In this document: positions 1 to 64,000 of the stretch, piece after piece | Layout of the letters: every line of letters starts with the position of its first letter | How positions within the stretch are numbered: position 1 is the first letter of the stretch | Origin: Tenacibaculum sp. SZ-18 | Lineage (GTDB): Bacteria; Bacteroidota; Bacteroidia; Flavobacteriales; Flavobacteriaceae | Length of the DNA stretch: 64,000 nt | Direction of reading: 5' to 3' | Assembly (NCBI RefSeq): GCF_002813915.1 | Contig: NZ_CP019335.1 | Location: forward strand, 316,888 to 380,887 | Made by a program: the position numbers and the translations under genes | Notes under the pieces: generated by a model | Told to the model about the DNA's origin: nothing | Seen by the model: only the letters and a program-made list of their open reading frames with translations | Database searches by the model: none

Positions 1-108
1 GAATAGAGTGTTTAACTAATTACATTTCACATACAAAACCTAACAGTTCACTAAATAAAAAAATAATCAACAGCTTAATGTAACACCTTTGTTTTCATAA
101 TATAAAAA

Positions 109-3100
109 ATGAAATTTATTATGAAAGTAAAATTATGCTTATTGTTTTTATTTACATGTTTTCTTGTTAAAGCTCAAATTTATGTAGATAAAGATGCAAC
201 AGGAAGTAACGATGGAACTTCATGGGGGAATGCTTACACAAGTTTACAAGATGCACTTGCAAATGATTCAACTGGTGATGAAATTTGGATTGCGGAAGGA
301 AATTATATACCGGGTACAAATAGAACAGATAGTTTTATTTTAAATCAAACAAGTCTTAAACTTTATGGTGGTTTTAATGGAACCGAATCACTTTTATCTG
401 AAAGAAATATTACTTTACATAAAACAATTTTAGATGGAGATGTAAATGGTGATGATACAGGAATTAATTATTTCGGTGTAAACAGATCAGATAACATCCT
501 TAATATAGTCAAAGTTCAGTCGACTAACTGTACAATAGATGGAGTTACCATTGCAAATGGTCATGCTGATGATACTTCATCTAGTGATAGACAAGAAGGT
601 AGTGCTGTTTTAATTGATGCAGACAATATGACTATTAAAAATTGTATAATTGAAAAAAACTTAGTCAGAAGATTAGGTGTTGTACAAATGATTGATTATA
701 AAGGTTTTTTAAATATTGAAAATACTGTTTTTAATGAAAATTTCGGAAATGGTGGTGTTGCACTATATACTAGAGCAAGCGGTGGAATATTAAATGTAAA
801 TCTTACTAATTGTCTTGTTAGTAACAATACTTTAGAGGCAGTTTCTGGAGCTGGAAAAACTGGTATTTTATGGTTCAGACAAGATATTAATAACTCCAAT
901 TTTGGTCAAACAGTTACTCTAACAAATTGTACTGTTGTAAACAATAATAACAATACTAATACTACAGATGCGACTTTATTAAATAGTTCAAGAATAACTT
1001 CAAACCCGCCTGTGAATGTACGAGTATATAATTCTATTTTTTGGGGAAATAGAAATGGGGTTGGAGATGTTATGCACTCCATAGGAAATGATACAAATCA
1101 ATTAAGCGGTAAAAGTTATATTGTAGAAACTTCAGTAGGTGAAGATGGAGGGTTTGATAATATTGCAACACTTAATGCTATCAGTAATACGAGTGCTTCT
1201 AAAATTGCCATTACAAATGTAGATCCTTTATTTAATAGTACAACTGATTTTGGTTTACAATCGTCTTCTCCAGTTGTAAACAACGGAGATAATTCAAAAA
1301 TACCAAGTGGTGTGACAACAGATATTTTGGGGAATGATAGAATTCAATCGTTAGGTGTAGATTTTGGATGTTATGAATCCCCTCACACTACAGCTAATAC
1401 TCCTTTGAACATAATTTTTGTAGATACGGATGCGGGGGGTAATAATGATGGCTCTACTTGGGTCGACGCTTATTCAAATTTACAAGATGCTTTAGATAAT
1501 TATGCAACAGGTAAAGAAATCTGGGTAGCAAAAGGAACATATCATCCATCAGGTTCTAATGGAAGAAATAATACTTTCGAAATTTCAGTTAATAGAACAA
1601 AGCTTTACGGAGGTTTTGCGGGTACAGAAAGTAATTTTAATCAAAGAGATTTAAGTGTTAATCAAACAATTCTTTCCGGAGATATTAATGATGATGATAC
1701 TGGTGTTTCTTTTACAGGTAATAATCGTAGTGAAAATGCGTATAATGTACTTACCGTTAATACGCTAGAAACAACTATTGATGGATTTACCATTTCTGGC
1801 GGTCAAGCCGATGGAGCCACTTCAAATACAAGAAGAGGTTCAGGTTTGGCATACAGATCTACCATTGCTTCATTTGATTCAAATGCAAGTGTATCAAATG
1901 TAATTTTCGAAGATAATGTTTCAATTTCCAGTGGTACAATTCAAGGAGGGTTAAGAGGAGATTTAGCATTACACAATACTATTATAAGAAATAATTTGGC
2001 TCAAAGCGCAACAGCAATTTTTGTTTTTGGTTTCAATCCTGGTTTGGACGTTATAATGTCAAATTGTTTAATTGAAGGGAATACAGTAAGTGACTCTGTA
2101 TTAGGTACTGGAAGTAATGGAATTTTATGGTTTAGAAATGATGGAGGTGGAACACCAAATGGAACTACCAATGTAACATTAATAAACTCTACTTTGGTCA
2201 ATAATAAAAATACTTCTAACAGTAGTAATTTAGCAACGTTATTTAACGTAAATAGAAATACCTTCTTTAACAACGGACCAATCAATCTTAATGTTTATAA
2301 CAGTATTTTTTGGAATAATTTAAATGCAAATAATCAAGAGTTAAGATCAGTTGGAAATGAACATGCTACTTTTCCAAATGGAAATATTCAAGTTAAAAAC
2401 TCACTTTCTTTTGATGGTTTTTTCAATGTGACTAATACAAATACATTAAGCAGTAATCCTTTGTTTACTGACGATGCAAATAATGATTTTACTTTACAAT
2501 CTGGTTCTCCTGCGATTGATGCGGGAAGCAGTTCAGATGTTCCTTCAGAGATTACTGAGGATTTAGCAGGCAATGCTAGAATTTCAGGAGGTTCTGTTGA
2601 TATGGGAGCTTATGAAAGCTTAATAACGCAATATACATTAACATTAAATGCTACTGATGGAACCATAACACCTGATCCAGCTGGAGGAACTTACGACGAT
2701 GGTACTTCAGTTACATTAACAGCTACACCAGATGCAGGTTATGAGTTTGTAGAATGGAGTGGAGATGCTTCAGGAACAACAAATCCGTTGATAATCACAA
2801 TGGATGCTGATAAAACTATTACAGCTACTTTTGCACCAATTCAAAGAACATTAACTGTAAACGCTACAAATGGTGCAGTAACTACAAATCCGAATCCAAC
2901 AAACGGAACTTATGATGATGGTACTTCTGTAACGTTAACTGCAACACCAGATGCAGGTTATGAGTTTGTAGAATGGAGTGGAGATGCTTCAGGAACAACA
3001 AATCCGTTGATAATTACAATGGATGCTGATAAAACTATTACAGCTACGTTTGCACCAATTCAGAGAACATTAACTGTAAACGCTACAAATGGTGCAGTAA

Positions 3101-3750
3101 CTATAAATCCGAATCCAACAAACGGAACATACAGTGATGGTGCTTCTGTAACGTTAACTGCAACACCAGATGCAGGTTATGAGTTTGTAGAATGGAGTGG
3201 AGATGTTTCAGGAACAACAAATCCGTTGATAATCACAATGGATGCTGATAAAACTATTACAGCTACTTTTGCACCAATTCAGAGAACATTAACTATTACT
3301 GCAATTGATGGAAATGTAACCACAAGTCCGAATCCAGTTAATGGTACATATGATCAAGGAACTGTTGTTACTTTAACGGCTGTTCCAGACTCAGGTTTTT
3401 CATTTGATGCATGGAGTGGAGATGCTACAGGAACAACTACACAGGTAACTATTACAATGGATTCAGATAAAAATGTTACGGCTACGTTCTCTGCAACCCT
3501 GGGAGTAAATGAGGATAAATTTAAGGTTCCATTTAAATTATATCCAAATCCAGTAACAGATGTTTTACGAATAGAATCTCAGGAAGTAGTACATAAAGTT
3601 AAAATTTACAATACTTTAGGGAAAGAAGTATTATTCAAGAATTCATTTGATGAAGAGACAATTAATGTATCTAATTTATCACAAGGAATTTATTTTATGA
3701 TTATTGAAACTGAAACAGGTAAAGGAGTTCGAAGATTCATTAAGAAGTAA
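109..3750 (+). CDS. T9SS-exported beta-helix repeat protein with four InlB-like repeats
   Basis: A 1213-residue secreted protein, probably cell-surface or released. A signal peptide ends near residue 23 (FLVKAQ). Residues about 24-425 and 435-838 are two homologous modules, each opening with a (F/Y)VD-D-(A/T)-G-N-DG-(S/T)-W pattern and running into Asn-rich beta-helix repeats of the choice-of-anchor Q type. Residues 841-1130 hold four InlB-B/Flg_new-like repeats, each with a GYxFxxWSGD core and an ATF end. The last 77 residues are a T9SS type A sorting domain (LYPNPVTDVLRIE and a GIYF strand). The start at 109 is followed by a second Met at 121 that gives an equally good signal peptide, so the true start may be 121. 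The PorP/SprF gene downstream fits T9SS use. Substrate or adhesive role is unknown. Confidence 0.88.
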   Translation: MKFIMKVKLCLLFLFTCFLVKAQIYVDKDATGSNDGTSWGNAYTSLQDALANDSTGDEIWIAEGNYIPGTNRTDSFILNQTSLKLYGGFNGTESLLSERNITLHKTILDGDVNGDDTGINYFGVNRSDNILNIVKVQSTNCTIDGVTIANGHADDTSSSDRQEGSAVLIDADNMTIKNCIIEKNLVRRLGVVQMIDYKGFLNIENTVFNENFGNGGVALYTRASGGILNVNLTNCLVSNNTLEAVSGAGKTGILWFRQDINNSNFGQTVTLTNCTVVNNNNNTNTTDATLLNSSRITSNPPVNVRVYNSIFWGNRNGVGDVMHSIGNDTNQLSGKSYIVETSVGEDGGFDNIATLNAISNTSASKIAITNVDPLFNSTTDFGLQSSSPVVNNGDNSKIPSGVTTDILGNDRIQSLGVDFGCYESPHTTANTPLNIIFVDTDAGGNNDGSTWVDAYSNLQDALDNYATGKEIWVAKGTYHPSGSNGRNNTFEISVNRTKLYGGFAGTESNFNQRDLSVNQTILSGDINDDDTGVSFTGNNRSENAYNVLTVNTLETTIDGFTISGGQADGATSNTRRGSGLAYRSTIASFDSNASVSNVIFEDNVSISSGTIQGGLRGDLALHNTIIRNNLAQSATAIFVFGFNPGLDVIMSNCLIEGNTVSDSVLGTGSNGILWFRNDGGGTPNGTTNVTLINSTLVNNKNTSNSSNLATLFNVNRNTFFNNGPINLNVYNSIFWNNLNANNQELRSVGNEHATFPNGNIQVKNSLSFDGFFNVTNTNTLSSNPLFTDDANNDFTLQSGSPAIDAGSSSDVPSEITEDLAGNARISGGSVDMGAYESLITQYTLTLNATDGTITPDPAGGTYDDGTSVTLTATPDAGYEFVEWSGDASGTTNPLIITMDADKTITATFAPIQRTLTVNATNGAVTTNPNPTNGTYDDGTSVTLTATPDAGYEFVEWSGDASGTTNPLIITMDADKTITATFAPIQRTLTVNATNGAVTINPNPTNGTYSDGASVTLTATPDAGYEFVEWSGDVSGTTNPLIITMDADKTITATFAPIQRTLTITAIDGNVTTSPNPVNGTYDQGTVVTLTAVPDSGFSFDAWSGDATGTTTQVTITMDSDKNVTATFSATLGVNEDKFKVPFKLYPNPVTDVLRIESQEVVHKVKIYNTLGKEVLFKNSFDEETINVSNLSQGIYFMIIETETGKGVRRFIKK
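2629..3498 (+). repeat. Four tandem in-frame repeats, 219-bp period
   Basis: The block gatgcaggttatgagtttgt recurs at 2731, 2950 and 3169, and a diverged form (gactcaggtttttcatttga) occurs at 3388, so the spacing is exactly 219 bp (73 codons). Units 2 (from 2842) and 3 (from 3061) are almost identical at the DNA level, while unit 4 has diverged. This indicates recent intragenic duplication or gene conversion of the InlB-like domains. Confidence 0.93.
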
Positions 3751-3760
3751 TTTACAATAC

Positions 3761-3847
3761 ATGAAAAGGAGTAAAGATAATTACAGATTCGAAATGACTT
3801 TAATTATCATGTATAGTGTCATTTTTTACCTTATAACTTTGCTGTAA
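3761..3847 (+). CDS. 28-residue single-pass membrane peptide, copy 1
   Basis: The ATG lies 10 bp after the stop of the beta-helix gene and the ORF ends just before a strong terminator at 3855-3883, so it is probably the last cistron of that transcript. The peptide has a polar N-terminus (MKRSKDNYRFE) followed by one hydrophobic span (about residues 12-28). It matches the second copy at 4016-4102 in 21 of 28 residues, with no gap. The conserved length, reading frame and topology argue for a translated gene. I do not recognise the family. Function is unknown; a small membrane regulator or envelope-complex subunit is possible. Confidence 0.6.
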   Translation: MKRSKDNYRFEMTLIIMYSVIFYLITLL

Positions 3848-3854
3848 CCATAAG

Positions 3855-3883
3855 GCCCTTCTAAACTAGAAGGGCTTTTTTTA
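3855..3883 (+). terminator. Rho-independent terminator
   Basis: A perfect gcccttcta/tagaagggc stem with a three-base loop is followed by seven or more T residues. It closes the transcript of the beta-helix gene and the first 28-residue peptide. Confidence 0.9.
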
Positions 3884-4015
3884 TGAATAATAAATAAAAT
3901 TTGACAAAGCATTAGGGTAAATAGGAATTGAACTGTTTTATTTTTTGATGAGGTGATTTTCACATACAATTATGTAAAATTTTATTATGAAATTATTGAT
4001 ACGTATAAATTAATT

Positions 4016-4102
4016 ATGAAGAAAAGTAAAGATAACTATGGTTTTGAGATAACATTGTTTGTGATGTATAGTGTAATATTTGTTCTAATACTTTTGTTAT
4101 AA
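4016..4102 (+). CDS. 28-residue single-pass membrane peptide, copy 2
   Basis: A paralogue of the peptide at 3761-3847, with the same length and layout. It has a polar head (MKKSKDNYGFE) and one hydrophobic span, and 21 of 28 residues are identical. The DNA differs at several third positions while the protein is kept, as expected of a selected coding gene. It stands alone between two terminators (3855-3883 and 4109-4137), so it probably has its own transcript. I found no clear TAnnTTTG box with correct spacing upstream. Family and function are unrecognised. Confidence 0.6.
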   Translation: MKKSKDNYGFEITLFVMYSVIFVLILLL

Positions 4103-4108
4103 AAAAAT

Positions 4109-4140
4109 AGAGCCCATCTAGGAAATGTAAGGGCTCTTTA
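4109..4140 (+). terminator. Probable terminator after peptide copy 2
   Basis: An agagccc/gggctct stem with a 15-base loop lies six bases past the stop codon. The T-run after it is short (ttta), so it is weaker than the one at 3855. Confidence 0.55.
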
Positions 4141-4236
4141 GTATTTGGTGTTTTGGAGGAACAATTTAAGAATGCCATTAAAAATAACGATTTTTCAGAT
4201 TACATACAAAAAAGGAGGAGTACACTTAAACTTTAA
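4111..4236 (+). pseudogene. Possible gene remnant (C-terminal fragment)
   Basis: An open frame without a start codon ends EEQFKNAIKNN...QKRRSTLKL and stops at 4234-4236. The composition looks protein-like, but it starts inside the preceding hairpin. It may be the tail of a deleted gene. The remainder of this gap, 4237-4487, holds only the promoter of the next gene. Confidence 0.2.
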
Positions 4237-4455
4237 AAAGTTATTGAATATTTCATTCTTTATGTTGTTTTTTGTTTTGTAAACAACAAATTATTTACAC
4301 TTTCGTTAAAAATAATCGATTCAATCCGCTATAAGAAGCATTCATTATAGTGTTTTTATAATAAAGTTACTTAATTTTCTTTCTTGGTTTTGTATATAAC
4401 ACAATGAATTAGGGTTCTTTAACAATTAATATTAGTTAATTGTTTTGAAATGAAA

Positions 4456-4463
4456 TATATTTG
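4456..4463 (+). promoter_or_regulatory. -7 box of the PorP/SprF gene
   Basis: tatatttg fits the Bacteroidota -7 consensus TAnnTTTG and lies 24 bp before the ATG at 4488. No well-spaced -33 TTG is visible (the nearest leaves only 13 bases). Confidence 0.5.
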
Positions 4464-4487
4464 CGGGCTTAAAGTAAATGTTACTAA

Positions 4488-5459
4488 ATGAAATTTTTGA
4501 TTAGAGTTATTTGTTTGTTTCTTTCGGTAGTAGGGATTCAGGCCCAAGAAACCTTGCCAATTTATCAAGATTACTTATCTGATAATGTTTACTTAATCCA
4601 TCCAGCTGCAGCTGGTATTGGAGATTGTGGAAAAATTCGTCTAACTGCAAGAACACAATGGTTAGGTGTTGAAAATGCTCCCGAACTTCAAACATTAAGT
4701 TTTCATGCAAAGGTAAATGCAGACTCCAAAGCTGCGTATGGAGCTATAATATTCAATGACAAAAACGGATTTCATTCCCAGTTAGCTTTTCAAGGTACAT
4801 ATGCTTATCATTTAGATTTAGATAGAGGAAATACTTTTAATCAGTTATCTTTTGGTTTATCTCTTTCAGGAGTTCAAAATCAGGTTGATCAAAGTACTTT
4901 TACCGGAGACCCTACGGTAAGACAAGTCATCGAAAGTGAATTATATGTAAATGCTGATTTTGGTCTGGGGTATCATTATAAAGGGTTATCAAGTTATTTA
5001 ACTATCAAAAATATATTCTTATCGGCTAAAGATGTTCTTAGAAACGAGTTTGAAGCGCTAAATCTCAGAAATTACATATTAGGTGCAGGATATTTCTTTG
5101 GAAATGAAACTAAACTTCAATATGAACCGTCTTTTATGTTCCAATTCAAGGAACAAACGCAAGAAAAAATTCTTGATCTAAACGTAAAGGTTTACAAGAA
5201 CTTTCGAAAAACTAGACTTTGGTTAGCTGCTTCTTTCAGATCTTCTTTTGGCGGAAATACCTTCGGTAATGCTCAATACATTTCTCCTATAGTAGGTGTC
5301 AATTTCAATCGTTTTATGTTCTCATACACTTACACGAAACAATCAGGAGATATTTTATTTGCTGATTCAGGATTTCACCAAGTAACTTTAGGTATGAATG
5401 TATTATGCAGGAAAAAGAGATTGGCAGCATGTCCCAATATTAACGGCCAACTATTCTAA
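4488..5459 (+). CDS. PorP/SprF family T9SS outer-membrane protein
   Basis: A 323-residue beta-barrel protein of the PorP/SprF family, named after gliding-motility and type IX secretion components and often encoded next to large T9SS cargo. A signal peptide is cleaved after VGIQAQ. The mature start (LPIYQDYLSDNVYLIHPAAAG) is the family hallmark: a QY-like motif followed by NP/HPA-AG. The rest is alternating amphipathic strands ending in a C-terminal GMNV strand. It lies downstream of the T9SS beta-helix gene on the same strand and may help that cargo attach or exit. It ends four bases inside the convergent murI gene. It is a family paralogue and not necessarily the essential PorP. Confidence 0.87.
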   Translation: MKFLIRVICLFLSVVGIQAQETLPIYQDYLSDNVYLIHPAAAGIGDCGKIRLTARTQWLGVENAPELQTLSFHAKVNADSKAAYGAIIFNDKNGFHSQLAFQGTYAYHLDLDRGNTFNQLSFGLSLSGVQNQVDQSTFTGDPTVRQVIESELYVNADFGLGYHYKGLSSYLTIKNIFLSAKDVLRNEFEALNLRNYILGAGYFFGNETKLQYEPSFMFQFKEQTQEKILDLNVKVYKNFRKTRLWLAASFRSSFGGNTFGNAQYISPIVGVNFNRFMFSYTYTKQSGDILFADSGFHQVTLGMNVLCRKKRLAACPNINGQLF

Positions 5460-6250
5460 AAGTTTTTTTCTGTAATAATAACATCCATGTGTTTTCTTAA
5501 AATGTTTTTTAAGGTTGTTCCTTCTTTATTTATATAGAAAGTGTTACGAGTTTTGGATTTAGAGGTACTTAATAAATTTTCTTGAGCTAAAATATTTTTT
5601 GTCTGTTTGGCAACTGCCTCACCAGAATCGATAATTTTAATACTATTTCCTGTGATTTTTTGAATTTTTGGTATAAGATAAGGGTAGTGTGTACAACCGA
5701 GCACTAAGCAGTCTATATTTTGAGTAATCATAGGTTGTAGATATTGATTAAGTAAAGTGTCCATTTCATTCGAATCAATTTTCCCATTCTCGATTAGTTC
5801 CACTAAACCTTCCCCAATTTGTTCTATTATTTCTACTTCTTGATTAATTTTGGAAGAAGTTTGTTCAAATAAAGAACTGTTTAATGTTCCTTTTGTTGCT
5901 AAAATTCCAATTTTGTTCGATTTGGTTTGTATAGATGCAGGTTTAATTGCGGGTTCTATTCCTATAAAAGGAACTCCGTAATTCTTACGCAAATATGAAA
6001 TTGCATTTGTAGTAGCAGTATTGCACGCAATGACAATAATTTTGCATTGTCGACCTAACAAGAACTCTGTATTTTTGATAGATAGGTCAAGTATCGTCTC
6101 TTTTGATTTGTGTCCATAAGGTGCATTTTTACTGTCAGATAAATAAATGGTTTGTTCAAGTGGAAGTAAAGTATGGATTTCTTTCCAAATTGAAGTACCT
6201 CCAATTCCCGAATCAAAAATACCTATTGGTTGTTGTTTTGTTGCCTTCAT
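5456..6250 (-). CDS. murI: Glutamate racemase
   Basis: A cytoplasmic enzyme that converts L- to D-glutamate for peptidoglycan. The 264-residue length is normal for the family. The N-terminal FDSGIGG motif, the catalytic Cys76 in ACNTATTNA and the second catalytic Cys186 in GCTHYPYL are all present. The usual PYG substrate loop is seen at residues 44-46. It is the last gene of the minus-strand envelope block, but a terminator-like hairpin at 6271-6296 separates it from ompH, so it is expressed by readthrough or from its own promoter. Its 3' end overlaps the convergent PorP/SprF gene by four bases. Confidence 0.95.
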   Translation of the reverse strand: MKATKQQPIGIFDSGIGGTSIWKEIHTLLPLEQTIYLSDSKNAPYGHKSKETILDLSIKNTEFLLGRQCKIIVIACNTATTNAISYLRKNYGVPFIGIEPAIKPASIQTKSNKIGILATKGTLNSSLFEQTSSKINQEVEIIEQIGEGLVELIENGKIDSNEMDTLLNQYLQPMITQNIDCLVLGCTHYPYLIPKIQKITGNSIKIIDSGEAVAKQTKNILAQENLLSTSKSKTRNTFYINKEGTTLKNILRKHMDVIITEKNF

Positions 6251-6270
6251 TATAACTCCTGCAAAAATAA

Positions 6271-6300
6271 AAATCCTGCTTTATTAAGCAGGATTTTTAA
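6271..6300 (-). terminator. Bidirectional-looking terminator between ompH and murI
   Basis: An aaatcctgctt/aagcaggattt stem with a short loop has A-runs and T-runs on both sides. On the minus strand it ends the ompH transcript before murI. Confidence 0.8.
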
Positions 6301-6320
6301 ATAATATATTGATTTCTTGA

Positions 6321-6830
6321 TTAGAATCCTAATTTAGCTTTTACAGCAGTAAAAATATCATCTCCTTTTTCGAATACTAGTAATCCTTTACCAGGAGAGG
6401 CATCAAGAACGTAAATAAATCCTTTTTCAGCAGCTACAGCTTTAATTGCTTCTTCAGCTTTCTTTAGGATAGGTAAAGTTTTTTCCTGATATCTTTTTGC
6501 CATTTCTTGATTCATAGTTTGCTCCGCTTGAGCGATTTTAGCTCTATCTTGTTGAACCTCCTGAGCTCTTTTTACGTTAACTTCTTGAGTTTGTGTCTTA
6601 CCTTCTGCTTCGTATTTTTTTACTTTAGCCTCAAGTTTTTTAAACATTCCTTCGATATCGCTTCTGTAAGTGTTTCTTAATTTTTCAAGATCCGCTTTCA
6701 ATGCTTTTGTTTCAGGCATCTCAGCTAATAACTTGTCCGTATTAATGTGTGCAACTTTTTGAGCATTCGCCACACCACCTAATCCAATCGTAAAAATCGC
6801 AACTAATAATAACGTCTTAAAATGTTTCAT
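6321..6830 (-). CDS. OmpH/Skp-family periplasmic chaperone
   Basis: A 169-residue periplasmic chaperone that holds unfolded outer-membrane proteins on their way to the BAM complex. The signal peptide ends at GVANAQ. The mature protein starts KVAHINTDKLLAEMPE, the family opening. A long charged coiled coil follows (residues about 40-120), and the chain then returns to a beta strand at the C-terminus, as in Skp. It sits directly downstream of a second ompH and bamA on the same strand, matching its role. Duplicate ompH genes after bamA are usual in Flavobacteriia. Confidence 0.9.
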   Translation of the reverse strand: MKHFKTLLLVAIFTIGLGGVANAQKVAHINTDKLLAEMPETKALKADLEKLRNTYRSDIEGMFKKLEAKVKKYEAEGKTQTQEVNVKRAQEVQQDRAKIAQAEQTMNQEMAKRYQEKTLPILKKAEEAIKAVAAEKGFIYVLDASPGKGLLVFEKGDDIFTAVKAKLGF

Positions 6831-6879
6831 CTTTGTTTTAATTTAAATTTTATGTTCTTTTTTCTTGTTAATTATCTAT

Positions 6880-7695
6880 TTATTGATCGTTTGATTCTTG
6901 ATTCTTTTTGTCTTCGTCTTCTTTCTTTTTAGCCGCTTCTTTAGCTTTCTTTAAGGCCTCTTTTTTCTCTCTCAACAATCTTCTTTTTTCTTCTCTAGCT
7001 TTTAACTTAGCTTCACGTTTATCTTTTATTTCCTGAAGCTTTTTTTCTCTATCAGAAAGTTTTTTCTGTTTCAGGGCTTCTTTTTTAGCTTGACGTTGCT
7101 TCGCTGCTTCAGAGAGTTCATTATTACTTAATAATTCTTTTTTAGCAGCAATCTTATCGCGTTTAGCTTGTTGCTTCTGGTCAATATTTATCAACTTTAA
7201 AACTAGTGAGCTAATATCGTGTTTTTTATTAGAATACAACATTATTAATTCACTCGATTTATCAAAAACAAAATCATATTTTTTTCTTGCAGCTATTGTT
7301 TGAACAGCATTGTAAACTTGATCTTGAATTGGTTGAATTAGTTTCTTACGTAAAATATACATATCCCCGTTCGTACCAAAATACAGAGACTCTAACTTCC
7401 TGAAGGCCTGTTGTTTTACTAAGATATCTTCTTCGCGTTCTTCGATAAGCTCTGGAGTAAGAATTGCCTTTTCATTTCCTAAGTCGGTTTTCAATAGCTC
7501 AATAGCCCTAGCCTCTTTATCAAGGTTTGCTCTCCACTTGGCCACTTTATCGTTCAAAGCGTTTTGAGCTTCGATGTATTGAGGTATATTCTGAAGAATA
7601 TAGTCCATATCAATAAAAGCAATTTTTTGATTTTTCTGCGCTGCAACGCTACCTACAATAAGTAAAAGAGCGAATGTTAAAATGTTTTTTTTCAT
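6880..7695 (-). CDS. OmpH/Skp-family chaperone with long charged tail
   Basis: A 271-residue OmpH-family protein. The signal peptide is cleaved near VGSVAAQ, followed by KIAFIDMDYILQNIPQY, the conserved family start. Residues about 25-180 form the Skp-like core. Residues about 180-271 are an extra tail made almost only of K, E, R, A and D, predicted to be a highly charged helix or coiled coil. This tail makes the protein about 100 residues longer than its neighbour. It lies between bamA and the shorter ompH, with 49 bp to the latter, and is probably co-transcribed with both. The tail may bind peptidoglycan, lipopolysaccharide or BamA, but this is inference. Confidence 0.88.
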   Translation of the reverse strand: MKKNILTFALLLIVGSVAAQKNQKIAFIDMDYILQNIPQYIEAQNALNDKVAKWRANLDKEARAIELLKTDLGNEKAILTPELIEEREEDILVKQQAFRKLESLYFGTNGDMYILRKKLIQPIQDQVYNAVQTIAARKKYDFVFDKSSELIMLYSNKKHDISSLVLKLINIDQKQQAKRDKIAAKKELLSNNELSEAAKQRQAKKEALKQKKLSDREKKLQEIKDKREAKLKAREEKRRLLREKKEALKKAKEAAKKKEDEDKKNQESNDQ

Positions 7696-7756
7696 CTTTA
7701 TAATGTGTTTTGAAAAAACCGTGCCAAAAAGCTATACACATCACAAATGTAAGTTT

Positions 7757-10309
7757 TTAGAATTGTCTTCCAATAATAAAATGCGTTTGCCATCCAGATT
7801 TTTCTGTTTCTCCTGGTAAAGGATCAAATCCGTGGGCAAAATCAATACCTAATAATCCGAAAGCTGGCATAAAAATTCTTACACCTAATCCAGCAGATCG
7901 TTTCAATTCAAACGGATTAAAAGTACTAAAATTGTCATAAGCATTACCTGCTTCTAAAAATCCTAGAGTATATATTGACGCAGATGGTTTATCTGTGATT
8001 GAATAACGTAATTCTAACTGGAATTTATTATAGATAGAACCTCCTTCCAACGAGGAAATTCTATTGTTGGCGTAACCTCGTAAACCGACTATTTCTCTTC
8101 CATCTAATTGTCCTTGAGCAATTCCATCTCCTCCAACGAAATATCTTTCAACTGGAGTAAGTCCTAACTCATTATTGTAAGTTCCTAAGTAGCCTAATTC
8201 GAAGTTAGACATCAACACTAGCTTTTTGGCTAAAGAAGTATACCATTTACCTTTTGCAGATAACTTATAGTATTCTAACCAATTGTAGCGATCAGCTAAA
8301 AAGTCTTGACGTTCCTCATCGGTTAGATTATCAGGTTCAGTTAAGTCTTTACCATTCACTAATGAATAAGGGAAAGTTGCTTTTGCTCTCAATGTAAATT
8401 CAGATCCGTAAGTAGGGAAAATTAAACTCGGTCCAGCTGAATTTCTACTGAATGAAACAGTATATGATAAGTTGTTTAAATTACCATTATTTAAGATGGA
8501 ATTAGAATTACCAACTCTATATGGAAAATTATCTAAGGCAATTCTTTGGAAACTTATATTTTGCGCTAAAGTAAAGAAGTCATCTGGCCATTGCAATCTT
8601 TTAGCTAATCCAATTGAGGCTCCTAAAATACCTAAACTTTGGCTTCTATCTACTTGATTTGTTCTAAAGTCAAAACGATACTGATTTGAGAAATAAATAG
8701 AAAATGAAAGTGATTGTGGTTTTTTACCACCTAACCAAGGCTCAGTAAATGATAAACTGTATGTATTGTTAGTTCGACTAGCTTGTAAACGTAAAGATAA
8801 ACTCTGACCATCTCCCATTGGAAGTGGTGTATATGCATCTTTATTAAAAATGTTTCTAATTGAGAAGTTGTTAAACGATAATCCTAACGTACCTATAAAA
8901 GATCCTCCACCAAATCCACCTTGTAATTCAATTTGACTACCTCCTTTTTCTACGACAGAAAATTCAATATCTGCAGTTTTATTCTGATAATCAGGTTTTA
9001 CATCAGGAATTACGTTTGTGTCGAAAAATCCTAACTGTCCAATTTCACGAATAGATCGAATTATATTTTGTCTACTGAATAAATCACCGGGTTTTACTCT
9101 TAATTCTCTATATATAACGTGATCATTGGTCTTATCATTTCCAGCTACAGTTACTTTTCTAATCGTTGCAGGTTCATCTTCTCTAATTCTGATTTCAACT
9201 GTAATAGAGTCGTTTTTAACCTTTGTTTCAACTGCGTTTACTTGTGAAAATAAATAACCGTTATTATGGTATAATGTTTGGATATCTTGTGAGTCTGGTG
9301 TTCCGTCGCCAGAAATTCTTTCTTTTAAGACTTTTCCGTTATAAACATCCCCCTTTTCAATCTTTAAAAATTGGTTTAAGAAATCATCAGTATATTTTTT
9401 ATTACCAACGAAAAGTATATCTCCAAAGCGATATTGCTTACCTTCTTCTATGTCAATTTCTAAGTTAATCGTGTTATCTTCGTTCCATGTCAAACGATTG
9501 TCTAATACACGTGCATCCCTAAAACCTAATTCGCTGTAACGTTCTAAAACATTTTCTAAATCTTCTTTAAAATCATCTTCAATGTATTTCGATGATTTCC
9601 AAAAACGTCCTAAGAATTTTCTCTTAGTGTTCTTCATTAAGCCTCTCAATTTGTTTTGAGATAACGCTTTATTTCCGACGAAATCAATATTTTTAATTTT
9701 AATACGATCTCCTCTGTCAATATGAATATACATGTTAACAGTATTCGTATCGGTCGTATCTCTTTTAGTGTTAAGAGAAACTTTTGTTTTTAAATATCCT
9801 TTATCCGTATATTTTTTCGTGATATAGTTGCGTGTTGTTACAATTAAGTTATCGGTAACTTGTACTCCTTTTTTTAATTCAGTTTCCTTGATTAATTCTC
9901 TGGATTTTGATTTACTAACACCTGTAATGGTCGCTGTGTTCAACTTTGGTAATTCAACTACATCGAATTGTAGATATACTGTATTACCATCGATTTTTGA
10001 AAGATAAACGTCTACAGCACTAAATTGTTTACTTTCATATAACTTTTTGATAGCACTTGTTAATTTATCTCCAGGTAATTTAATAGGTTGTCCTTCAGAT
10101 AATCCTGTGTAAACTTTAACGGTAGATTCTGTGAATTTCTGTAATCCAGTGACTGTAAAACCACCTAAAATATACTCTTTTCCCTTTTCGTAATTAATTT
10201 TACTCGATTCCTTTGGGTTAGGCTGGATAGAATCTTTTGTTGTTTCTTGCGCTATTGAAATTGCCGTTGTAGTGAAGAATAACACTACTAATAAAAATCC
10301 TCTATACAT
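7757..10309 (-). CDS. bamA: Outer membrane protein assembly factor BamA
   Basis: The central BAM subunit, which folds and inserts beta-barrel proteins into the outer membrane. About 850 residues. I start it at the Met that opens MYRGFLLVVLFF, because this gives a clean signal peptide ending SIAQ; an in-frame ATG ten codons earlier (10339) would bury the signal. POTRA domains fill residues about 40-430 and the barrel follows, with the conserved VRGY-like loop seen as GLRGYANN and a terminal F (IIGRQF). The start overlaps the end of uppS by eight bases, suggesting translational coupling. The two ompH chaperone genes follow. Confidence 0.94.
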   Translation of the reverse strand: MYRGFLLVVLFFTTTAISIAQETTKDSIQPNPKESSKINYEKGKEYILGGFTVTGLQKFTESTVKVYTGLSEGQPIKLPGDKLTSAIKKLYESKQFSAVDVYLSKIDGNTVYLQFDVVELPKLNTATITGVSKSKSRELIKETELKKGVQVTDNLIVTTRNYITKKYTDKGYLKTKVSLNTKRDTTDTNTVNMYIHIDRGDRIKIKNIDFVGNKALSQNKLRGLMKNTKRKFLGRFWKSSKYIEDDFKEDLENVLERYSELGFRDARVLDNRLTWNEDNTINLEIDIEEGKQYRFGDILFVGNKKYTDDFLNQFLKIEKGDVYNGKVLKERISGDGTPDSQDIQTLYHNNGYLFSQVNAVETKVKNDSITVEIRIREDEPATIRKVTVAGNDKTNDHVIYRELRVKPGDLFSRQNIIRSIREIGQLGFFDTNVIPDVKPDYQNKTADIEFSVVEKGGSQIELQGGFGGGSFIGTLGLSFNNFSIRNIFNKDAYTPLPMGDGQSLSLRLQASRTNNTYSLSFTEPWLGGKKPQSLSFSIYFSNQYRFDFRTNQVDRSQSLGILGASIGLAKRLQWPDDFFTLAQNISFQRIALDNFPYRVGNSNSILNNGNLNNLSYTVSFSRNSAGPSLIFPTYGSEFTLRAKATFPYSLVNGKDLTEPDNLTDEERQDFLADRYNWLEYYKLSAKGKWYTSLAKKLVLMSNFELGYLGTYNNELGLTPVERYFVGGDGIAQGQLDGREIVGLRGYANNRISSLEGGSIYNKFQLELRYSITDKPSASIYTLGFLEAGNAYDNFSTFNPFELKRSAGLGVRIFMPAFGLLGIDFAHGFDPLPGETEKSGWQTHFIIGRQF

Positions 10310-11054
10310 CTGTACCAATCTGTTCACTTGTCTTTCCAAATCTACGTTCTCTGTTTTGATAGTTTATTACTGCGTCGAAAAGATCATCTTTTCTAAAGTC
10401 TGGCCATAAAACATCTGTAAAGTACAGTTCTGCATAGGCCATTTGCCACAATAAGAAATTGCTGATTCTCTGTTCGCCACTTGTACGAATCATAAGGTCA
10501 ACATCGGGCAAATTAAATGTATATAAATGATTATTTATAATTTTTTCATCAATTTTTTTTGGGTCGATTTCGTTATTAACAACTTTTTTAGATATGTTTT
10601 TGATAGCATTAACAATTTCTTCTCGACTGCCATAACTTAAAGCAAATGTTAGGGTTATGGTACTATTATTTCTTGTTTCGTGTATTACTTCTTGAAGTAC
10701 TCGTTGTGCTTTTTTAGGTAAGTTTTCAATAGCTCCGATACTATTCACTTTAATTCCATTTTTGTGAAAATCTGGAAGTTCTTTTTTAAGCGAGTTAATC
10801 AGTAAACTCATTAAAGCATCTATTTCTAGTTTTGGACGATTCCAGTTTTCAGTTGAAAAAGCGTAAAGTGTTATATATTTGGTTCCTAAATCTGCAGCTC
10901 CTTCCACAGATTGTCTAACCGCATCTAAAGCATTGCGATGTCCAAAAACGCGTTGCATGCCCTTTTTCTTTGCCCATCGTCCATTACCATCCATAATTAT
11001 GGCTATATGATTAGGGACTTTATGTAGGTTTATACTTTGTAGTTTTTCATTCAT
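10302..11054 (-). CDS. uppS: Isoprenyl (undecaprenyl) diphosphate synthase
   Basis: A cis-prenyltransferase that makes the C55 lipid carrier for peptidoglycan and polysaccharides. The 250-residue length is normal. IIMDGNGRWAKK (Asp22) is the diphosphate and Mg-binding motif, and TLYAFSTENWNRP and DLMIRTSGEQRISNF are the other family signatures. It lies three bases after the DUF6089 gene and overlaps bamA, so it belongs to one translationally coupled envelope operon. Confidence 0.96.
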   Translation of the reverse strand: MNEKLQSINLHKVPNHIAIIMDGNGRWAKKKGMQRVFGHRNALDAVRQSVEGAADLGTKYITLYAFSTENWNRPKLEIDALMSLLINSLKKELPDFHKNGIKVNSIGAIENLPKKAQRVLQEVIHETRNNSTITLTFALSYGSREEIVNAIKNISKKVVNNEIDPKKIDEKIINNHLYTFNLPDVDLMIRTSGEQRISNFLLWQMAYAELYFTDVLWPDFRKDDLFDAVINYQNRERRFGKTSEQIGTDV

Positions 11055-11057
11055 AAA

Positions 11058-11729
11058 TCATTCGTTATCAGCGTAGCATGCCGGTCTTCCAAAAGTATAT
11101 ACTAATGAGAATCCCGTAAAAGTATAAAAATCATTACCATTACCTCCAAAATTTAGCGAAGTAATTTTATCCGTAGTATAATCAATATCATCTGTAAAAG
11201 TCAGTCTTACAGCTGATTCAAAAGCAAAAGCTAAATGGTCAGTTATTCTTCCTTTAACCCCGATTCCTATTGGTATTGCTAAAGAAATATCACTTGTAAA
11301 TTGAACATTCCCTCCAACGACAGACTCAGGAGTTTTGTAATTATATGCTGCTACTTGAGCCAGTATATAAGGAGTAAAAGTATGACCCAAAGAACGAACA
11401 TTGTATTCAAAAAAGTTGAATTCTAATCCAGCTGCTAATTCGTGAATTGTATTGTTAAAACTAAAGTTCCTTTGTTCCCTTAATATGTCATCAGATTCAT
11501 TATCATTACCGTTTACAGGAAGTGTATTATAATTCGCTCGAATAGCGATTCTTGGATTAAAATTGTATTTGTAAACTAATCCTCCCGCAAATTTATTTGG
11601 AAAAATATAATTAGTCCTTCCTATATCCCCAATAAAATTAGAGCCCCCTAAGAAAACACCAACCTCATGGATTTGAGAATACGAAACACTTGTTAAAAAT
11701 GTAAATAATATTAATATATACCTCCTCAT
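11058..11729 (-). CDS. DUF6089-family outer-membrane barrel protein
   Basis: A 223-residue protein with a signal peptide (cleaved after SVSYSQ) and a mature sequence of amphipathic beta strands that begins EVGVFLGGSNFIGDIG, typical of the DUF6089 family found next to uppS and bamA in Flavobacteriia. It is predicted to be a small outer-membrane barrel of unknown function. The gene ends three bases before uppS. A -7 box at 11753-11746 just upstream makes it the first gene of the DUF6089-uppS-bamA-ompH transcript. The tail is Cys-containing (PACYADNE). Confidence 0.83.
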   Translation of the reverse strand: MRRYILILFTFLTSVSYSQIHEVGVFLGGSNFIGDIGRTNYIFPNKFAGGLVYKYNFNPRIAIRANYNTLPVNGNDNESDDILREQRNFSFNNTIHELAAGLEFNFFEYNVRSLGHTFTPYILAQVAAYNYKTPESVVGGNVQFTSDISLAIPIGIGVKGRITDHLAFAFESAVRLTFTDDIDYTTDKITSLNFGGNGNDFYTFTGFSLVYTFGRPACYADNE

Positions 11730-11745
11730 TGTTAGAAATAGCGTG

Positions 11746-11753
11746 CAAATATA
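11746..11753 (-). promoter_or_regulatory. -7 box for the DUF6089-uppS-bamA operon
   Basis: The minus strand reads tatatttg, a perfect TAnnTTTG, 17 bp before the ATG. No matching -33 TTG was found. Confidence 0.5.
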
Positions 11754-11838
11754 TGGAATTGAATTTGCTTTAAAAAGTTAATAATCTGTCTTTTTGATTA
11801 ACTTCTTTTTCAGAGAATTATTGTAGTGAAAGTACCTT

Positions 11839-12771
11839 TTAAGAAGAGGCTTGATTTCTTATGTCTTCACCCCACAATAATTTTTTGCGTAATGTTTTTA
11901 AATATGATTGATCTTCTAATTGTATAGTTTTAATGGTAAAAGGTGCTTTTTCAATGTATATTTTGGTCTCTTGTGGAACCGTAGTTATTCTTGAATCTAG
12001 AGAAATTAGAAAATCTTTCTCTCTTGCACTAATCTCTAATTGAATAGTTGTTTCTTCTGGAATTACAATTGGTCTTGCGTTTAAATTATGCGGAGCTATC
12101 GGAGTAATAATTAAACTTGTTGAGTCTGGTAAAATTACAGGTCCATTGCAGCTTAATGAGTAACCTGTTGAACCAGTTGGTGTCGCAATAATTAAACCAT
12201 CTGCCCAATAATTGGTTAAATACTCTTCGTTTAAGTATGTTTTTATACCAATCATGGATGTGGTATTTCTTCGAGCAATAGTTATTTCATTTAAGGCAAA
12301 GTTTACATCAGAGAATGTATTGGTTTCAGGTGTTGTTTTCAATTGGAGTAATGTTCTTTCTTGAACACTAAATTTTCCCTTCATTAAAAGATCAATGGCT
12401 TCTTTTATTTCTTTTTTCTGAACAGTTGCCAAAAAGCCCAATCTACCCGAATTTATTCCTAAAATTGGAATTTTTAAATCTCTGACATAGGTAACTGCTC
12501 GTAATATTGTTCCATCACCACCAACTGAAAATAAAGCATCAAATGAATCTGATAAATCGTCAAAACTAGCAAATACAGGATATTTTTTGTTTAGAAGATC
12601 GTGTTGAGAAAGTAGTTCGTAAAATTCTTTTTCTATAAATACCACGACGTTATACTTTTCTAATGCCTTTATTAAGGCCTTGATTTCTTTCTCGCTCGAT
12701 AAGGAGTAAGATTGCGCGTATATTGCTACTTTTTTCAATCGGTCTTCTATTAAATTTAATTTACATGTCAA
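11839..12771 (-). CDS. nadK: NAD kinase
   Basis: A cytoplasmic enzyme that phosphorylates NAD to NADP. The GGDGT motif (residues about 84-88), the NSGRLGFLAT segment and TPTGSTGYSLS are the three diagnostic motifs, in the right order. The ATG used gives 310 residues and overlaps the upstream CBS gene by 11 bases. The first 11 residues are not typical, and a TTG at codon 12 (before KKVAIYAQ) would give the usual family start, so the true start is uncertain. The overlap suggests coupling with the CBS gene. Confidence 0.93.
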   Translation of the reverse strand: MTCKLNLIEDRLKKVAIYAQSYSLSSEKEIKALIKALEKYNVVVFIEKEFYELLSQHDLLNKKYPVFASFDDLSDSFDALFSVGGDGTILRAVTYVRDLKIPILGINSGRLGFLATVQKKEIKEAIDLLMKGKFSVQERTLLQLKTTPETNTFSDVNFALNEITIARRNTTSMIGIKTYLNEEYLTNYWADGLIIATPTGSTGYSLSCNGPVILPDSTSLIITPIAPHNLNARPIVIPEETTIQLEISAREKDFLISLDSRITTVPQETKIYIEKAPFTIKTIQLEDQSYLKTLRKKLLWGEDIRNQASS

Positions 12772-13420
12772 GATATTTCTTGAAGTAGTTTGCTCTATCC
12801 TTAAGTTCTTCTAAAAACATATCATCTTCTAATTGAGAAATAACGTTATAATCATACCTTCGGAAGGTTTGAATAATCTCATTCATTTCCTCAGAAGAAA
12901 TTTTTAATGTAATTTCAACATTATCTACCGTTTCTCTTGAAACATAGAGCCCCAATAATTTAGCTTTATTGCTTTCTACAATTTGTGCAACTTGACTAAT
13001 GGTAAAATCTGCTTTCGTTTTTGAAACAATTAACGTTATATTATCGTTATGCATAAACGGACTATCAGCGAAAACATCTAGAATATCTCTTAAGTCATAA
13101 TATCCAAGGTATTCTTGTTTTTCATCCAAAACTGGAATGATATTACAGTCGTTTTCCGCAAAAAGAGAAATTAACTCTAGTAAAGAAGATTTTTTATCCG
13201 CATGAAAATGTTGAATCAAATGAATATATTCATGTAAAGCAGTGTCTTTGTTTTCTATGGTTTGGATGTCGTCCTCAGCGAAACATCCTATCAACTTATT
13301 GTCCTTTACAATTGGTATATGTGTAATGGGTAAATGTTCACACAATTGTAATGCACTACTTACAGAATCTTCTGAAGTAAGTGCTTTAATTTCTTTTAAA
13401 ATGTAGTCGTTAATATTCAT
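12761..13420 (-). CDS. CBS-domain protein
   Basis: A 219-residue cytosolic protein with a tandem pair of CBS motifs (residues about 10-130), which usually bind adenine nucleotides, followed by an ACT-like C-terminal region (TLIVSKTKADFTISQVAQIV). It always seems to precede nadK in Flavobacteriia, so an adenylate-sensing role linked to NAD(P) supply is plausible but unproven. Its stop overlaps nadK. A TAnnTTTG box lies only about six bases upstream of the ATG, implying a leaderless or nearly leaderless mRNA. Confidence 0.82.
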   Translation of the reverse strand: MNINDYILKEIKALTSEDSVSSALQLCEHLPITHIPIVKDNKLIGCFAEDDIQTIENKDTALHEYIHLIQHFHADKKSSLLELISLFAENDCNIIPVLDEKQEYLGYYDLRDILDVFADSPFMHNDNITLIVSKTKADFTISQVAQIVESNKAKLLGLYVSRETVDNVEITLKISSEEMNEIIQTFRRYDYNVISQLEDDMFLEELKDRANYFKKYLDM

Positions 13421-13425
13421 AGATA

Positions 13426-13433
13426 CAAACGTA
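13426..13433 (-). promoter_or_regulatory. -7 box of the CBS-nadK transcript
   Basis: The minus strand reads tacgtttg (TAnnTTTG) about six bases upstream of the ATG at 13420. The expected transcription start falls on or next to the start codon. Confidence 0.45.
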
Positions 13434-13476
13434 AATATTCATTGATACGAATATAGTTTAAAAACTTTTAATAGGT

Positions 13477-13484
13477 TATTTTTG
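13477..13484 (+). promoter_or_regulatory. -7 box of pdxJ
   Basis: tatttttg fits TAnnTTTG and lies 18 bp before the pdxJ ATG, divergent from the CBS promoter in the same 82-bp gap. Confidence 0.5.
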
Positions 13485-13502
13485 TATTCTTAAAATACAG
13501 AG

Positions 13503-14216
13503 ATGACAAAATTAAGTGTTAACGTTAATAAAATAGCTACCTTAAGAAATTCAAGAGGAGGTAATGTGCCGAATTTATTAAAGGTAGCGTCAGATATTCA
13601 AAGTTTTGGAGCTAATGGAATTACAATTCATCCAAGACCAGACGAGCGTCATATTCGTTATCAAGATGCTTATGATTTAAAACCAATTGTTTTTACAGAG
13701 TATAATATAGAAGGTAATCCTATTAAAAAGTTTACAGACTTGGTTCTAGAGATAAAACCAACTCAAGTGACTTTAGTTCCTGATGGAGAAGATGTACTTA
13801 CCTCAAACGCTGGTTGGGATACTGTTAAGCATCAGTCATACTTGCAAGAAATAGTTGCTGAATTTAAAAATGCAGGTATAAGAACTTCAATTTTTATAGA
13901 AACAGATTTAAGATTAATTGAAGCTGCAGCAAAAACAGGTGTGGATAGAATTGAGTTGTATACGGAAGATTTTGCAAAGGAGTTTGAAAGAGGGAATAAA
14001 GATGCTGTAAATCCTTACACTCAAGCTGCTGTTTTGGCAAATGAATTAGGTTTAGGTATAAACGCAGGACATGATTTAAATCTAGAGAATATTGAATTCT
14101 TTAAAAATAACATTCCAAATTTAGCAGAAGTATCTATAGGTCACGCGTTAATTTCTGAAAGTATTTATCTTGGGTTGGAGAATGTGGTAAATATGTATTT
14201 AGATCGATTGAAATAG
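13503..14216 (+). CDS. pdxJ: Pyridoxine 5'-phosphate synthase
   Basis: Condenses 1-deoxy-xylulose 5-phosphate with 3-amino-1-hydroxyacetone phosphate to give pyridoxine 5'-phosphate, the last ring-forming step of DXP-dependent vitamin B6 synthesis. 237 residues, the usual length. The phosphate and substrate motif [14 protein letters not shown], the VTLVPDG strand, [10 protein letters not shown] and a C-terminal [11 protein letters not shown] segment all match the TIM-barrel family. The downstream hydrolase starts two bases after the stop, so the two are co-transcribed. Confidence 0.95.
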
Positions 14217-14218
14217 TC

Positions 14219-14989
14219 ATGGAGAATATCTTACATTCTAAAGTGGTTGGCGAAGGAAAACCATTTTTAATTCTACATGGTTTTTTCGGAATGGGAGACA
14301 ATTGGAAAAGTTTGGCAAATAAATTTTCAGAGGAGAATTTACAAGTACACTTAGTTGATCAGAGAAACCACGGAAGGAGTTTTCATTCGGATGAATTTAA
14401 TTATGATGTATTGGTTGAAGATTTAAAGAATTATATCGACTATCATAAATTAGAAAAGGTAATTTTATTAGGTCATTCAATGGGAGGAAAGACCGCAATG
14501 TTATTTGCTACAAGATATCCTGAGTTAATTGAGAAGTTATTAGTTGCGGATATAGCTCCAAAGGAATATCCACCGCATCATCAAGATATAATTAGAGCTT
14601 TAAACTCTATTGATTTTGCAATTCATAACTCACGTAAACTAATTGATGAAAAATTGTCGGAGCTAATTCCTGAAATCGGTGTTCGACAGTTTATTCTAAA
14701 AAACACCTATTGGGTTGAGAAAGGTCAACTAGGCTTTCGTTTTAATTTAGAATCGTTAACTGAGAATTATAATGAAGTAATTGTAGGTTTACCAACAGGT
14801 GCAACCTTTGAAGGTGAAGTTCTATTTTTAAGAGGAGGGAAGTCACAGTACATTCTAGATCAAGATGCTCCTTTGTTAAGCGCACATTTTTCAGATTATA
14901 AGCTTGTTACTGTGCCCAATGCCGGACATTGGCTACATGCAGAAAATCCGAAAGATTTTTATAAATTGGTGATGAACTTTATACAATAA
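14219..14989 (+). CDS. Alpha/beta-fold hydrolase (YbfF-like esterase)
   Basis: A 256-residue cytosolic alpha/beta hydrolase. The oxyanion strand LILHGFFG, the DQRNHGRS motif, the nucleophile elbow GHSMGGK (Ser87) and the catalytic His237 in NAGHWLH give a complete triad arrangement, closest to the YbfF/ABHD11 esterase group. The substrate is unknown. It sits two bases after pdxJ, a pairing common in Flavobacteriia, without evidence that it acts in B6 synthesis. A bidirectional terminator follows at once. Confidence 0.86.
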   Translation: MENILHSKVVGEGKPFLILHGFFGMGDNWKSLANKFSEENLQVHLVDQRNHGRSFHSDEFNYDVLVEDLKNYIDYHKLEKVILLGHSMGGKTAMLFATRYPELIEKLLVADIAPKEYPPHHQDIIRALNSIDFAIHNSRKLIDEKLSELIPEIGVRQFILKNTYWVEKGQLGFRFNLESLTENYNEVIVGLPTGATFEGEVLFLRGGKSQYILDQDAPLLSAHFSDYKLVTVPNAGHWLHAENPKDFYKLVMNFIQ

Positions 14990-15022
14990 AAAGCATCTTG
15001 AAAAATAACAAGATGCTTTTAT
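14989..15022 (+). terminator. Bidirectional terminator between convergent genes
   Basis: A perfect 12-bp stem aaaagcatcttg/caagatgctttt with an 8-base loop and T-runs on both strands. It serves the hydrolase (plus) and the charged periplasmic protein (minus). Confidence 0.9.
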
Positions 15023-15043
15023 ATTCAAGGAATTTTCAAAAAT

Positions 15044-15724
15044 CTATCCCCTTCTGTCTTCTCTTCTTTCTATTCGATCTTCGATCATTTCCTTTTTATC
15101 TTCAACGATTTCTGTCTTTGTTTCGGCGATATCTGCTGCCATAGTTTGAGCAAATTCTTGAAGTAGTTTAGAGTTTGTAATTAATTGATGTTTTCCAGGC
15201 GCTCTTTTTGCTAAGAAATTATATTTTTTAATTGCTTTCATAATTTCTTTTTGACGGTCAGTTCTTTTAATTTGTCTTGTTAAGTCTCTTCTGTCATCTT
15301 TTTTGTCCCTTCGGTCATCTCGTTTGTCGCGAACATCATCTCTGTAAGCTCTTCTTCTACTGTTCGTGTGATTGGAAGCTTCTCTCTGTGAACGACCCAA
15401 CTCTCTTCGACTTTGTTGTAATTCCTTTTGATCTTGTCTGATTTTACGTTTACTTTCTTTGATTTCACGTTTCATATCAGATAAAATTTCAGCTTTTAGT
15501 GATTTCACAAGTTTATTATCATGTTCAATAAACGCTTCCTCAAATGCATTAATCTTGGTTTTAAAACTTTTGAGTTGTGCAATGTCTTTTTTCAACTGTT
15601 TTTGATTCAAGAGCATTGCTTTGTTGTTATCAATTGCTTCTTTAGTATTACCTAAATTTTGGGCGCTTAAAGAGCTAGTTGCTGCAACTAAAACTCCTGC
15701 TAAAATGGATTTAATTACTCTCAT
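15044..15724 (-). CDS. Secreted, highly charged coiled-coil protein
   Basis: 226 residues with a signal peptide cleaved after SSLSAQ. Residues about 30-115 are predicted to be a long alpha-helical coiled coil rich in K, E and Q. Residues about 120-150 are built of R, D and K repeats (RDDVRDKRDDRRDKKDDRRD). The C-terminus repeats the same theme (EDRIERREDRRG). No known domain is recognised. A periplasmic location follows from the signal peptide. The very dense salt-bridge pattern resembles single alpha-helix (SAH) segments, which act as rigid spacers, but this is inference. It stands alone between a terminator and terC. Confidence 0.65.
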   Translation of the reverse strand: MRVIKSILAGVLVAATSSLSAQNLGNTKEAIDNNKAMLLNQKQLKKDIAQLKSFKTKINAFEEAFIEHDNKLVKSLKAEILSDMKREIKESKRKIRQDQKELQQSRRELGRSQREASNHTNSRRRAYRDDVRDKRDDRRDKKDDRRDLTRQIKRTDRQKEIMKAIKKYNFLAKRAPGKHQLITNSKLLQEFAQTMAADIAETKTEIVEDKKEMIEDRIERREDRRG

Positions 15725-15786
15725 AATCTAACTTGTTTTTTAATAAGACAATAAAAATGTAAAATGGTTTAATTAAATAAATAAAG

Positions 15787-15816
15787 AAGCCAGTATAATT
15801 ATATACTGGCCTTTTA
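15787..15816 (-). terminator. terC terminator
   Basis: A gccagtata/tatactggc stem with a four-base loop, 18 bp past the terC stop. T-rich flanks are present on both strands. Confidence 0.75.
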
Positions 15817-15833
15817 TTATTTTTTTCACGAAA

Positions 15834-16637
15834 CTAGTTTTCACTATTCTGTTCAGCGAATATTTTCTTTTGATAACGTCCTTGAACAATGTCAGTAATT
15901 ACTAAAATCACAATTACAAAGTAGAAAGTTGTTTTACTCATTGGTTCAATTGGGTTTCCAAATAATTTAATATGGGCTAAGTGGCCACCTTCTGTTACTA
16001 ACATAATTCCAACTACGAGTAATATGAATAGTCCTAGTACCTCATACATTCTGTTTTTAGCCAAGAAAATTGAAATTTTATCAGCTAAGAAAAGCATTAA
16101 AAGTCCACTTATTACGATAGCAATAGCCATAACAATAAAAGCAGTCGTTGAATTTTCAATTTCACTAGTCAAACCAATGGCTGCTAAAATAGAATCGAAA
16201 GAGAATACTAAATTCATAATAACAATACTTACAATGGCAGCATTTGCTGATTTAGTTCTTTTTCCGTCACCTTCCACATTATGATCTAAGTCTTTTATAG
16301 AAATCATATGCCAAATTTCTTTAATTGCAGTGTAAATAATGAATCCACCTCCAGCTAATACAATTAAACTATGACCGTTGAAAGCAAATTTCACAACATT
16401 ATCAATTCCTCCTGATAGGAATGCAAAAGGCTCTTGAAAGAAATCAATAATAGAAACCAAAACAAAAAGTAAAACAATACGTAATCCAATGGCGATTAAA
16501 ATTCCTGTTTTACGAACGCGTTTACGCTCTTTTTCTGGTGCTTTTTTAGATTCTAAAGAAATGTATAATAAATTATCGAATCCTAATACAGCTTGAAGCA
16601 TTACAAGCATTAATAGAGTAAAAATGATTCCAACCAT
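15834..16637 (-). CDS. TerC-family integral membrane protein
   Basis: 267 residues with about seven membrane spans. The acidic membrane motifs GFDNLLYISL (residue about 20) and FSFDSILAAIGL (residue about 145) are the TerC hallmarks thought to bind divalent cations. The family is linked to tellurite resistance, and its manganese-export members load or protect secreted metalloproteins. No tellurite operon surrounds it, so a housekeeping Mn/Ca role at the membrane is more likely. It is monocistronic. Confidence 0.88.
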   Translation of the reverse strand: MVGIIFTLLMLVMLQAVLGFDNLLYISLESKKAPEKERKRVRKTGILIAIGLRIVLLFVLVSIIDFFQEPFAFLSGGIDNVVKFAFNGHSLIVLAGGGFIIYTAIKEIWHMISIKDLDHNVEGDGKRTKSANAAIVSIVIMNLVFSFDSILAAIGLTSEIENSTTAFIVMAIAIVISGLLMLFLADKISIFLAKNRMYEVLGLFILLVVGIMLVTEGGHLAHIKLFGNPIEPMSKTTFYFVIVILVITDIVQGRYQKKIFAEQNSEN

Positions 16638-16722
16638 TTGTGAAAGTGTTTAATTTTTTTGCGCTAATTTATAGGAAATAATACAAAGTTTCAAAGTGGA
16701 GTTATATTCTGTTTCGAAATCA

Positions 16723-17277
16723 TTAGTTGTCTATTTTTTTTACTAGCCAAGAATGAGTTCCCCATGTTTTATAAAGTTGAGAGAACTTTATTTTAGGTAG
16801 TTCATTTTCTGATAGAAGTATTTCTTCTAAGCCGCGAACAAAATCAAAAATATCATTGGTTAGTTCTATGTGAGTTTGAGGATATTCGTCTGGATCGTAA
16901 TAATAAGTTTTATCTTTATGCTCTCCTTTTAATCCTAATAAAATTCCTCCAATTGTGCAATATCCTACAGTTAAGTAATCAATGTCGTCTTTTTGTTCAA
17001 TTTCTTTAGCAAATAACATGGAATCTTCAATGGAATTAAATCCTGTAAAATCGATTTCTGGTTTTAGAGTGTAACTATAATAGGTTAGATATCTTTCGTC
17101 ATTATGATCTGGATGAATATAAGTTTCATAACTTAAAGAATTGTTTCTAAGTAAGAAGTTTTTAGCGAATATTTTATAAATAGGAGGTATTTCAAGATTG
17201 TACTTTTTCTCCAAATTAATCAAATTGACTTGATCAGAAATACTTCTTGACCTTAATAGTTCGAAACCTTTTTTCAT
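16723..17277 (-). CDS. SUKH (SMI1/KNR4)-like protein, probable immunity protein
   Basis: 184 residues, cytosolic, no signal peptide. The N-terminus (LEKKYNLEIPPIYKIFAKNF) and the middle (GYCTIGGILLGLKG followed by KTYYYDPDE) follow the SUKH pattern of helices around a small beta-sheet. SUKH proteins commonly neutralise polymorphic or contact-dependent toxins. No toxin lies next to it. It is the downstream partner (25-bp gap) of the eroded small gene at 17303-17566. I call it an orphan immunity gene with moderate certainty; a regulatory SMI1-like role is the alternative. Confidence 0.6.
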   Translation of the reverse strand: MKKGFELLRSRSISDQVNLINLEKKYNLEIPPIYKIFAKNFLLRNNSLSYETYIHPDHNDERYLTYYSYTLKPEIDFTGFNSIEDSMLFAKEIEQKDDIDYLTVGYCTIGGILLGLKGEHKDKTYYYDPDEYPQTHIELTNDIFDFVRGLEEILLSENELPKIKFSQLYKTWGTHSWLVKKIDN

Positions 17278-17302
17278 GAATGTTCTATAGGTTAACTTTT
17301 CT

Positions 17303-17566
17303 TTATATTTTGATCGTGTTTCTTAAAATTGTAAACCATTCCATAATTATTTTGTGAAAATCACTCGTAGGAAGGGTAAGGTCGAAATGCTCAAAATCAC
17401 TTCCGATTAACTTTGTGTTTAGTTTTTCAACATAGGCTAAACCTACAACATCAGCTCTAATATCATTAAAATCAAATACTTCATTAATTACTAACATAAG
17501 TTCAGGTAATAAATCTTCCTCAATGTCTTTGATTTTATCCCAAAAAGATAGAAAATGAACTAAAAT
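17303..17566 (-). pseudogene. Truncated gene, possible immunity-protein remnant
   Basis: An open frame ends at 17303. From the ATG at 17497 it codes for 64 residues, but the same frame reads 23 protein-like codons further upstream (HFLSFWDKIKDIEEDLLPEL) to a TAA at about 17567, without an ATG. Just upstream, another short frame ends AIKNNIVTSEDSSK. This looks like a gene that lost its start through a small deletion or frameshift. No family is recognised. Its position beside the SUKH gene suggests a decayed toxin-immunity locus. Confidence 0.35.
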
Positions 17567-17706
17567 TTATTTGCTACTATCTTCAGAAGTAACGATATTG
17601 TTCTTAATAGCAAGATTATACTTTTTGAAGATGCTTTTCATTAGCAGTTCAAGTATTGTTATGAAAAATTTATCTTATTTAAAATAAAGTTATTTCGGAT
17701 TATTGA

Positions 17707-17850
17707 TTATTTGTTTTTGCTCATTTCTTTTATGCTAAGATTTAAGTATTTTACGAATCTAAATACTACATAGAATAAAAAGATAATAAAAACGAAAGAG
17801 ATTAATTGACCAATTATTAATCCGAAACTGTAATCATTATAGGTTTCCAT
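17707..17850 (-). CDS. 47-residue single-span membrane protein
   Basis: A short ORF starting METYNDYSFG, followed by one strong hydrophobic span (residues about 10-31) and a basic tail (FRFVKYLNLSIKEMSKNK). The positive tail after the span predicts C-in topology. It starts 132 bp from, and divergent to, the 4-TM holin-like gene. The layout is that of small inner-membrane proteins; no family is recognised. Confidence 0.45.
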   Translation of the reverse strand: METYNDYSFGLIIGQLISFVFIIFLFYVVFRFVKYLNLSIKEMSKNK

Positions 17851-17950
17851 AATTTTTTTCGTAAAAATAAAACTTTCTCTAAATTAAGTGCCATTTTTTA
17901 CATGAATTTCAAATACTTTATGCCAAAAGTTCTTGTTTTTGAGTTTGGTA

Positions 17951-17958
17951 TAGTTTTG
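17951..17958 (+). promoter_or_regulatory. -7 box of the holin-like gene
   Basis: tagttttg fits TAnnTTTG, with a TTG about 16 bases upstream. It lies downstream of an earlier in-frame ATG (17902) and upstream of the ATG at 17983, so it supports the later start. Confidence 0.45.
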
Positions 17959-17982
17959 GTCATTAACAAGAAAAATAAAAAA

Positions 17983-18327
17983 ATGAAATTTCTAACAAAA
18001 TTATTATTAACGGCATTCGCAGTATTGGTTTTGTCAAATTTATTAAGAGGAATTGTTGTGGATAATTACGTTACGGCTGTAATAATCGCATTTGTAATTG
18101 CTATACTGAATATGTTTGTACGTCCAATTTTGATAGTGCTTACACTACCAGTTACCATCTTAACACTAGGTTTGTTTCTACTAGTTGTAAATGCTATTAT
18201 TATTTTAATGGCGGGAGAATTAGTTGAAGGATTTTACGTAAAAGGATTTTTTACTGCACTTTTATTTAGTGTTTTATTGTCAGTATTCAGGTCGGTTTTA
18301 TTCGGTTTGCTCAAAGAAGAAAAATAG
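17983..18327 (+). CDS. Phage_holin_4_2 (4-TM) family membrane protein
   Basis: 114 residues with four predicted membrane spans. The segment VRPILIVLTLPVTILTLGLF with the NMF before it is the family signature (mycobacterial 4-TMS holin superfamily IV, PF04020). Despite the name, chromosomal copies in Bacteroidota are not tied to phage, and their role is unknown. I chose the Met at 17983 (MKFLTKLLLTAFAVL) over the ATG at 17902, because the promoter lies between them and the first 27 residues are atypical. Confidence 0.8.
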   Translation: MKFLTKLLLTAFAVLVLSNLLRGIVVDNYVTAVIIAFVIAILNMFVRPILIVLTLPVTILTLGLFLLVVNAIIILMAGELVEGFYVKGFFTALLFSVLLSVFRSVLFGLLKEEK

Positions 18328-18375
18328 AATCTATTAGTTTTATATAAGTATCTTTATTTCAATTGTATAAAATGC

Positions 18376-18406
18376 TTGTTAGACTAATTTAAAAATAGTA
18401 ATTTTG
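18376..18406 (+). promoter_or_regulatory. Promoter of tig
   Basis: A -33 TTG at 18376-18378 and a -7 box taattttg at 18399-18406 are separated by 20 bases, matching the Bacteroidota consensus. The ATG follows 30 bp later. Confidence 0.7.
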
Positions 18407-18436
18407 CACCCAATTTTTTAAGAAGATAATAGTCAA

Positions 18437-19759
18437 ATGAATATTACAAAAGAAAACGTAGACGCATTAAATGCCATTGTGAAGGTTGATATTGTTGCTG
18501 AAGATTATAAAGACAAAGTAACAGAGGTTTTAAACGATTACCGTAAAAAAGCAAATATTCCTGGATTTAGAAAAGGAAATGTTCCTATGGGTATGGTAAG
18601 AAAGCAGTACGGTAAAGCGGTTATGATTGACGAGGTAAATAAACTTTTACAAGATAGTTTAAACAAGTTCTTGGTTGAGGAAAAATTAGACATCTTAGGA
18701 AATCCATTACCAGTTGTAAAAGACGATTTTTCTTGGGATACTGATAAATTTTCATTTGAGTTTGAATTAGGATTAGCTCCAGAGTTCGATGTTGATGTAA
18801 AAGGTAAAAATAAGATTACTGAATATAAAATTGTTGCTACTGATGAGTTAATCGATAAAGAGCTTGAAAATATTCAAAACCGTTACGGTAAATTAATCAC
18901 TTTAGAAGAAGGTGAAGAACATGCAAATGTAACAGGTACTTTTTTAAATGAAGAAAAGGAGATTAACAAAAAATCTACGTTCTTAGTAAACGATTTAAAA
19001 GGAAAGAAGAACGAAAAAAAATTCATCGGAGCAAAAGTTGGTGATGTTGTTGAGTTAAATACCAAAAAACTTTTTGAAGAAGATGTGAAATTAGCTCCAG
19101 CATTAGGTGTTACTAAAGAAGTAGCTGATGAGTTAGATGTAACAGTAACTTTCACTATCGAAGAAATCAGCAAAACTGAACCAGCTGATCTTGATCAAGA
19201 TTTATTTGAAAAGGTGTTTCCAGACGGAAGTGTTACTACGGTAACTGAATTAAAGGAAAAAATAAAGCAAGATGCTGAAGGACAATTTCAACAACAAGCT
19301 GATCAACAATTATTAAACGCAGTAACTGAGCATTTTATTGATAGTACTAAATTTGATTTACCAGCAGAATTCTTACAAAAGTGGTTACAAACTGCTGGAG
19401 AAAAAGAATTATCTGAAGATGAAGCTAAAGAAGAATATACTAAATCTGAAAAAGGATTGCGTTACCAATTAATCGAAGGTAAGATTATGAAGGATAACGA
19501 TATCAAATTAGAGTACCCAGAGTTATTAGATTACACTAAAGGATTTATTAAAGCTCAAATGGCTCAATTTGGTAACTTGAACCCAGAAGAGGAGGAGTTA
19601 AACAATATTGCTGGTAGAGTTCTATCGAATCAAGAAGAGGCTCAACGATTACAAACTCAATTAATTTCACAGAAATTATTAACGTTTTTCAAGGAAAATA
19701 TGAAGTTTAAGAGTAAGGAAGTAAGCTACGAAGACTTTATTAAAGAAGTTTACAAATAG
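18437..19759 (+). CDS. tig: Trigger factor
   Basis: A ribosome-bound chaperone that meets nascent chains at the exit tunnel. 440 residues. The ribosome-binding signature near residue 40 (IPGFRKGNVPMGMVRKQYG) is clear. The central FKBP-like region (residues about 150-245) has lost the usual aromatic active-site pattern, common in Bacteroidota, so peptidyl-prolyl isomerase activity is doubtful. A long helical C-terminal arm follows. It has its own promoter and terminator. Confidence 0.94.
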   Translation: MNITKENVDALNAIVKVDIVAEDYKDKVTEVLNDYRKKANIPGFRKGNVPMGMVRKQYGKAVMIDEVNKLLQDSLNKFLVEEKLDILGNPLPVVKDDFSWDTDKFSFEFELGLAPEFDVDVKGKNKITEYKIVATDELIDKELENIQNRYGKLITLEEGEEHANVTGTFLNEEKEINKKSTFLVNDLKGKKNEKKFIGAKVGDVVELNTKKLFEEDVKLAPALGVTKEVADELDVTVTFTIEEISKTEPADLDQDLFEKVFPDGSVTTVTELKEKIKQDAEGQFQQQADQQLLNAVTEHFIDSTKFDLPAEFLQKWLQTAGEKELSEDEAKEEYTKSEKGLRYQLIEGKIMKDNDIKLEYPELLDYTKGFIKAQMAQFGNLNPEEEELNNIAGRVLSNQEEAQRLQTQLISQKLLTFFKENMKFKSKEVSYEDFIKEVYK

Positions 19760-19776
19760 TCTTTACAATGAAGAGA

Positions 19777-19812
19777 TAAAAAAAGCCAATGCATTCGCAT
19801 CGGCTTTTTTTA
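19777..19812 (+). terminator. tig terminator
   Basis: An aaaagccaatgc/gcatcggctttt stem with one A-C mismatch and a 4-base loop, followed by a T-run. A-rich flanks let it also serve the convergent minus gene at 19830. Confidence 0.85.
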
Positions 19813-19829
19813 TGTTTTAATTAAAATGT

Positions 19830-20291
19830 TTATTCATAAATCACGTCAAATTGATAAACAGGATCTTCATTTTCAAATTGAAATATTTTAGAGTAATCCA
19901 TCACATTATTTATTCCTTCTAGTTCACATAAGTACCGAACAACTGCATTGAGTCCATTAAAGAGATTATCTTTATCGGTACTGTTTTTTGGTTTAGGATT
20001 GTAATGACTTAATGGAACTACAAAACCACAAGCTTCTAAAAATATTTTTTCTATTTGTAATAATTCTAATGGGGTATAACCATTAAAACGTCTTCCCAAT
20101 TTTTGATGGATGTTACCTACATAATTTAATTCCGTAGATCCGTGCTCATCAGATAAGTGTTTCCAGCTATCGTGATTATCTAAAATATTACCAACAGCAC
20201 AAGCTGAACAGCATTCTGGGTTTAATTGATTGTTATGAAAAGCGTTGTAGAGTTTGATTAGGGCTTGTTCTAAACGTTTTGGTGTCGTCAT
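19830..20291 (-). CDS. Uncharacterised Flavobacteriia protein with CC-x2-C motif
   Basis: A 153-residue cytosolic protein starting MTTPKRLEQALIKLY. The frame extends further upstream, but that part runs into the divergent helicase gene, so the start at 20291 is the sound one. A Cys cluster (NPECCSACAVGN, residues about 28-39) might hold a metal or a thiol switch. The rest is helical (YTPLELLQIEKIFLEACGF and NGLNAVVRYLCEL). I recall similar proteins being auto-labelled as NADH-quinone reductase subunit F, which nothing in the sequence supports. It is divergent from the helicase with a 65-bp gap. Confidence 0.7.
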   Translation of the reverse strand: MTTPKRLEQALIKLYNAFHNNQLNPECCSACAVGNILDNHDSWKHLSDEHGSTELNYVGNIHQKLGRRFNGYTPLELLQIEKIFLEACGFVVPLSHYNPKPKNSTDKDNLFNGLNAVVRYLCELEGINNVMDYSKIFQFENEDPVYQFDVIYE

Positions 20292-20333
20292 ATCTTCATC
20301 ATTTATCTCTCTAAATATACAAAATATTGGTTG

Positions 20334-20341
20334 TACCTTTG
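20334..20341 (+). promoter_or_regulatory. -7 box of the helicase gene
   Basis: tacctttg fits TAnnTTTG and lies 15 bp before the ATG at 20357. Confidence 0.45.
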
Positions 20342-20356
20342 CGGAAATTAAGTTAA

Positions 20357-21715
20357 ATGACAACTTTCGAAGAATTAGATTTATCGAATCCATTAAGAAA
20401 CGCAGTTCATGATTTAGGCTTTGAACATCCAACGCCAATTCAAGAAGAAGCATTTCCTGTTGTGAGATCAGGAAAAGATATAGTAGGAATAGCACAAACA
20501 GGTACTGGTAAAACTTTTGCTTACATTTTACCTGTTCTTAGAGATTTAAAATTTTCAAAACAATTAAATCCTAGAGTATTAATTCTTGTACCTACACGTG
20601 AGCTAGTATTGCAGGTTGTAGATGAAATAGAAAAGTTGTCAAAATATATGACTTTACGGGTTCTCGGTGTTTATGGAGGTGTAAATCTGAATCGTCATAA
20701 ACAGGCTGTTGCCGAAGGATGTGATATTATTGTAGCAACTCCTGGTAGATTATATGATTTAGCGTTAAGTAGAGTTTTGAAGATGAAATCTATTCAAAAG
20801 TTAGTGATCGATGAGGTTGATGTAATGTTAGATTTAGGTTTTAGATTTCAACTTTTAAACATTTTTGATTTACTTCCAGATAGAAGACAGAATATTATGT
20901 TTTCTGCTACCATGACTGAGGATGTAGAAACTCTAATTGATGATTTCTTTATTGCTCCTAAAAAAATAGCCATTGCCGTAAGCGGAACTCCGTTGGATAA
21001 TATTGAACAAACATGTTACAATGTTCCCAACTTCTACACAAAAATGAATCTTTTAAATTTCTTATTGTTTGATAAAAGTGAGTTTGATAAAGTTTTAATC
21101 TTTGCGCCCAATAAAAGAAATGCAGATCGTATATTTAACTTGTTAGAAGAAGAATTTCCTGGTCAAAATTGTGTTATTCATTCTAATAAAACTCAGAATT
21201 ACCGTATAAAATCTATTGAAAATTTTAATGAAGGAAAACATAGAATTTTAATAGCTACAGATGTTATTGCGCGTGGTTTGGATTTACAAGAAATTTCACA
21301 TGTCATAAATTTTAACCCTACCAATTACCCAGAAAATTATATGCATCGAATTGGACGTACGGGTAGGGCCGAGCATAAAGGTAAATCGATATTATTAGTT
21401 ACGGAAAAAGAACAAGAGGCGAAAAAAGGAATTGAGGAATTAATGAATTATGAAATCCCTTTATTAGAAATTCCAGAACCAGTTGAAATCTCAAAACAAT
21501 TAACTGAAGAAGAGCGTCCGAAAGAAGATCAGTCACAATCAAGAAATAGAAATTCCCAAGAGTATGTTCCAGGTCCTGCTTTTCATGAAAAGAAGGAAAA
21601 GAATAAAAAGGTAAACCTTGGTGGGAGTTATCGAAGAGAAATAGCAAAGAAATATAAAAAACCAAAGACAAGAGGAGATAAAAATTTCAATAAAAGAAAT
21701 AAAAAGAGAAAATGA
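20357..21715 (+). CDS. DEAD-box-family ATP-dependent RNA helicase
   Basis: 452 residues. The Q motif (FEHPTPIQEEAF), Walker A (AQTGTGKT), PTRELVLQV, ATPGRL, SAT and HRIGRTGRA motifs are all present in the right order. Motif II reads DEVD where most members read DEAD; Asp and Glu that bind Mg are kept. The C-terminal 70 residues are a basic, disordered RNA-binding tail rich in K, R and N. Likely roles are ribosome assembly or cold-shock RNA remodelling, as for RhlE/CshA relatives. It overlaps the next gene by four bases (ATGA). Confidence 0.92.
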   Translation: MTTFEELDLSNPLRNAVHDLGFEHPTPIQEEAFPVVRSGKDIVGIAQTGTGKTFAYILPVLRDLKFSKQLNPRVLILVPTRELVLQVVDEIEKLSKYMTLRVLGVYGGVNLNRHKQAVAEGCDIIVATPGRLYDLALSRVLKMKSIQKLVIDEVDVMLDLGFRFQLLNIFDLLPDRRQNIMFSATMTEDVETLIDDFFIAPKKIAIAVSGTPLDNIEQTCYNVPNFYTKMNLLNFLLFDKSEFDKVLIFAPNKRNADRIFNLLEEEFPGQNCVIHSNKTQNYRIKSIENFNEGKHRILIATDVIARGLDLQEISHVINFNPTNYPENYMHRIGRTGRAEHKGKSILLVTEKEQEAKKGIEELMNYEIPLLEIPEPVEISKQLTEEERPKEDQSQSRNRNSQEYVPGPAFHEKKEKNKKVNLGGSYRREIAKKYKKPKTRGDKNFNKRNKKRK

Positions 21716-22077
21716 GAGTCTTAACAGAACAAGAACTACATAACTTAGCCATGAACATTGCTGGTAAAAAGTTAGAAGAAATGGGTTATGAATTTGTTGC
21801 AGTAAACAGCGAATTGAAAAAGCATCCTCAATTTGTTCTTTTCAAAAAAGGGGAACGTACAATTTTTGTTTTAGTGAAAGCTACAAATAACCTTCAAAAT
21901 CCAAATGATTACGATACTATTTGGATGGAAACTTTTAAAGCTCATGCAAAAGAACGCAACGCAGAGGTTTGGTTCGCTGGTGTTGGTTTGGCAAATGCAG
22001 AGAGTATTGATTTGCCTGTTTTGAAGGATCAACCATATTATGTTGCCTTTGAAAACTTCTTAAAATTAACTAGTTAG
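21712..22077 (+). CDS. Uncharacterised conserved Flavobacteriia protein
   Basis: A 121-residue cytosolic protein, translationally coupled to the helicase through an ATGA overlap. The pattern LKKHPQFVLFKKGERTIFVLVKA looks like the core strands of an alpha/beta fold with some resemblance to restriction-endonuclease-like folds (a hydrophobic strand ending in VxxVKA), but the Asp and Glu of a nuclease site are not clearly seen. The family is recognisable across Flavobacteriia, where I recall some copies being labelled as Na-translocating NADH-quinone reductase subunit F, without support here. Coupling suggests a role beside RNA helicase activity. Confidence 0.7.
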   Translation: MRVLTEQELHNLAMNIAGKKLEEMGYEFVAVNSELKKHPQFVLFKKGERTIFVLVKATNNLQNPNDYDTIWMETFKAHAKERNAEVWFAGVGLANAESIDLPVLKDQPYYVAFENFLKLTS

Positions 22078-22184
22078 CAGTTTTTACTATGTAATTTAGG
22101 TGGATTTGTTATCCAAATATGTTGATTTTTAGGCTTTTGATACAAAAAGGGGCGAAAACCTATGAAAATCAATGAATTGTGTCT

Positions 22185-22192
22185 TATCTTTG
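22185..22192 (+). promoter_or_regulatory. -7 box for the 33-residue peptide
   Basis: tatctttg fits TAnnTTTG and lies 29 bp before the ATG at 22222. No clear -33 TTG with 17-22 base spacing was found. Confidence 0.5.
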
Positions 22193-22221
22193 CACTGGGA
22201 TTATTTTAAATTATTAACATC

Positions 22222-22323
22222 ATGGGGAAATTATTACTTAAAAGAGTAAATAGTTTTTTTAAGAAGTTGTTTACAACTTTATCTGAGTTTGGAAGCGGAG
22301 CTAGCTACGCAATCAGACATTAA
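22222..22323 (+). CDS. 33-residue cationic amphipathic peptide
   Basis: A short ORF with its own -7 box and a strong terminator 26 bp after the stop, forming a compact transcript of about 190 nt. The peptide starts MGKLLLKRVNSFFKKLF and ends with a Gly/Ser-rich, aromatic stretch and RH. Net charge is positive, and residues 3-20 would form an amphipathic helix. Such a layout occurs in membrane-active peptides, antitoxin-less type I toxin genes and small secreted modulins. No family is recognised. The transcript could also act as a small RNA. Confidence 0.45.
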   Translation: MGKLLLKRVNSFFKKLFTTLSEFGSGASYAIRH

Positions 22324-22349
22324 AAAAAACAAAACTATTTTACGAAATT

Positions 22350-22384
22350 CACCTACTATTAGAAAAATAGTAGGTGTTTTTTTT
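22350..22384 (+). terminator. Strong terminator of the small-peptide transcript
   Basis: A perfect 11-bp stem cacctactatt/aatagtaggtg with a 5-base loop, then eight T residues. Confidence 0.92.
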
Positions 22385-22849
22385 GTTTGATATAACAATC
22401 CATTTACTTCATGACATAAATAGTTGTACACTTTTCGAGTAATTACGTATACTGAGTCTAGTGATGTAGGTTTCAAATTAATTGAAAACTATTGTTCTAG
22501 GTAAGGTTCAGGAATACATTCTGAATCTTTAGAAGTTAGATTGTATTACATAAGTGGGACATAACCTCAAAAATAATTATTGATATCGGACAAAAAATTT
22601 TAGAACGATAATCTCTTTATTATCATTCCGATGCGATTTAGCCATCCAAGGAAAGTCTGGTGAACTGATCTTTAACAAAGAGAAATCCTTTTCTGATTTG
22701 TAAATTATAATGAAAATTATTTGCTGAGTCTTTTGAGATGCCTGTTTGCATTGCAAGAAGTCAGTTTATATTTCTTTATAAAACTATATTTAGAAGAGCA
22801 TGTAGTACCTGGTTTACAAAAACTTTTTGGTGTAATTATCAATGATTGG
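22385..22849 (-). other. Gene-poor stretch with possible coding relics
   Basis: No full gene is visible. On the minus strand a 37-codon ORF (22751 to 22638) reads like a protein tail (KDSANNFHYNLQIRKGFL). A second frame just upstream reads through KPGTTCSSKYSFIKKYK. Stops interrupt each. I read this as eroded genes downstream of the peptide-modification cluster, but chance is possible. Confidence 0.25.
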
Positions 22850-24121
22850 TTAGTTTTTAACTTCTAGTATTTCTAGAAGCACATATTTATCCATAACAAA
22901 TGAGATTAATTTTGATTTTAATTCTTCGGAATTCATGTCTTTTAGAAAATCTTCATCTTTACATAGTTCGGTATGTAATTCTTTTATAGATGTAGGGGTT
23001 TCAAAATATAATATTATAGCTAACCAATCTTTTATTTCTTCTTTTTGTAATGAACCGTTCTGTGGTAATGAGTAAGAAAGAAAGTATTTTTCTTCTTCAT
23101 TAATTATTGCTACATTTTTACTCAGAGAGAATCTAGTTTCGAAAATATCATTTATTGAAACTGTTGAAAGCCAGTCGTAAATTCTAAACAGATTGTTCAT
23201 TCTTTCCACTGAAAAATCACATTCGAACTCTTCTTCTGGAAACGTTGCTTTTAAATTTTCGATTAAATCATTGTAATAAGTTGGAAAGTGATATTTTAAT
23301 CTAGCTTCTAACTGTTCACAAGCGAAGATTGATTTTTTCGCATACCCAATACAATGAACATAACTAGATGAAACTGGTACAGTATGAAAATTGATTACTT
23401 GGGAGAAATCTGAATCTACCTTGTTTAAATAGTATGATATAGGAATCTTTTTCTTTTGAGCTATTGCAAAACCAAGTTGTTGCTCAAAAATAGTATTGAA
23501 GATGCCAATATCTATTGTATTTAAGAGATGCTCGTTTTTATGTATGAAATCAAAGGCTCTGTCTTTTAATTGTTTAAAAAATGAATAATTACTTCCGCCA
23601 ATAATTCCAGCATTAAAGGCTTGTATGTTTTGATTTTGATAAAGTACGTTTATGAGTTCAGTAGGAATCCAATCAAATCTTTTCAGAATTTCATTAAATG
23701 CATCTTGATAAGCTGGGAAATTGACTTCTAAATTCTGAGTAAATAATTCTGAAGAGGTTAATTCAGAATCGAATTTTCGCCAGATATAAACATCTGTATC
23801 CGCATGCAAAAACGGTTTATCCTGCTGTGCATAAGTAACGATTTTTCCAAGTGCCCAAAGTTTTGGGTTGTAAGAGTTAATTTCCTCCAGTGTAACATGT
23901 ACTTTTGTGTATGGAAGTTTCAATTGATCTAATAAAAGTTTTTTTCCGTGAGTGTCAGTGTAAAGCTCTACTTCTGGATAAAACTCTTTAAATGATAAAC
24001 AACTTAAAGCTTGACTGAAGAAAGAATATTTCTTTTTTAACCATCCGCCTTTATATCTTGAATTTGGGTCATCTGATTGATTCATGCTTGGTTTAGACCA
24101 AAAGCTTTGAATTATTTTCAT
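22850..24121 (-). CDS. DUF6734-like GT-A glycosyltransferase, putative RiPP-modifying enzyme
   Basis: 423 residues, cytosolic, no signal peptide. The N-terminal part (about 1-270) looks like a GT-A fold: an opening strand with IIQSFWSKP, a DxD-like metal motif HADTDVY (Asp108 and Asp110) and a FNAGIIGG motif at 169-176, typical of sugar transferases. This matches my memory of the DUF6734 family, but was not searched. The last 90 residues (from about 335) have a beta-strand pair, a short helical segment and a winged-helix-like end (SIKELHTELCKD and LLEILEVKN), which resembles a PqqD/RiPP recognition element. It lies 78 bp downstream of the GG-leader peptide gene, with a hairpin between. Likely role: adding a sugar to that peptide. 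Confidence 0.6.
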   Translation of the reverse strand: MKIIQSFWSKPSMNQSDDPNSRYKGGWLKKKYSFFSQALSCLSFKEFYPEVELYTDTHGKKLLLDQLKLPYTKVHVTLEEINSYNPKLWALGKIVTYAQQDKPFLHADTDVYIWRKFDSELTSSELFTQNLEVNFPAYQDAFNEILKRFDWIPTELINVLYQNQNIQAFNAGIIGGSNYSFFKQLKDRAFDFIHKNEHLLNTIDIGIFNTIFEQQLGFAIAQKKKIPISYYLNKVDSDFSQVINFHTVPVSSSYVHCIGYAKKSIFACEQLEARLKYHFPTYYNDLIENLKATFPEEEFECDFSVERMNNLFRIYDWLSTVSINDIFETRFSLSKNVAIINEEEKYFLSYSLPQNGSLQKEEIKDWLAIILYFETPTSIKELHTELCKDEDFLKDMNSEELKSKLISFVMDKYVLLEILEVKN

Positions 24122-24148
24122 AATTTAATTTGGAATATATAACAGAAT

Positions 24149-24178
24149 ATGAGGTTCTTATAAATATAAAAACCTCAT
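24149..24178 (-). promoter_or_regulatory. Intercistronic hairpin between precursor and modifying enzyme
   Basis: The outer stem atgaggtt/aacctcat continues through one mismatch on plus (C-A), which becomes a G-U wobble in minus-strand RNA, into ttat/ataa with a 4-base loop. The minus RNA therefore has a 13-bp stem. No strong T-run follows on the minus strand, so it may act as a partial terminator or RNA-stabiliser that makes more precursor than enzyme. Confidence 0.55.
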
Positions 24179-24199
24179 TGTATTTACTTTGCGGTTGGT

Positions 24200-24430
24200 T
24201 TATTGCCAGCAGAATAACGCCGGGTTAGGTTTATAAATGTATAATCTTCTTCCAGAACTCGTAGTTGGGCAACCTTGTTTAAATGCCCAGCCTGCTGTAT
24301 TCCCAACTCCACCACAAATGATGAATGAACAATTTCCAGTAAATGATCCATCGTAACCACCAATAATAGTTTTTGTTTCTTTTTTACTTAGAACTGTCGC
24401 TTTAATCTGTTTTAAAATGTCTTTTTTCAT
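24200..24430 (-). CDS. Double-glycine-leader peptide, putative RiPP/bacteriocin precursor
   Basis: 76 residues. Residues 1-25 fit a bacteriocin-type leader: a basic start (MKKDILKQ), then LSKKETKTIIGG, matching the LSxxExxxIxGG consensus cut by C39 peptidases. The 51-residue core has four Cys (34, 39, 54, 74), eight Ser/Thr, including TTSS at 56-59, and many Gly and aromatic residues. Two disulfides plus a sugar on Cys, Ser or Thr is the glycocin pattern. No peptidase or exporter gene lies nearby. No TAnnTTTG box was found upstream. Class and product are inferred. Confidence 0.6.
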   Translation of the reverse strand: MKKDILKQIKATVLSKKETKTIIGGYDGSFTGNCSFIICGGVGNTAGWAFKQGCPTTSSGRRLYIYKPNPALFCWQ

Positions 24431-24859
24431 GATTTGATTGATTTAAATGTTACCTACTCTTAAGCTTTTCGGTTTCCGCTAAATGTGAAATATTAGTTTA
24501 CAGACATAACTTCTTTGGTCAGAATTGCGCAATTTGTTTTGATTGATTTACATTGAAATCAATTTACTTATCAAAATAAATAGAAGTTAAAAAGATATTT
24601 TCAAGCGACTGGGAGGTCAATTTTCATTCAAATCTTTCATAACTCTTTCTGAAGGGACATCACCTAATTACTTATGAGTATTCCTTTTGTTTCCTTAAAT
24701 GTAATAGAAAAGAAGTCAGATATTTTAAGGAGAAAGGTTAAAATTAATCACGCATACGTTTTCGTGTTAATAACTTTGATAAGATAGACATCGTTCTAAA
24801 CTAAAAAAGCTCACGAAACTATTTCGTGAGCTTTTTTTAATATATGAGTAGATTAGACT
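24431..24859 (+). other. Gene-poor stretch upstream of the precursor
   Basis: No full gene is visible. A minus-strand frame ends LGDVPSERVMKDLNEN at about 24618, after an in-frame stop, and reads like the tail of a lost gene. A 37-codon plus ORF at 24674-24787 lacks support. The right end holds the polA terminator. Confidence 0.25.
24803..24838 (-). terminator. polA terminator
   Basis: A long perfect stem (aaaaaagctcacgaaa and its complement) with a short loop and T-runs on both strands, 22 bp after the polA stop. Confidence 0.92.
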
Positions 24860-27673
24860 TTAATGTGCTTCTAACCAGTTTGTACCTAATCCAATTTCTA
24901 CATCTAAAGGAACAGAAAGTTTAAATGCATTTTCCATTTCTTCTTTAATAATAGGTTTTATTGTTTCTAGTTCATCGTTATGAGCATCAAAAACCAATTC
25001 ATCATGAACTTGCAATAACATTTTAGATTTGAATTGTTCTTGTTCAAATCGCTTTTGAATATTAATCATGGCAAGTTTTATAATATCTGCTGCACTACCT
25101 TGAATTGGCGCATTTACGGCATTTCTTTCAGCTGCACCTCTAACAATAGCGTTTCTTGAATTTATATCTTTTAAATAACGCTTTCTACCTAATATAGTTT
25201 CAACATAACCATGCTCTCTCGCGAAGTCTACTTGTTGCGCGATAAAGTTCTTTAATTTCGGATATGTTTCATAGTACGCGTTAATCAATTCTTTTGCCTC
25301 TGATCTAGATAAATTTGTTTGATTACTTAGTCCAAACGCAGAAACACCATATATAATTCCGAAGTTTACTGTTTTCGCATTACTACGTTGTTCACGTGTA
25401 ACTTCATCTAAAGACACATTGAAAACTTTAGCTGCAGTGGATGCATGAATATCTTCTCCATCTTGGAAAGCTTTAATCATTGTTTCCTCTTCACTTAATG
25501 CAGCAATAATGCGTAATTCAATTTGAGAATAATCTGCTGCCAATAATGTATAATCTTTATCCTTTGGAATAAATGCTTTTCGAACTTCTTGTCCTCTTTT
25601 TGTTCGAATTGGAATATTCTGTAAGTTCGGATTGTTAGAACTTAATCTTCCAGTTGCTGCAACTGCCTGTGCATATACGGTATGAATTCTATCTGTTTTT
25701 GGATTTAATTCATTAGGTAGTGCATCAACATATGTACTTAATAATTTTTTACATTGACGATATTCTAGAATGTCTGCTACAATTTGATGTTCTTTCAAAG
25801 AAGATAATACATCTTCTGCTGTAGAATATTGACCAGTTTTTGTCTTCTTGGGTTTGTCTACTAATTTTAATTTTTCAAATAAAATTGGACCTAATTGTTT
25901 TGGTGAAGCAATATTGAATTCTTCACCTGCTTGCTCATATATTTTCTGTTCTAAAGAAGTGATATCTGAAGAAAGTTCTTTTGAAAACTCTTTTAGGAAA
26001 TCTGTATTTAGATTGATTCCTTCAATTTCCATATTCGTTAAAACCGAAACTAGAGGCATTTCAACATTTGTAAACAATTCAGTTAATTTTCCTGATTCGA
26101 GTTCTTTAGTGAAATGATTTTTCAACTGTAAAGTAATATCAGCATCTTCAACTGCATATTCTGTTTGCTTATTTAATTCAACGGTTCTCATAGAAAGTTG
26201 ATTCTTCCCTTTTTTACCAATCAAGTCTGTAATTGGAACGGGTTGATAGTTTAAATACGTTTCAGAAAGTATATCCATATTATGACGCATGTCAGGATTG
26301 ATCAGATAATGAGCAATCATGGTATCGAATAACCTACCTTTTACAGGCATATTATAGTTTGATAAAACTTTTATATCGTACTTAATATTGTGACCAATCT
26401 TTTCAATGTTTTCAGCTTCAAAAAATGGTCTAAACATTTCTAAAACTTGTTGTGTTTCCTCTTGATTTTCTGGGAAAGCAACATAATATCCTTTTCCTTC
26501 CTCCCAAGAAAAAGCAATTCCAATTAATTCAACTTCTAATGACTTTAAACCAGTAGTTTCTGTATCAAAACAAACTGATTGTTGGATCATAAGTTTGTCT
26601 AATAATAACTTTCTAGAAACAGGTGTGTTTACCAATTGATAGAAATGTGAGGTGTTAGCAACTGTTTTAAATCCATTGATGCTTTCTACCGTGGCATTTC
26701 CAGCACCAGGAGTAGCAAACAAATCAAATTGTCCAGATGTACTTTCCGTTTGTTGTGGTTTAGTATCAGAAATTGATGTAGAACTCTCTTGAGAGAATGT
26801 TTTTAAGAAATTATCTGTTAATCTTCTAAATTCTAATTCAGCAAAAATTGCTTTCGTTTTTTCAATATCGGGTTGCTCAAAAATAAGTTTGTCTTGTTCC
26901 AGTTCAACAGGAACATCAAGCATAATTGTAGCTAACTTTTTAGAAAGTAAACCTAATTCTTGATTAGCTTCAACCTTCTCTTTCATTTTTCCTTTTAGCT
27001 CATGAATATTTTCAAATAAACCTTCCATAGAACCATAAGCGGCTAGAAACTTTTTAGCTGTTTTTTCACCAACACCTGGTAATCCTGGAATATTATCAAC
27101 AGAGTCTCCCATCATTCCTAAGAAGTCAATTACTTGCTCAGGTCGTTCAACTTCGAATTTTTTCTGTACTTCTTCAACTCCCCATTTCTCATATCCATTT
27201 CCCATTCTTGGAGGACGATACATAAAAATACTATCAGACACGAGTTGAGCATAATCCTTATCTGGAGTTACCATATACGTTTCTAATCCTTCTTTCTCTG
27301 CTTTCTTTGCTAAAGTTCCAATAATATCATCAGCTTCAAATCCTTCTTTAACAATCGCAGGAATATTCATTGCTTGTAGGATTTGTTCAATATAAGGAAC
27401 AGCAATCCTAATAGCTTCTGGAGTTTCTTGTCTATTTGCTTTGTATTCAGGAAAAATTTCAACACGATCTGCACTACCACCTTTATCAAAACAAACAGCT
27501 ATATAGTCAGGTTTTTCTTTTTTGATCACATCTAGTAATGAGTTTGTAAAACCTAGAATAGCTGAAGTGTCCATTCCTTTAGAGTTAATTCTTGGATTTT
27601 TTATGAAAGCATAATATCCTCTAAAAATTAAAGCATACGCATCTAATAAAAAAAGTCTTTTTTTGGTAGTCAT
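24860..27673 (-). CDS. polA: DNA polymerase I
   Basis: 937 residues with three domains. Residues about 5-290 are the 5'-3' exonuclease (flap nuclease), with LLDAYALIFRGYYA and GDSVDNIPGLPGVGEKTA. Residues about 340-520 are the 3'-5' proofreading exonuclease, with all three metal motifs kept (CFDTETTG, HNIKYD and YAVEDAD), so proofreading should work. Residues about 560-937 are the polymerase (DYSQIELR, the O-helix RSNAKTVNFGIIYG, and QVHDELV). It repairs DNA and removes RNA primers. Single gene with its own terminator, divergent from the serine hydrolase. Confidence 0.97.
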   Translation of the reverse strand: MTTKKRLFLLDAYALIFRGYYAFIKNPRINSKGMDTSAILGFTNSLLDVIKKEKPDYIAVCFDKGGSADRVEIFPEYKANRQETPEAIRIAVPYIEQILQAMNIPAIVKEGFEADDIIGTLAKKAEKEGLETYMVTPDKDYAQLVSDSIFMYRPPRMGNGYEKWGVEEVQKKFEVERPEQVIDFLGMMGDSVDNIPGLPGVGEKTAKKFLAAYGSMEGLFENIHELKGKMKEKVEANQELGLLSKKLATIMLDVPVELEQDKLIFEQPDIEKTKAIFAELEFRRLTDNFLKTFSQESSTSISDTKPQQTESTSGQFDLFATPGAGNATVESINGFKTVANTSHFYQLVNTPVSRKLLLDKLMIQQSVCFDTETTGLKSLEVELIGIAFSWEEGKGYYVAFPENQEETQQVLEMFRPFFEAENIEKIGHNIKYDIKVLSNYNMPVKGRLFDTMIAHYLINPDMRHNMDILSETYLNYQPVPITDLIGKKGKNQLSMRTVELNKQTEYAVEDADITLQLKNHFTKELESGKLTELFTNVEMPLVSVLTNMEIEGINLNTDFLKEFSKELSSDITSLEQKIYEQAGEEFNIASPKQLGPILFEKLKLVDKPKKTKTGQYSTAEDVLSSLKEHQIVADILEYRQCKKLLSTYVDALPNELNPKTDRIHTVYAQAVAATGRLSSNNPNLQNIPIRTKRGQEVRKAFIPKDKDYTLLAADYSQIELRIIAALSEEETMIKAFQDGEDIHASTAAKVFNVSLDEVTREQRSNAKTVNFGIIYGVSAFGLSNQTNLSRSEAKELINAYYETYPKLKNFIAQQVDFAREHGYVETILGRKRYLKDINSRNAIVRGAAERNAVNAPIQGSAADIIKLAMINIQKRFEQEQFKSKMLLQVHDELVFDAHNDELETIKPIIKEEMENAFKLSVPLDVEIGLGTNWLEAH

Positions 27674-27795
27674 AAATGTATACGAATTGAAGATTGTAAA
27701 ACTACAAAATAATACTGCCGTTCGAAAAAAAAGAGTAGAAATTGAAACAAACTTTTGGAATTTACGTCATACAATTAACCTTAAAATCTAAACTA

Positions 27796-28929
27796 ATGAA
27801 ACTAATATGGAAAATTATAATTGCTGTTGTTATACTTGGTGTTCTAGCTTTTGGAGCTGCTAGTATTTGGGCATTTAATAAAATGGCAAAAATTGATGAA
27901 TTAGTCCTTGGTGAGAATGATAACCTAACCGAAAAAATAGAGAAAACAGATAAATGGTTGGCTAAGCTTCAAAAAGACAATAAGTTTAATGGTGCAGTAC
28001 TGTTGATTAAAAATGATAGTCTGCTACTAAAAAACACGTATGGTTTTACAGATCATACTCGAAGAAAGAGACTAACATCTCAATCGTCGTTCAGATTAGC
28101 ATCTGTTTCAAAACAATTTACTGGAGTTGGTATTATGTTATTGAAAGAACAAGGAAAGTTGAATTTTGATGATTCTATAAAAAAGTTTTTACCTGTTTTA
28201 CCTTATGAAAAAGTAACAATAAGAAATTTATTAAACCATACTTCAGGAATTCCAGATGTATATATGGATTTTCCGAAAAAATATAGTAAAGAAGTAGGAA
28301 GTGCCTTAACTATATCTATGATGGTAAAATTATTAGCTAAAGAAAACTTACCATTAGAACATAACCCGAATGAAGTTCATTCATATAACAATACAGGATA
28401 TGTGCTATTAGCGGCAATTATAGAAAATGTTTCAGGAAAATCATTTGAAGAATTTATGCAAACCGAGTTGTTTGATAAATTAGGGATGAAGAATACGAGA
28501 GTTTGGAATTTACTTTCCCAAGAAAAGACTTTTCCAAATAAAACATGGTCTTTTGAAAATATATTAGGAGATTTAGTAGAATTAAAGTCTGGGGTATTAG
28601 ATGGAATTGCTGGGGATGGAGGAGTTTTTTCTAGTATTGATGATTTTATAATTTGGAATCAATTTTGGTATGATAATCAACTGTTATCCAAAATTACGAT
28701 GCAAGAAGCTTTTAAGGAAACAATTCTAAATGATGGAACAGTTATCAATTATGGTTTTGGTTGGGTTATTTTTGGAAAAGATGTACATGCTCATAATGGT
28801 TCTTGGTTAGGAGCGAGAACGAGTTTCGCTAGAAATACAAAATTAAAGAATGCAATTGTTTTATTAGATAATTCTGCAAGTATGAATGTTGATGCAATTG
28901 AGAAACAGTTGGTAAAAGTTTTAAAATAA
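27796..28929 (+). CDS. Serine hydrolase (beta-lactamase/PBP4-like family)
   Basis: 377 residues from the ATG at 27796 (MKLIWKIIIAVVILG), which gives an N-terminal membrane anchor; the frame also has an ATG at 27742 whose first 18 residues look non-coding. The SxxK motif SVSK (Ser103), a YNN motif and the HNGSW motif near the C-terminus are the class C beta-lactamase-like catalytic set. A membrane-anchored periplasmic peptidase or esterase is likely, and no evidence of drug resistance is seen. Divergent from polA, with a 122-bp gap of its own promoter region. Confidence 0.85.
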   Translation: MKLIWKIIIAVVILGVLAFGAASIWAFNKMAKIDELVLGENDNLTEKIEKTDKWLAKLQKDNKFNGAVLLIKNDSLLLKNTYGFTDHTRRKRLTSQSSFRLASVSKQFTGVGIMLLKEQGKLNFDDSIKKFLPVLPYEKVTIRNLLNHTSGIPDVYMDFPKKYSKEVGSALTISMMVKLLAKENLPLEHNPNEVHSYNNTGYVLLAAIIENVSGKSFEEFMQTELFDKLGMKNTRVWNLLSQEKTFPNKTWSFENILGDLVELKSGVLDGIAGDGGVFSSIDDFIIWNQFWYDNQLLSKITMQEAFKETILNDGTVINYGFGWVIFGKDVHAHNGSWLGARTSFARNTKLKNAIVLLDNSASMNVDAIEKQLVKVLK

Positions 28930-29019
28930 CTGAATTTGTTACTGTGATTATGGTTTTTATTAACACTTATTTATCATATTCGGGGTTTTAGAAGTATATA
29001 ACATATTACAAGATAGCTG

Positions 29020-29027
29020 TATCTTTG
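29020..29027 (+). promoter_or_regulatory. -7 box of the phosphoesterase gene
   Basis: tatctttg fits TAnnTTTG and lies 24 bp before the ATG at 29052. Confidence 0.5.
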
Positions 29028-29051
29028 CTCGGTTAAATTAAACATAAAATC

Positions 29052-30275
29052 ATGCCACGTTGGGTAATCCCTGTTTTTATTACTCTTACTCTAGTAATTG
29101 TTCTAGAGTTATATGCATTCCAAGCAATTAAAACATTAACCAAAAATAAATTAATAAAGTATGGTTGGCTTGCTTTTGGACTATTGGCATATTTTAATTT
29201 TTTCTATGTCATGGTTTCGTCTGATAGGACTTCGGGTCAGACTAGACAGTTTCAATGGGCAGCTGGTTTCATGTTACTAGCATTATTGCCTAAATTATTT
29301 ATTTTAATTGTAATGTTTGGTGAAGATGTGTTTCGTTATATTAAAAAAGGAATCTCATTCTTTTCATCGGAAACTACACAATCAGTTGCAGGTAGAAGAA
29401 AGTTCGTTTCTCAAATAGCGTTAGGTTTAGCGGCAATTCCTTTTGCGAGCATGTTATATGGAATATTTAAAGGGAAATTCAATTATAAAGTTTTAAAATA
29501 TCAATTGGCCTTTGAAGATTTACCAGAAGCTTTTGATGGATTTACAATCACTCAAATAACAGATATTCATTCTGGAAGTTTCGACAATAAAGAAAAGATT
29601 CAATACGGTGTTGATTTAATTAACGAACAGAATTCAGATATGATTTTATTTACTGGTGATATTGTAAATAATTTCGCTAGGGAGATGGATCCTTGGATAG
29701 ATATGTTCAGTACTTTGAAAGCTCCTATGGGAAAATATTCTATTTTAGGAAATCATGATTATGGAGATTATTCTCAATGGGAAACAGAGGCAGATAAAAA
29801 AGCAAACTTTGATGCAGTAAAGGGTATTCATCCAAAAATTGGTTTTGAACTTTTGTTGAATGAGCATCGATATGTTGAAAAAGATGGTCAAAAAATTGCT
29901 TTAGTTGGTGTTGAGAATTGGGGAAGAGGATTTAAAAAAGAAGGAGATTTGGAAAAGGCTTCTAAAGGAATAAATAAAGAAGATTTTAAAATATTGATGA
30001 CTCATGATCCTACGCATTGGGATTTGAAAGTTAAGGATAACAATTTTAATTATCACCTTACGTTAAGTGGTCATACACATGGACTTCAATTTGGTATAGA
30101 AATTCCTGGTTTTTTTAGATGGAGCCCTTCCCAATATGTTTATAAACAATGGGCTGGTTTATATAAAGAATTTGGTCGATATATAAATGTTAATAGAGGC
30201 TTTGGTTATCACGCTTTTCCGGGTCGAGTTGGAATTTGGCCGGAAATTACTGTTATAGAGTTGAAAAAAGCTTGA
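29052..30275 (+). CDS. Membrane-anchored metallophosphoesterase (YkuE-like)
   Basis: 407 residues. The N-terminal 150 residues hold about four membrane spans. The catalytic domain follows, with the calcineurin motifs TDIHSG, GDIVNN, GNHDYG, THDPTHW and SGHTHG in order, binding two metal ions. The family includes UDP-2,3-diacylglucosamine-type and lipid phosphoesterases. Which phosphoester it cleaves is not clear, but the membrane anchor points to a lipid substrate. It is followed by the cysteine-free thioredoxin-like gene at 86 bp. Confidence 0.88.
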   Translation: MPRWVIPVFITLTLVIVLELYAFQAIKTLTKNKLIKYGWLAFGLLAYFNFFYVMVSSDRTSGQTRQFQWAAGFMLLALLPKLFILIVMFGEDVFRYIKKGISFFSSETTQSVAGRRKFVSQIALGLAAIPFASMLYGIFKGKFNYKVLKYQLAFEDLPEAFDGFTITQITDIHSGSFDNKEKIQYGVDLINEQNSDMILFTGDIVNNFAREMDPWIDMFSTLKAPMGKYSILGNHDYGDYSQWETEADKKANFDAVKGIHPKIGFELLLNEHRYVEKDGQKIALVGVENWGRGFKKEGDLEKASKGINKEDFKILMTHDPTHWDLKVKDNNFNYHLTLSGHTHGLQFGIEIPGFFRWSPSQYVYKQWAGLYKEFGRYINVNRGFGYHAFPGRVGIWPEITVIELKKA

Positions 30276-30361
30276 TTTTGAGGTTTTTTCTAAGTATAAT
30301 CGTTGATGCTTAATAAAAAAATAGTAATTTACCCATGTTTTTTAAATAAAATATTAAAAAA

Positions 30362-30655
30362 ATGACAAAGTTTGGCGAAATCATTAACATCGATATCCCC
30401 GTATTAATCGATTTTTACTTTGATTGGGATGATGCTGAAAACAGTGTAGAAACATTAAGAGATGTTGCTGCGGCTTTAGGAGATAAGGCAAAGGTTATTA
30501 AGATTGATATTAAAAAGAATGAAATTTTAGCTGATGCACTTAGAGTAAAAGGAAATCCTACTTTTATGATTTATAAAAAAGGAGAAATGATGTGGAGAAA
30601 GACAGGAGAGCAAGATGCAAATACTTTGATTGGTTTAGTGCAACAATACGTTTAA
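30362..30655 (+). CDS. Thioredoxin-fold protein without active-site cysteines
   Basis: 97 residues with a complete thioredoxin fold: VLIDFYF strand, KVIKIDIKKNE, the cis-Pro loop GNPTFMIYKKG and a C-terminal helix. The active-site CxxC is missing; the region reads FDWDDAENS, and the protein has no Cys at all. It therefore cannot be a disulfide reductase and is likely a binding or scaffold protein. The rest of the fold is intact, so it is not a simple pseudogene. It is monocistronic with a good terminator. Confidence 0.83.
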   Translation: MTKFGEIINIDIPVLIDFYFDWDDAENSVETLRDVAAALGDKAKVIKIDIKKNEILADALRVKGNPTFMIYKKGEMMWRKTGEQDANTLIGLVQQYV

Positions 30656-30690
30656 GCTCCGAACTATACTAAAAAAAATATATTTTTAAT

Positions 30691-30720
30691 AAAAAGGCTA
30701 CCAATTGGCAGCCTTTTTTA
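30691..30720 (+). terminator. Bidirectional terminator
   Basis: An aaaaaggct/agccttttt stem with T-runs on both sides. It separates the thioredoxin-like gene (plus) from the convergent flavoprotein gene (minus), whose stop codon lies in it. Confidence 0.85.
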
Positions 30721-31782
30721 TTTTGTTAACTTATGAAAGTTCATTTCGTAAAGTTTCTCTTTTTGTGAAATGTATTCATTGAAAATTGAATATAATTTTT
30801 GCTCGTAGTTTACTAAACTCCTATGATCATTAGCTAAATAGTTTTCAATAGAATATGCAGCTTCTTTTGCCGTATATATTGCATTAGAAACTCCATGTGA
30901 TGCAATCGGATCAAAAGCTAAAGCAGCGTCTCCAATACTGAGTATATTATTATGTGTTATTTTTTCTGGAATCGATGAGTTCGCTTGTCTTCCATACACT
31001 TTAAAGTTTCCTTGTTTTGGAATACAATGCTTTAAAACATCTGTCTTATGTAATAGGTTTTTCCATTGATTATATTGCTTGAATAGAGAAATTTGTTTGT
31101 TTTCTTTTGAAGTATATAGTGATATAATTCTTGTTGTTTCGTTAAGGTCCGAAACTGTTCCCCAAGAATTTTTCGAAAAAACTTCAGTTAAAAAACCATA
31201 CTTTAAATTAGGTCCTGTTTTTGGAACATAACATAGAAATGCTAAAGTATCATCGTATGATATTTCTTTAATCTTTGCTTGTTTCAATATGTACCTTTTT
31301 CTTCCAGTGGCATCAATTAGTAATGACGTATGAATGTTTAAACTTTTATTCTCATTATTCTTTACGAATATATTACTACTCCATTTCGTTCTAGAATCAA
31401 TATTGACTTCATTAATTTCAATGATTTGATTGCATTGTTCTTTTAAAGATTGACTAACTTTTTTCTTGTCAATTTTTAACCCATATCCGAATTTACTTTT
31501 CAAAAAGAAAGATTCATCAATAATATTTGTACCAACCCATTTTGATTGGTAACCATATGTTTTCTTAGCCTTTGATTCGAACAAGCGAAGTAGTTTAATC
31601 TCTTCTAACAATTCCAAAGTACTAGGTGGCAAAGTCTCCGCTAGTGGTAAGTTTTGTTGATTTTTGCTTTTTGATAACAGGATGCTATTAATTCCTTTTC
31701 GTTGCAATACATAATGTAAAATGAGTCCTGAAACTCCGTTTCCTACAATTAGTGTATCGGTATGTAATGTCTCAGGACCCAT
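30718..31782 (-). CDS. LodB-like FAD-dependent oxidoreductase
   Basis: 354 residues with an N-terminal FAD dinucleotide fold (LIVGNGVSGLILHYVL) and a GDAALAFDPIASHGVSNAI motif near residue 290, of the tryptophan-halogenase/LodB group. The ETLPPSTLELL segment is kept. LodB-type flavoproteins hydroxylate or oxidise the tryptophan needed to form the cysteine tryptophylquinone (CTQ) cofactor of LodA. It lies four bases downstream of the LodA-like gene on the same strand, the standard operon order. Function is inferred from family and context. Confidence 0.8.
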   Translation of the reverse strand: MGPETLHTDTLIVGNGVSGLILHYVLQRKGINSILLSKSKNQQNLPLAETLPPSTLELLEEIKLLRLFESKAKKTYGYQSKWVGTNIIDESFFLKSKFGYGLKIDKKKVSQSLKEQCNQIIEINEVNIDSRTKWSSNIFVKNNENKSLNIHTSLLIDATGRKRYILKQAKIKEISYDDTLAFLCYVPKTGPNLKYGFLTEVFSKNSWGTVSDLNETTRIISLYTSKENKQISLFKQYNQWKNLLHKTDVLKHCIPKQGNFKVYGRQANSSIPEKITHNNILSIGDAALAFDPIASHGVSNAIYTAKEAAYSIENYLANDHRSLVNYEQKLYSIFNEYISQKEKLYEMNFHKLTK

Positions 31783-31786
31783 ATTT

Positions 31787-34213
31787 CTATTTTATCACTA
31801 AATAAAATTCTGAAGAAGACTCATATCCTCCACATTTATCAATATAATTTACTTCAATGGTTACAAAAGAATTAACTACGTTTTGTAGATTAGAAGTTAT
31901 ATCTATTGGTCCTTGAGGTGTTATTTTACCACTACAATTATTACTAAAATCGTGTTTAAAAACTGATTCACCATTTACTTTCATTTCGAAAACATCATCA
32001 ACAAAAACTTCTCCGGTACCGTCTAAGTTAGAAGCTAGTACGATTGTAGCATTGTCTGGAATCCAAACCATCTCTCTAGTGTTTGTAAAAAAGGTACTAG
32101 GAGGATTTAATGTTACAGGCTTTCCAGAGATAGCCTTCCCTATAAATATTGATGTTTTATTTTTTACGTTTTTACTTTCTGCAGCAACATATACTAATTC
32201 AGGAATACCGCTGACGTTAGATTTTCTTCCTGCTACAACTCCTACGTTCTTCCATTTGTAAACCATGTTTATCAAGCCATTCATGTATCCTCCTTCTGCA
32301 TGATATCCTACATATCCAGTATCTGTTGTCATTAACCAAGGAAGTCTGTTTGCATAAACGTATTGAATAGTATCCGACTTTAATTCAGTATTTCTCATGG
32401 CTACTAAACTTTCTTCAGTTAATACATCAACTGGTAGGTTTGCTGCCCACCAAGCTGGAATTGGGTATTGACTGTCTAAAAATACTTTTTGACAACTTCC
32501 GGCATCAGATTGCCAAGGAATTCCCATCCATTTGGTTAAATCTCCTGGTGTACTTTTCCATAGCCAACTTTTAGCATCTCCATCATTCATAGAGGCTTTT
32601 ACATCATCTGAATTCATTTGAAATCCAAAATCATTATAAAAAATCTTTTCTTTTTCCTCTTTTGTAGCGGCAGCAACTCGAATTTCTCTTAATCCAAAGA
32701 ATGAATTTCCAGGAGTGATATCAGCGTATGCTAACGAGTTTTCAGCATACATTTGAGCATGTCGCATTGGCCAAGTTAATTCGACTCCAGGGTGAAATCC
32801 ACCTCCATAAAGAGTTTCCAATACAGCTCTTGTCATCAATAAAGCAGATTTAGCTGGATCTTGTGCAGCTTCGAGATATTGATTTTGATAATGTTTTCCT
32901 AATTCATCCATATTAGTAAAATCACCTTCTAATGAGCTGAAATTACCATCTCTCCATTTTTTTAATTCATGATATAAAACTGGGGGTATAGCAAACCATT
33001 GCGCAGGACTACCAGGATAATTAATTCCATCTCCTGGATAAAAAGGATATTTTAGCTCCTGTGTACCGCTACCAATATTAGTAATGTCAGTTTTACTTTT
33101 ACTAGGTATTATCGGTTCATTTGTATAGTTGTATAATGGATCTCTAAATAAGTTAAAAATTTTATTTCTTACTGGTTGAGCCGCTTTTGAGTTACTATAA
33201 AGAGCTTTAAATTCTTCTGGTGTTAGTTCGTCTATAGTTTCTCTGAAAGAAGGGGCTAAGAAATCACTTAAATTTACCCATTGCATTCTATGTAAACGAT
33301 ATAATACAGGGAAAATCAAACTAAAGTCTGTGGTGAAATCTTCATTTGCTATACCACAAATAAGATCATACATTGTTGATAAAGGTTGAATTTGCGGAGC
33401 ATAATCTGGTGGAGCAGTAGCAACCCAGGCAGCTGAGTCAGCATCATTCAATTCATACGTATTTCCATTCATTGTTACTTTAGCTGTGATTCTTCCATCA
33501 CATATATCGTCGTACCAATTCGAGTTGTCGGCAAAATCAGTGTTTAAGTCTGATGCGATTAAAGCAGCAGAAATTCCGTCTCCAGGATAAAATATAAGGC
33601 TTCCTTCATCATATTCAACTGCGCCTAAATTTACATCTTTTGCATTTAAATTCATTGCAGCTGCAATTTTACTTTCAGTTTCACCTTTTAACGGAAATGG
33701 AAATTTACCACCTAATTTTACAGGTGAAGTATTTGTTGAGTTAATCTTGGTAGGGCTAGGACTATTTACTAATTCTTGTCTATAATCGTAATCCTTATTA
33801 TTTATTAATTGTTCGTTTAAAACATTTGGATTTCTTCGTGATGTACTAATTCCTGGAGCAATGTTTTTCGTGAAAAAATTAGGACTCAAATTGTGATTGT
33901 CAGTATTTACTGATAAATCTAAACTGTTATTAAAATCATACCAGAACGGTTTTTTATTTGCTACTTCTACTGTCCATTCTATAGTACAAGAAGATGGATC
34001 AATTTTACGAATAGGTTTACCATTATCATCGCACTCATAAATATAAAAACGTTGAGCCTGCTTTTTTAATGCGCCGTCGTTGGTATGAAATTCTAAGTTT
34101 TCTTCATATAAGTTTGCCCATGGAACTTCTGGTGTAAACACAACGTCTTTCTTGTTTGTTGGACCATTTCCAAGTCTTGCAATTCCTATTGAAGGATATA
34201 TACGTAGTTTCAT
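31787..34213 (-). CDS. LodA/GoxA-family CTQ-dependent oxidase
   Basis: About 808 residues from the Met at 34213 (MKLRIYPSIGIARLG), the family start. An earlier in-frame ATG at 34249 is unlikely, because a -7 box lies between the two. The family covers L-lysine epsilon-oxidase and glycine oxidase, which make hydrogen peroxide with a cysteine tryptophylquinone cofactor. The candidate Cys is at about residue 574 (SDAGSC), and a Trp 52 residues later (NRLPW, about 626) is the candidate partner; GGFHPGVELTWPMRH is a conserved block. The C-terminal 100 residues are an extra beta-rich region. LodB follows. The amino-acid substrate cannot be told from sequence. Confidence 0.84.
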   Translation of the reverse strand: MKLRIYPSIGIARLGNGPTNKKDVVFTPEVPWANLYEENLEFHTNDGALKKQAQRFYIYECDDNGKPIRKIDPSSCTIEWTVEVANKKPFWYDFNNSLDLSVNTDNHNLSPNFFTKNIAPGISTSRRNPNVLNEQLINNKDYDYRQELVNSPSPTKINSTNTSPVKLGGKFPFPLKGETESKIAAAMNLNAKDVNLGAVEYDEGSLIFYPGDGISAALIASDLNTDFADNSNWYDDICDGRITAKVTMNGNTYELNDADSAAWVATAPPDYAPQIQPLSTMYDLICGIANEDFTTDFSLIFPVLYRLHRMQWVNLSDFLAPSFRETIDELTPEEFKALYSNSKAAQPVRNKIFNLFRDPLYNYTNEPIIPSKSKTDITNIGSGTQELKYPFYPGDGINYPGSPAQWFAIPPVLYHELKKWRDGNFSSLEGDFTNMDELGKHYQNQYLEAAQDPAKSALLMTRAVLETLYGGGFHPGVELTWPMRHAQMYAENSLAYADITPGNSFFGLREIRVAAATKEEKEKIFYNDFGFQMNSDDVKASMNDGDAKSWLWKSTPGDLTKWMGIPWQSDAGSCQKVFLDSQYPIPAWWAANLPVDVLTEESLVAMRNTELKSDTIQYVYANRLPWLMTTDTGYVGYHAEGGYMNGLINMVYKWKNVGVVAGRKSNVSGIPELVYVAAESKNVKNKTSIFIGKAISGKPVTLNPPSTFFTNTREMVWIPDNATIVLASNLDGTGEVFVDDVFEMKVNGESVFKHDFSNNCSGKITPQGPIDITSNLQNVVNSFVTIEVNYIDKCGGYESSSEFYLVIK

Positions 34214-34237
34214 TTTAATTTGATTTAAGGTTACAAC

Positions 34238-34245
34238 CAAATTTA
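34238..34245 (-). promoter_or_regulatory. -7 box of the lodA-lodB operon
   Basis: The minus strand reads taaatttg (TAnnTTTG) about 25 bp before the preferred ATG at 34213. Confidence 0.45.
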
Positions 34246-34364
34246 CCATCAGTTATACTCTGCTGGTGGAAAAATGTAACAAGGCTTTAAAAATGAGTTA
34301 TAAGAATGGTTATTTTAAGTATAAATGTTTTCTTGAATTATTTCAAGTGAAAATAAAGGAGAAT

Positions 34365-34396
34365 AAAAAACGCTGCCAATTAGCAGCGTTTTTTAT
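34365..34396 (-). terminator. Terminator of the DUF2723 gene
   Basis: An aaaaaacgctgc/gcagcgtttttt stem with a short loop and T-runs on both strands, just past the DUF2723 stop at 34401. Confidence 0.88.
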
Positions 34397-34400
34397 TTTA

Positions 34401-37400
34401 TTATGGTTTTATTGAATCCAAAATTTCTTCTGGTATTCCAGATTCATCTTCTGGTTCTGGTAAGAGATCTTTAAATAGTCTTAATTTTTCAAAGAATCCA
34501 TTTTCAAGACTTTCCACATATTCTTTGTCTTTGTCAAATCTAGACACTTGGCTAATGATATTCCTATACATATATAGGTTAGTGTCTAAATTATCGAAGA
34601 TATAATCAATGTTGTTGTAAGTGCTATAATGTTCCAATTCTTGTTGGAAAAGATTAATTAAAATTTCTGTAGTTTCTCGAGCTTTATCTTTATCTCCAAT
34701 TCTATAATATAATTCAGGATACCCTAGAGAAATACTATAGTGGTCAAAGTCAGGAATAGGCATTTTATGTAAGGAAAGATCCAATACTTCTTTGGCTGTA
34801 GCTGTATCTCCTTTAATTAAAAATTCCTCAGATAAACGCATTAAGTTATTTCTGATAGAAATAGCGTTTCTTTTGGCTTGTTCATCTAAGTAAATTTCTC
34901 CATTGTTGATAGTTTTCCATTCCCATTTCTTAATATTATCATACATTTTCTCTGGGTCAATACGTCCCATATCAAACATTGATTTGTTAGCAATTGGAGT
35001 TTTAATAGGAACTAGTTTAAAGGCCATACCATCTAGTTGCAAGTAATCCTTTAACCAGATGTATTCTTCTGAAGCATTTGCTCCTCCAGTAAAGTATATT
35101 GGTCTTTTCCAATCGAAATTATCCAGAATATCTAACATTAAAATTCTGTTTTTTGCTATGGCATCGTCTATGGTGATATCAATATAATCGACCATTTTGT
35201 CAGCATCTTTAGCAGCTACAATTCCATATTTTAAAGCGTTTTCTTTGTTTACTGGAATTCTAATTCTATTTGTTGGGTATACTTTTTCTTTTAAACCATT
35301 TTCAGTTTCATAATAAGTGGCGTCATTACTACTCGCAATCCATTTCATAAAAGTACTCAAAGAAATAACTGAGTCTTTTAGTTGAGGGTGCGGCATATGA
35401 TAAGCAACATCGAGTGTTCCATATTTATACTGATGATGTTTTAACTTTGAAGGAATTGGATCTGCATCATAAGTTTTCTTTTTCATTTGATCAATATACC
35501 AGTCAGTAGCGAATAAACTTGTATTAACAATTTTTATATCTCTACGAACACCTTCTATTTGTTGCATATACCATAAAGGAAATGTGTCGTTATCACCAAT
35601 GGTAAATAAAATAGCATTTGGATCACAACTCTCTAAATAAGTCTGAGCATTAAGTTGAGCTAAATAACGATCACCTCTATCATGATCATCCCAGTTTTGG
35701 AATCCCATTAAAGCTGGTACAGCTAATAAAGAGAATATGGAAACACCTAATGCAACCATTTTCTTATCCATAAATCCTTTTAGGCTATCATATAAAGCTA
35801 ATACGCCGAAACCTACCCAGATGGCAAATACATAGAATGATCCAACAACTGCATAATCTCGCTCTCTTGGTTCGAAAGGTTTAGGATTGGTGTAAAAGAT
35901 AATTGCAAAACCAGTAAAAGCAAAGAATAAGGCTAATGTATACCAGTTTTTCTTATCTTCCTTTATGTGATATAAGAGTCCGATAATTCCTAATATTAGT
36001 GGAAAAAAGAAGTAGGTGTTTCTTCCTTTATTGTTTTTTACACTATCAGGTAGTTTTTCTTGAGACCCCAATCTGGCTTCATCTATGATTTTAATTCCAC
36101 TTAACCAATTTCCGTTATTATCTAAATGTCCCTGAATGTCATTTTGCCTTCCAACAAAATTCCACATAAAATACCTTCCATACATGTATCCAAATTGGAA
36201 ATTAATCATAAACCTCAGGTTTTCTATAAATGTTGGTTTACGCATGCTTCGTTGAGGGATCCCAGCGATTTGTTTATAAAATTGTTCTGCACCAGGGTCC
36301 ACCATACGCGGGATAAACCCTTTATGCTTACTCGAATACTCAGGAATTACATTTTTATATTTATTAACGATTTCATATCGTCCATTAATCTTCTCGTATT
36401 TAGGTTTGTCATCAACATACACATCTACAATATTTCCATACTCGTCTTTTTGTTTTTCATATTCTCTCTTGTAAGAAAACGAATAATACTTATCATAAAA
36501 TACATTTGCATCACCATATTGTTCACGATTATAGTATGCTAACAACTCACGTGCACTTGAAGGATTATTTTCATTTATGATAGTATCTGCATTTGCTCGA
36601 ATTGGTAGCATTAACCACGTCGAAAATCCGATCATTATGAACAAAAGAGATAAAATTATGGTATTAGCAAACACTTGTTTTTTCTTACGTGTATAATTAA
36701 GACCGAAATAAAATAGAGCAATCAATGCAATTCCAGCAATTATAGTTCCTGAGTTGTAAGGTAACCCAATTGAGTTTATAAAGAAAAGTTCAGAAACACT
36801 GAAGAATTTTAAAGTAAATGGAAATAAGAATTTAAAGACAAAGGCCAATACTAAAATAGAAATTATTGTAGCTATTGTCGTAGTTTTGATTGTAATATCT
36901 TTATAGGTTTTAAAGAAATAAATCATAACAATTGAAGGGATTACCAATAAAGAAAGAATGTGTACACCAAAAGACAATCCAACAACAAAACTGATAATTA
37001 ATAACCATTTGTTACCTCTTGAAGTATAAATTTCACTTTCCCATTTTAAGGCCAGCCAAAAAAGTATTGCCATTAAAAAAGATGACATAGCATAAACTTC
37101 ACCTTCCACTGCACTAAACCAAAAACTATCAGAAAATGTGTATGCTAAGGATCCTACCAGCCCACTGCCTAATACTGCGATTTTTTCACTGGTAGAAAAT
37201 ACGTCATTTTTATGAGCAATTTTTTTAGCTAAATTCGTGATAGTCCAGAACATAAACAAAATAGTAAAAGCACTTGCTAACCCAGACATAAAATTCACCA
37301 TATAAGCCCAATTACTTGGGTCGTTTGTGAACATTGCAAAAAATGCACCAAGCATTTGAAATAAAGGGGCTCCAGGAGGATGACCCACTTCTAAATTCAC

Positions 37401-37535
37401 AGCAGTAGAAATATATTCACCACAATCCCAAGAACTCACTGTAGGTTCAAGAGTTAATGTATAAGTAATTAAAGCAATGAAAAATGCTGCCCATCCTAAA
37501 ATAACGTTCCACTTTTTGTAGTTAAAGTCTTTCAT
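34401..37535 (-). CDS. DUF2723 membrane protein, predicted protein O-mannosyltransferase-like
   Basis: 1044 residues with many membrane spans in the first 640 residues and a soluble C-terminal part with tetratricopeptide-like helices. The first loop holds PTVSSWDCGEYISTA and GHPPGAPLF, the acidic GT-C signature of DUF2723/PMT-type glycosyltransferases, which attach sugars from lipid-linked donors. In Bacteroidota this family is a candidate for O-glycosylation of exported proteins. A TAnnTTTG box (37619-37612) lies upstream. Monocistronic with a terminator. Confidence 0.87.
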   Translation of the reverse strand: MKDFNYKKWNVILGWAAFFIALITYTLTLEPTVSSWDCGEYISTAVNLEVGHPPGAPLFQMLGAFFAMFTNDPSNWAYMVNFMSGLASAFTILFMFWTITNLAKKIAHKNDVFSTSEKIAVLGSGLVGSLAYTFSDSFWFSAVEGEVYAMSSFLMAILFWLALKWESEIYTSRGNKWLLIISFVVGLSFGVHILSLLVIPSIVMIYFFKTYKDITIKTTTIATIISILVLAFVFKFLFPFTLKFFSVSELFFINSIGLPYNSGTIIAGIALIALFYFGLNYTRKKKQVFANTIILSLLFIMIGFSTWLMLPIRANADTIINENNPSSARELLAYYNREQYGDANVFYDKYYSFSYKREYEKQKDEYGNIVDVYVDDKPKYEKINGRYEIVNKYKNVIPEYSSKHKGFIPRMVDPGAEQFYKQIAGIPQRSMRKPTFIENLRFMINFQFGYMYGRYFMWNFVGRQNDIQGHLDNNGNWLSGIKIIDEARLGSQEKLPDSVKNNKGRNTYFFFPLILGIIGLLYHIKEDKKNWYTLALFFAFTGFAIIFYTNPKPFEPRERDYAVVGSFYVFAIWVGFGVLALYDSLKGFMDKKMVALGVSIFSLLAVPALMGFQNWDDHDRGDRYLAQLNAQTYLESCDPNAILFTIGDNDTFPLWYMQQIEGVRRDIKIVNTSLFATDWYIDQMKKKTYDADPIPSKLKHHQYKYGTLDVAYHMPHPQLKDSVISLSTFMKWIASSNDATYYETENGLKEKVYPTNRIRIPVNKENALKYGIVAAKDADKMVDYIDITIDDAIAKNRILMLDILDNFDWKRPIYFTGGANASEEYIWLKDYLQLDGMAFKLVPIKTPIANKSMFDMGRIDPEKMYDNIKKWEWKTINNGEIYLDEQAKRNAISIRNNLMRLSEEFLIKGDTATAKEVLDLSLHKMPIPDFDHYSISLGYPELYYRIGDKDKARETTEILINLFQQELEHYSTYNNIDYIFDNLDTNLYMYRNIISQVSRFDKDKEYVESLENGFFEKLRLFKDLLPEPEDESGIPEEILDSIKP

Positions 37536-37611
37536 AATAGTGTTAAAAAATCAATGCGAATGTACTATATTTTATTCTTAATTTAAACCAATCTTTTTTT
37601 TAGACTGTTAA

Positions 37612-37619
37612 CAAAAGTA
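37612..37619 (-). promoter_or_regulatory. -7 box of the DUF2723 gene
   Basis: The minus strand reads tacttttg (TAnnTTTG), 77 bp before the ATG. Confidence 0.35.
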
Positions 37620-37690
37620 ACTGTTATCTGATTTTATAAATTCACAACCGAACTAAATTATTGTTAAAAAACAATAAACAGAAAAATGTT

Positions 37691-37719
37691 TTGTATTTTA
37701 TAAAAAAGTTATATTTTTG
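37691..37719 (+). promoter_or_regulatory. Promoter of tRNA-Gln copy 1
   Basis: A -33 TTG at 37691 and a -7 box tatttttg at 37712-37719 are spaced by 18 bases. Confidence 0.75.
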
Positions 37720-37729
37720 CACCCGCAAT

Positions 37730-37800
37730 TGGCCTATGGTGTAATGGTAACACACCGGTTTTTGGTGCCGTTATTCTAGGTTCGAGTCCTAGTAGGCCAA
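37730..37800 (+). tRNA. tRNA-Gln (UUG), copy 1
   Basis: A 71-nt cloverleaf. The acceptor stem tggccta/taggcca is perfect, the D arm is gtgtaatggtaacac, the anticodon loop ttttggt has UUG at positions 34-36, and the T arm is taggttcgagtccta. The first anticodon-stem pair is weak (C-U). No CCA is encoded. It lies between two of its own signals: the promoter at 37691 and the terminator at 37804. Confidence 0.93.
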
Positions 37801-37803
37801 CGT

Positions 37804-37838
37804 AAAAAGCTTCAGTTTAAAAACTGGAGCTTTTTTTT
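37804..37838 (+). terminator. Terminator of tRNA-Gln copy 1
   Basis: An aaaagcttcagttt/aactggagctttt stem with a T-G wobble and eight T residues after it. Confidence 0.85.
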
Positions 37839-37960
37839 ATATTCTATTTTTTGTTGTTCATTACTTTTTTTTATTTAGGCATCACTTTGCTACCGTTCAG
37901 CTGAAAACGTATTTTTTTAATAAGGATGGAGTTAAATTTAGGATACAAAAACTAGATACC

Positions 37961-40402
37961 ATGAAAAAAATATTACTCCTCATCGTTTTTTTATCGCAAG
38001 TCATTGTTGCTCAAAATTATAATTATTTAGGTACATATTCATCGAATGGGACTCCTGATTATTTGGAAGTTCCTGGTGATTCAGTTTCAGTCGAAACATT
38101 GGAAATGATTAGCAATGCTATACCGGAGTCTTATCCAGTTCCAGATTTCAACCCTCAGTATATTACTGCGGGATATGATACAAATATTGAATTATCTCAA
38201 GCAGCAGACGTATATGTTACTTTCATTGCAGAAGGAGCAGGTTACCGAAATGTACTTGGTTTTTATACTTATGATTTAAGTAATCCACCAACAACTGCCC
38301 CTGGAGAAGAGGATATTACAATAATTTTCCCTAATGCGTCCGCATTGGGAAGCGGCGGTGGCTTACAAGTTGGTGATAAAGTTAATATAGGTTCCTTCCC
38401 AGCTAATACTGGCATTGGTTGGGTTTTATTAGCAAATGCTTGGAGTGCATCACAACAACAGGTAGGTTTTGGTCATTGGACTGTGTTTTCCGATCCAGAC
38501 TTTAATCCAGAATCAGATCCAGAACTAAGGCATCATAATGTTTTATTGTCAGATCCAGAAAATGAAAGGGTGATTTTAGGGTTTGAAGATATTAGGAGAG
38601 ATTTGAATAGCTGTGATAATGATTTTAATGATGCTGTGTTTTACATAACTGCTTCCCCTTATGAAGCAATTACTACTAATAATGTTGCTGACGTGAGTCT
38701 TAGTAGTGATGTTACTTCTTCTTATGATGGTGGATTGGAGAGTAACGGAGATTTGGCTGGATTAATTGCGAAAAGAAATTTACAAAGAAGTAAAAACAGG
38801 ACATTTAAAAATTTGAAAGAATTCCAAGAAAGATTCGACAAACAACTAATTCAAAACAAGGGGTTAAGTTCAATTGCTAATTATTTACCTGAAACGGGTA
38901 TGTATGGTGTTGAAACAGCTTCGATTTCAAGTCCCGATGATTTATTAGGTATTACTAATGCTATTGAAGTATTTGCTGCTGACTATTACAGTGGTAATAA
39001 TAGAGTATCGGCGATTTTGGCTACAAAAACTGAGGGTGCTGTTTACGATCACTCCAAAGCAATATGTGATCGATTGAATAATTCAACTATTGAGGATATT
39101 AGGTTAATTACTTCAAGAGGTCACCGACTAGTTAGTTCTAAAATCAGGAGAGCCAATGGTTTAGTTGAATATACAGTAGGGTTTTCGATCAAGTTGGGAG
39201 ACGCTCAAAATGAATTACATAGCTATTGGAATATAGAGCAATACCCGCCAGGTAATTATTACAACTTCCAAGTATGGGGGAGCACATATTCTCAGGTTTT
39301 TTCTAATGTAAATTATATTTTAGATGCATTTTCAAATGAGAAATCTCTTGTCAGTAATGGGGAAAATAATGCAATTCCGTCAGTTTTTGTTAGCTCAGGT
39401 AATTATTCAAACGGAAAACTGTATTTAGATATTATTAATAAAGAGGAAGCCACGGAGGCATTATTTAATGGTAATATACAAGCTACAGAAATTTCTGAAA
39501 TAACAAATATGACAGAGACTATTACTTTATCAGGAGAATGGAATGAGAATCTTGTTGTGAATACGGGCGTGTTATTTGATGTTGGATTTTCACTTTCTAC
39601 AGCAACATCTGCAGCAACAGATGGACTGTATTTGGCAGATGGTCCTTGGGGTTTAGATTATTTAAGTTCGGATGCATCAATAAGTGTATTAGATATTTCA
39701 AACGATGAGATTTTTGAAGAAGAAGAAGTTCATGAAATTAATAGAAACTTATATGTTAACGGCCAGGTTTTAGGTACAATGAATATATTTAGACATATCC
39801 TGCCAGGTGATCAAACTCTTGACGTTTCTGATTATAATTATCTCTCTTTTGAGATGAAATCTACCCACCAAATTGAAATCGTTTTGATGAATGAAAGTTT
39901 ATCGGATTGGAATAATAGAATGAGATATGTGATTTCAGCTAGTGAAGATTTAACCGAATACCAAATTTCCTTAAATGATTTTGTCGATGGAAACGGCAAC
40001 AAGGTTGGTATCAATGATGTTAAAACGATTGTCTTCTCAGTAATAGGAGATTATATAAATGACGTAGCCTTTGAGGTTGATATTAATAATGTCGCCTTTA
40101 GGGCAAATAGTTCAGTGTTGTCGGTTGACGATGTTGCAATTGATGATGGAGATAAAGTTGTTAATTATCCAAATCCTTTTAGAGGGCAAACAACTATAAG
40201 GTTACCAAAAAGTACTGACGTTATTTCATTAATGGTTTATGATATTTTAGGTAGAACTATTTTTAATGATAATATAGAAACACAAAACACTAATAGAAAA
40301 GAAGTATTATTTAACTTGGCTTCCAATAAAAAGGGAGTTTTCAAATACATGGTAGTCGATGGTGAGGGCACAGTTTACACAGGTACGCTGATAGCAGAAT
40401 AA
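37961..40402 (+). CDS. DUF4114-domain protein with T9SS sorting domain
   Basis: 813 residues. The signal peptide is cleaved after QVIVAQ. Residues about 100-230 hold a DUF4114 domain with its acidic calcium-type motif FEDIRRDLNSCDNDFNDAVF (208-227). The middle (230-700) has no recognised fold apart from a carbohydrate-binding-like beta region near 570-700. The last 75 residues are a T9SS type A sorting domain (VVNYPNPFRGQTTIRL and a KGVFKY strand). It is exported and probably surface bound; function unknown. It lies between two tRNA-Gln genes. Confidence 0.85.
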   Translation: MKKILLLIVFLSQVIVAQNYNYLGTYSSNGTPDYLEVPGDSVSVETLEMISNAIPESYPVPDFNPQYITAGYDTNIELSQAADVYVTFIAEGAGYRNVLGFYTYDLSNPPTTAPGEEDITIIFPNASALGSGGGLQVGDKVNIGSFPANTGIGWVLLANAWSASQQQVGFGHWTVFSDPDFNPESDPELRHHNVLLSDPENERVILGFEDIRRDLNSCDNDFNDAVFYITASPYEAITTNNVADVSLSSDVTSSYDGGLESNGDLAGLIAKRNLQRSKNRTFKNLKEFQERFDKQLIQNKGLSSIANYLPETGMYGVETASISSPDDLLGITNAIEVFAADYYSGNNRVSAILATKTEGAVYDHSKAICDRLNNSTIEDIRLITSRGHRLVSSKIRRANGLVEYTVGFSIKLGDAQNELHSYWNIEQYPPGNYYNFQVWGSTYSQVFSNVNYILDAFSNEKSLVSNGENNAIPSVFVSSGNYSNGKLYLDIINKEEATEALFNGNIQATEISEITNMTETITLSGEWNENLVVNTGVLFDVGFSLSTATSAATDGLYLADGPWGLDYLSSDASISVLDISNDEIFEEEEVHEINRNLYVNGQVLGTMNIFRHILPGDQTLDVSDYNYLSFEMKSTHQIEIVLMNESLSDWNNRMRYVISASEDLTEYQISLNDFVDGNGNKVGINDVKTIVFSVIGDYINDVAFEVDINNVAFRANSSVLSVDDVAIDDGDKVVNYPNPFRGQTTIRLPKSTDVISLMVYDILGRTIFNDNIETQNTNRKEVLFNLASNKKGVFKYMVVDGEGTVYTGTLIAE

Positions 40403-40444
40403 CGGTCCAATTCGGTGGTTTTTGCAAAAAAATAAATTTTGTTT

Positions 40445-40473
40445 TTGTAATTTGTAAGTTTGTATTATATTTG
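40445..40473 (+). promoter_or_regulatory. Promoter of tRNA-Gln copy 2
   Basis: A -33 TTG at 40445 and a -7 box tatatttg at 40466-40473 are spaced by 18 bases. Confidence 0.75.
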
Positions 40474-40485
40474 CACCCACTATTT

Positions 40486-40556
40486 TGGCCCATGGTGTAA
40501 TGGTAACACACCGGTTTTTGGTGCCGTTATTCTAGGTTCGAGTCCTAGTGGGCCAA
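40486..40556 (+). tRNA. tRNA-Gln (UUG), copy 2
   Basis: Identical to copy 1 from the D arm through the T arm. The only differences are a paired change in the acceptor stem (tggccca/tgggcca against tggccta/taggcca), which turns a U-A pair into C-G. Anticodon UUG, no encoded CCA. The compensated change shows the copy is under selection and functional. Confidence 0.93.
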
Positions 40557-40559
40557 CAG

Positions 40560-40590
40560 AGCTTCTAACAATTTGTTAGAAGCTTTTTTG
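40560..40590 (+). terminator. Terminator of tRNA-Gln copy 2
   Basis: A perfect 11-bp stem agcttctaaca/tgttagaagct with a T-run after it. Confidence 0.9.
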
Positions 40591-40640
40591 TTTTTTAATT
40601 TTTTAGTGTCTTGAATATCATTTTCATAAGAATAGATAGT

Positions 40641-40671
40641 TTGTATTATACAGAATTAGTTCTTATATTTG
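40641..40671 (+). promoter_or_regulatory. Promoter of the rimP-nusA-infB operon
   Basis: A -33 TTG at 40641 and a -7 box tatatttg at 40664-40671, spaced by 20 bases. The transcript would start near 40678. Confidence 0.7.
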
Positions 40672-40700
40672 CACGGAATTTCTTAAATAAGATGTGTGCA

Positions 40701-40723
40701 GGGGACAAAAGTCCCCTCTTTTT
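40701..40723 (+). promoter_or_regulatory. Terminator-like attenuator in the rimP leader
   Basis: A perfect ggggac/gtcccc stem with an aaaa loop, followed by tcttttt, lies in the 5' leader, about 25 nt after the transcription start and 10 bp before the rimP ATG. It has the form of an intrinsic terminator and could end most transcripts early. The same position in Proteobacteria holds the known rimP-leader terminator. Confidence 0.65.
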
Positions 40724-40732
40724 ATACCTAAA

Positions 40733-41194
40733 ATGAATCAAGATAAAGTAAGAGCATTATTACAGGAAGCACTGGATGAAAATCCGTCATTATTTCTTAT
40801 TGATTTAAAATTTACTGCCAATAGTAAGATTAAAGTAATTGTTGATGGAGATTCAGGAGTTCCACTTAGTGAAATCATTCGAATTAGTAGAAATATTGAG
40901 CATAATTTAGATAGGGAAGAAGAAGACTTTTCTTTAGAGGTTACTTCTCCTGATATATCGGATTCGTTAAAAGTAAAACGTCAGTATAATAAAAATTTAA
41001 ACCGAATTCTTAACGTGAAAACTGGAGAAAGCGAGTTTGAAGGTACACTGATTGAAATTCAGGAAGAAAATATTGTGCTAACTTGGAAGGTAAGAGAGCC
41101 TAAACCAATTGGCAAAGGAAAACACACGGTAGAAAAAGTTCAAGAAATACCGTTTGATAGTATAACAGAAGCAAAAGTGAAGATCATATTTTAA
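40733..41194 (+). CDS. rimP: Ribosome maturation factor RimP
   Basis: 153 residues from the ATG at 40733 (MNQDKVRALLQEAL). An earlier ATG at 40694 would put the leader hairpin inside the coding region, so I reject it. It assists 30S subunit assembly. The N-terminal domain has LFLIDLKFTANSKIKVIVDGDSG, and the second domain LEVTSPDISDSLKVKRQYNKN, both family hallmarks. It opens the operon with nusA 10 bp downstream. Confidence 0.94.
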   Translation: MNQDKVRALLQEALDENPSLFLIDLKFTANSKIKVIVDGDSGVPLSEIIRISRNIEHNLDREEEDFSLEVTSPDISDSLKVKRQYNKNLNRILNVKTGESEFEGTLIEIQEENIVLTWKVREPKPIGKGKHTVEKVQEIPFDSITEAKVKIIF

Positions 41195-41204
41195 TAATAC
41201 AGGA

Positions 41205-42461
41205 ATGGAAAATATTGCATTAATCGAGTCATTTTCAGATTTTAAAGACAATAAAAGTATAGATAGGGTAACTTTAATGTCTATATTAGAAGAGGTATTT
41301 CGTTCTGCATTAAAAAGAAAATACGGTTCTGATGATAATTTTGATATTATTATCAACCCGGATAAAGGAGATTTAGAAATTTGGAGAAACCGTATTGTTG
41401 TAGCTGATGGAATGTCAGAGGATGACAATGAGGAAATTGAATTGTCAGAAGCGAGAAAAATTGAGCCCGATTTTGAAATTGGTGAAGATGTGTCTGAAGA
41501 AGTTAAATTGATTGATTTAGGAAGAAGAGCTATTTTAGCGTTACGTCAAAATCTAATTTCTAAGATTCACGAGCATGATAGCACCAATGTTTTCAAACAG
41601 TTTAAAGATCTCGAAGGAGAAATTTACAGCGCTGAAGTGCATCATATTCGTCATAATGCAGTTATTTTGTTAGATGATGAAGGGAACGAGATAGTATTAC
41701 CGAAAACTGAGCAAATTCGTTCTGACTTCTTTAGAAAGGGCGATTCTGTAAGAGGTGTTATTAAAAAAGTGGAGCTAAGAGGTAATAAGCCATCTATTGT
41801 GTTGTCAAGAACAGCACCTGGATTCTTAGTGAAATTGTTTGAGCAAGAAATTCCTGAGGTATTCGACGGTTTAATTACTATTGAAGGTGTAGCAAGGATC
41901 CCCGGTGATAAAGCAAAGATTGCGGTAGATTCTTATGATGACAGAATTGATCCAGTAGGAGCTTGTGTTGGTGTTAAAGGATCTCGTATTCATGGAATTG
42001 TTCGTGAACTAGGAAATGAAAATATTGATGTAATTAATTATACTAAGAACGAACAGTTGTATATTGCAAGAGCATTAAGTCCTGCTAAAGTAACTTCCGT
42101 TACTATAGACAAGTTTGATGAGGAGAAAGATGGTAAGAAAGGCCGTGTAAATGTTCTCCTAAAGCCCGAGGAAGTATCTAAAGCAATTGGTAGGTCAGGT
42201 GTAAATATTCGTTTAGCAAGTCAGTTAACGGGTTACGATATTGATGTGCAACGAGAAGGAATAGAGGAAGAAGATGTTGAGTTAACTGAATTTTCTGATG
42301 AAATTGAAGCATGGGTGATCGAAGAATTCAAGAGGATAGGATTAGATACTGCTAAGAGTGTTTTAGATAAAGATGTTACTGAGTTAGTAAAAAGAACGGA
42401 TTTAGAGGAAGAAACAATAGTAGAAGTTCAGAGAATCTTAAGAGAAGAATTCGAAGATTAA
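41205..42461 (+). CDS. nusA: Transcription termination/antitermination protein NusA
   Basis: 418 residues. The N-terminal RNA polymerase-binding domain (1-130) is followed by an S1 domain (about 135-200), two KH domains (about 230-345, with GACVGVKGSRI and AIGRSGVNIRLAS), and an acidic C-terminal region. It binds RNA polymerase and nascent RNA and modulates pausing and termination, so it may act on its own operon leader. Gap to infB 88 bp. Confidence 0.96.
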   Translation: MENIALIESFSDFKDNKSIDRVTLMSILEEVFRSALKRKYGSDDNFDIIINPDKGDLEIWRNRIVVADGMSEDDNEEIELSEARKIEPDFEIGEDVSEEVKLIDLGRRAILALRQNLISKIHEHDSTNVFKQFKDLEGEIYSAEVHHIRHNAVILLDDEGNEIVLPKTEQIRSDFFRKGDSVRGVIKKVELRGNKPSIVLSRTAPGFLVKLFEQEIPEVFDGLITIEGVARIPGDKAKIAVDSYDDRIDPVGACVGVKGSRIHGIVRELGNENIDVINYTKNEQLYIARALSPAKVTSVTIDKFDEEKDGKKGRVNVLLKPEEVSKAIGRSGVNIRLASQLTGYDIDVQREGIEEEDVELTEFSDEIEAWVIEEFKRIGLDTAKSVLDKDVTELVKRTDLEEETIVEVQRILREEFED

Positions 42462-42549
42462 TAATATTAGGTTGATCGGTTCCTTTAAATCGATATAACG
42501 TAAGTGAGTAAAATAACTTACTTATAGAATATAAAGTATTAAACTATTT

Positions 42550-45411
42550 ATGGCTGAAGCTAAAAAATTAAGACTAAACAGAGTTTTAAGAGAATTAAAT
42601 ATCTCTTTAGATAGAGCAGTGGAACATTTAGCAAAGAATGGTCACGAAATCGAGGCGCGTCCAACTACTAAGATTTCTGATTCAGAATACCAAGTGTTGT
42701 TAGATGGTTTCCAAACGGATAAGTCTAAGCGTGTTGCTTCTAAAGAAGTAAGCGAAGAAAAGCGTAAGGAGAAAGAAGAAATACGCAAAAGAATCGAGGC
42801 TGAACAAGAAGCCAAAAGAGCTGAAGAAGAAGCAAAGAAACAAGAGATTCTTAAAGCTAGAGCAGATAAGCCTAAATTAAAAACTGTTGGTAAAATAGAT
42901 ATTGGTACGCAAAAATCTATACCAACTACTGAAGTAAAAGAGGAACCTAAACAAGAAGTTAAGGAGCCTGTTAAACTTAAAGAAGCAGTTGTTAACAGCG
43001 AAGTAAAAAAAGAGGTAGAATCACCTAAACAAGTTGTGCAAACTGTGACGCCAAAGGTTGGAAGGCAAGAGCTTAAAAAGAAAGAGCCAAAGAAAACTGA
43101 AATCCCAAAACAGAAGGTGGCCCAGATTAGTAAACCACCTGTGAAAAAGGAAGAGCCTAAGAAACAAACTGAGTCGAAAAAAGAGATTACTCCAGAGAAT
43201 GCGGAGAAAATTAAGACAAAGTACCAGAAATTGGATGGTCCTAAAATGACAGGTCAAAAAATTGATTTGAAACAATTTGAAAGACCGAAGAAAAAGAAAC
43301 CTGATGCAAATAAGGGTAATGATAACGCTGATAAGAAAAAGCGAAGAAGAATTACTAAACCAGGGACCAGTGCTAATAACAATCAACAAGGAAATAACAG
43401 AGTTGGTCAAGGTCAAGGAAATAGAAACCAAGCAAACCGTAATCAGGGAAATAGGAGAGGAAACCAAGGGAATAGAAGAGGAAGAAGACCTGAGGTTAAA
43501 AAAGAGGAGTTAACGGAAGCTGAAATCCAAAAACAAGTAAGAGAAACTCTTGAAAAGCTTCAAGGGAAATCTAACAAGGGCAAAGGAGCTAAGTATAGAC
43601 GAGAGAAAAGAGATCAACACAGGCAACAGGTTGAAGCAGAAATGCAAGCAGCTCAGGAAAATATCTTAAAAGTAACTGAGTTTGTAACAGTGAGTGAGGT
43701 TGCTACTATGATGGATAAACCCGTTACCGATATTATTTCGGCATGTATGATGCTTGGTATGATGGTGACTATGAACCAGCGTTTAGATGCAGAAACACTC
43801 CAAATCGTTGCTGAAGAATTTAACTATAAGGTTGAGTTTGTAGGTGCAGAAGTAGAGGAATCTATCGAAGAAGTTGAAGATAGTCCTGAAGAGTTATTAC
43901 CACGTGCTCCGATCATCACAGTAATGGGTCACGTAGATCACGGTAAAACATCATTATTAGACTACATTCGTAAGGCAAACGTAATTGCCGGTGAAAGTGG
44001 GGGAATTACTCAGCATATAGGAGCATATAGTGTTACTTTAGAGGATGGTCAAAAGATTGCTTTTTTAGATACTCCTGGTCATGAGGCTTTTACAGCGATG
44101 CGTGCACGTGGAGCACAGGTTACAGATTTGGTAATTATTGTAATTGCTGCTGATGATGACGTAATGCCACAAACTAAAGAGGCTATTTCACATGCACAAG
44201 CTGCAGATGTGCCAATCGTATTTGCAATAAATAAAGTGGATAAGCCAAACGCAAATCCAGATAATATCCGAACTCAATTATCTTCAATGAATTTATTAGT
44301 TGAGGATTGGGGAGGAAATATTCAATCACAAGAAATCTCGGCTAAAACTGGTCAAGGTATTGATGAGTTATTAGAAAAGGTTTTATTAGAGGCGGAAGTT
44401 TTAGAATTAAAAGCTAATCCAGATAAGAATGCTGTAGGTACAGTTGTAGAGGCATTGTTAGACAAAGGAAGAGGGTATGTTTCTACCATTTTAGTTCAAG
44501 CTGGTACATTAAGAATTGGTGACTATTTGCTCGCAGGTAAGCATAGTGGAAAAGTAAGAGCCATGTTCGATGAAAGAGGAAATAAAATTAAAGAAGCTGG
44601 ACCGTCAACTCCTGTGTCAATTTTAGGGCTAGATGGAGCGCCTCAGGCAGGTGATAAATTCAATGTTTTTGAAGATGAAAGAGAAGCAAAACAAATCGCT
44701 GCAAAGCGCTCGCAATTGCAACGTGAACAATCTGTAAGAACTCAGAAGACGTTAACATTAGATGAAATCGGACGACGTATTGCTTTAGGAGATTTTAAGG
44801 AGTTAAATATTATATTAAAAGGAGATGTAGATGGTTCAGTAGAAGCATTAACCGATTCTTTCCAGAAATTATCTACTGAAGAAATTCAAGTAAATATTTT
44901 ACATAAAGGGGTTGGTGCAATTACAGAGTCTGATGTGTTGTTAGCTTCAGCCTCAGATGCAATCATTATTGGATTTAATGTAAGACCACAAGGTAATGCA
45001 AGAAATGTAGCGGATAGAGAAGAGGTTGATATTAGAACTTATTCTATTATCTATGATGCAATCAATGATCTTAAGGATGCAATGGAAGGTATGCTTTCTC
45101 CTGAAATGAAAGAAGAGATTATTGGTAATGTTGAAATCAGAGAGGTTTATAAAATCTCAAAGGTTGGTAATATTGCGGGATGTATGGTTATGAGCGGTAA
45201 AATTACTCGTGACTCCAATATTCGTATAATCAGAGACGGTATTGTTGTACATGACGGTACTTTGGCTTCCTTGAAGCGTTTCAAAGATGATGTAAAAGAA
45301 GTTACTAAAGGATATGATTGTGGTTTACAAATTAAAGGTTACAATGATATTAAAGAAGGAGACGTAATTGAAGTTTACATTGAAGTAGCAGTGAAGAAAA
45401 AGCTTAAATAG
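42550..45411 (+). CDS. infB: Translation initiation factor IF-2
   Basis: 953 residues. An IF2_N segment (1-55) is followed by a long K/E/Q-rich, disordered linker (about 60-330) that includes GNR/GNQ repeats near 280-310. A second IF2_N segment (about 375-420) precedes the GTPase domain, whose P-loop GHVDHGKT is at about 460; DTPGHEAF and NKVDK follow. Domains II, III and IV close the protein. It places initiator tRNA on the 30S subunit and drives subunit joining. Confidence 0.97.
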
Positions 45412-45438
45412 GCTTAAGTAACAATATATAAATTTGGA

Positions 45439-45465
45439 GGTCTTGATTTTTCAAGGCCTTTTTTT
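45439..45465 (+). terminator. infB terminator
   Basis: A ggtcttga/tcaaggcc stem with a G-U wobble and a tttt loop, then seven T residues. Confidence 0.85.
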
Positions 45466-45888
45466 ATCTTTTAAGTTTTGAGTGTTTTGTGAAAATTGAT
45501 TTCCTGTAAATCCAGCGTAGTAGCAAGTATTGACCTCCATTCAAGTCTCGAAAAGATGCGTTAAATGATTTTATTCATCTAGTTTGTCGTTTGCAAATAA
45601 TCACCAGTAAGGTTGATAAAACTAAAATATGGAGAACGTTTTAGTTGTTGTGATATAATTGATTAAAGCAATGAAATATGGATAACAGAAGTATGATAAA
45701 TTGAAATATTAAAGATTATTAAAGAATATATGTTCTATTTTTCTGTATTGTAAACTGCACGAAAGGTGTATTTTAAATTACTAATTGTAAATGAATGACA
45801 AATGACACAAATTGTTAATCCATTGGTGAAATTAGTACTGATGAATGATCGCTGGATTATGATGTAATAATATTTCTGATCAATAAAA
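45466..45888 (+). other. Intergenic stretch with no recognised gene
   Basis: Between the infB terminator and the SPOR terminator. No ORF of useful length, no RNA gene and no promoter with good spacing was seen on either strand. Base composition is AT-rich like other intergenic DNA here. Confidence 0.6.
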
Positions 45889-45916
45889 AACTCTTTCAAA
45901 AAAAATGAAAGAGTCT
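45889..45916 (-). terminator. Terminator of the SPOR gene
   Basis: An actctttca/tgaaagagt stem with a poly-A loop and T-runs on the minus side, 29 bp past the SPOR stop. Confidence 0.8.
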
Positions 45917-45944
45917 TATATTACGTGTTTAAGAATGTTTTAAA

Positions 45945-46310
45945 CTATTTTCTAAATCGGATAACGATAGCTCCTGTAAATTTTTCCTTGATTTTATTTA
46001 ATGAACGATCAGCTTCAATTTTTGAATAGTATTCTCCAACATGTACTTTCCATTCTGGGGCTTCATATTTTAATTTTGGGATGCCCTGAAACTTCATCAT
46101 GTAATTTTGTTTGATAGTACGTGCTATTTTTTCATTGCCATTATACAACTGTATCTTGTAAATAGTTTCATTGTTCTTATTGTATTCTCTTTTCTTTTCT
46201 AAGAGCGAATTAATCTTCTCATTATCTGTATAATTAGATTGAGAAAAACTATATAAAAAACCAGTTAGTAATAGGGCTAAACAAAATAAATTTTTACAAT
46301 ATAGATGCAT
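45945..46310 (-). CDS. SPOR-domain protein
   Basis: 121 residues. A signal peptide ends near FLYSFSQ. The C-terminal 75 residues (YKIQLYNGNEKIARTIKQNY and WKVHVGEYYSKIEADRSLNK) form a SPOR domain, which binds denuded peptidoglycan glycans at division sites. It is a small secreted or membrane-tethered SPOR protein in the periplasm. It stands alone, divergent from the respiratory operon. Confidence 0.85.
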   Translation of the reverse strand: MHLYCKNLFCLALLLTGFLYSFSQSNYTDNEKINSLLEKKREYNKNNETIYKIQLYNGNEKIARTIKQNYMMKFQGIPKLKYEAPEWKVHVGEYYSKIEADRSLNKIKEKFTGAIVIRFRK

Positions 46311-46433
46311 GTTACATGTTTTTTACAAAAGTAACGACTTGTGGGCTAATAGATTGCTGATAACTGTTATTTAGAATTGATATAAATTGTAAATTAGGAA
46401 TCTCTTAACACTTCCTATTTTGCAGATAAGTAG

Positions 46434-46441
46434 TAATTTTG
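46434..46441 (+). promoter_or_regulatory. -7 box of the ACIII-cytochrome oxidase operon
   Basis: taattttg fits TAnnTTTG and lies 84 bp before the ATG at 46526. No well-placed -33 TTG is seen. Confidence 0.4.
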
Positions 46442-46525
46442 TCCGAGTTTATGGGAGTGAAATAAATAATTTTCCATTCTTATAGCAACATACATAATAG
46501 ATACAAAAAATTATATTTTTACAGT

Positions 46526-47827
46526 ATGAAAAGTGTGAATTATCACAACAAAATTAGTCGAATTCTTTTAAGTAGTTTTACTCTTTTATTTGCATTTCTA
46601 GTAAGTGTTTCGGTAAATGCCCAGGAAGTTGATGAAGCTCGTCAAAAGGCAGGAAGAAAATTATTTAACGCTAACTGTGCTTCTTGTCATAAGCTAAACA
46701 AAAGAGCAACTGGACCTGCTTTAGGTGGAGTTGAAAAAAGAAGAGAAAACGAATGGTTAAAGAAGTGGATTCGTAATAATGCGGAGCTTAGGGCTTCAGG
46801 TGATGCTGATGCTATTGCTTTATACGAGGAATGGGGTCAATCAAATATGACTGCGTTTCCGCAGTTAACCGATCAAAATATCGATGATATTTTATATTAC
46901 ACCACTGTTGGTGACCCAAAGAAGGTTGTGGTTGGTTCAGGTGGTGTTGAAGATGATTTAGCCAGTGAGGATCAAGCTCCAAAATGGTTAATCTGGATTC
47001 TAGCAGGAGCTATCGTTGTTGCATTCTTAATGATCGCAAGTTTATTAAAAACGGTTAGTGAATTAAAAGGAGCCCCTAAAACCCCTGGTTTGTTAGGGCA
47101 AACAGCTGAGTTGTGGGAAGGTGTTAAAAAGAATACGTTTCTACACGTGATGTTCGTGATCTTTGGAGCATTAATGACAGCATATGTTTTATTTGGAACG
47201 TTGTTTAAGGTAGGTGTTGATCAAGGATATCAACCAGTTCAACCAATTTTATTTTCCCATAAAATTCATGCAGGTGACAATAAAATTGAGTGTCAGTATT
47301 GTCACTCAGCAGCTAAACATTCTAAACATTCAGGGATTCCTTCTTTAAATGTTTGTATGAATTGTCACAAAAACATTGCTGAAGTAGCCGAAGGAACTAA
47401 AGTCGTTTTAGAAGATGGAGGACGTGTTGTAGGTAAAACTGAATTAGATAAAGAAATCGCAAAAATATATGAGCACGTAGGTTGGGATAAAGTTGAAATG
47501 GAATACACAGGAAATACTAAACCAATCGAATGGGTTAGAATCCATAATTTACCAGACTTTGCTTACTTCAATCACTCACAACACGTAACAGTTGCAGGGG
47601 TTAAGTGTCAAAAGTGTCACGGTCCAGTAGAGGAAATGGAAGAATTATATCAGCATTCTCCATTAACTATGGGATGGTGTATTGATTGTCACAAGGAAAC
47701 TAATGTTGACTTGAAAGGAAATGAGTACTACGCTAAGATTCATGCAGATTTAGCTAAGAAATATGGGGTAGATCAAGTGACAATCGCTCAATTAGGTGGT
47801 AAAGAATGTGGTAAGTGCCACTATTAA
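46526..47827 (+). CDS. actA: Alternative complex III subunit A, multiheme cytochrome c
   Basis: 433 residues. A signal peptide is cleaved after SVNAQ. Residues about 36-130 form an N-terminal monoheme cytochrome c (CASCH, Cys51). Two membrane spans follow (about 152-175 and 205-228), then a pentaheme region with CQYCH, CMNCH, CQKCH, CIDCH and CGKCH motifs. ActA is classically pentaheme; here an extra cytochrome domain is fused at the N-terminus, giving six hemes. It takes electrons from ActB and passes them towards CoxB or a soluble cytochrome. It is the first of eight co-oriented genes. Confidence 0.93.
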   Translation: MKSVNYHNKISRILLSSFTLLFAFLVSVSVNAQEVDEARQKAGRKLFNANCASCHKLNKRATGPALGGVEKRRENEWLKKWIRNNAELRASGDADAIALYEEWGQSNMTAFPQLTDQNIDDILYYTTVGDPKKVVVGSGGVEDDLASEDQAPKWLIWILAGAIVVAFLMIASLLKTVSELKGAPKTPGLLGQTAELWEGVKKNTFLHVMFVIFGALMTAYVLFGTLFKVGVDQGYQPVQPILFSHKIHAGDNKIECQYCHSAAKHSKHSGIPSLNVCMNCHKNIAEVAEGTKVVLEDGGRVVGKTELDKEIAKIYEHVGWDKVEMEYTGNTKPIEWVRIHNLPDFAYFNHSQHVTVAGVKCQKCHGPVEEMEELYQHSPLTMGWCIDCHKETNVDLKGNEYYAKIHADLAKKYGVDQVTIAQLGGKECGKCHY

Positions 47828-47859
47828 TAATTAAGAAAGTAGAAAAACACGTTATATAA

Positions 47860-50800
47860 ATGGCTTCAAACAAAAAATACTGGCAAAGTGTTGAAGAACT
47901 AAATGATAGTTCTGTTGTTGAAACGCTACGTAATAAAGAGTTTGTACAGGAAATACCGACAGAAGAGTTTTTAGGAGATCAAGAAACTCTTGAAGGTTCC
48001 TCTACTTCACGTAGAGATTTCTTAAAATATGTTGGTTTTTCAACTGCTGCAGCTTCATTGGCAGCATGTGAAGGACCTGTTAGAAAATCAATCCCTTATG
48101 TAGTTCAACCTAACGATTTAGTGGTAGGTGTAGCAGATTGGTATGCAACTACAATTGCAGATGGGTTTGATTTTGCGAATGTTTTAGTGAAAACTAGAGA
48201 AGGGCGTCCAATTCAGGTAATGCCGAACAAAGAGGCGGGTGGTGTAACAAGTGCTCGTACGCAAGCTTCAGTGTTATCATTATACGATAGCGACTTACGT
48301 GTAAAAGAACCAAGAAAAGGTGATGCTCAATTTACTTGGGCAGATGCAGATAAAGAAATCATCGCTAAATTAGAGAGTCTTAAAAGTGCAGACGCATTAG
48401 TTTACTTAATGACTGGAACTTTAGCAAGTCCATCTACTGAAAAGGTAATTGCTGATTTCTTAGCGAAATATCCAAACGTAAAGCATGTAACATATGATGC
48501 AGTTTCAGAAAGTGGAACGGCTGATGCAATGGAAGCAATGTATGGTACTCGTGCATTACCAAATTATGATTTCAGTAAGGCTGAAGTAATAGCTTCTATA
48601 GGTGCAGATTTCATTGGAGATTGGCAAGGAGGTTACGAAAAGTCTTATGCTGATGGCAGAAGAGCAGATGCTGGTAAGATGTCTTACCATGTGCAAATAG
48701 AAAGTAATATGTCTTTGTCTGGAGCAAATGCAGATAAACGTATTGTTGCTAAACCTTCTATTCAAGTAAATGCGTTAGTTAAATTATTTAACGCAATTAC
48801 AGGTCAGAATATCGCAACTGAGAATACTTCAATTGATGCTCAAGTAGCTAAATTAGCTGCTGATCTTAAGAAAGCAGGGAGTAAGGCTGTAGTTGTAACC
48901 GGATTCAACGATAAAAATGCTCAATTAGTTGCTTTAGCAATTAATAAAGCATTAAATAGTGAAATCATTGATACGAAAGCAGTGAACCTAACACGTCAAG
49001 GAAATGATGCAAAGGTTGCTGAGCTATTAGCTGATATTAAATCTGGAAAAGCAAAAGGATTAGTTACTTATAACGTAAATCCTGCTTATTCCATTACAGG
49101 ATTTGGTGAGAATACTAAAAAATTAGATTTCTCTGTAGCAATTTCTACGCAAGATGATGCTACCGCAAATTCAACTCAATTTACATTACCAGCACCTCAC
49201 AACTTAGAAAGTTGGGGAGATGTTATGGCAACTGCTGGGAAGTATAGTTTAGTACAACCAACCATTGCTCCAATTTTTAATACACGCCAGTTTCAAGATG
49301 TGTTATTAAAGTGGTCTGGAGCAACTCAAAATTATTATGATACTTTAAAAGAGTTCTGGAGTACCAACGTGTTAAATGGCGCTTCATGGAATCAAGCATT
49401 ACATGATGGTTTCTTTATGACTTCAGTTGCTGAAGTAAATAACGAGGTTAATGCAGAGGAAACAACTGCTGTTAATCCAGTAGATTCGGCAAATGAATTA
49501 TCAAAAGTAAAATCAACTCAATTCGAGTTAACATTATATACTTCTACAGCTTTAGGAGATGGTAAACAAGCGAATAACCCTTGGTTACAAGAATTACCTG
49601 ATCCAATTACTAGAGCTTCTTGGGATAACTACTTAACAATGTCTATGGCAGATGCTAAGAAGTTAGGTTTTACCAATCCTGTTAAAGATAACGGAGCTAT
49701 CGATGGTGACTACGCAAAAGTTGCTGTAAATGGAGTAGAAGTTACAGTACCAGTGATTGTTCAACCAGGTCAAGCTAATGGTTCTTTAGGATTAGCTTTA
49801 GGTTATGGTAGGAAGCAAGGACTAAAAGAAGAAATGCAAGTAGGTGTAAATGCTTACCCGTTATATGCGGATAGTAAAAACGTACAGTATAATGTATCTG
49901 TTGAGAAAGTAAGTGGAACTCACAAGTTCGCTTGTATTCAGGTTCAAAGTACGTTAGCTGGTCGTCACGACATCTTAAGAGAAGCTACTTTAAAAGAAGT
50001 GAATGATAAATCTTTAGATCCTAAACATACGTGGAACCAACCTTTCATGGTATCTTACGATCACCAAGAAACTGAAGCTACTGACAGAAAGGTTGATTTA
50101 TGGGATGATCACGATAGAAGTTTAGGTCATCACTTTAACTTATCGATTGATTTAACCTCATGTACAGGATGTGGAGCGTGTGTTGTAGCGTGTCATGCTG
50201 AAAACAATGTTCCAGTAGTCGGTAAAGATGAAGTTCGTGTAGGTAGAGATATGCACTGGTTACGTATTGATCGTTACTATTCTTCAACAGTAGAAGATAA
50301 GCAATATGCAAAGGATAAAGATGGTAATGCGATCATTACTATGGATGAGTTCAAAGCTCAGAATCCAAATATTCCTAATAAAGATATTGAAAGAAGATAT
50401 ACTGAGAAAGTATTAAAATTAAGTAAAGGAGACTTATTCGATGCTTTAGAAAATCCTGCTGAGAATCCAGAGGTTACTTTCCAACCAATGATGTGTCAAC
50501 ATTGTAATCACGCACCATGTGAAACAGTTTGTCCGGTAGCTGCAACTTCTCACGGTCGTCAAGGTCAAAACCAAATGGCATATAACCGTTGTGTAGGAAC
50601 TCGTTATTGTGCGAACAACTGTCCTTACCGTGTTCGTCGTTTTAACTGGTTCAACTATGCAGATAATAAGGAATTTGATTTCAATATGAATAACGAATAC
50701 GGTAAAATGGTATTAAATCCAGACGTTGTCGTTCGTTCTCGTGGAGTTATGGAAAAATGTTCTATGTGTATTCAAATGACACAAGCTACCATCTTAAAAG

Positions 50801-51018
50801 CTAAGAGAGAAGGTAGAGCTGTTAAAGCTGATGAATTCCAAACCGCATGTTCACAAGCATGTTCAACTGGTGCTATGGTATTCGGAGACGTTAATAACGA
50901 TAAAGATGCTGTTGCGAAGTTAAAAGAAGATAGAAGAGCTTTCTACGTGTTAGATTACATTGGTACAAAACCAAACGTAGTGTATCAAGTGAAAGTAAGA
51001 AATACAAACGAAGCTTAA
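47860..51018 (+). CDS. actB: Alternative complex III subunit B, iron-sulfur molybdopterin-like protein
   Basis: 1052 residues. A Tat signal sits unusually deep, at residues 51-56 (RRDFLK). Residues about 60-760 are a molybdopterin-oxidoreductase-like fold without bound Mo cofactor in the known ACIII. Residues about 765-1000 hold the iron-sulfur part: CTGCGACVVAC, CQHCNHAPCETVCP, CVGTRYCANNCP and the CSMCIQ...ACSQAC set, giving three 4Fe-4S and one 3Fe-4S cluster in the family. It carries electrons from quinol to ActA. Confidence 0.94.
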   Translation: MASNKKYWQSVEELNDSSVVETLRNKEFVQEIPTEEFLGDQETLEGSSTSRRDFLKYVGFSTAAASLAACEGPVRKSIPYVVQPNDLVVGVADWYATTIADGFDFANVLVKTREGRPIQVMPNKEAGGVTSARTQASVLSLYDSDLRVKEPRKGDAQFTWADADKEIIAKLESLKSADALVYLMTGTLASPSTEKVIADFLAKYPNVKHVTYDAVSESGTADAMEAMYGTRALPNYDFSKAEVIASIGADFIGDWQGGYEKSYADGRRADAGKMSYHVQIESNMSLSGANADKRIVAKPSIQVNALVKLFNAITGQNIATENTSIDAQVAKLAADLKKAGSKAVVVTGFNDKNAQLVALAINKALNSEIIDTKAVNLTRQGNDAKVAELLADIKSGKAKGLVTYNVNPAYSITGFGENTKKLDFSVAISTQDDATANSTQFTLPAPHNLESWGDVMATAGKYSLVQPTIAPIFNTRQFQDVLLKWSGATQNYYDTLKEFWSTNVLNGASWNQALHDGFFMTSVAEVNNEVNAEETTAVNPVDSANELSKVKSTQFELTLYTSTALGDGKQANNPWLQELPDPITRASWDNYLTMSMADAKKLGFTNPVKDNGAIDGDYAKVAVNGVEVTVPVIVQPGQANGSLGLALGYGRKQGLKEEMQVGVNAYPLYADSKNVQYNVSVEKVSGTHKFACIQVQSTLAGRHDILREATLKEVNDKSLDPKHTWNQPFMVSYDHQETEATDRKVDLWDDHDRSLGHHFNLSIDLTSCTGCGACVVACHAENNVPVVGKDEVRVGRDMHWLRIDRYYSSTVEDKQYAKDKDGNAIITMDEFKAQNPNIPNKDIERRYTEKVLKLSKGDLFDALENPAENPEVTFQPMMCQHCNHAPCETVCPVAATSHGRQGQNQMAYNRCVGTRYCANNCPYRVRRFNWFNYADNKEFDFNMNNEYGKMVLNPDVVVRSRGVMEKCSMCIQMTQATILKAKREGRAVKADEFQTACSQACSTGAMVFGDVNNDKDAVAKLKEDRRAFYVLDYIGTKPNVVYQVKVRNTNEA

Positions 51019-51040
51019 TTAAATTATAAGAATATAGATT

Positions 51041-52441
51041 ATGTCGGGTCATTACGAATCGTCTTATAGAGAACCTTTAATACTTGGTGATAAGAGTTAC
51101 CATGATATTACAGAAGATATAGCTAGACCTATAGAAGGAAAAGCTAATAAACACTGGTATGTTGCATTCTACATTTCTTTAGCAGCAATGTTATGGGGGT
51201 TTGGATGTATCTTTTACACAGTAGGAACGGGTATTGGTGTTTGGGGATTAAGTAAAAACATTGGATGGGCTTGGGATATTACCAACTTCGTTTGGTGGGT
51301 AGGTATCGGTCATGCTGGTACATTAATTTCAGCCGTGTTATTATTATTCCGTCAAAAATGGAGAATGGCAATCAACCGTTCTGCAGAGGCAATGACAATT
51401 TTTGCTGTATTTCAAGCAGGATTGTTCCCAATTATTCACATGGGGCGTCCATGGAATGGTTATTGGGTATTACCTATTCCAAACCAATTTGGTTCATTAT
51501 GGGTTAACTTTAACTCGCCATTATTATGGGATGTATTTGCAATTTCAACCTACTTATCGGTATCATTAGTTTTCTGGTGGACTGGATTATTACCTGATTT
51601 TGCAACAATACGTGATAGAGCAGTGAAACCTTTCCAAAAGAAGATTTATGCCTTATTATCATTCGGATGGTCAGGAAGAGCAAAAGATTGGCAACGTTTT
51701 GAAGAAGTATCTTTAGTGTTGGCTGGTTTAGCAACTCCATTAGTACTTTCTGTACACACAATTGTATCGTTTGACTTCGCTACTTCTGTAAACCCAGGAT
51801 GGCACTCAACAATTTTCCCTCCTTACTTCGTTGCTGGAGCGATCTTCTCAGGGTTCGCAATGGTACAAACCTTATTAGGTATAATGCGTAAGGTAACGAA
51901 CATGGAAGCCTATATTACTCGTTTACATATCGAGTATATGAATATCGTAATTATTTTAACAGGAGGTATTGTAGCTGTTGCATATGCTACTGAATTCTTC
52001 ATCGCTTGGTATACAGGTTCACCATATGAAAATTATACATATTTATCATTTGGTGCAGAAGCTGGTGCTTACGGATGGGCTTTCTGGTCATTAATGATAT
52101 TTAATATCATCATTCCTCAAATCTTATGGATTAAGAAGTTTAGAAGAAGTTTCGTTGTTTCTTTCCTAGTATCTATTGCAATTAACATCGGAATGTGGTT
52201 TGAGCGTTTTGATATTATCGCGATTGTATTAAGTAAAGGTCAATTACCTTCTACTTGGTGGAGATTTGAGCCAACATTTGTTGATGTAGGTATCTTCATC
52301 GGAACTATTGGATTCTTCTTCGTATTATTCTTATTATATGCTAGAACATTCCCAGTAATTCCAACAGCAGAGATTAAGACGATTTTAAAATCTTCAGGAG
52401 AGAATTATAAAAAACAAAGAGACGAGAACAATGAGCACTAA
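51041..52441 (+). CDS. actC: Alternative complex III subunit C, NrfD-like membrane protein
   Basis: 466 residues with about ten membrane spans of the NrfD/PsrC polysulfide-reductase membrane family. It forms the quinol-binding site together with ActB. The stop codon overlaps the actD start by 11 bases, so translation is coupled. Position between actB and actD is the conserved order. Confidence 0.94.
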   Translation: MSGHYESSYREPLILGDKSYHDITEDIARPIEGKANKHWYVAFYISLAAMLWGFGCIFYTVGTGIGVWGLSKNIGWAWDITNFVWWVGIGHAGTLISAVLLLFRQKWRMAINRSAEAMTIFAVFQAGLFPIIHMGRPWNGYWVLPIPNQFGSLWVNFNSPLLWDVFAISTYLSVSLVFWWTGLLPDFATIRDRAVKPFQKKIYALLSFGWSGRAKDWQRFEEVSLVLAGLATPLVLSVHTIVSFDFATSVNPGWHSTIFPPYFVAGAIFSGFAMVQTLLGIMRKVTNMEAYITRLHIEYMNIVIILTGGIVAVAYATEFFIAWYTGSPYENYTYLSFGAEAGAYGWAFWSLMIFNIIIPQILWIKKFRRSFVVSFLVSIAINIGMWFERFDIIAIVLSKGQLPSTWWRFEPTFVDVGIFIGTIGFFFVLFLLYARTFPVIPTAEIKTILKSSGENYKKQRDENNEH

Positions 52442-52958
52442 TAAAGTAATTCACGCATTATACAATGATGATGATATCTTAATGGATGCCGTTAAGAAAG
52501 TAAGAGGAGAACATCATCATATTGAAGAAGTATATACTCCTTTCCCAGTTCACGGGTTAGATAAAGCTTTAGGTTTAGCTCCAACTCGTTTAGCAATTAC
52601 TGCGTTCTTATATGGAATTACAGGAACGTCAATTGCGATTTGGTTAACTTGGTATACAATGATCGCCGATTGGCCGCAAGATATCGGTGGTAAGCCAAGT
52701 TTCACATGGTATGAGAATATGCCAGCATTTGTTCCAATTTTGTTTGAATTAACGGTATTCTTTGCAGCTCACTTAATGGTTATTACTTTTTATATGAGAA
52801 GTAGAATTTGGCCGTTTAAAGAAGCTGAGAATCCTGATCCTAGAACAACAGATGATCATTTTTTAATGGAAATTTCAGTTAGTGATAATGAAGAAGATTT
52901 AAAAACTTTATTAGAATCAACAGGAGCATTAGAAATCAAAGTAGTAGATAAGCACTAA
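52431..52958 (+). CDS. actD: Alternative complex III subunit D (DUF3341)
   Basis: 175 residues with two membrane spans (residues about 54-75 and 103-125) after an N-terminal soluble ferredoxin-like segment (KVRGEHHHIEEVYTPFPVHGLD), and an ending in cytosolic tail. This matches the DUF3341 family. It stabilises the membrane arm of the complex. Ten bases separate it from actE. Confidence 0.92.
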   Translation: MSTNKVIHALYNDDDILMDAVKKVRGEHHHIEEVYTPFPVHGLDKALGLAPTRLAITAFLYGITGTSIAIWLTWYTMIADWPQDIGGKPSFTWYENMPAFVPILFELTVFFAAHLMVITFYMRSRIWPFKEAENPDPRTTDDHFLMEISVSDNEEDLKTLLESTGALEIKVVDKH

Positions 52959-52967
52959 TAGATAGAT

Positions 52968-53516
52968 ATGAAGAGTATAAAAATAGTTATTGCTTTAGTT
53001 ATTGTTACAGTTATTGCTTCTTGTAACGATAAACGTAAATCTCAAGTACAATATATGCCAGACATGTATGTCTCTGTACCATACGATGCAAATGGATTTT
53101 CATCTGCGGGCGAAGTTCCAGTTAACAGATTACCTGTTGCAGGAACTGTTAGCAGAAGTGGCATTGTGGCTTATGATATTCCAGATACAAATGCTGGTTA
53201 CGAGAAGGCTAAGAATGAATTGAAGAATCCTTTAGCTAAAAACGAGAAAAACCTTGAAAATGGTAAGAAAATGTACGGTATTTACTGTGTAGTATGTCAT
53301 GGAAAGAAAGGTGATGGAAACGGAATATTAATGGAAAGAGAGAAATTCTTAGGTATTCCGAACTATAAAGATAGAGACATTACCGAGGGAAGTATTTATC
53401 ACGTATTAATGTACGGTAAAAACATGATGGGGTCACACTCAGGTCAATTGACATACAAAGAACGTTGGCAAGTAGTACAATACGTGCAGAAGTTAAGAAG
53501 CGAATTAAAAAAATAA
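52968..53516 (+). CDS. actE: Alternative complex III subunit E, cytochrome c lipoprotein
   Basis: 182 residues. A lipobox (VIASC, Cys19) predicts a lipid anchor. The heme site CVVCHGKKGDGNG and the Met ligand near GKNMMGSH belong to a mono-heme cytochrome c. It accepts electrons from ActA. Co-transcribed, with 22 bp to actF. Confidence 0.92.
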   Translation: MKSIKIVIALVIVTVIASCNDKRKSQVQYMPDMYVSVPYDANGFSSAGEVPVNRLPVAGTVSRSGIVAYDIPDTNAGYEKAKNELKNPLAKNEKNLENGKKMYGIYCVVCHGKKGDGNGILMEREKFLGIPNYKDRDITEGSIYHVLMYGKNMMGSHSGQLTYKERWQVVQYVQKLRSELKK

Positions 53517-53538
53517 GTCTATAATAGATAGTTAAGAT

Positions 53539-55224
53539 ATGTACCAGTTTTCAGGAAAATTAAAAATGCTAGCTATAATTTTAATGGCTGTAGGTTTGTT
53601 AGGAACGATATTAAGTTTTGTAAACACTCCTAGTTCATTAGAAGAAGCGAAAGCTATTTTAGCAGAACAGGAGGCATCACATCATGGTGGTCATGGGTCA
53701 TCTCATCACGGAGATGATTCTCATCATGCAAATCCTGTTAATAAAGCAGAAGATAAACATGTAACTAATCACAAGGAAGAGACAAAAGATTCTTACAAAT
53801 CTGAAACTCATAGTGAGGAGAGTCATTCAGAAGATTCTTTAAAAGTTTCCGAGAATCATGATGTTGTAACAAAGAATAATTTAACAGTAAAGAATGAGGA
53901 ACATTCAGATTCTAATTACAATGCTATTTCAAATGAACACAACTCAGAAGGGCACGCTGAAGATACAAGATTAACCGATAGTTTAAATGGTTACGTAGCT
54001 GACAAAGTACACGCTAATCCTTCCCATGACGTGGCACATTCAGCTCATGATACAGATCACGGAGATCACCATGCTGAACATGTATTTCACCAAATGCAAA
54101 ACAGACCTTGGTCTGCTGTATATGTATCCCTGTTATTCTTTTTAGGTATTACATTACTTGTAATGGCATTTTATGCGGCCCAAAGAATTGCTCATGCGGG
54201 TTGGTCGGTTGCTTTATTTAGAGTAATGGAAGCGATTACAGCAAACATTCATTATGTTAGTGTTTTTATGTTAATATTCATCATATTAACAGTTATGCAC
54301 AAAAATCATTTATTTCCATGGATGGCAGAAGGTACTTTTACTTTAGGTCACGAAAATTATGATCCTATCGTTGATGGAAAGAAATGGTGGATGAATGTTC
54401 CAGGTTGGGCAATTCGTAGTGTTATTTATTTAGCTATTTGGAATGGGTTTCGTTATATCATTCGAAAAAAATCGATTAAACAAGATAATGGTGATTTAAA
54501 ATTACACAAGAATATTTATAATTTATCCGTAGGATTTGTAGTTTTATTTATGATTACTGAAAGTATGATGTCATGGGACTGGATTATGGGTATTGATCCT
54601 CACTGGTTTTCAACATTATTTGGATGGTATGTGTTAGCTACTTTCTTAGTTTCGGCTTTAACCGTAATATGCTTAGTAACATTATATTTAAGATCTAAGG
54701 GTTATTTACCTATGGTAAATGATAGTCATATACATGATTTAGCTAAGTTTATGTTTGGATTTTCTGTGTTTTGGACATATTTGTGGTTTGCTCAGTTCAT
54801 GCTTATTTGGTATGCTGATATGCCAGAGGAGACAGTTTATTATGCTTTAAGATTCAAAGAGTATATTGTACCTTTTATTGGTATGCTTGCTTTTAACTTT
54901 ATCTTTCCAATTCTTTTATTAATTAATAGTGATTTTAAAACAATACCTTGGATATTAGTAATTGGTGGGTTATTTATACTTGTTGGACATTATGTGGATT
55001 TATTTGTAATGATTATGCCTGGTACTGTTGGGGGTCAATGGGGTTTTGGGATTGGAGAAATGAGTGCATTTCTTTTCTTCTTGGGACTTTTTATATACGC
55101 GACATTTACTGCTTTCTCAAAAGCAAATCCAGTCGCAAAAGGAAATCCGTTCCTGCATGAGAGTGAAACACATCACTATTACATCATTGAACACAGAGGG
55201 GAAGATAATAACGCGCATCATTAA
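53539..55224 (+). CDS. actF: Alternative complex III subunit F with a His-rich insertion
   Basis: 561 residues with about ten membrane spans, an NrfD-like paralogue of ActC. The first span is at residues 8-27. Residues about 44-186 form a soluble loop that is unusually rich in His (24 His), Asp and Glu, starting EASHHGGHGSSHHG. The membrane part resumes at about 195. This insertion is not part of the core fold and varies in length among relatives, as far as I recall. It could bind Cu, Zn or heme precursors near the CuA site, or only be a linker. 30 bp to coxB. Confidence 0.9.
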   Translation: MYQFSGKLKMLAIILMAVGLLGTILSFVNTPSSLEEAKAILAEQEASHHGGHGSSHHGDDSHHANPVNKAEDKHVTNHKEETKDSYKSETHSEESHSEDSLKVSENHDVVTKNNLTVKNEEHSDSNYNAISNEHNSEGHAEDTRLTDSLNGYVADKVHANPSHDVAHSAHDTDHGDHHAEHVFHQMQNRPWSAVYVSLLFFLGITLLVMAFYAAQRIAHAGWSVALFRVMEAITANIHYVSVFMLIFIILTVMHKNHLFPWMAEGTFTLGHENYDPIVDGKKWWMNVPGWAIRSVIYLAIWNGFRYIIRKKSIKQDNGDLKLHKNIYNLSVGFVVLFMITESMMSWDWIMGIDPHWFSTLFGWYVLATFLVSALTVICLVTLYLRSKGYLPMVNDSHIHDLAKFMFGFSVFWTYLWFAQFMLIWYADMPEETVYYALRFKEYIVPFIGMLAFNFIFPILLLINSDFKTIPWILVIGGLFILVGHYVDLFVMIMPGTVGGQWGFGIGEMSAFLFFLGLFIYATFTAFSKANPVAKGNPFLHESETHHYYIIEHRGEDNNAHH

Positions 55225-55254
55225 AATTAAGAATAAAAAAATAAGTATATAGGT

Positions 55255-56271
55255 ATGCTAGCTCTATTTTATATTTTCATTGCAGTAGCACTAGGAGTAA
55301 GTTTTTGGCAAATAACACGCATAATGAATTTACGTAAAGTTATTGCAACGGATGAAGACAACAACAAGCAAGGAAAGATAGCTCTTGGATTTATGGTTTT
55401 CTTATACGCAATGATGATTTATTGCTTATTAGCAATGAATGTTATCATGCTTCCAGAGAGTGCTTCATTAGAAGGTGAACACGATGATACTCTTTTTAAT
55501 ATGACTTTCATTTTAATAGGAATCGTTCAGTTTATCATGCAGTTTTTAATTTTTTACTTCACTTTTAAATATCGAGGTAGAAAGGATAAGAAAGCACTAT
55601 TTTTTGCTGATAGTCACAAACTGGAATTAATCTGGACCGTTATCCCTGCAGTTACGATCGTATTACTCATCGGTTACGGTTTATGGCAGTGGAACAACAT
55701 TATGTACGTAGGAGATGATGAGAATCCTATCGTGATCGAGGTATATTCGCAACAGTTTAGATGGGATGCTCGTTATGCTGGCTCAGATAATGAATTAGGA
55801 TTAGGAAATGTAAATTTTATAGACATCAACAACCGAAATACTATGGGGGTTGACATGAGTGATCCGAAGGCACAGGATGATAAGCAGGTAACTGAGTTAT
55901 ATTTACCTAAAGGAAAGAAAATACTTTTTAAATTCCGTTCACAGGATGTTTTACATTCGGCTTACATGCCTCACTTTAGAGCACAAATGAACTGTGTTCC
56001 GGGAATGGTTACTCAATTTTCATTTACACCAAAGTATACTACCGAAGAGATGCGTAGTAATCCTGAGGTGATGGCTAAGGCAAAAGGGATAAATAAAATT
56101 CGTCAAGCTAAGGGTGAAGATCCTTATGTATTCGATTATTTGTTATTATGTAATAAAATTTGTGGTGCTTCACATTACAATATGCAGATGAAAATAACTG
56201 TTGTAGAAGAAGAGGACTACAAAAAGTGGTTAGGTGAGCAAAAAACATTAGCTCAAGTTGTTATTAAGTAA
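55255..56271 (+). CDS. coxB: Cytochrome c oxidase subunit II
   Basis: 338 residues. Two membrane spans (about 1-20 and 85-110, with a further one at 132-150) precede the periplasmic cupredoxin domain. CuA ligands are seen: His in LHSAYMPH, CNKICGASHYNM with two Cys, His and Met. The sequence between the first His and the Cys pair has a long insertion, normal in Bacteroidota. It receives electrons from cytochrome c or ActE. Co-transcribed with coxA. Confidence 0.94.
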   Translation: MLALFYIFIAVALGVSFWQITRIMNLRKVIATDEDNNKQGKIALGFMVFLYAMMIYCLLAMNVIMLPESASLEGEHDDTLFNMTFILIGIVQFIMQFLIFYFTFKYRGRKDKKALFFADSHKLELIWTVIPAVTIVLLIGYGLWQWNNIMYVGDDENPIVIEVYSQQFRWDARYAGSDNELGLGNVNFIDINNRNTMGVDMSDPKAQDDKQVTELYLPKGKKILFKFRSQDVLHSAYMPHFRAQMNCVPGMVTQFSFTPKYTTEEMRSNPEVMAKAKGINKIRQAKGEDPYVFDYLLLCNKICGASHYNMQMKITVVEEEDYKKWLGEQKTLAQVVIK

Positions 56272-56304
56272 GATTTTAAACAAATTTATTAGATAAATTA
56301 AATT

Positions 56305-58083
56305 ATGTCAGGAGAACATCACCATCATAAAGAAACATTTGTAACTAAATATATTTTTAGTACGGATCACAAGATGATTTCGAAACAATTTTTGATTACA
56401 GGAATGTTTATGGGAATCATCGGTGTATTCATGTCCATGTTATTTCGTTTACAGATCGCTTGGCCAGAGAAGTCATTTTCTATCATAGAAGCTTTCTTAG
56501 GTTCTCATCAGCAAACTGACGGGGTAATGAATCCAGATACGTATTTAGCCCTAGTTACTATTCACGGTACTATTATGGTATTCTTTGTACTTACTGCAGG
56601 TTTAAGTGGTACATTTTCAAATCTTTTAATTCCATTACAGATTGGAGCAAGAGATATGGCATCAGGTTTCTTAAACATGGTTTCATATTGGTTATTCTTT
56701 ATTTCATCAGTTGTAATGGTAGTGTCCTTATTTGTTGAGGCAGGTCCAGCTTCGGCAGGTTGGACGATTTATCCTCCATTATCGGCATTACCAAAAGCTA
56801 TTCCGGGATCAGGAATGGGAATGACGTTATGGTTAGTATCGATGGCCATTTTTATTGCTTCATCATTAATTGGATCATTAAACTATATTGTTACTGTATT
56901 AAATTTGCGTACAAAAGGTATGAAAATGACAAGATTACCTTTAACTATGTGGGCATTTTTTGTGACAGCGATCATTGGTGTAATCTCGTTTCCAGTATTA
57001 TTATCAGCTGCTTTATTATTAATCTTTGACAGAAGTTTTGGAACGTCCTTCTATTTATCGGATATTTTTATATCAGGAGAAGTATTACATTATCAAGGAG
57101 GTTCACCAGTATTATTTGAACACCTATTTTGGTTCTTAGGACACCCTGAGGTATATATCATTTTATTACCGGCACTAGGAATATCATCTGAGGTAATATC
57201 AACAAATTCGAGGAAACCTATTTTTGGATATAGAGCAATGATTGGTTCGATTTTAGGTATCGCATTCTTATCAACTATTGTATGGGGTCACCACATGTTT
57301 GTATCAGGAATGAATCCATTCTTGGGTTCAGTTTTTACCTTTACAACAGTATTAATTGCAATACCTTCGGCGGTAAAAGCTTTTAATTACGTTACTACAT
57401 TATGGAAAGGTAACCTACAGTTAAATCCAGCAATGTTATTTTCAATTGGATTAGTTTCAACATTTGTTACAGGTGGATTAACAGGATTAGTTTTAGGAGA
57501 TTCGGCTTTAGATATTAATATCCACGATACATATTTTGTAGTGGCTCACTTCCACTTAGTAATGGGGGTATCTGCTTTATTTGGAATGTTTGCTGGTGTT
57601 TATCACTGGTATCCTAAGATGTATGGAAGAATGATGAATAAAGTAATGGGATATTGGCACTTTTGGTTAACAATTATTGCTGCCTATGGAGTGTTTTTTC
57701 CAATGCACTTTATCGGATTAGCTGGTTTACCACGTCGTTACTATACCAACACTTATTTTCCAATGTTCGATGATTTAGCAGATATCAATGTATTTATGAC
57801 TGTTATGGCAATCATTGGAGGACTAGCACAGTTGATTTTCTTAGCGAACTTTTTTATATCAATGTATAGAGGTCCGAAAGCATCTCAAAATCCATGGAAT
57901 TCGAATACATTAGAGTGGACAACACCTGTAGAGCATATTCATGGTAACTGGCCAGGGAAAATTCCAGAAGTACATAGATGGGCGTATGATTACAGTAAAA
58001 CTGACGATAATGGTAATTATATTCATGGTCAAGATTTTGTGTTGCAGTCTACACCATTAAAAGACGGAGAAGAGCCATCCTAA
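56305..58083 (+). CDS. coxA: Cytochrome c oxidase subunit I
   Basis: 592 residues with about twelve membrane spans, a heme-copper oxidase. HPEVYI holds the CuB His and the cross-linked Tyr. WGHHMFVSG and HDTYFVVAHFHLVMG carry the other CuB and heme a/a3 ligands. It reduces oxygen to water and pumps protons. The operon ends with this gene and a terminator; no coxC lies in the window. Confidence 0.96.
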   Translation: MSGEHHHHKETFVTKYIFSTDHKMISKQFLITGMFMGIIGVFMSMLFRLQIAWPEKSFSIIEAFLGSHQQTDGVMNPDTYLALVTIHGTIMVFFVLTAGLSGTFSNLLIPLQIGARDMASGFLNMVSYWLFFISSVVMVVSLFVEAGPASAGWTIYPPLSALPKAIPGSGMGMTLWLVSMAIFIASSLIGSLNYIVTVLNLRTKGMKMTRLPLTMWAFFVTAIIGVISFPVLLSAALLLIFDRSFGTSFYLSDIFISGEVLHYQGGSPVLFEHLFWFLGHPEVYIILLPALGISSEVISTNSRKPIFGYRAMIGSILGIAFLSTIVWGHHMFVSGMNPFLGSVFTFTTVLIAIPSAVKAFNYVTTLWKGNLQLNPAMLFSIGLVSTFVTGGLTGLVLGDSALDINIHDTYFVVAHFHLVMGVSALFGMFAGVYHWYPKMYGRMMNKVMGYWHFWLTIIAAYGVFFPMHFIGLAGLPRRYYTNTYFPMFDDLADINVFMTVMAIIGGLAQLIFLANFFISMYRGPKASQNPWNSNTLEWTTPVEHIHGNWPGKIPEVHRWAYDYSKTDDNGNYIHGQDFVLQSTPLKDGEEPS

Positions 58084-58106
58084 TTGGTTTAACATATTAT
58101 AATGAA

Positions 58107-58137
58107 GCCTTTCAATTTTATTGAAAGGTTTTTTTTT
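58107..58137 (+). terminator. Terminator of the ACIII-cox operon
   Basis: A cctttcaat/attgaaagg stem with a 3-base loop and nine T residues. Confidence 0.9.
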
Positions 58138-58169
58138 GTTTATATTTCAGTAAAATTAAATTTAGTAAT

Positions 58170-58523
58170 ATGAGTCATCTTATAAAGCTTACTTTATTAA
58201 TAATGTCAAGTATTTGTTTTTGTAATTGCAATTCCAGTAAGAAGTCGGTAGATTCTCAGACAGGATTATATTCAGAGGAGTCATATATCCAAGATGGCTA
58301 TGTAAAAGCCGTTATAAAGGATAATAAAAGCGATTCACCTTGTGGCAGTGTTTTAATAAGTATAGTCGATTCTAAGGATATATTAGACCCTGTTAATTTA
58401 GAAAATATAATAGGAAAATGGGGGAAGAATATTTGGTTAAAGTATAATTCACTAAGAATGCAAAATAGATGTGAAGTAGCACGTCCAATAAATGTTATAG
58501 CCATAAAAAAAAGAGATGAATAA
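58170..58523 (+). CDS. Small putative lipoprotein
   Basis: 117 residues with a hydrophobic N-terminus ending in a Cys-rich lipobox region (SSICFCNCN), so lipid anchoring is likely. The mature part is soluble with two further Cys (PCGS and NRCE) that might form a disulfide. No domain is recognised. It is monocistronic; its stop lies inside the bidirectional terminator at 58505. Confidence 0.6.
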   Translation: MSHLIKLTLLIMSSICFCNCNSSKKSVDSQTGLYSEESYIQDGYVKAVIKDNKSDSPCGSVLISIVDSKDILDPVNLENIIGKWGKNIWLKYNSLRMQNRCEVARPINVIAIKKRDE

Positions 58524-58540
58524 TTCATCTCTTTTTTATT
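58505..58540. terminator. Bidirectional terminator
   Basis: An aaaaaagagatgaat/attcatctctttttt stem with T-runs on both strands, between the convergent lipoprotein and GEVED/T9SS genes. Confidence 0.9.
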
Positions 58541-58557
58541 TTATATTAATTCATTCT

Positions 58558-61248
58558 TTATTTGACGAAAAGTTTAACTGTTTTGAATGCTCTTGTTGTA
58601 CCCATTCTTACGACGTATACACCAGTACTTGCAAAAGACATATCCAATGAGTATTTAAATTTTTTACCGTCTTTAGTTATATTATTAAAAACAATTTGCT
58701 TCCCTAGCATATTATAAACCCTAAAGCTTATCAGATCTTCATAATCCGTAGTTAATTCTATGTCAAATTGCCTATTAGGTAGCGACTTCACTTCTAATAC
58801 CGAATTCTCTAAAATAGCGTCATCAGTACTTAATGTTGTATCTACTATATTTACGGTATAATCGTGAACCTCACCATAATCGAAATTTGAACATGGCTCA
58901 TTTATATCACCTGTTGCGGTAACATCAATAGCTTTTACTCGTAAAATATGTAATCCTAAAGGTGCAGTTTGTGGAATGTTCAAATCGAAATTCTGTAAAC
59001 TACTAGCAATTGAAAAACTTTCACCAAGAATTAATTGTTCATTCCTTTCGAATTCACCATTATCATTAAAATCAATCCATGCAGATAGTCCTTCGCCAGA
59101 TGGATTATCTGACCAGTTATGTTGAGCTCGTAATAAATAAGCCGCCCCCACAGATCTATCCAAATCGGTAGTTAAATCTTTTCGGTTAACATATCCAGTA
59201 ATATTACCTGTAGAGTTACATCCGCTATTACCGTCATCAACATCAATATCCTCTAAAATAAATCTTTTAATACCATCAACATTACATCCACCTGCGGTTG
59301 GAGTGCATGTTCCAAGTTCATTAATTACCTGAATATTTGTTGAATTATTAAAATCATTGGCATCTTCAGCTAATTCTGTAAATACTTTTATATTGTAAGT
59401 TTGGTTTAAAGTAGATAAGTTCGCAAGCGATGAAAACGTAAATGTATCGGTTTGTGCTTGTGAAATTGTTCCAGTGTAATTTTCAGTAATTGTAGTACCA
59501 CCGTTTATCCTGTAACTTACCGGAAAGTTTGATTGATCAGAACGTCCAAAATTTTTGATTGTAACAGTTATTTGCTCCGAATTTGATAGAGTTCCACTTG
59601 TTGGGCTATCAATACTAAGAACACCAACATCGTTAAGTGGAGCAGGACTTAGTCTAAAAACACCCACCATATTACTTCTGTTACCGTTGTTAAAATACTC
59701 GCTTACAAACCAAAAGTCCGAGTCATTTGAAGGGTCTACAGTTAAATGAGAATAATCTGCATATCTGACAGCTGGATTATCCGAGTTACTTTCCACAATT
59801 AATTCTTCAATAGCAGTCATGGCATTCAATGGATCTCCATTAAGTCTTCCTGTATACCTTAGACTAATTCTTTCTGTTGAACTTACAGATGAATAGCCCA
59901 TACCAATGTTACCTGCTGCGTCCATTGCCATACTTGCACCAAAGGCATGTCTATTTTCGGGAGCTGTATAAGTTCCTTCTTGGTAAATAGACCATGGTTG
60001 ACCATCACCGCTCTGTCTTAATTCATACCATCTTATACCAGCTAGTTTACCATTAGCGTTTGTATTTACCACAAAATTAAATACAACGGAATTATGTGTA
60101 GCAAACTTTCTAAACTGCGCCTGATTCATTATTGTAGCCTGCATAGCATCAATATCCGGCCCTGATGGTTGAGGAAGGTTAGAAAAACCACCACCATCAA
60201 AAACCCCAGTAAATGGTGCTGTAGTAATTTCAGTAGCTGCAGAAATTGTTGAATTAGCCGGCGTTGTCCAGTCTACATTTATGGTCCATAATTTTAAATG
60301 ATCAGAATTTACATTCGTCCATGCATCATCCTGCATGTAAACAATTGTAGCATTTCCTCTAGCTGGTAAATTACCATCTGTTACGTTAAAAGCTTGTGGA
60401 CTGTAAAATCCGTTTGTTTCGATTCCTGGTAAAGAAAATGCTTGAATGCTAGCTGTTTGATCACCACTTAACATTTTATCTCTCTCTAGTACCCAAACTT
60501 GTCCATTACGAGTGTTACCACTGTTATCTGCTTCAGAAATATTTGCGGTAACATAATATCCATCCGACCAGATTGAGAATTTCGTGTAATCAGGGAACGT
60601 TCCAGTTTGAAATCCAGTTGCACTGTAAGTATGCCATCCATCATTTACTGGATCATTAGTTTGAGAAATAGCAACGTGGAAACCATTAGGTGAATTTTCA
60701 AATTCTGTAACTATATAACGATCTGCTTGAGCGTCATAAAGTACTATTGGGTCACCGTTAGGACTACCAGGGAATAATGTAGTTAAACTAGCGGCTGGAG
60801 TAGCTGGTGTTCCATTTTTATTAAAAATTCTAAACGAAGTATTCCATGAAGCGATGTAATAGTCTCTTCCTACTGCTCCAGTTGGATCTGAGGGAGTTGA
60901 CGTACTGGAGGTGGTTTCGAAAGTTAAACTCGTCGACTTAACTCTTCTAGATAAAGCACTCTTTTGTTTATTTAAGAGTGGGTCTAATCCTTTTGGTAAA
61001 CCTTTTCCTGGTACTACTTTATTACCTTGGGTTCTTTTGTCTTTACCGTAATAGTTATTCTTATTTATAGAAGCAGGAATAAAAGTCCCTTTCTTCAATT
61101 GTTCTGTTATACTTGGTACATAACGATATGTTAAGTTACCTTTCCATGATAGTTTTTGTGGTGTGTTAGGTACCTTCTCTTGTCCATATAAACTTGTTAA
61201 TAAACAAAGTGAAAGAAGGCAAAGTAAATGGGTAAATCTCGATTGCAT
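58558..61248 (-). CDS. T9SS-exported protein with GEVED and CARDB-like domains
   Basis: 896 residues. Signal peptide cleaved after LTSLYGQ. Residues about 95-540 form a beta-propeller-like region of no clear family (TSTPSDPTGAVGRDYYIASW). A CARDB-like domain follows (about 540-640). The GEVED domain, named for its motif, covers about 650-805 (LSAWIDFNDNGEFE and FDYGEVHDYTV). The last 75 residues are the T9SS type A sorting domain. Likely secreted or surface adhesin or enzyme; substrate unknown. A -7 box at 61281-61274 lies upstream. Confidence 0.85.
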   Translation of the reverse strand: MQSRFTHLLCLLSLCLLTSLYGQEKVPNTPQKLSWKGNLTYRYVPSITEQLKKGTFIPASINKNNYYGKDKRTQGNKVVPGKGLPKGLDPLLNKQKSALSRRVKSTSLTFETTSSTSTPSDPTGAVGRDYYIASWNTSFRIFNKNGTPATPAASLTTLFPGSPNGDPIVLYDAQADRYIVTEFENSPNGFHVAISQTNDPVNDGWHTYSATGFQTGTFPDYTKFSIWSDGYYVTANISEADNSGNTRNGQVWVLERDKMLSGDQTASIQAFSLPGIETNGFYSPQAFNVTDGNLPARGNATIVYMQDDAWTNVNSDHLKLWTINVDWTTPANSTISAATEITTAPFTGVFDGGGFSNLPQPSGPDIDAMQATIMNQAQFRKFATHNSVVFNFVVNTNANGKLAGIRWYELRQSGDGQPWSIYQEGTYTAPENRHAFGASMAMDAAGNIGMGYSSVSSTERISLRYTGRLNGDPLNAMTAIEELIVESNSDNPAVRYADYSHLTVDPSNDSDFWFVSEYFNNGNRSNMVGVFRLSPAPLNDVGVLSIDSPTSGTLSNSEQITVTIKNFGRSDQSNFPVSYRINGGTTITENYTGTISQAQTDTFTFSSLANLSTLNQTYNIKVFTELAEDANDFNNSTNIQVINELGTCTPTAGGCNVDGIKRFILEDIDVDDGNSGCNSTGNITGYVNRKDLTTDLDRSVGAAYLLRAQHNWSDNPSGEGLSAWIDFNDNGEFERNEQLILGESFSIASSLQNFDLNIPQTAPLGLHILRVKAIDVTATGDINEPCSNFDYGEVHDYTVNIVDTTLSTDDAILENSVLEVKSLPNRQFDIELTTDYEDLISFRVYNMLGKQIVFNNITKDGKKFKYSLDMSFASTGVYVVRMGTTRAFKTVKLFVK

Positions 61249-61273
61249 TTTTTCAATTAAATTAGTTGAAGAT

Positions 61274-61281
61274 CAAATATA
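61274..61281 (-). promoter_or_regulatory. -7 box of the GEVED/T9SS gene
   Basis: The minus strand reads tatatttg (TAnnTTTG), 26 bp before the ATG. Confidence 0.5.
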
Positions 61282-61381
61282 CATTATTATCAATATAATA
61301 CAGGTTTTACCTAAAATTTCAACAACTTTTCTGTAGAAAAAATGAAGTTTATTTGATTACGTAGTTTTATTCTTCTTAAAA

Positions 61382-61395
61382 GTAACAATTGTTAC
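61382..61395. promoter_or_regulatory. Perfect 14-bp palindrome upstream of ruvB
   Basis: gtaacaattgttac is its own reverse complement. It lies 22 bp upstream of the ruvB -7 box, inside or next to the -33 area, where a dimeric repressor or activator would bind. Its protein is unknown. Confidence 0.45.
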
Positions 61396-61417
61396 AATCA
61401 TAAAACTTGTTTTAAAG

Positions 61418-61425
61418 TATATTTG
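61418..61425 (+). promoter_or_regulatory. -7 box of ruvB
   Basis: tatatttg fits TAnnTTTG and ends five bases before the ruvB ATG, so the mRNA should have almost no leader. Confidence 0.6.
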
Positions 61426-61430
61426 CATTT

Positions 61431-62453
61431 ATGAATGATCACTTAAATCCTGATAGTACAAATTATTCGAGAGAAGAAATGGATGTTGAAAAGAAATTAC
61501 GTCCTTTATCCTTTGATGATTTTACAGGTCAGGAGCAAGCAATTGAAAATTTGAAAATATTTGTGGAGGCGGCAAATCAAAGAGATGAAGCTTTGGATCA
61601 TGCTTTGTTTCATGGGCCTCCAGGGTTAGGTAAAACCACGCTTGCCAATATTTTGGCAAATGAGTTAGGAGTAGGAATTAAAGTTACATCTGGTCCTGTT
61701 TTAGATAAACCGGGAGATTTAGCTGGTTTACTTACAAATTTAGATGAGAGAGATGTGCTTTTTATAGATGAGATTCATCGATTAAGTCCAGTTGTTGAAG
61801 AATATTTATATTCAGCAATGGAAGATTATAAAATCGATATAATGATTGAGTCAGGTCCAAATGCTAGAACTGTTCAAATAAGTTTAGAACCTTTTACCTT
61901 GGTAGGTGCAACAACAAGATCTGGTTTATTGACAGCTCCAATGAGAGCCCGTTTTGGCATTAGTAGTCGTTTACATTATTATTCTACTGAGCTTTTAACA
62001 ACTATCATCCAACGAAGTGCAATGATCTTGGGTGTTCCAATTTCAATGGAAGCGGCTATTGAAATTGCAGGTAGAAGTAGAGGTACTCCTAGGATAGCAA
62101 ATGCGTTACTGAGAAGAGTCCGAGATTTTGCTCAAATTAAAGGAGATGGGAATATTAATTTGAGCATTGCTCAATATGCTTTAAAAGCACTTAATGTAGA
62201 CGCACACGGATTGGATGAAATGGATAACAAAATTCTTCATACAATTATAAATAAGTTTAAAGGAGGGCCAGTGGGTATAACAACTTTGGCAACAGCTGTT
62301 GGTGAAAATGCAGAAACAATTGAAGAAGTATATGAGCCTTTTTTAATTCAAGAAGGATTTATTATGCGGACTCCTAGAGGTAGAGAAGTAACAGATTTAG
62401 CTTACAAACATTTAGGAAAAATAAAAGAAAGTAGTCAAGGAGAGTTGTTTTAA
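61431..62453 (+). CDS. ruvB: Holliday junction branch-migration ATPase RuvB
   Basis: 340 residues, the usual length. The AAA+ motifs are clear: Walker [10 protein letters not shown] (about 62-70), Walker B FIDEIHRL, sensor GATTRSG, and an arginine finger in MRARFG. A winged helix ends the protein ([15 protein letters not shown]). It drives branch migration with RuvA. The mRNA start lies next to the ATG. The SulP gene starts with GTG directly after its stop. Confidence 0.97.
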
Positions 62454-64000
62454 GTGAGATTTCAGAAATACATACCTATTTTAAATTGGTTGCCTAAGTA
62501 TAGAAAGGATCAGTTTGAAGGCGATTTAATCGCTGGAATAACTGTCGCAACAGTTTTAATTCCTCAAGGAATTGCATACGCATTAATTGCAGGTTTACCT
62601 CCAATTTATGGTTTATATTCAGCATTAATTCCGCAAGTAGTTTATGCAATCTTCGGTTCTTCCAGACATGTTGCTATTGGTCCTGTAGCAACGGATTCAT
62701 TAATTGTAGCAGCTAGTATTTCTACTGTTGCTTTAATGGGATCGGAAAGTTACATTGCCATTGCAATATTTTTAGCATTTATGGTTGGTTGTATTCAATT
62801 TTTAATGGGAGTTTTTCGACTTGGGTTTATTGTGAATTTTTTATCTAAACCAGTAATCACTGGATTTACATCTGCAGTGGCAATTACAATTGGTTTAAAT
62901 CAATTTCGAAACTTTTTTGGAGTTGATTTTTTACAAAGTGATCAAATTCATATTTTATTGGACGATATCTTATCTAGAATTTTTGAATTCGATTTAAAGA
63001 CCACGATTATAGGTTGTATTGCAAGTCTTATTATCATAGTTTGTAGGCGGATTAATAAGAAAATTCCAAATGCACTAATAGTAGTAGTTCTTGGAATTAT
63101 TATCATGTACTTTTTTAGGAGTAATTTTACCGAAGTTGCAATCGTAGAAGGAATTCCTTCTGGACTACCTGGATTTGAAGTTCCAGAGTTTAATTTTGGG
63201 TTGATAAAAGAGTTACTTCCAATGACCTTTACCCTGGTAATGGTTGGTTATTTAGAAATAATTTCTATTGGAAAATATATCGAGACTCAGCAAGAAGAGT
63301 ATAAAATTGATTCTAACCAAGAATTAATAGCTTTAGGATTGAGCAATATTGTTGGATCATTTTTTAAAGCTTATCCTTCTACATCAAGTTTTTCGAGATC
63401 AGCAATAAACTTCGATGCAGGAGCTAGAACTGGAATTGCAGCTTTTATATCAGCTGGATTAGTGATGGTAACTTTATTGTTTTTGACACCAGTTTTTTAT
63501 TTTTTACCAAAAACAGTACTATCAGCCATAATTATTGTAGCCGTTTTCAGATTGGTTAATGTAAAAGAAGCTCGCTTTTTATGGAGAGCAAATAATTTAG
63601 ATTTCTGGTTATTATTAGCTACTTTTTGCGCCACTTTATTTTTTGGAATTGAATACGGAATTTTAATAGGAGTGGGATTATCATTAATTGTATTAATTTT
63701 CAGAACATCAAGACCAAATGTAGTAGAGCTAGGAAAGGTTCCTGATTCTGACTTTTACAGAAATAAAATTCGTTTTAAAGAAGTTGTTATCGAAGATGAA
63801 GTGTTAGTTTTTCGTTTTGATGCGCAATTATTTTATGCGAATTCAAATTACTTTCGAGAGCAGCTAGAATTAATGGTGAAAGATAAAGGAGACAAACTAA
63901 AACTTATTGTTTTAGATGGTGAGAGTATCAATAGAGTCGATAGTACTGGGATAGAAATGCTGAAGCAGCAAATTGTATTTTATAAGAGAAAAGAAATACT
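62454..64000 (+). CDS. SulP-family inorganic anion transporter (partial, cut by window end)
   Basis: At least 515 codons, with the 3' end outside the window. The start is a GTG directly behind the ruvB TAA, which suggests coupling; no ATG occurs near it. The N-terminal half has the SulP signature (GDLIAGITVATVLIPQGIAY and LPPIYGLYSALIPQ) and about eleven membrane spans. A cytosolic STAS domain begins at about residue 440 (VVIEDEVLVFRFDAQLFYAN). It moves sulfate, bicarbonate or a similar anion; the ion cannot be told from sequence. Its coupling to ruvB has no known functional meaning. Confidence 0.88.
   Translation, partial: MRFQKYIPILNWLPKYRKDQFEGDLIAGITVATVLIPQGIAYALIAGLPPIYGLYSALIPQVVYAIFGSSRHVAIGPVATDSLIVAASISTVALMGSESYIAIAIFLAFMVGCIQFLMGVFRLGFIVNFLSKPVITGFTSAVAITIGLNQFRNFFGVDFLQSDQIHILLDDILSRIFEFDLKTTIIGCIASLIIIVCRRINKKIPNALIVVVLGIIIMYFFRSNFTEVAIVEGIPSGLPGFEVPEFNFGLIKELLPMTFTLVMVGYLEIISIGKYIETQQEEYKIDSNQELIALGLSNIVGSFFKAYPSTSSFSRSAINFDAGARTGIAAFISAGLVMVTLLFLTPVFYFLPKTVLSAIIIVAVFRLVNVKEARFLWRANNLDFWLLLATFCATLFFGIEYGILIGVGLSLIVLIFRTSRPNVVELGKVPDSDFYRNKIRFKEVVIEDEVLVFRFDAQLFYANSNYFREQLELMVKDKGDKLKLIVLDGESINRVDSTGIEMLKQQIVFYKRKEI

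Follow-up and report, generated by a model that had tools for sequence, protein, structure and literature searches.

A GG-leader peptide and a predicted RRE-fused DUF6734 glycosyltransferase as a putative two-gene peptide-glycosylation cassette in Tenacibaculum

On the minus strand of the window, by which we mean the entire 64,000-nucleotide stretch of Tenacibaculum sp. SZ-18 DNA analyzed here, the ORF list places a gene for a 76-residue peptide ahead of one for a 423-residue enzyme, with a gap of 78 nt between them (Table 1). An earlier note made from the sequence had read this pair as a minimal glycocin-like system, which raises the question of whether it glycosylates a peptide and, if so, whether it does so as a relative of the glycocins. 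Both open reading frames, the double-glycine (GG) leader, the four-cysteine core, and the HADTD (DxD) and FNAGIIGG motifs of the enzyme were confirmed, in position and in strand. Our analysis indicates that the locus probably couples a GG-leader, Cys-rich precursor to a GT-A enzyme of the DUF6734 family fused to an RRE-like domain, an enzyme that likely grips the leader and transfers a sugar to the core.

Table 1. Features of the cassette and its flanks, in window coordinates.
Feature	Position	Strand	Basis
DUF6734 enzyme (423 aa): predicted GT-A glycosyltransferase plus RRE-like domain at the C-terminus	22850..24121	-	ORF, Pfam, model
RRE-like winged-helix domain, about residues 329-423	22853..23137	-	model alone pLDDT 92.7; RRE matches
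GT-A (GT8-like) domain, residues 1-292	23246..24121	-	alignment and fold comparison
Hairpin predicted in the peptide-enzyme intergenic gap, -14.5 kcal/mol	24149..24178	-	folding prediction
Precursor peptide gene, 76 aa, 4 Cys, Tyr at core position 1	24200..24430	-	ORF and homologues
51-aa core, 4 Cys, Tyr1	24203-24355	-	ORF translation
25-aa GG leader, MKKDILKQIKATVLSKKETKTIIGG	24356-24430	-	ORF translation
DUF805b RNA (Rfam RF02914; 37.6 bits, over its gathering score of 35.6), 20 nt ahead of the peptide's start codon	24451..24482	-	Rfam scan
Palindrome AATTGCGCAATT, core TTGCGCAA, possible operator	24523..24534	.	motif search

The peptide shares with glycocin precursors a double-glycine leader and a Cys-rich core. 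It matched no Pfam family, and its matches to TIGR04149 (GG_sam_targ_CFB; 14.2 bits against a cut-off of 25) and TIGR01847 remained below the family cut-offs. Its homologues P0121-P0123 are 83-95% identical to it; given this conservation at the protein level and the presence of a GG peptide upstream of all the enzymes of the clade delineated below, we take it to be a real gene. The TTSS stretch that the earlier note had pointed to is present in the window peptide but lacks conservation among the relatives, and was accordingly rejected as the sugar acceptor.

Residues 1-288 of the enzyme match DUF6734 (PF20508), the family that had been proposed for it, with an E-value of 8.3e-105 (350.7 bits; cut-off 27). 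This is the sole Pfam family over its cut-off, PF00535 being unmatched, and sequence searches of the PDB gave no useful match (one was empty and the other returned a single weak match, SegB, at E 0.84). The structure model (pLDDT 95) displays a GT-A fold nearest to glycogenin and LgtC, bearing out the earlier assignment to this fold over a non-glycosyltransferase one. GT8 and GT6 enzymes are its closest fold neighbours, the match spanning the whole domain with the DxD present, at 10-14% identity to glycogenin and LgtC over the aligned part. The VIA-align lists also contain rows for 8hkr and GATOR1, which were set aside. The GT8 family model (presumably PF01501) found no match in the enzyme sequence up to an E-value of 1, the likeness being one of fold only. 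Invariant residues in the alignment of the GT-A domain include H106, D108, D110, N170, G172, G175, G176, Q214, H256 and K262. An invariant DxD, the NAG-GG glycines and a His-x5-Lys are also found in GT8 enzymes. The model and alignment thus predict a GT-A fold bearing invariant DxD, His and Lys residues. We found no paper on DUF6734 or PF20508, and 'GT8 family' was absent among the matches listed in a literature search joining GT8 with RiPP precursor glycosylation in Bacteroidota.

The C-terminal ~95 residues matched nothing in a Pfam search. Most of their top structural hits are RiPP recognition elements (TbiB1, lasso B1, NisB, MibB and PqqD), and the model contains the β-sheet and winged three-helix unit of the RRE fold, which we accordingly predict for this domain. 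RREs hold leader peptides. In profile comparisons, the domain matched the C-terminal parts of 12 DUF6734 proteins of 500-560 aa with 93.9% probability and those of 32 DUF6734 proteins of 437-483 aa with 0.3%, and the latter two groups matched each other with 95.7%; consequently, a shared origin of the DUF6734 C-terminal domains is only partly supported. As the peptide has a leader of the cleavable type and the enzyme a predicted leader-gripping domain, the enzyme likely decorates the adjacent peptide.

We then counted this pairing across 118 distinct DUF6734-like proteins drawn from 148 loci, with the clade defined as the 20 proteins scoring above 500 bits against a profile made from the window enzyme's relatives. 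A GG-leader peptide ends within 100 bp upstream of all 20 clade enzymes versus none of the other 98, of which 78 score 150-500 bits and 20 are weaker, with some fragments among them and two (L051 and L091) having less than 500 nt upstream. More distant GG-like peptides were seen for two non-clade proteins, at 156 bp in L033 and 314 bp in L101. As a control, 3 of 408 other ORFs of at least 200 aa in L001-L058 have a GG peptide (a shorter search window gave 4 of 405), and these three look like precursors of neighbouring clusters. In a tree of the first 300 residues of 97 of the 118 proteins, excluding the shorter and weaker ones, the 20 clade proteins group together on a single branch (support 100/96). 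Another Tenacibaculum locus, L001, encodes the closest enzyme found (87% identity). Two successive peptide-enzyme pairs occur in tandem in L007, L008 and L194. Hence, the check for such pairs elsewhere that the earlier note had proposed came out positive, its counter-case of no co-occurrence failed, and the two-gene form is supported. Between the tandem pairs lies a protein of about 288-306 aa (L194 8084-8950, without a Pfam family; L007 9205-10125). In L194 (346-6048), TonB-receptor, SusD and SusE genes, recognized by Pfam, precede the pairs, with a similar arrangement read by eye in L007 and L193; a link to uptake or immunity is possible.

Beyond the clade, DUF6734 genes adjoin LanC-like genes in L010 and L016, LanC, luciferase-like and LanB genes in L033, an rSAM-SPASM gene in L018, VKOR and PCAT genes in L014, and VKOR, PCAT and HlyD genes in L019. 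These neighbourhoods support the view of DUF6734 as a RiPP-modifying family. The gene row of L019 with its DUF6734 enzyme and GG peptides also includes a DUF6625 protein (6826-7995), a second uncharacterized family found among RiPP genes; in L016 (2462-7867), NRPS-like condensation fragments, named by eye, lie directly upstream of the DUF6734 and LanC-like genes.

To locate a plausible site of modification, we compared 19 distinct precursors, namely 18 from the pairing set and the second peptide of L194, which are related and hence do not represent 19 independent events. Invariant in their leaders are L-12, E-8, K-6, I-4 and the GG. While the cores otherwise vary widely, core residue 1 is Tyr in 19/19 versus 0/28 other GG peptides, and all 19 cores have an even number of Cys (2, 4 or 6), as against 15/28 of these controls (peptides starting MK or MN with at least one Cys, from loci longer than 7 kb, near-copies retained). 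An alignment of 16 of the precursors has two invariant Cys columns and no invariant Ser, Thr or Tyr column other than Tyr1, a Tyr near the C-terminus reaching 80%. As the sole invariant hydroxyl residue, Tyr1 is the best candidate for the sugar acceptor, although it could also have a part in recognition. An even number of Cys fits disulfide pairing and is compatible with S-glycosylation too; we dropped this count as proof against the latter, since orniglycocin has eight Cys, two of them glycosylated (PMC12457901, in excerpt).

Turning to export, all five C39 matches in the genome lie outside the 64-kb window, in keeping with the earlier remark that no such gene is local, whereas glycocin clusters include a PCAT. 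In eight relatives, a PCAT lies beside the cassette: PCAT and HlyD genes follow it in L003, L004 and L006, and VKOR, PCAT and HlyD genes in L005, L007, L008, L194 (by Pfam) and L193 (by eye). The L022 locus has a VKOR gene by the cassette and no PCAT. No match to VKOR, PCAT or HlyD turned up in 17 kb for L001, L002 and L009, and reading by eye revealed none near the L189-L192 cassettes. Three of the five C39 matches lie in long open frames, a fourth falls within the L065 VKOR protein, and the fifth is short and broken. The three long frames are a PCAT by Pfam (L066), a PCAT by full-length identity (L065), and one aligning at 26-28% (L067). The L065 PCAT (G000:C1, about 40.6-42.8 kb) is 75% identical to that directly behind the Aquimarina cassette (L003), and its HlyD 52%. 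A C39 match was present in all 15 genomes searched, or 14 with the identical matches of G035 and G868 counted as one; the survey included a weak match in G061 (E 2.6e-4; genome 70% complete) and did not extend to the L005 genome. Export in trans by a C39 exporter encoded elsewhere, as the earlier note had supposed, is therefore plausible in light of the 75% identity. The L065 locus (G000:C1:33000-52000, 5039-13297) itself carries the C39 PCAT, HlyD, a VKOR-thioredoxin and at least four GG-leader Cys peptides, with no modifying enzyme recognized by eye; like the window leader, the leaders of four of these peptides have L-12, and they carry K or R at position -6 and a polar residue at -7. The L066 locus (G000:C1:1755000-1774000, 7790-16410) is a lanthipeptide-type operon with LanB, LanC-like and C39 PCAT genes by Pfam and luciferase-like and second LanC-like genes by eye.

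Taken as a pathway, the C-terminal RRE would grip the leader, the GT-A domain would transfer a sugar to the core, with Tyr1 as the best candidate, and the core cysteines would pair in disulfides, a core with both disulfides and no sugar having a calculated mass of 5534.55 Da; cleavage after the GG and export would fall to the distant C39 exporter, and the released peptide may have a secreted role such as bacteriocin or signal. A more specific form, in which the RRE-fused glycogenin-like transferase O-glycosylates Tyr1 and C39 cleavage frees a disulfide-knotted peptide with an N-terminal glycosyl-tyrosine, constituting a new Bacteroidota RiPP class, is offered tentatively and is on the whole rather doubtful. 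The sugar might instead be placed on one or more core cysteines, as by SunS in sublancin, rather than on Tyr, Ser or Thr: the GG leader, the Cys-rich core, the neighbouring glycosyltransferase and the two invariant Cys columns are in its favour, and the even Cys count leaves room for two glycosylated Cys as in orniglycocin. We nonetheless consider this linkage unlikely, as the enzyme falls outside PF00535, the even count in every core suits full disulfide pairing, and several relatives carry VKOR-thioredoxin genes alongside the cassette.

That the DUF6734 protein acts on some other target, such as a surface glycan or glycoprotein, with the peptide a mere neighbour exported unmodified as a class II-type bacteriocin, appears quite improbable against the 20/20 pairing, the tandem duplicated pairs and the RRE-like domain, which point to a RiPP enzyme, and against the LanC, LanB, rSAM-SPASM and C39 genes that adjoin its relatives. 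A catalytically changed GT-A fold that moves another group to the peptide, e.g., a nucleotide or sugar phosphate, would accord with the remoteness of the sequence from solved glycosyltransferases, but the invariance of the DxD, the NAG-GG glycines and the His-x5-Lys makes this very improbable. The reading as a leader-gripping peptide glycosyltransferase bears comparison with several known systems.

Glycocin glycosyltransferases (SunS/GccA) are of the GT2 type, PF00535. The window enzyme is not of this type, and descent from a glycocin system was rejected on this ground; with it goes the earlier claim of kinship with the glycocin enzymes, the TTSS stretch, too, being without conservation. The fold, pairing, two-gene form and export in trans of that interpretation are supported, and it overlooked the RRE-like domain, the core Tyr1 and the upstream elements. 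We predict a cassette that works like a glycocin system with an enzyme from another family: it shares with sublancin, glycocin F, thermoglycocin and orniglycocin a leader, a Cys-rich core, a dedicated peptide glycosyltransferase and a C39 exporter in the pathway, and differs in its DUF6734/GT8-like enzyme, RRE-like domain, invariant core Tyr1 and, in the Tenacibaculum cassettes read, an exporter apart from the cassette. Glycocins are characterized by glycosylation on Ser, Thr or Cys, and a double-glycine leader is not universal among them, the thermoglycocin precursor having none (PMC12457901, in excerpt). Nested disulfides are a further hallmark of the glycocins. RRE-glycosyltransferase fusions were mentioned in silico by RRE-Finder (PMC7470986) and their family named as PF00535 (PMC12710340), both in excerpt; like the window enzyme, they combine an RRE and a glycosyltransferase in what may be a RiPP context. 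As described they differ from it, the enzyme here being DUF6734 (GT8-like) and having its RRE-like domain at the C-terminus and a single precursor as neighbour, although the two may overlap. Cacaoidin is a RiPP with an O-glycosylated Tyr, albeit a Streptomyces lanthidin with glycosyltransferases placed in GT-2 and GT-4 (PMC8068269, in excerpt). Bacteroidota GG-leader RiPP clusters (rSAM, LanC, PCAT; TIGR04149) share GG leaders and PCAT plus HlyD export, and glycosyltransferases and GG motifs are mentioned for Bacteroidales clusters (PMC10352776, in excerpt); GG peptides of L019 likewise have the DUF805b element in front of them, whereas the window precursor is sub-threshold to TIGR04149 and its cassette is without rSAM or LanC. 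Glycogenin and LgtC share the GT-A fold and the DxD, and differ from the window enzyme in their low identity and in being without an RRE or precursor peptide. Their His and Lys have the same spacing as in the window enzyme, and glycogenin glucosylates a Tyr. If the pair is as predicted, it represents a new route to sugar-bearing bacterial peptides, proposes a function for DUF6734, a Pfam family of unknown function, and links a GT8-like fold to RiPP biosynthesis; such a two-gene, single-enzyme system, with leader recognition and sugar transfer in one protein, would be an attractive starting point for glycosylating peptides and for genome mining in Bacteroidota.

The source genome is a single contig of 4.02 Mb, with the window enzyme as its only DUF6734 match. 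The family was present in 16/395 genomes of a phylum sample, 17/397 of a family sample and 42/348 of the genus of G121; within Tenacibaculum, any match to the enzyme was found in 10/97 genomes and a full-length one in 6/97. Phages gave no match, and plasmids two distant DUF6734 genes only. In the window, the cassette lies between polA (24860-27673) and a small gene adjoining a DEAD-box helicase, both named by eye, and it is downstream of polA in all six genus genomes, with one extra gene between in G072 and G080. We read 30 polA loci out of the 95 genomes that match polA; in L163, L165, L170 and L175, a uracil-DNA-glycosylase-like gene comes after polA (order by eye, gene family by Pfam) and the cassette is missing. 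From the polA-adjacent position and the empty polA sites, the pair appears to be an accessory cassette with a fixed location. Window positions 22077-22850 contain no ORF of at least 100 aa where L001, L002 and L009 carry a uracil-DNA-glycosylase-like gene.

The region upstream of the peptide is also conserved in part. The DUF805b sequence, on which we found no paper, occurs in 15/20 clade upstream regions (13 exact to the search pattern and two variants; absent from L003-L006 and L022) and before GG peptides of L019, L023, L031 and L049. A scan of the window plus seven loci gave scores over Rfam's own cut-off in just three, the window, L007 and L019; the source genome has three sites over it, including that of the window. 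In the same 15 regions, TTGCGCAA precedes DUF805b. In 13 of them it takes the form of a perfect 12-bp palindrome whose two arms change in step, and it might possibly be an operator, judging from this sequence pattern. It was not present in L065, nor was such a palindrome seen within 110 nt before the other DUF805b sites read in the source genome (L149 and the weaker L152). It does recur before GG peptides in L019, L031 and L049, and the recurrence of the DUF805b and TTGCGCAA arrangement in these three loci suggests a shared regulon of GG-leader genes. Finally, folding predicts a hairpin between peptide and enzyme in each of the 18/20 relatives with more than 20 nt separating the two genes; its sequences differ, and on the folding prediction it is a possible partial terminator.
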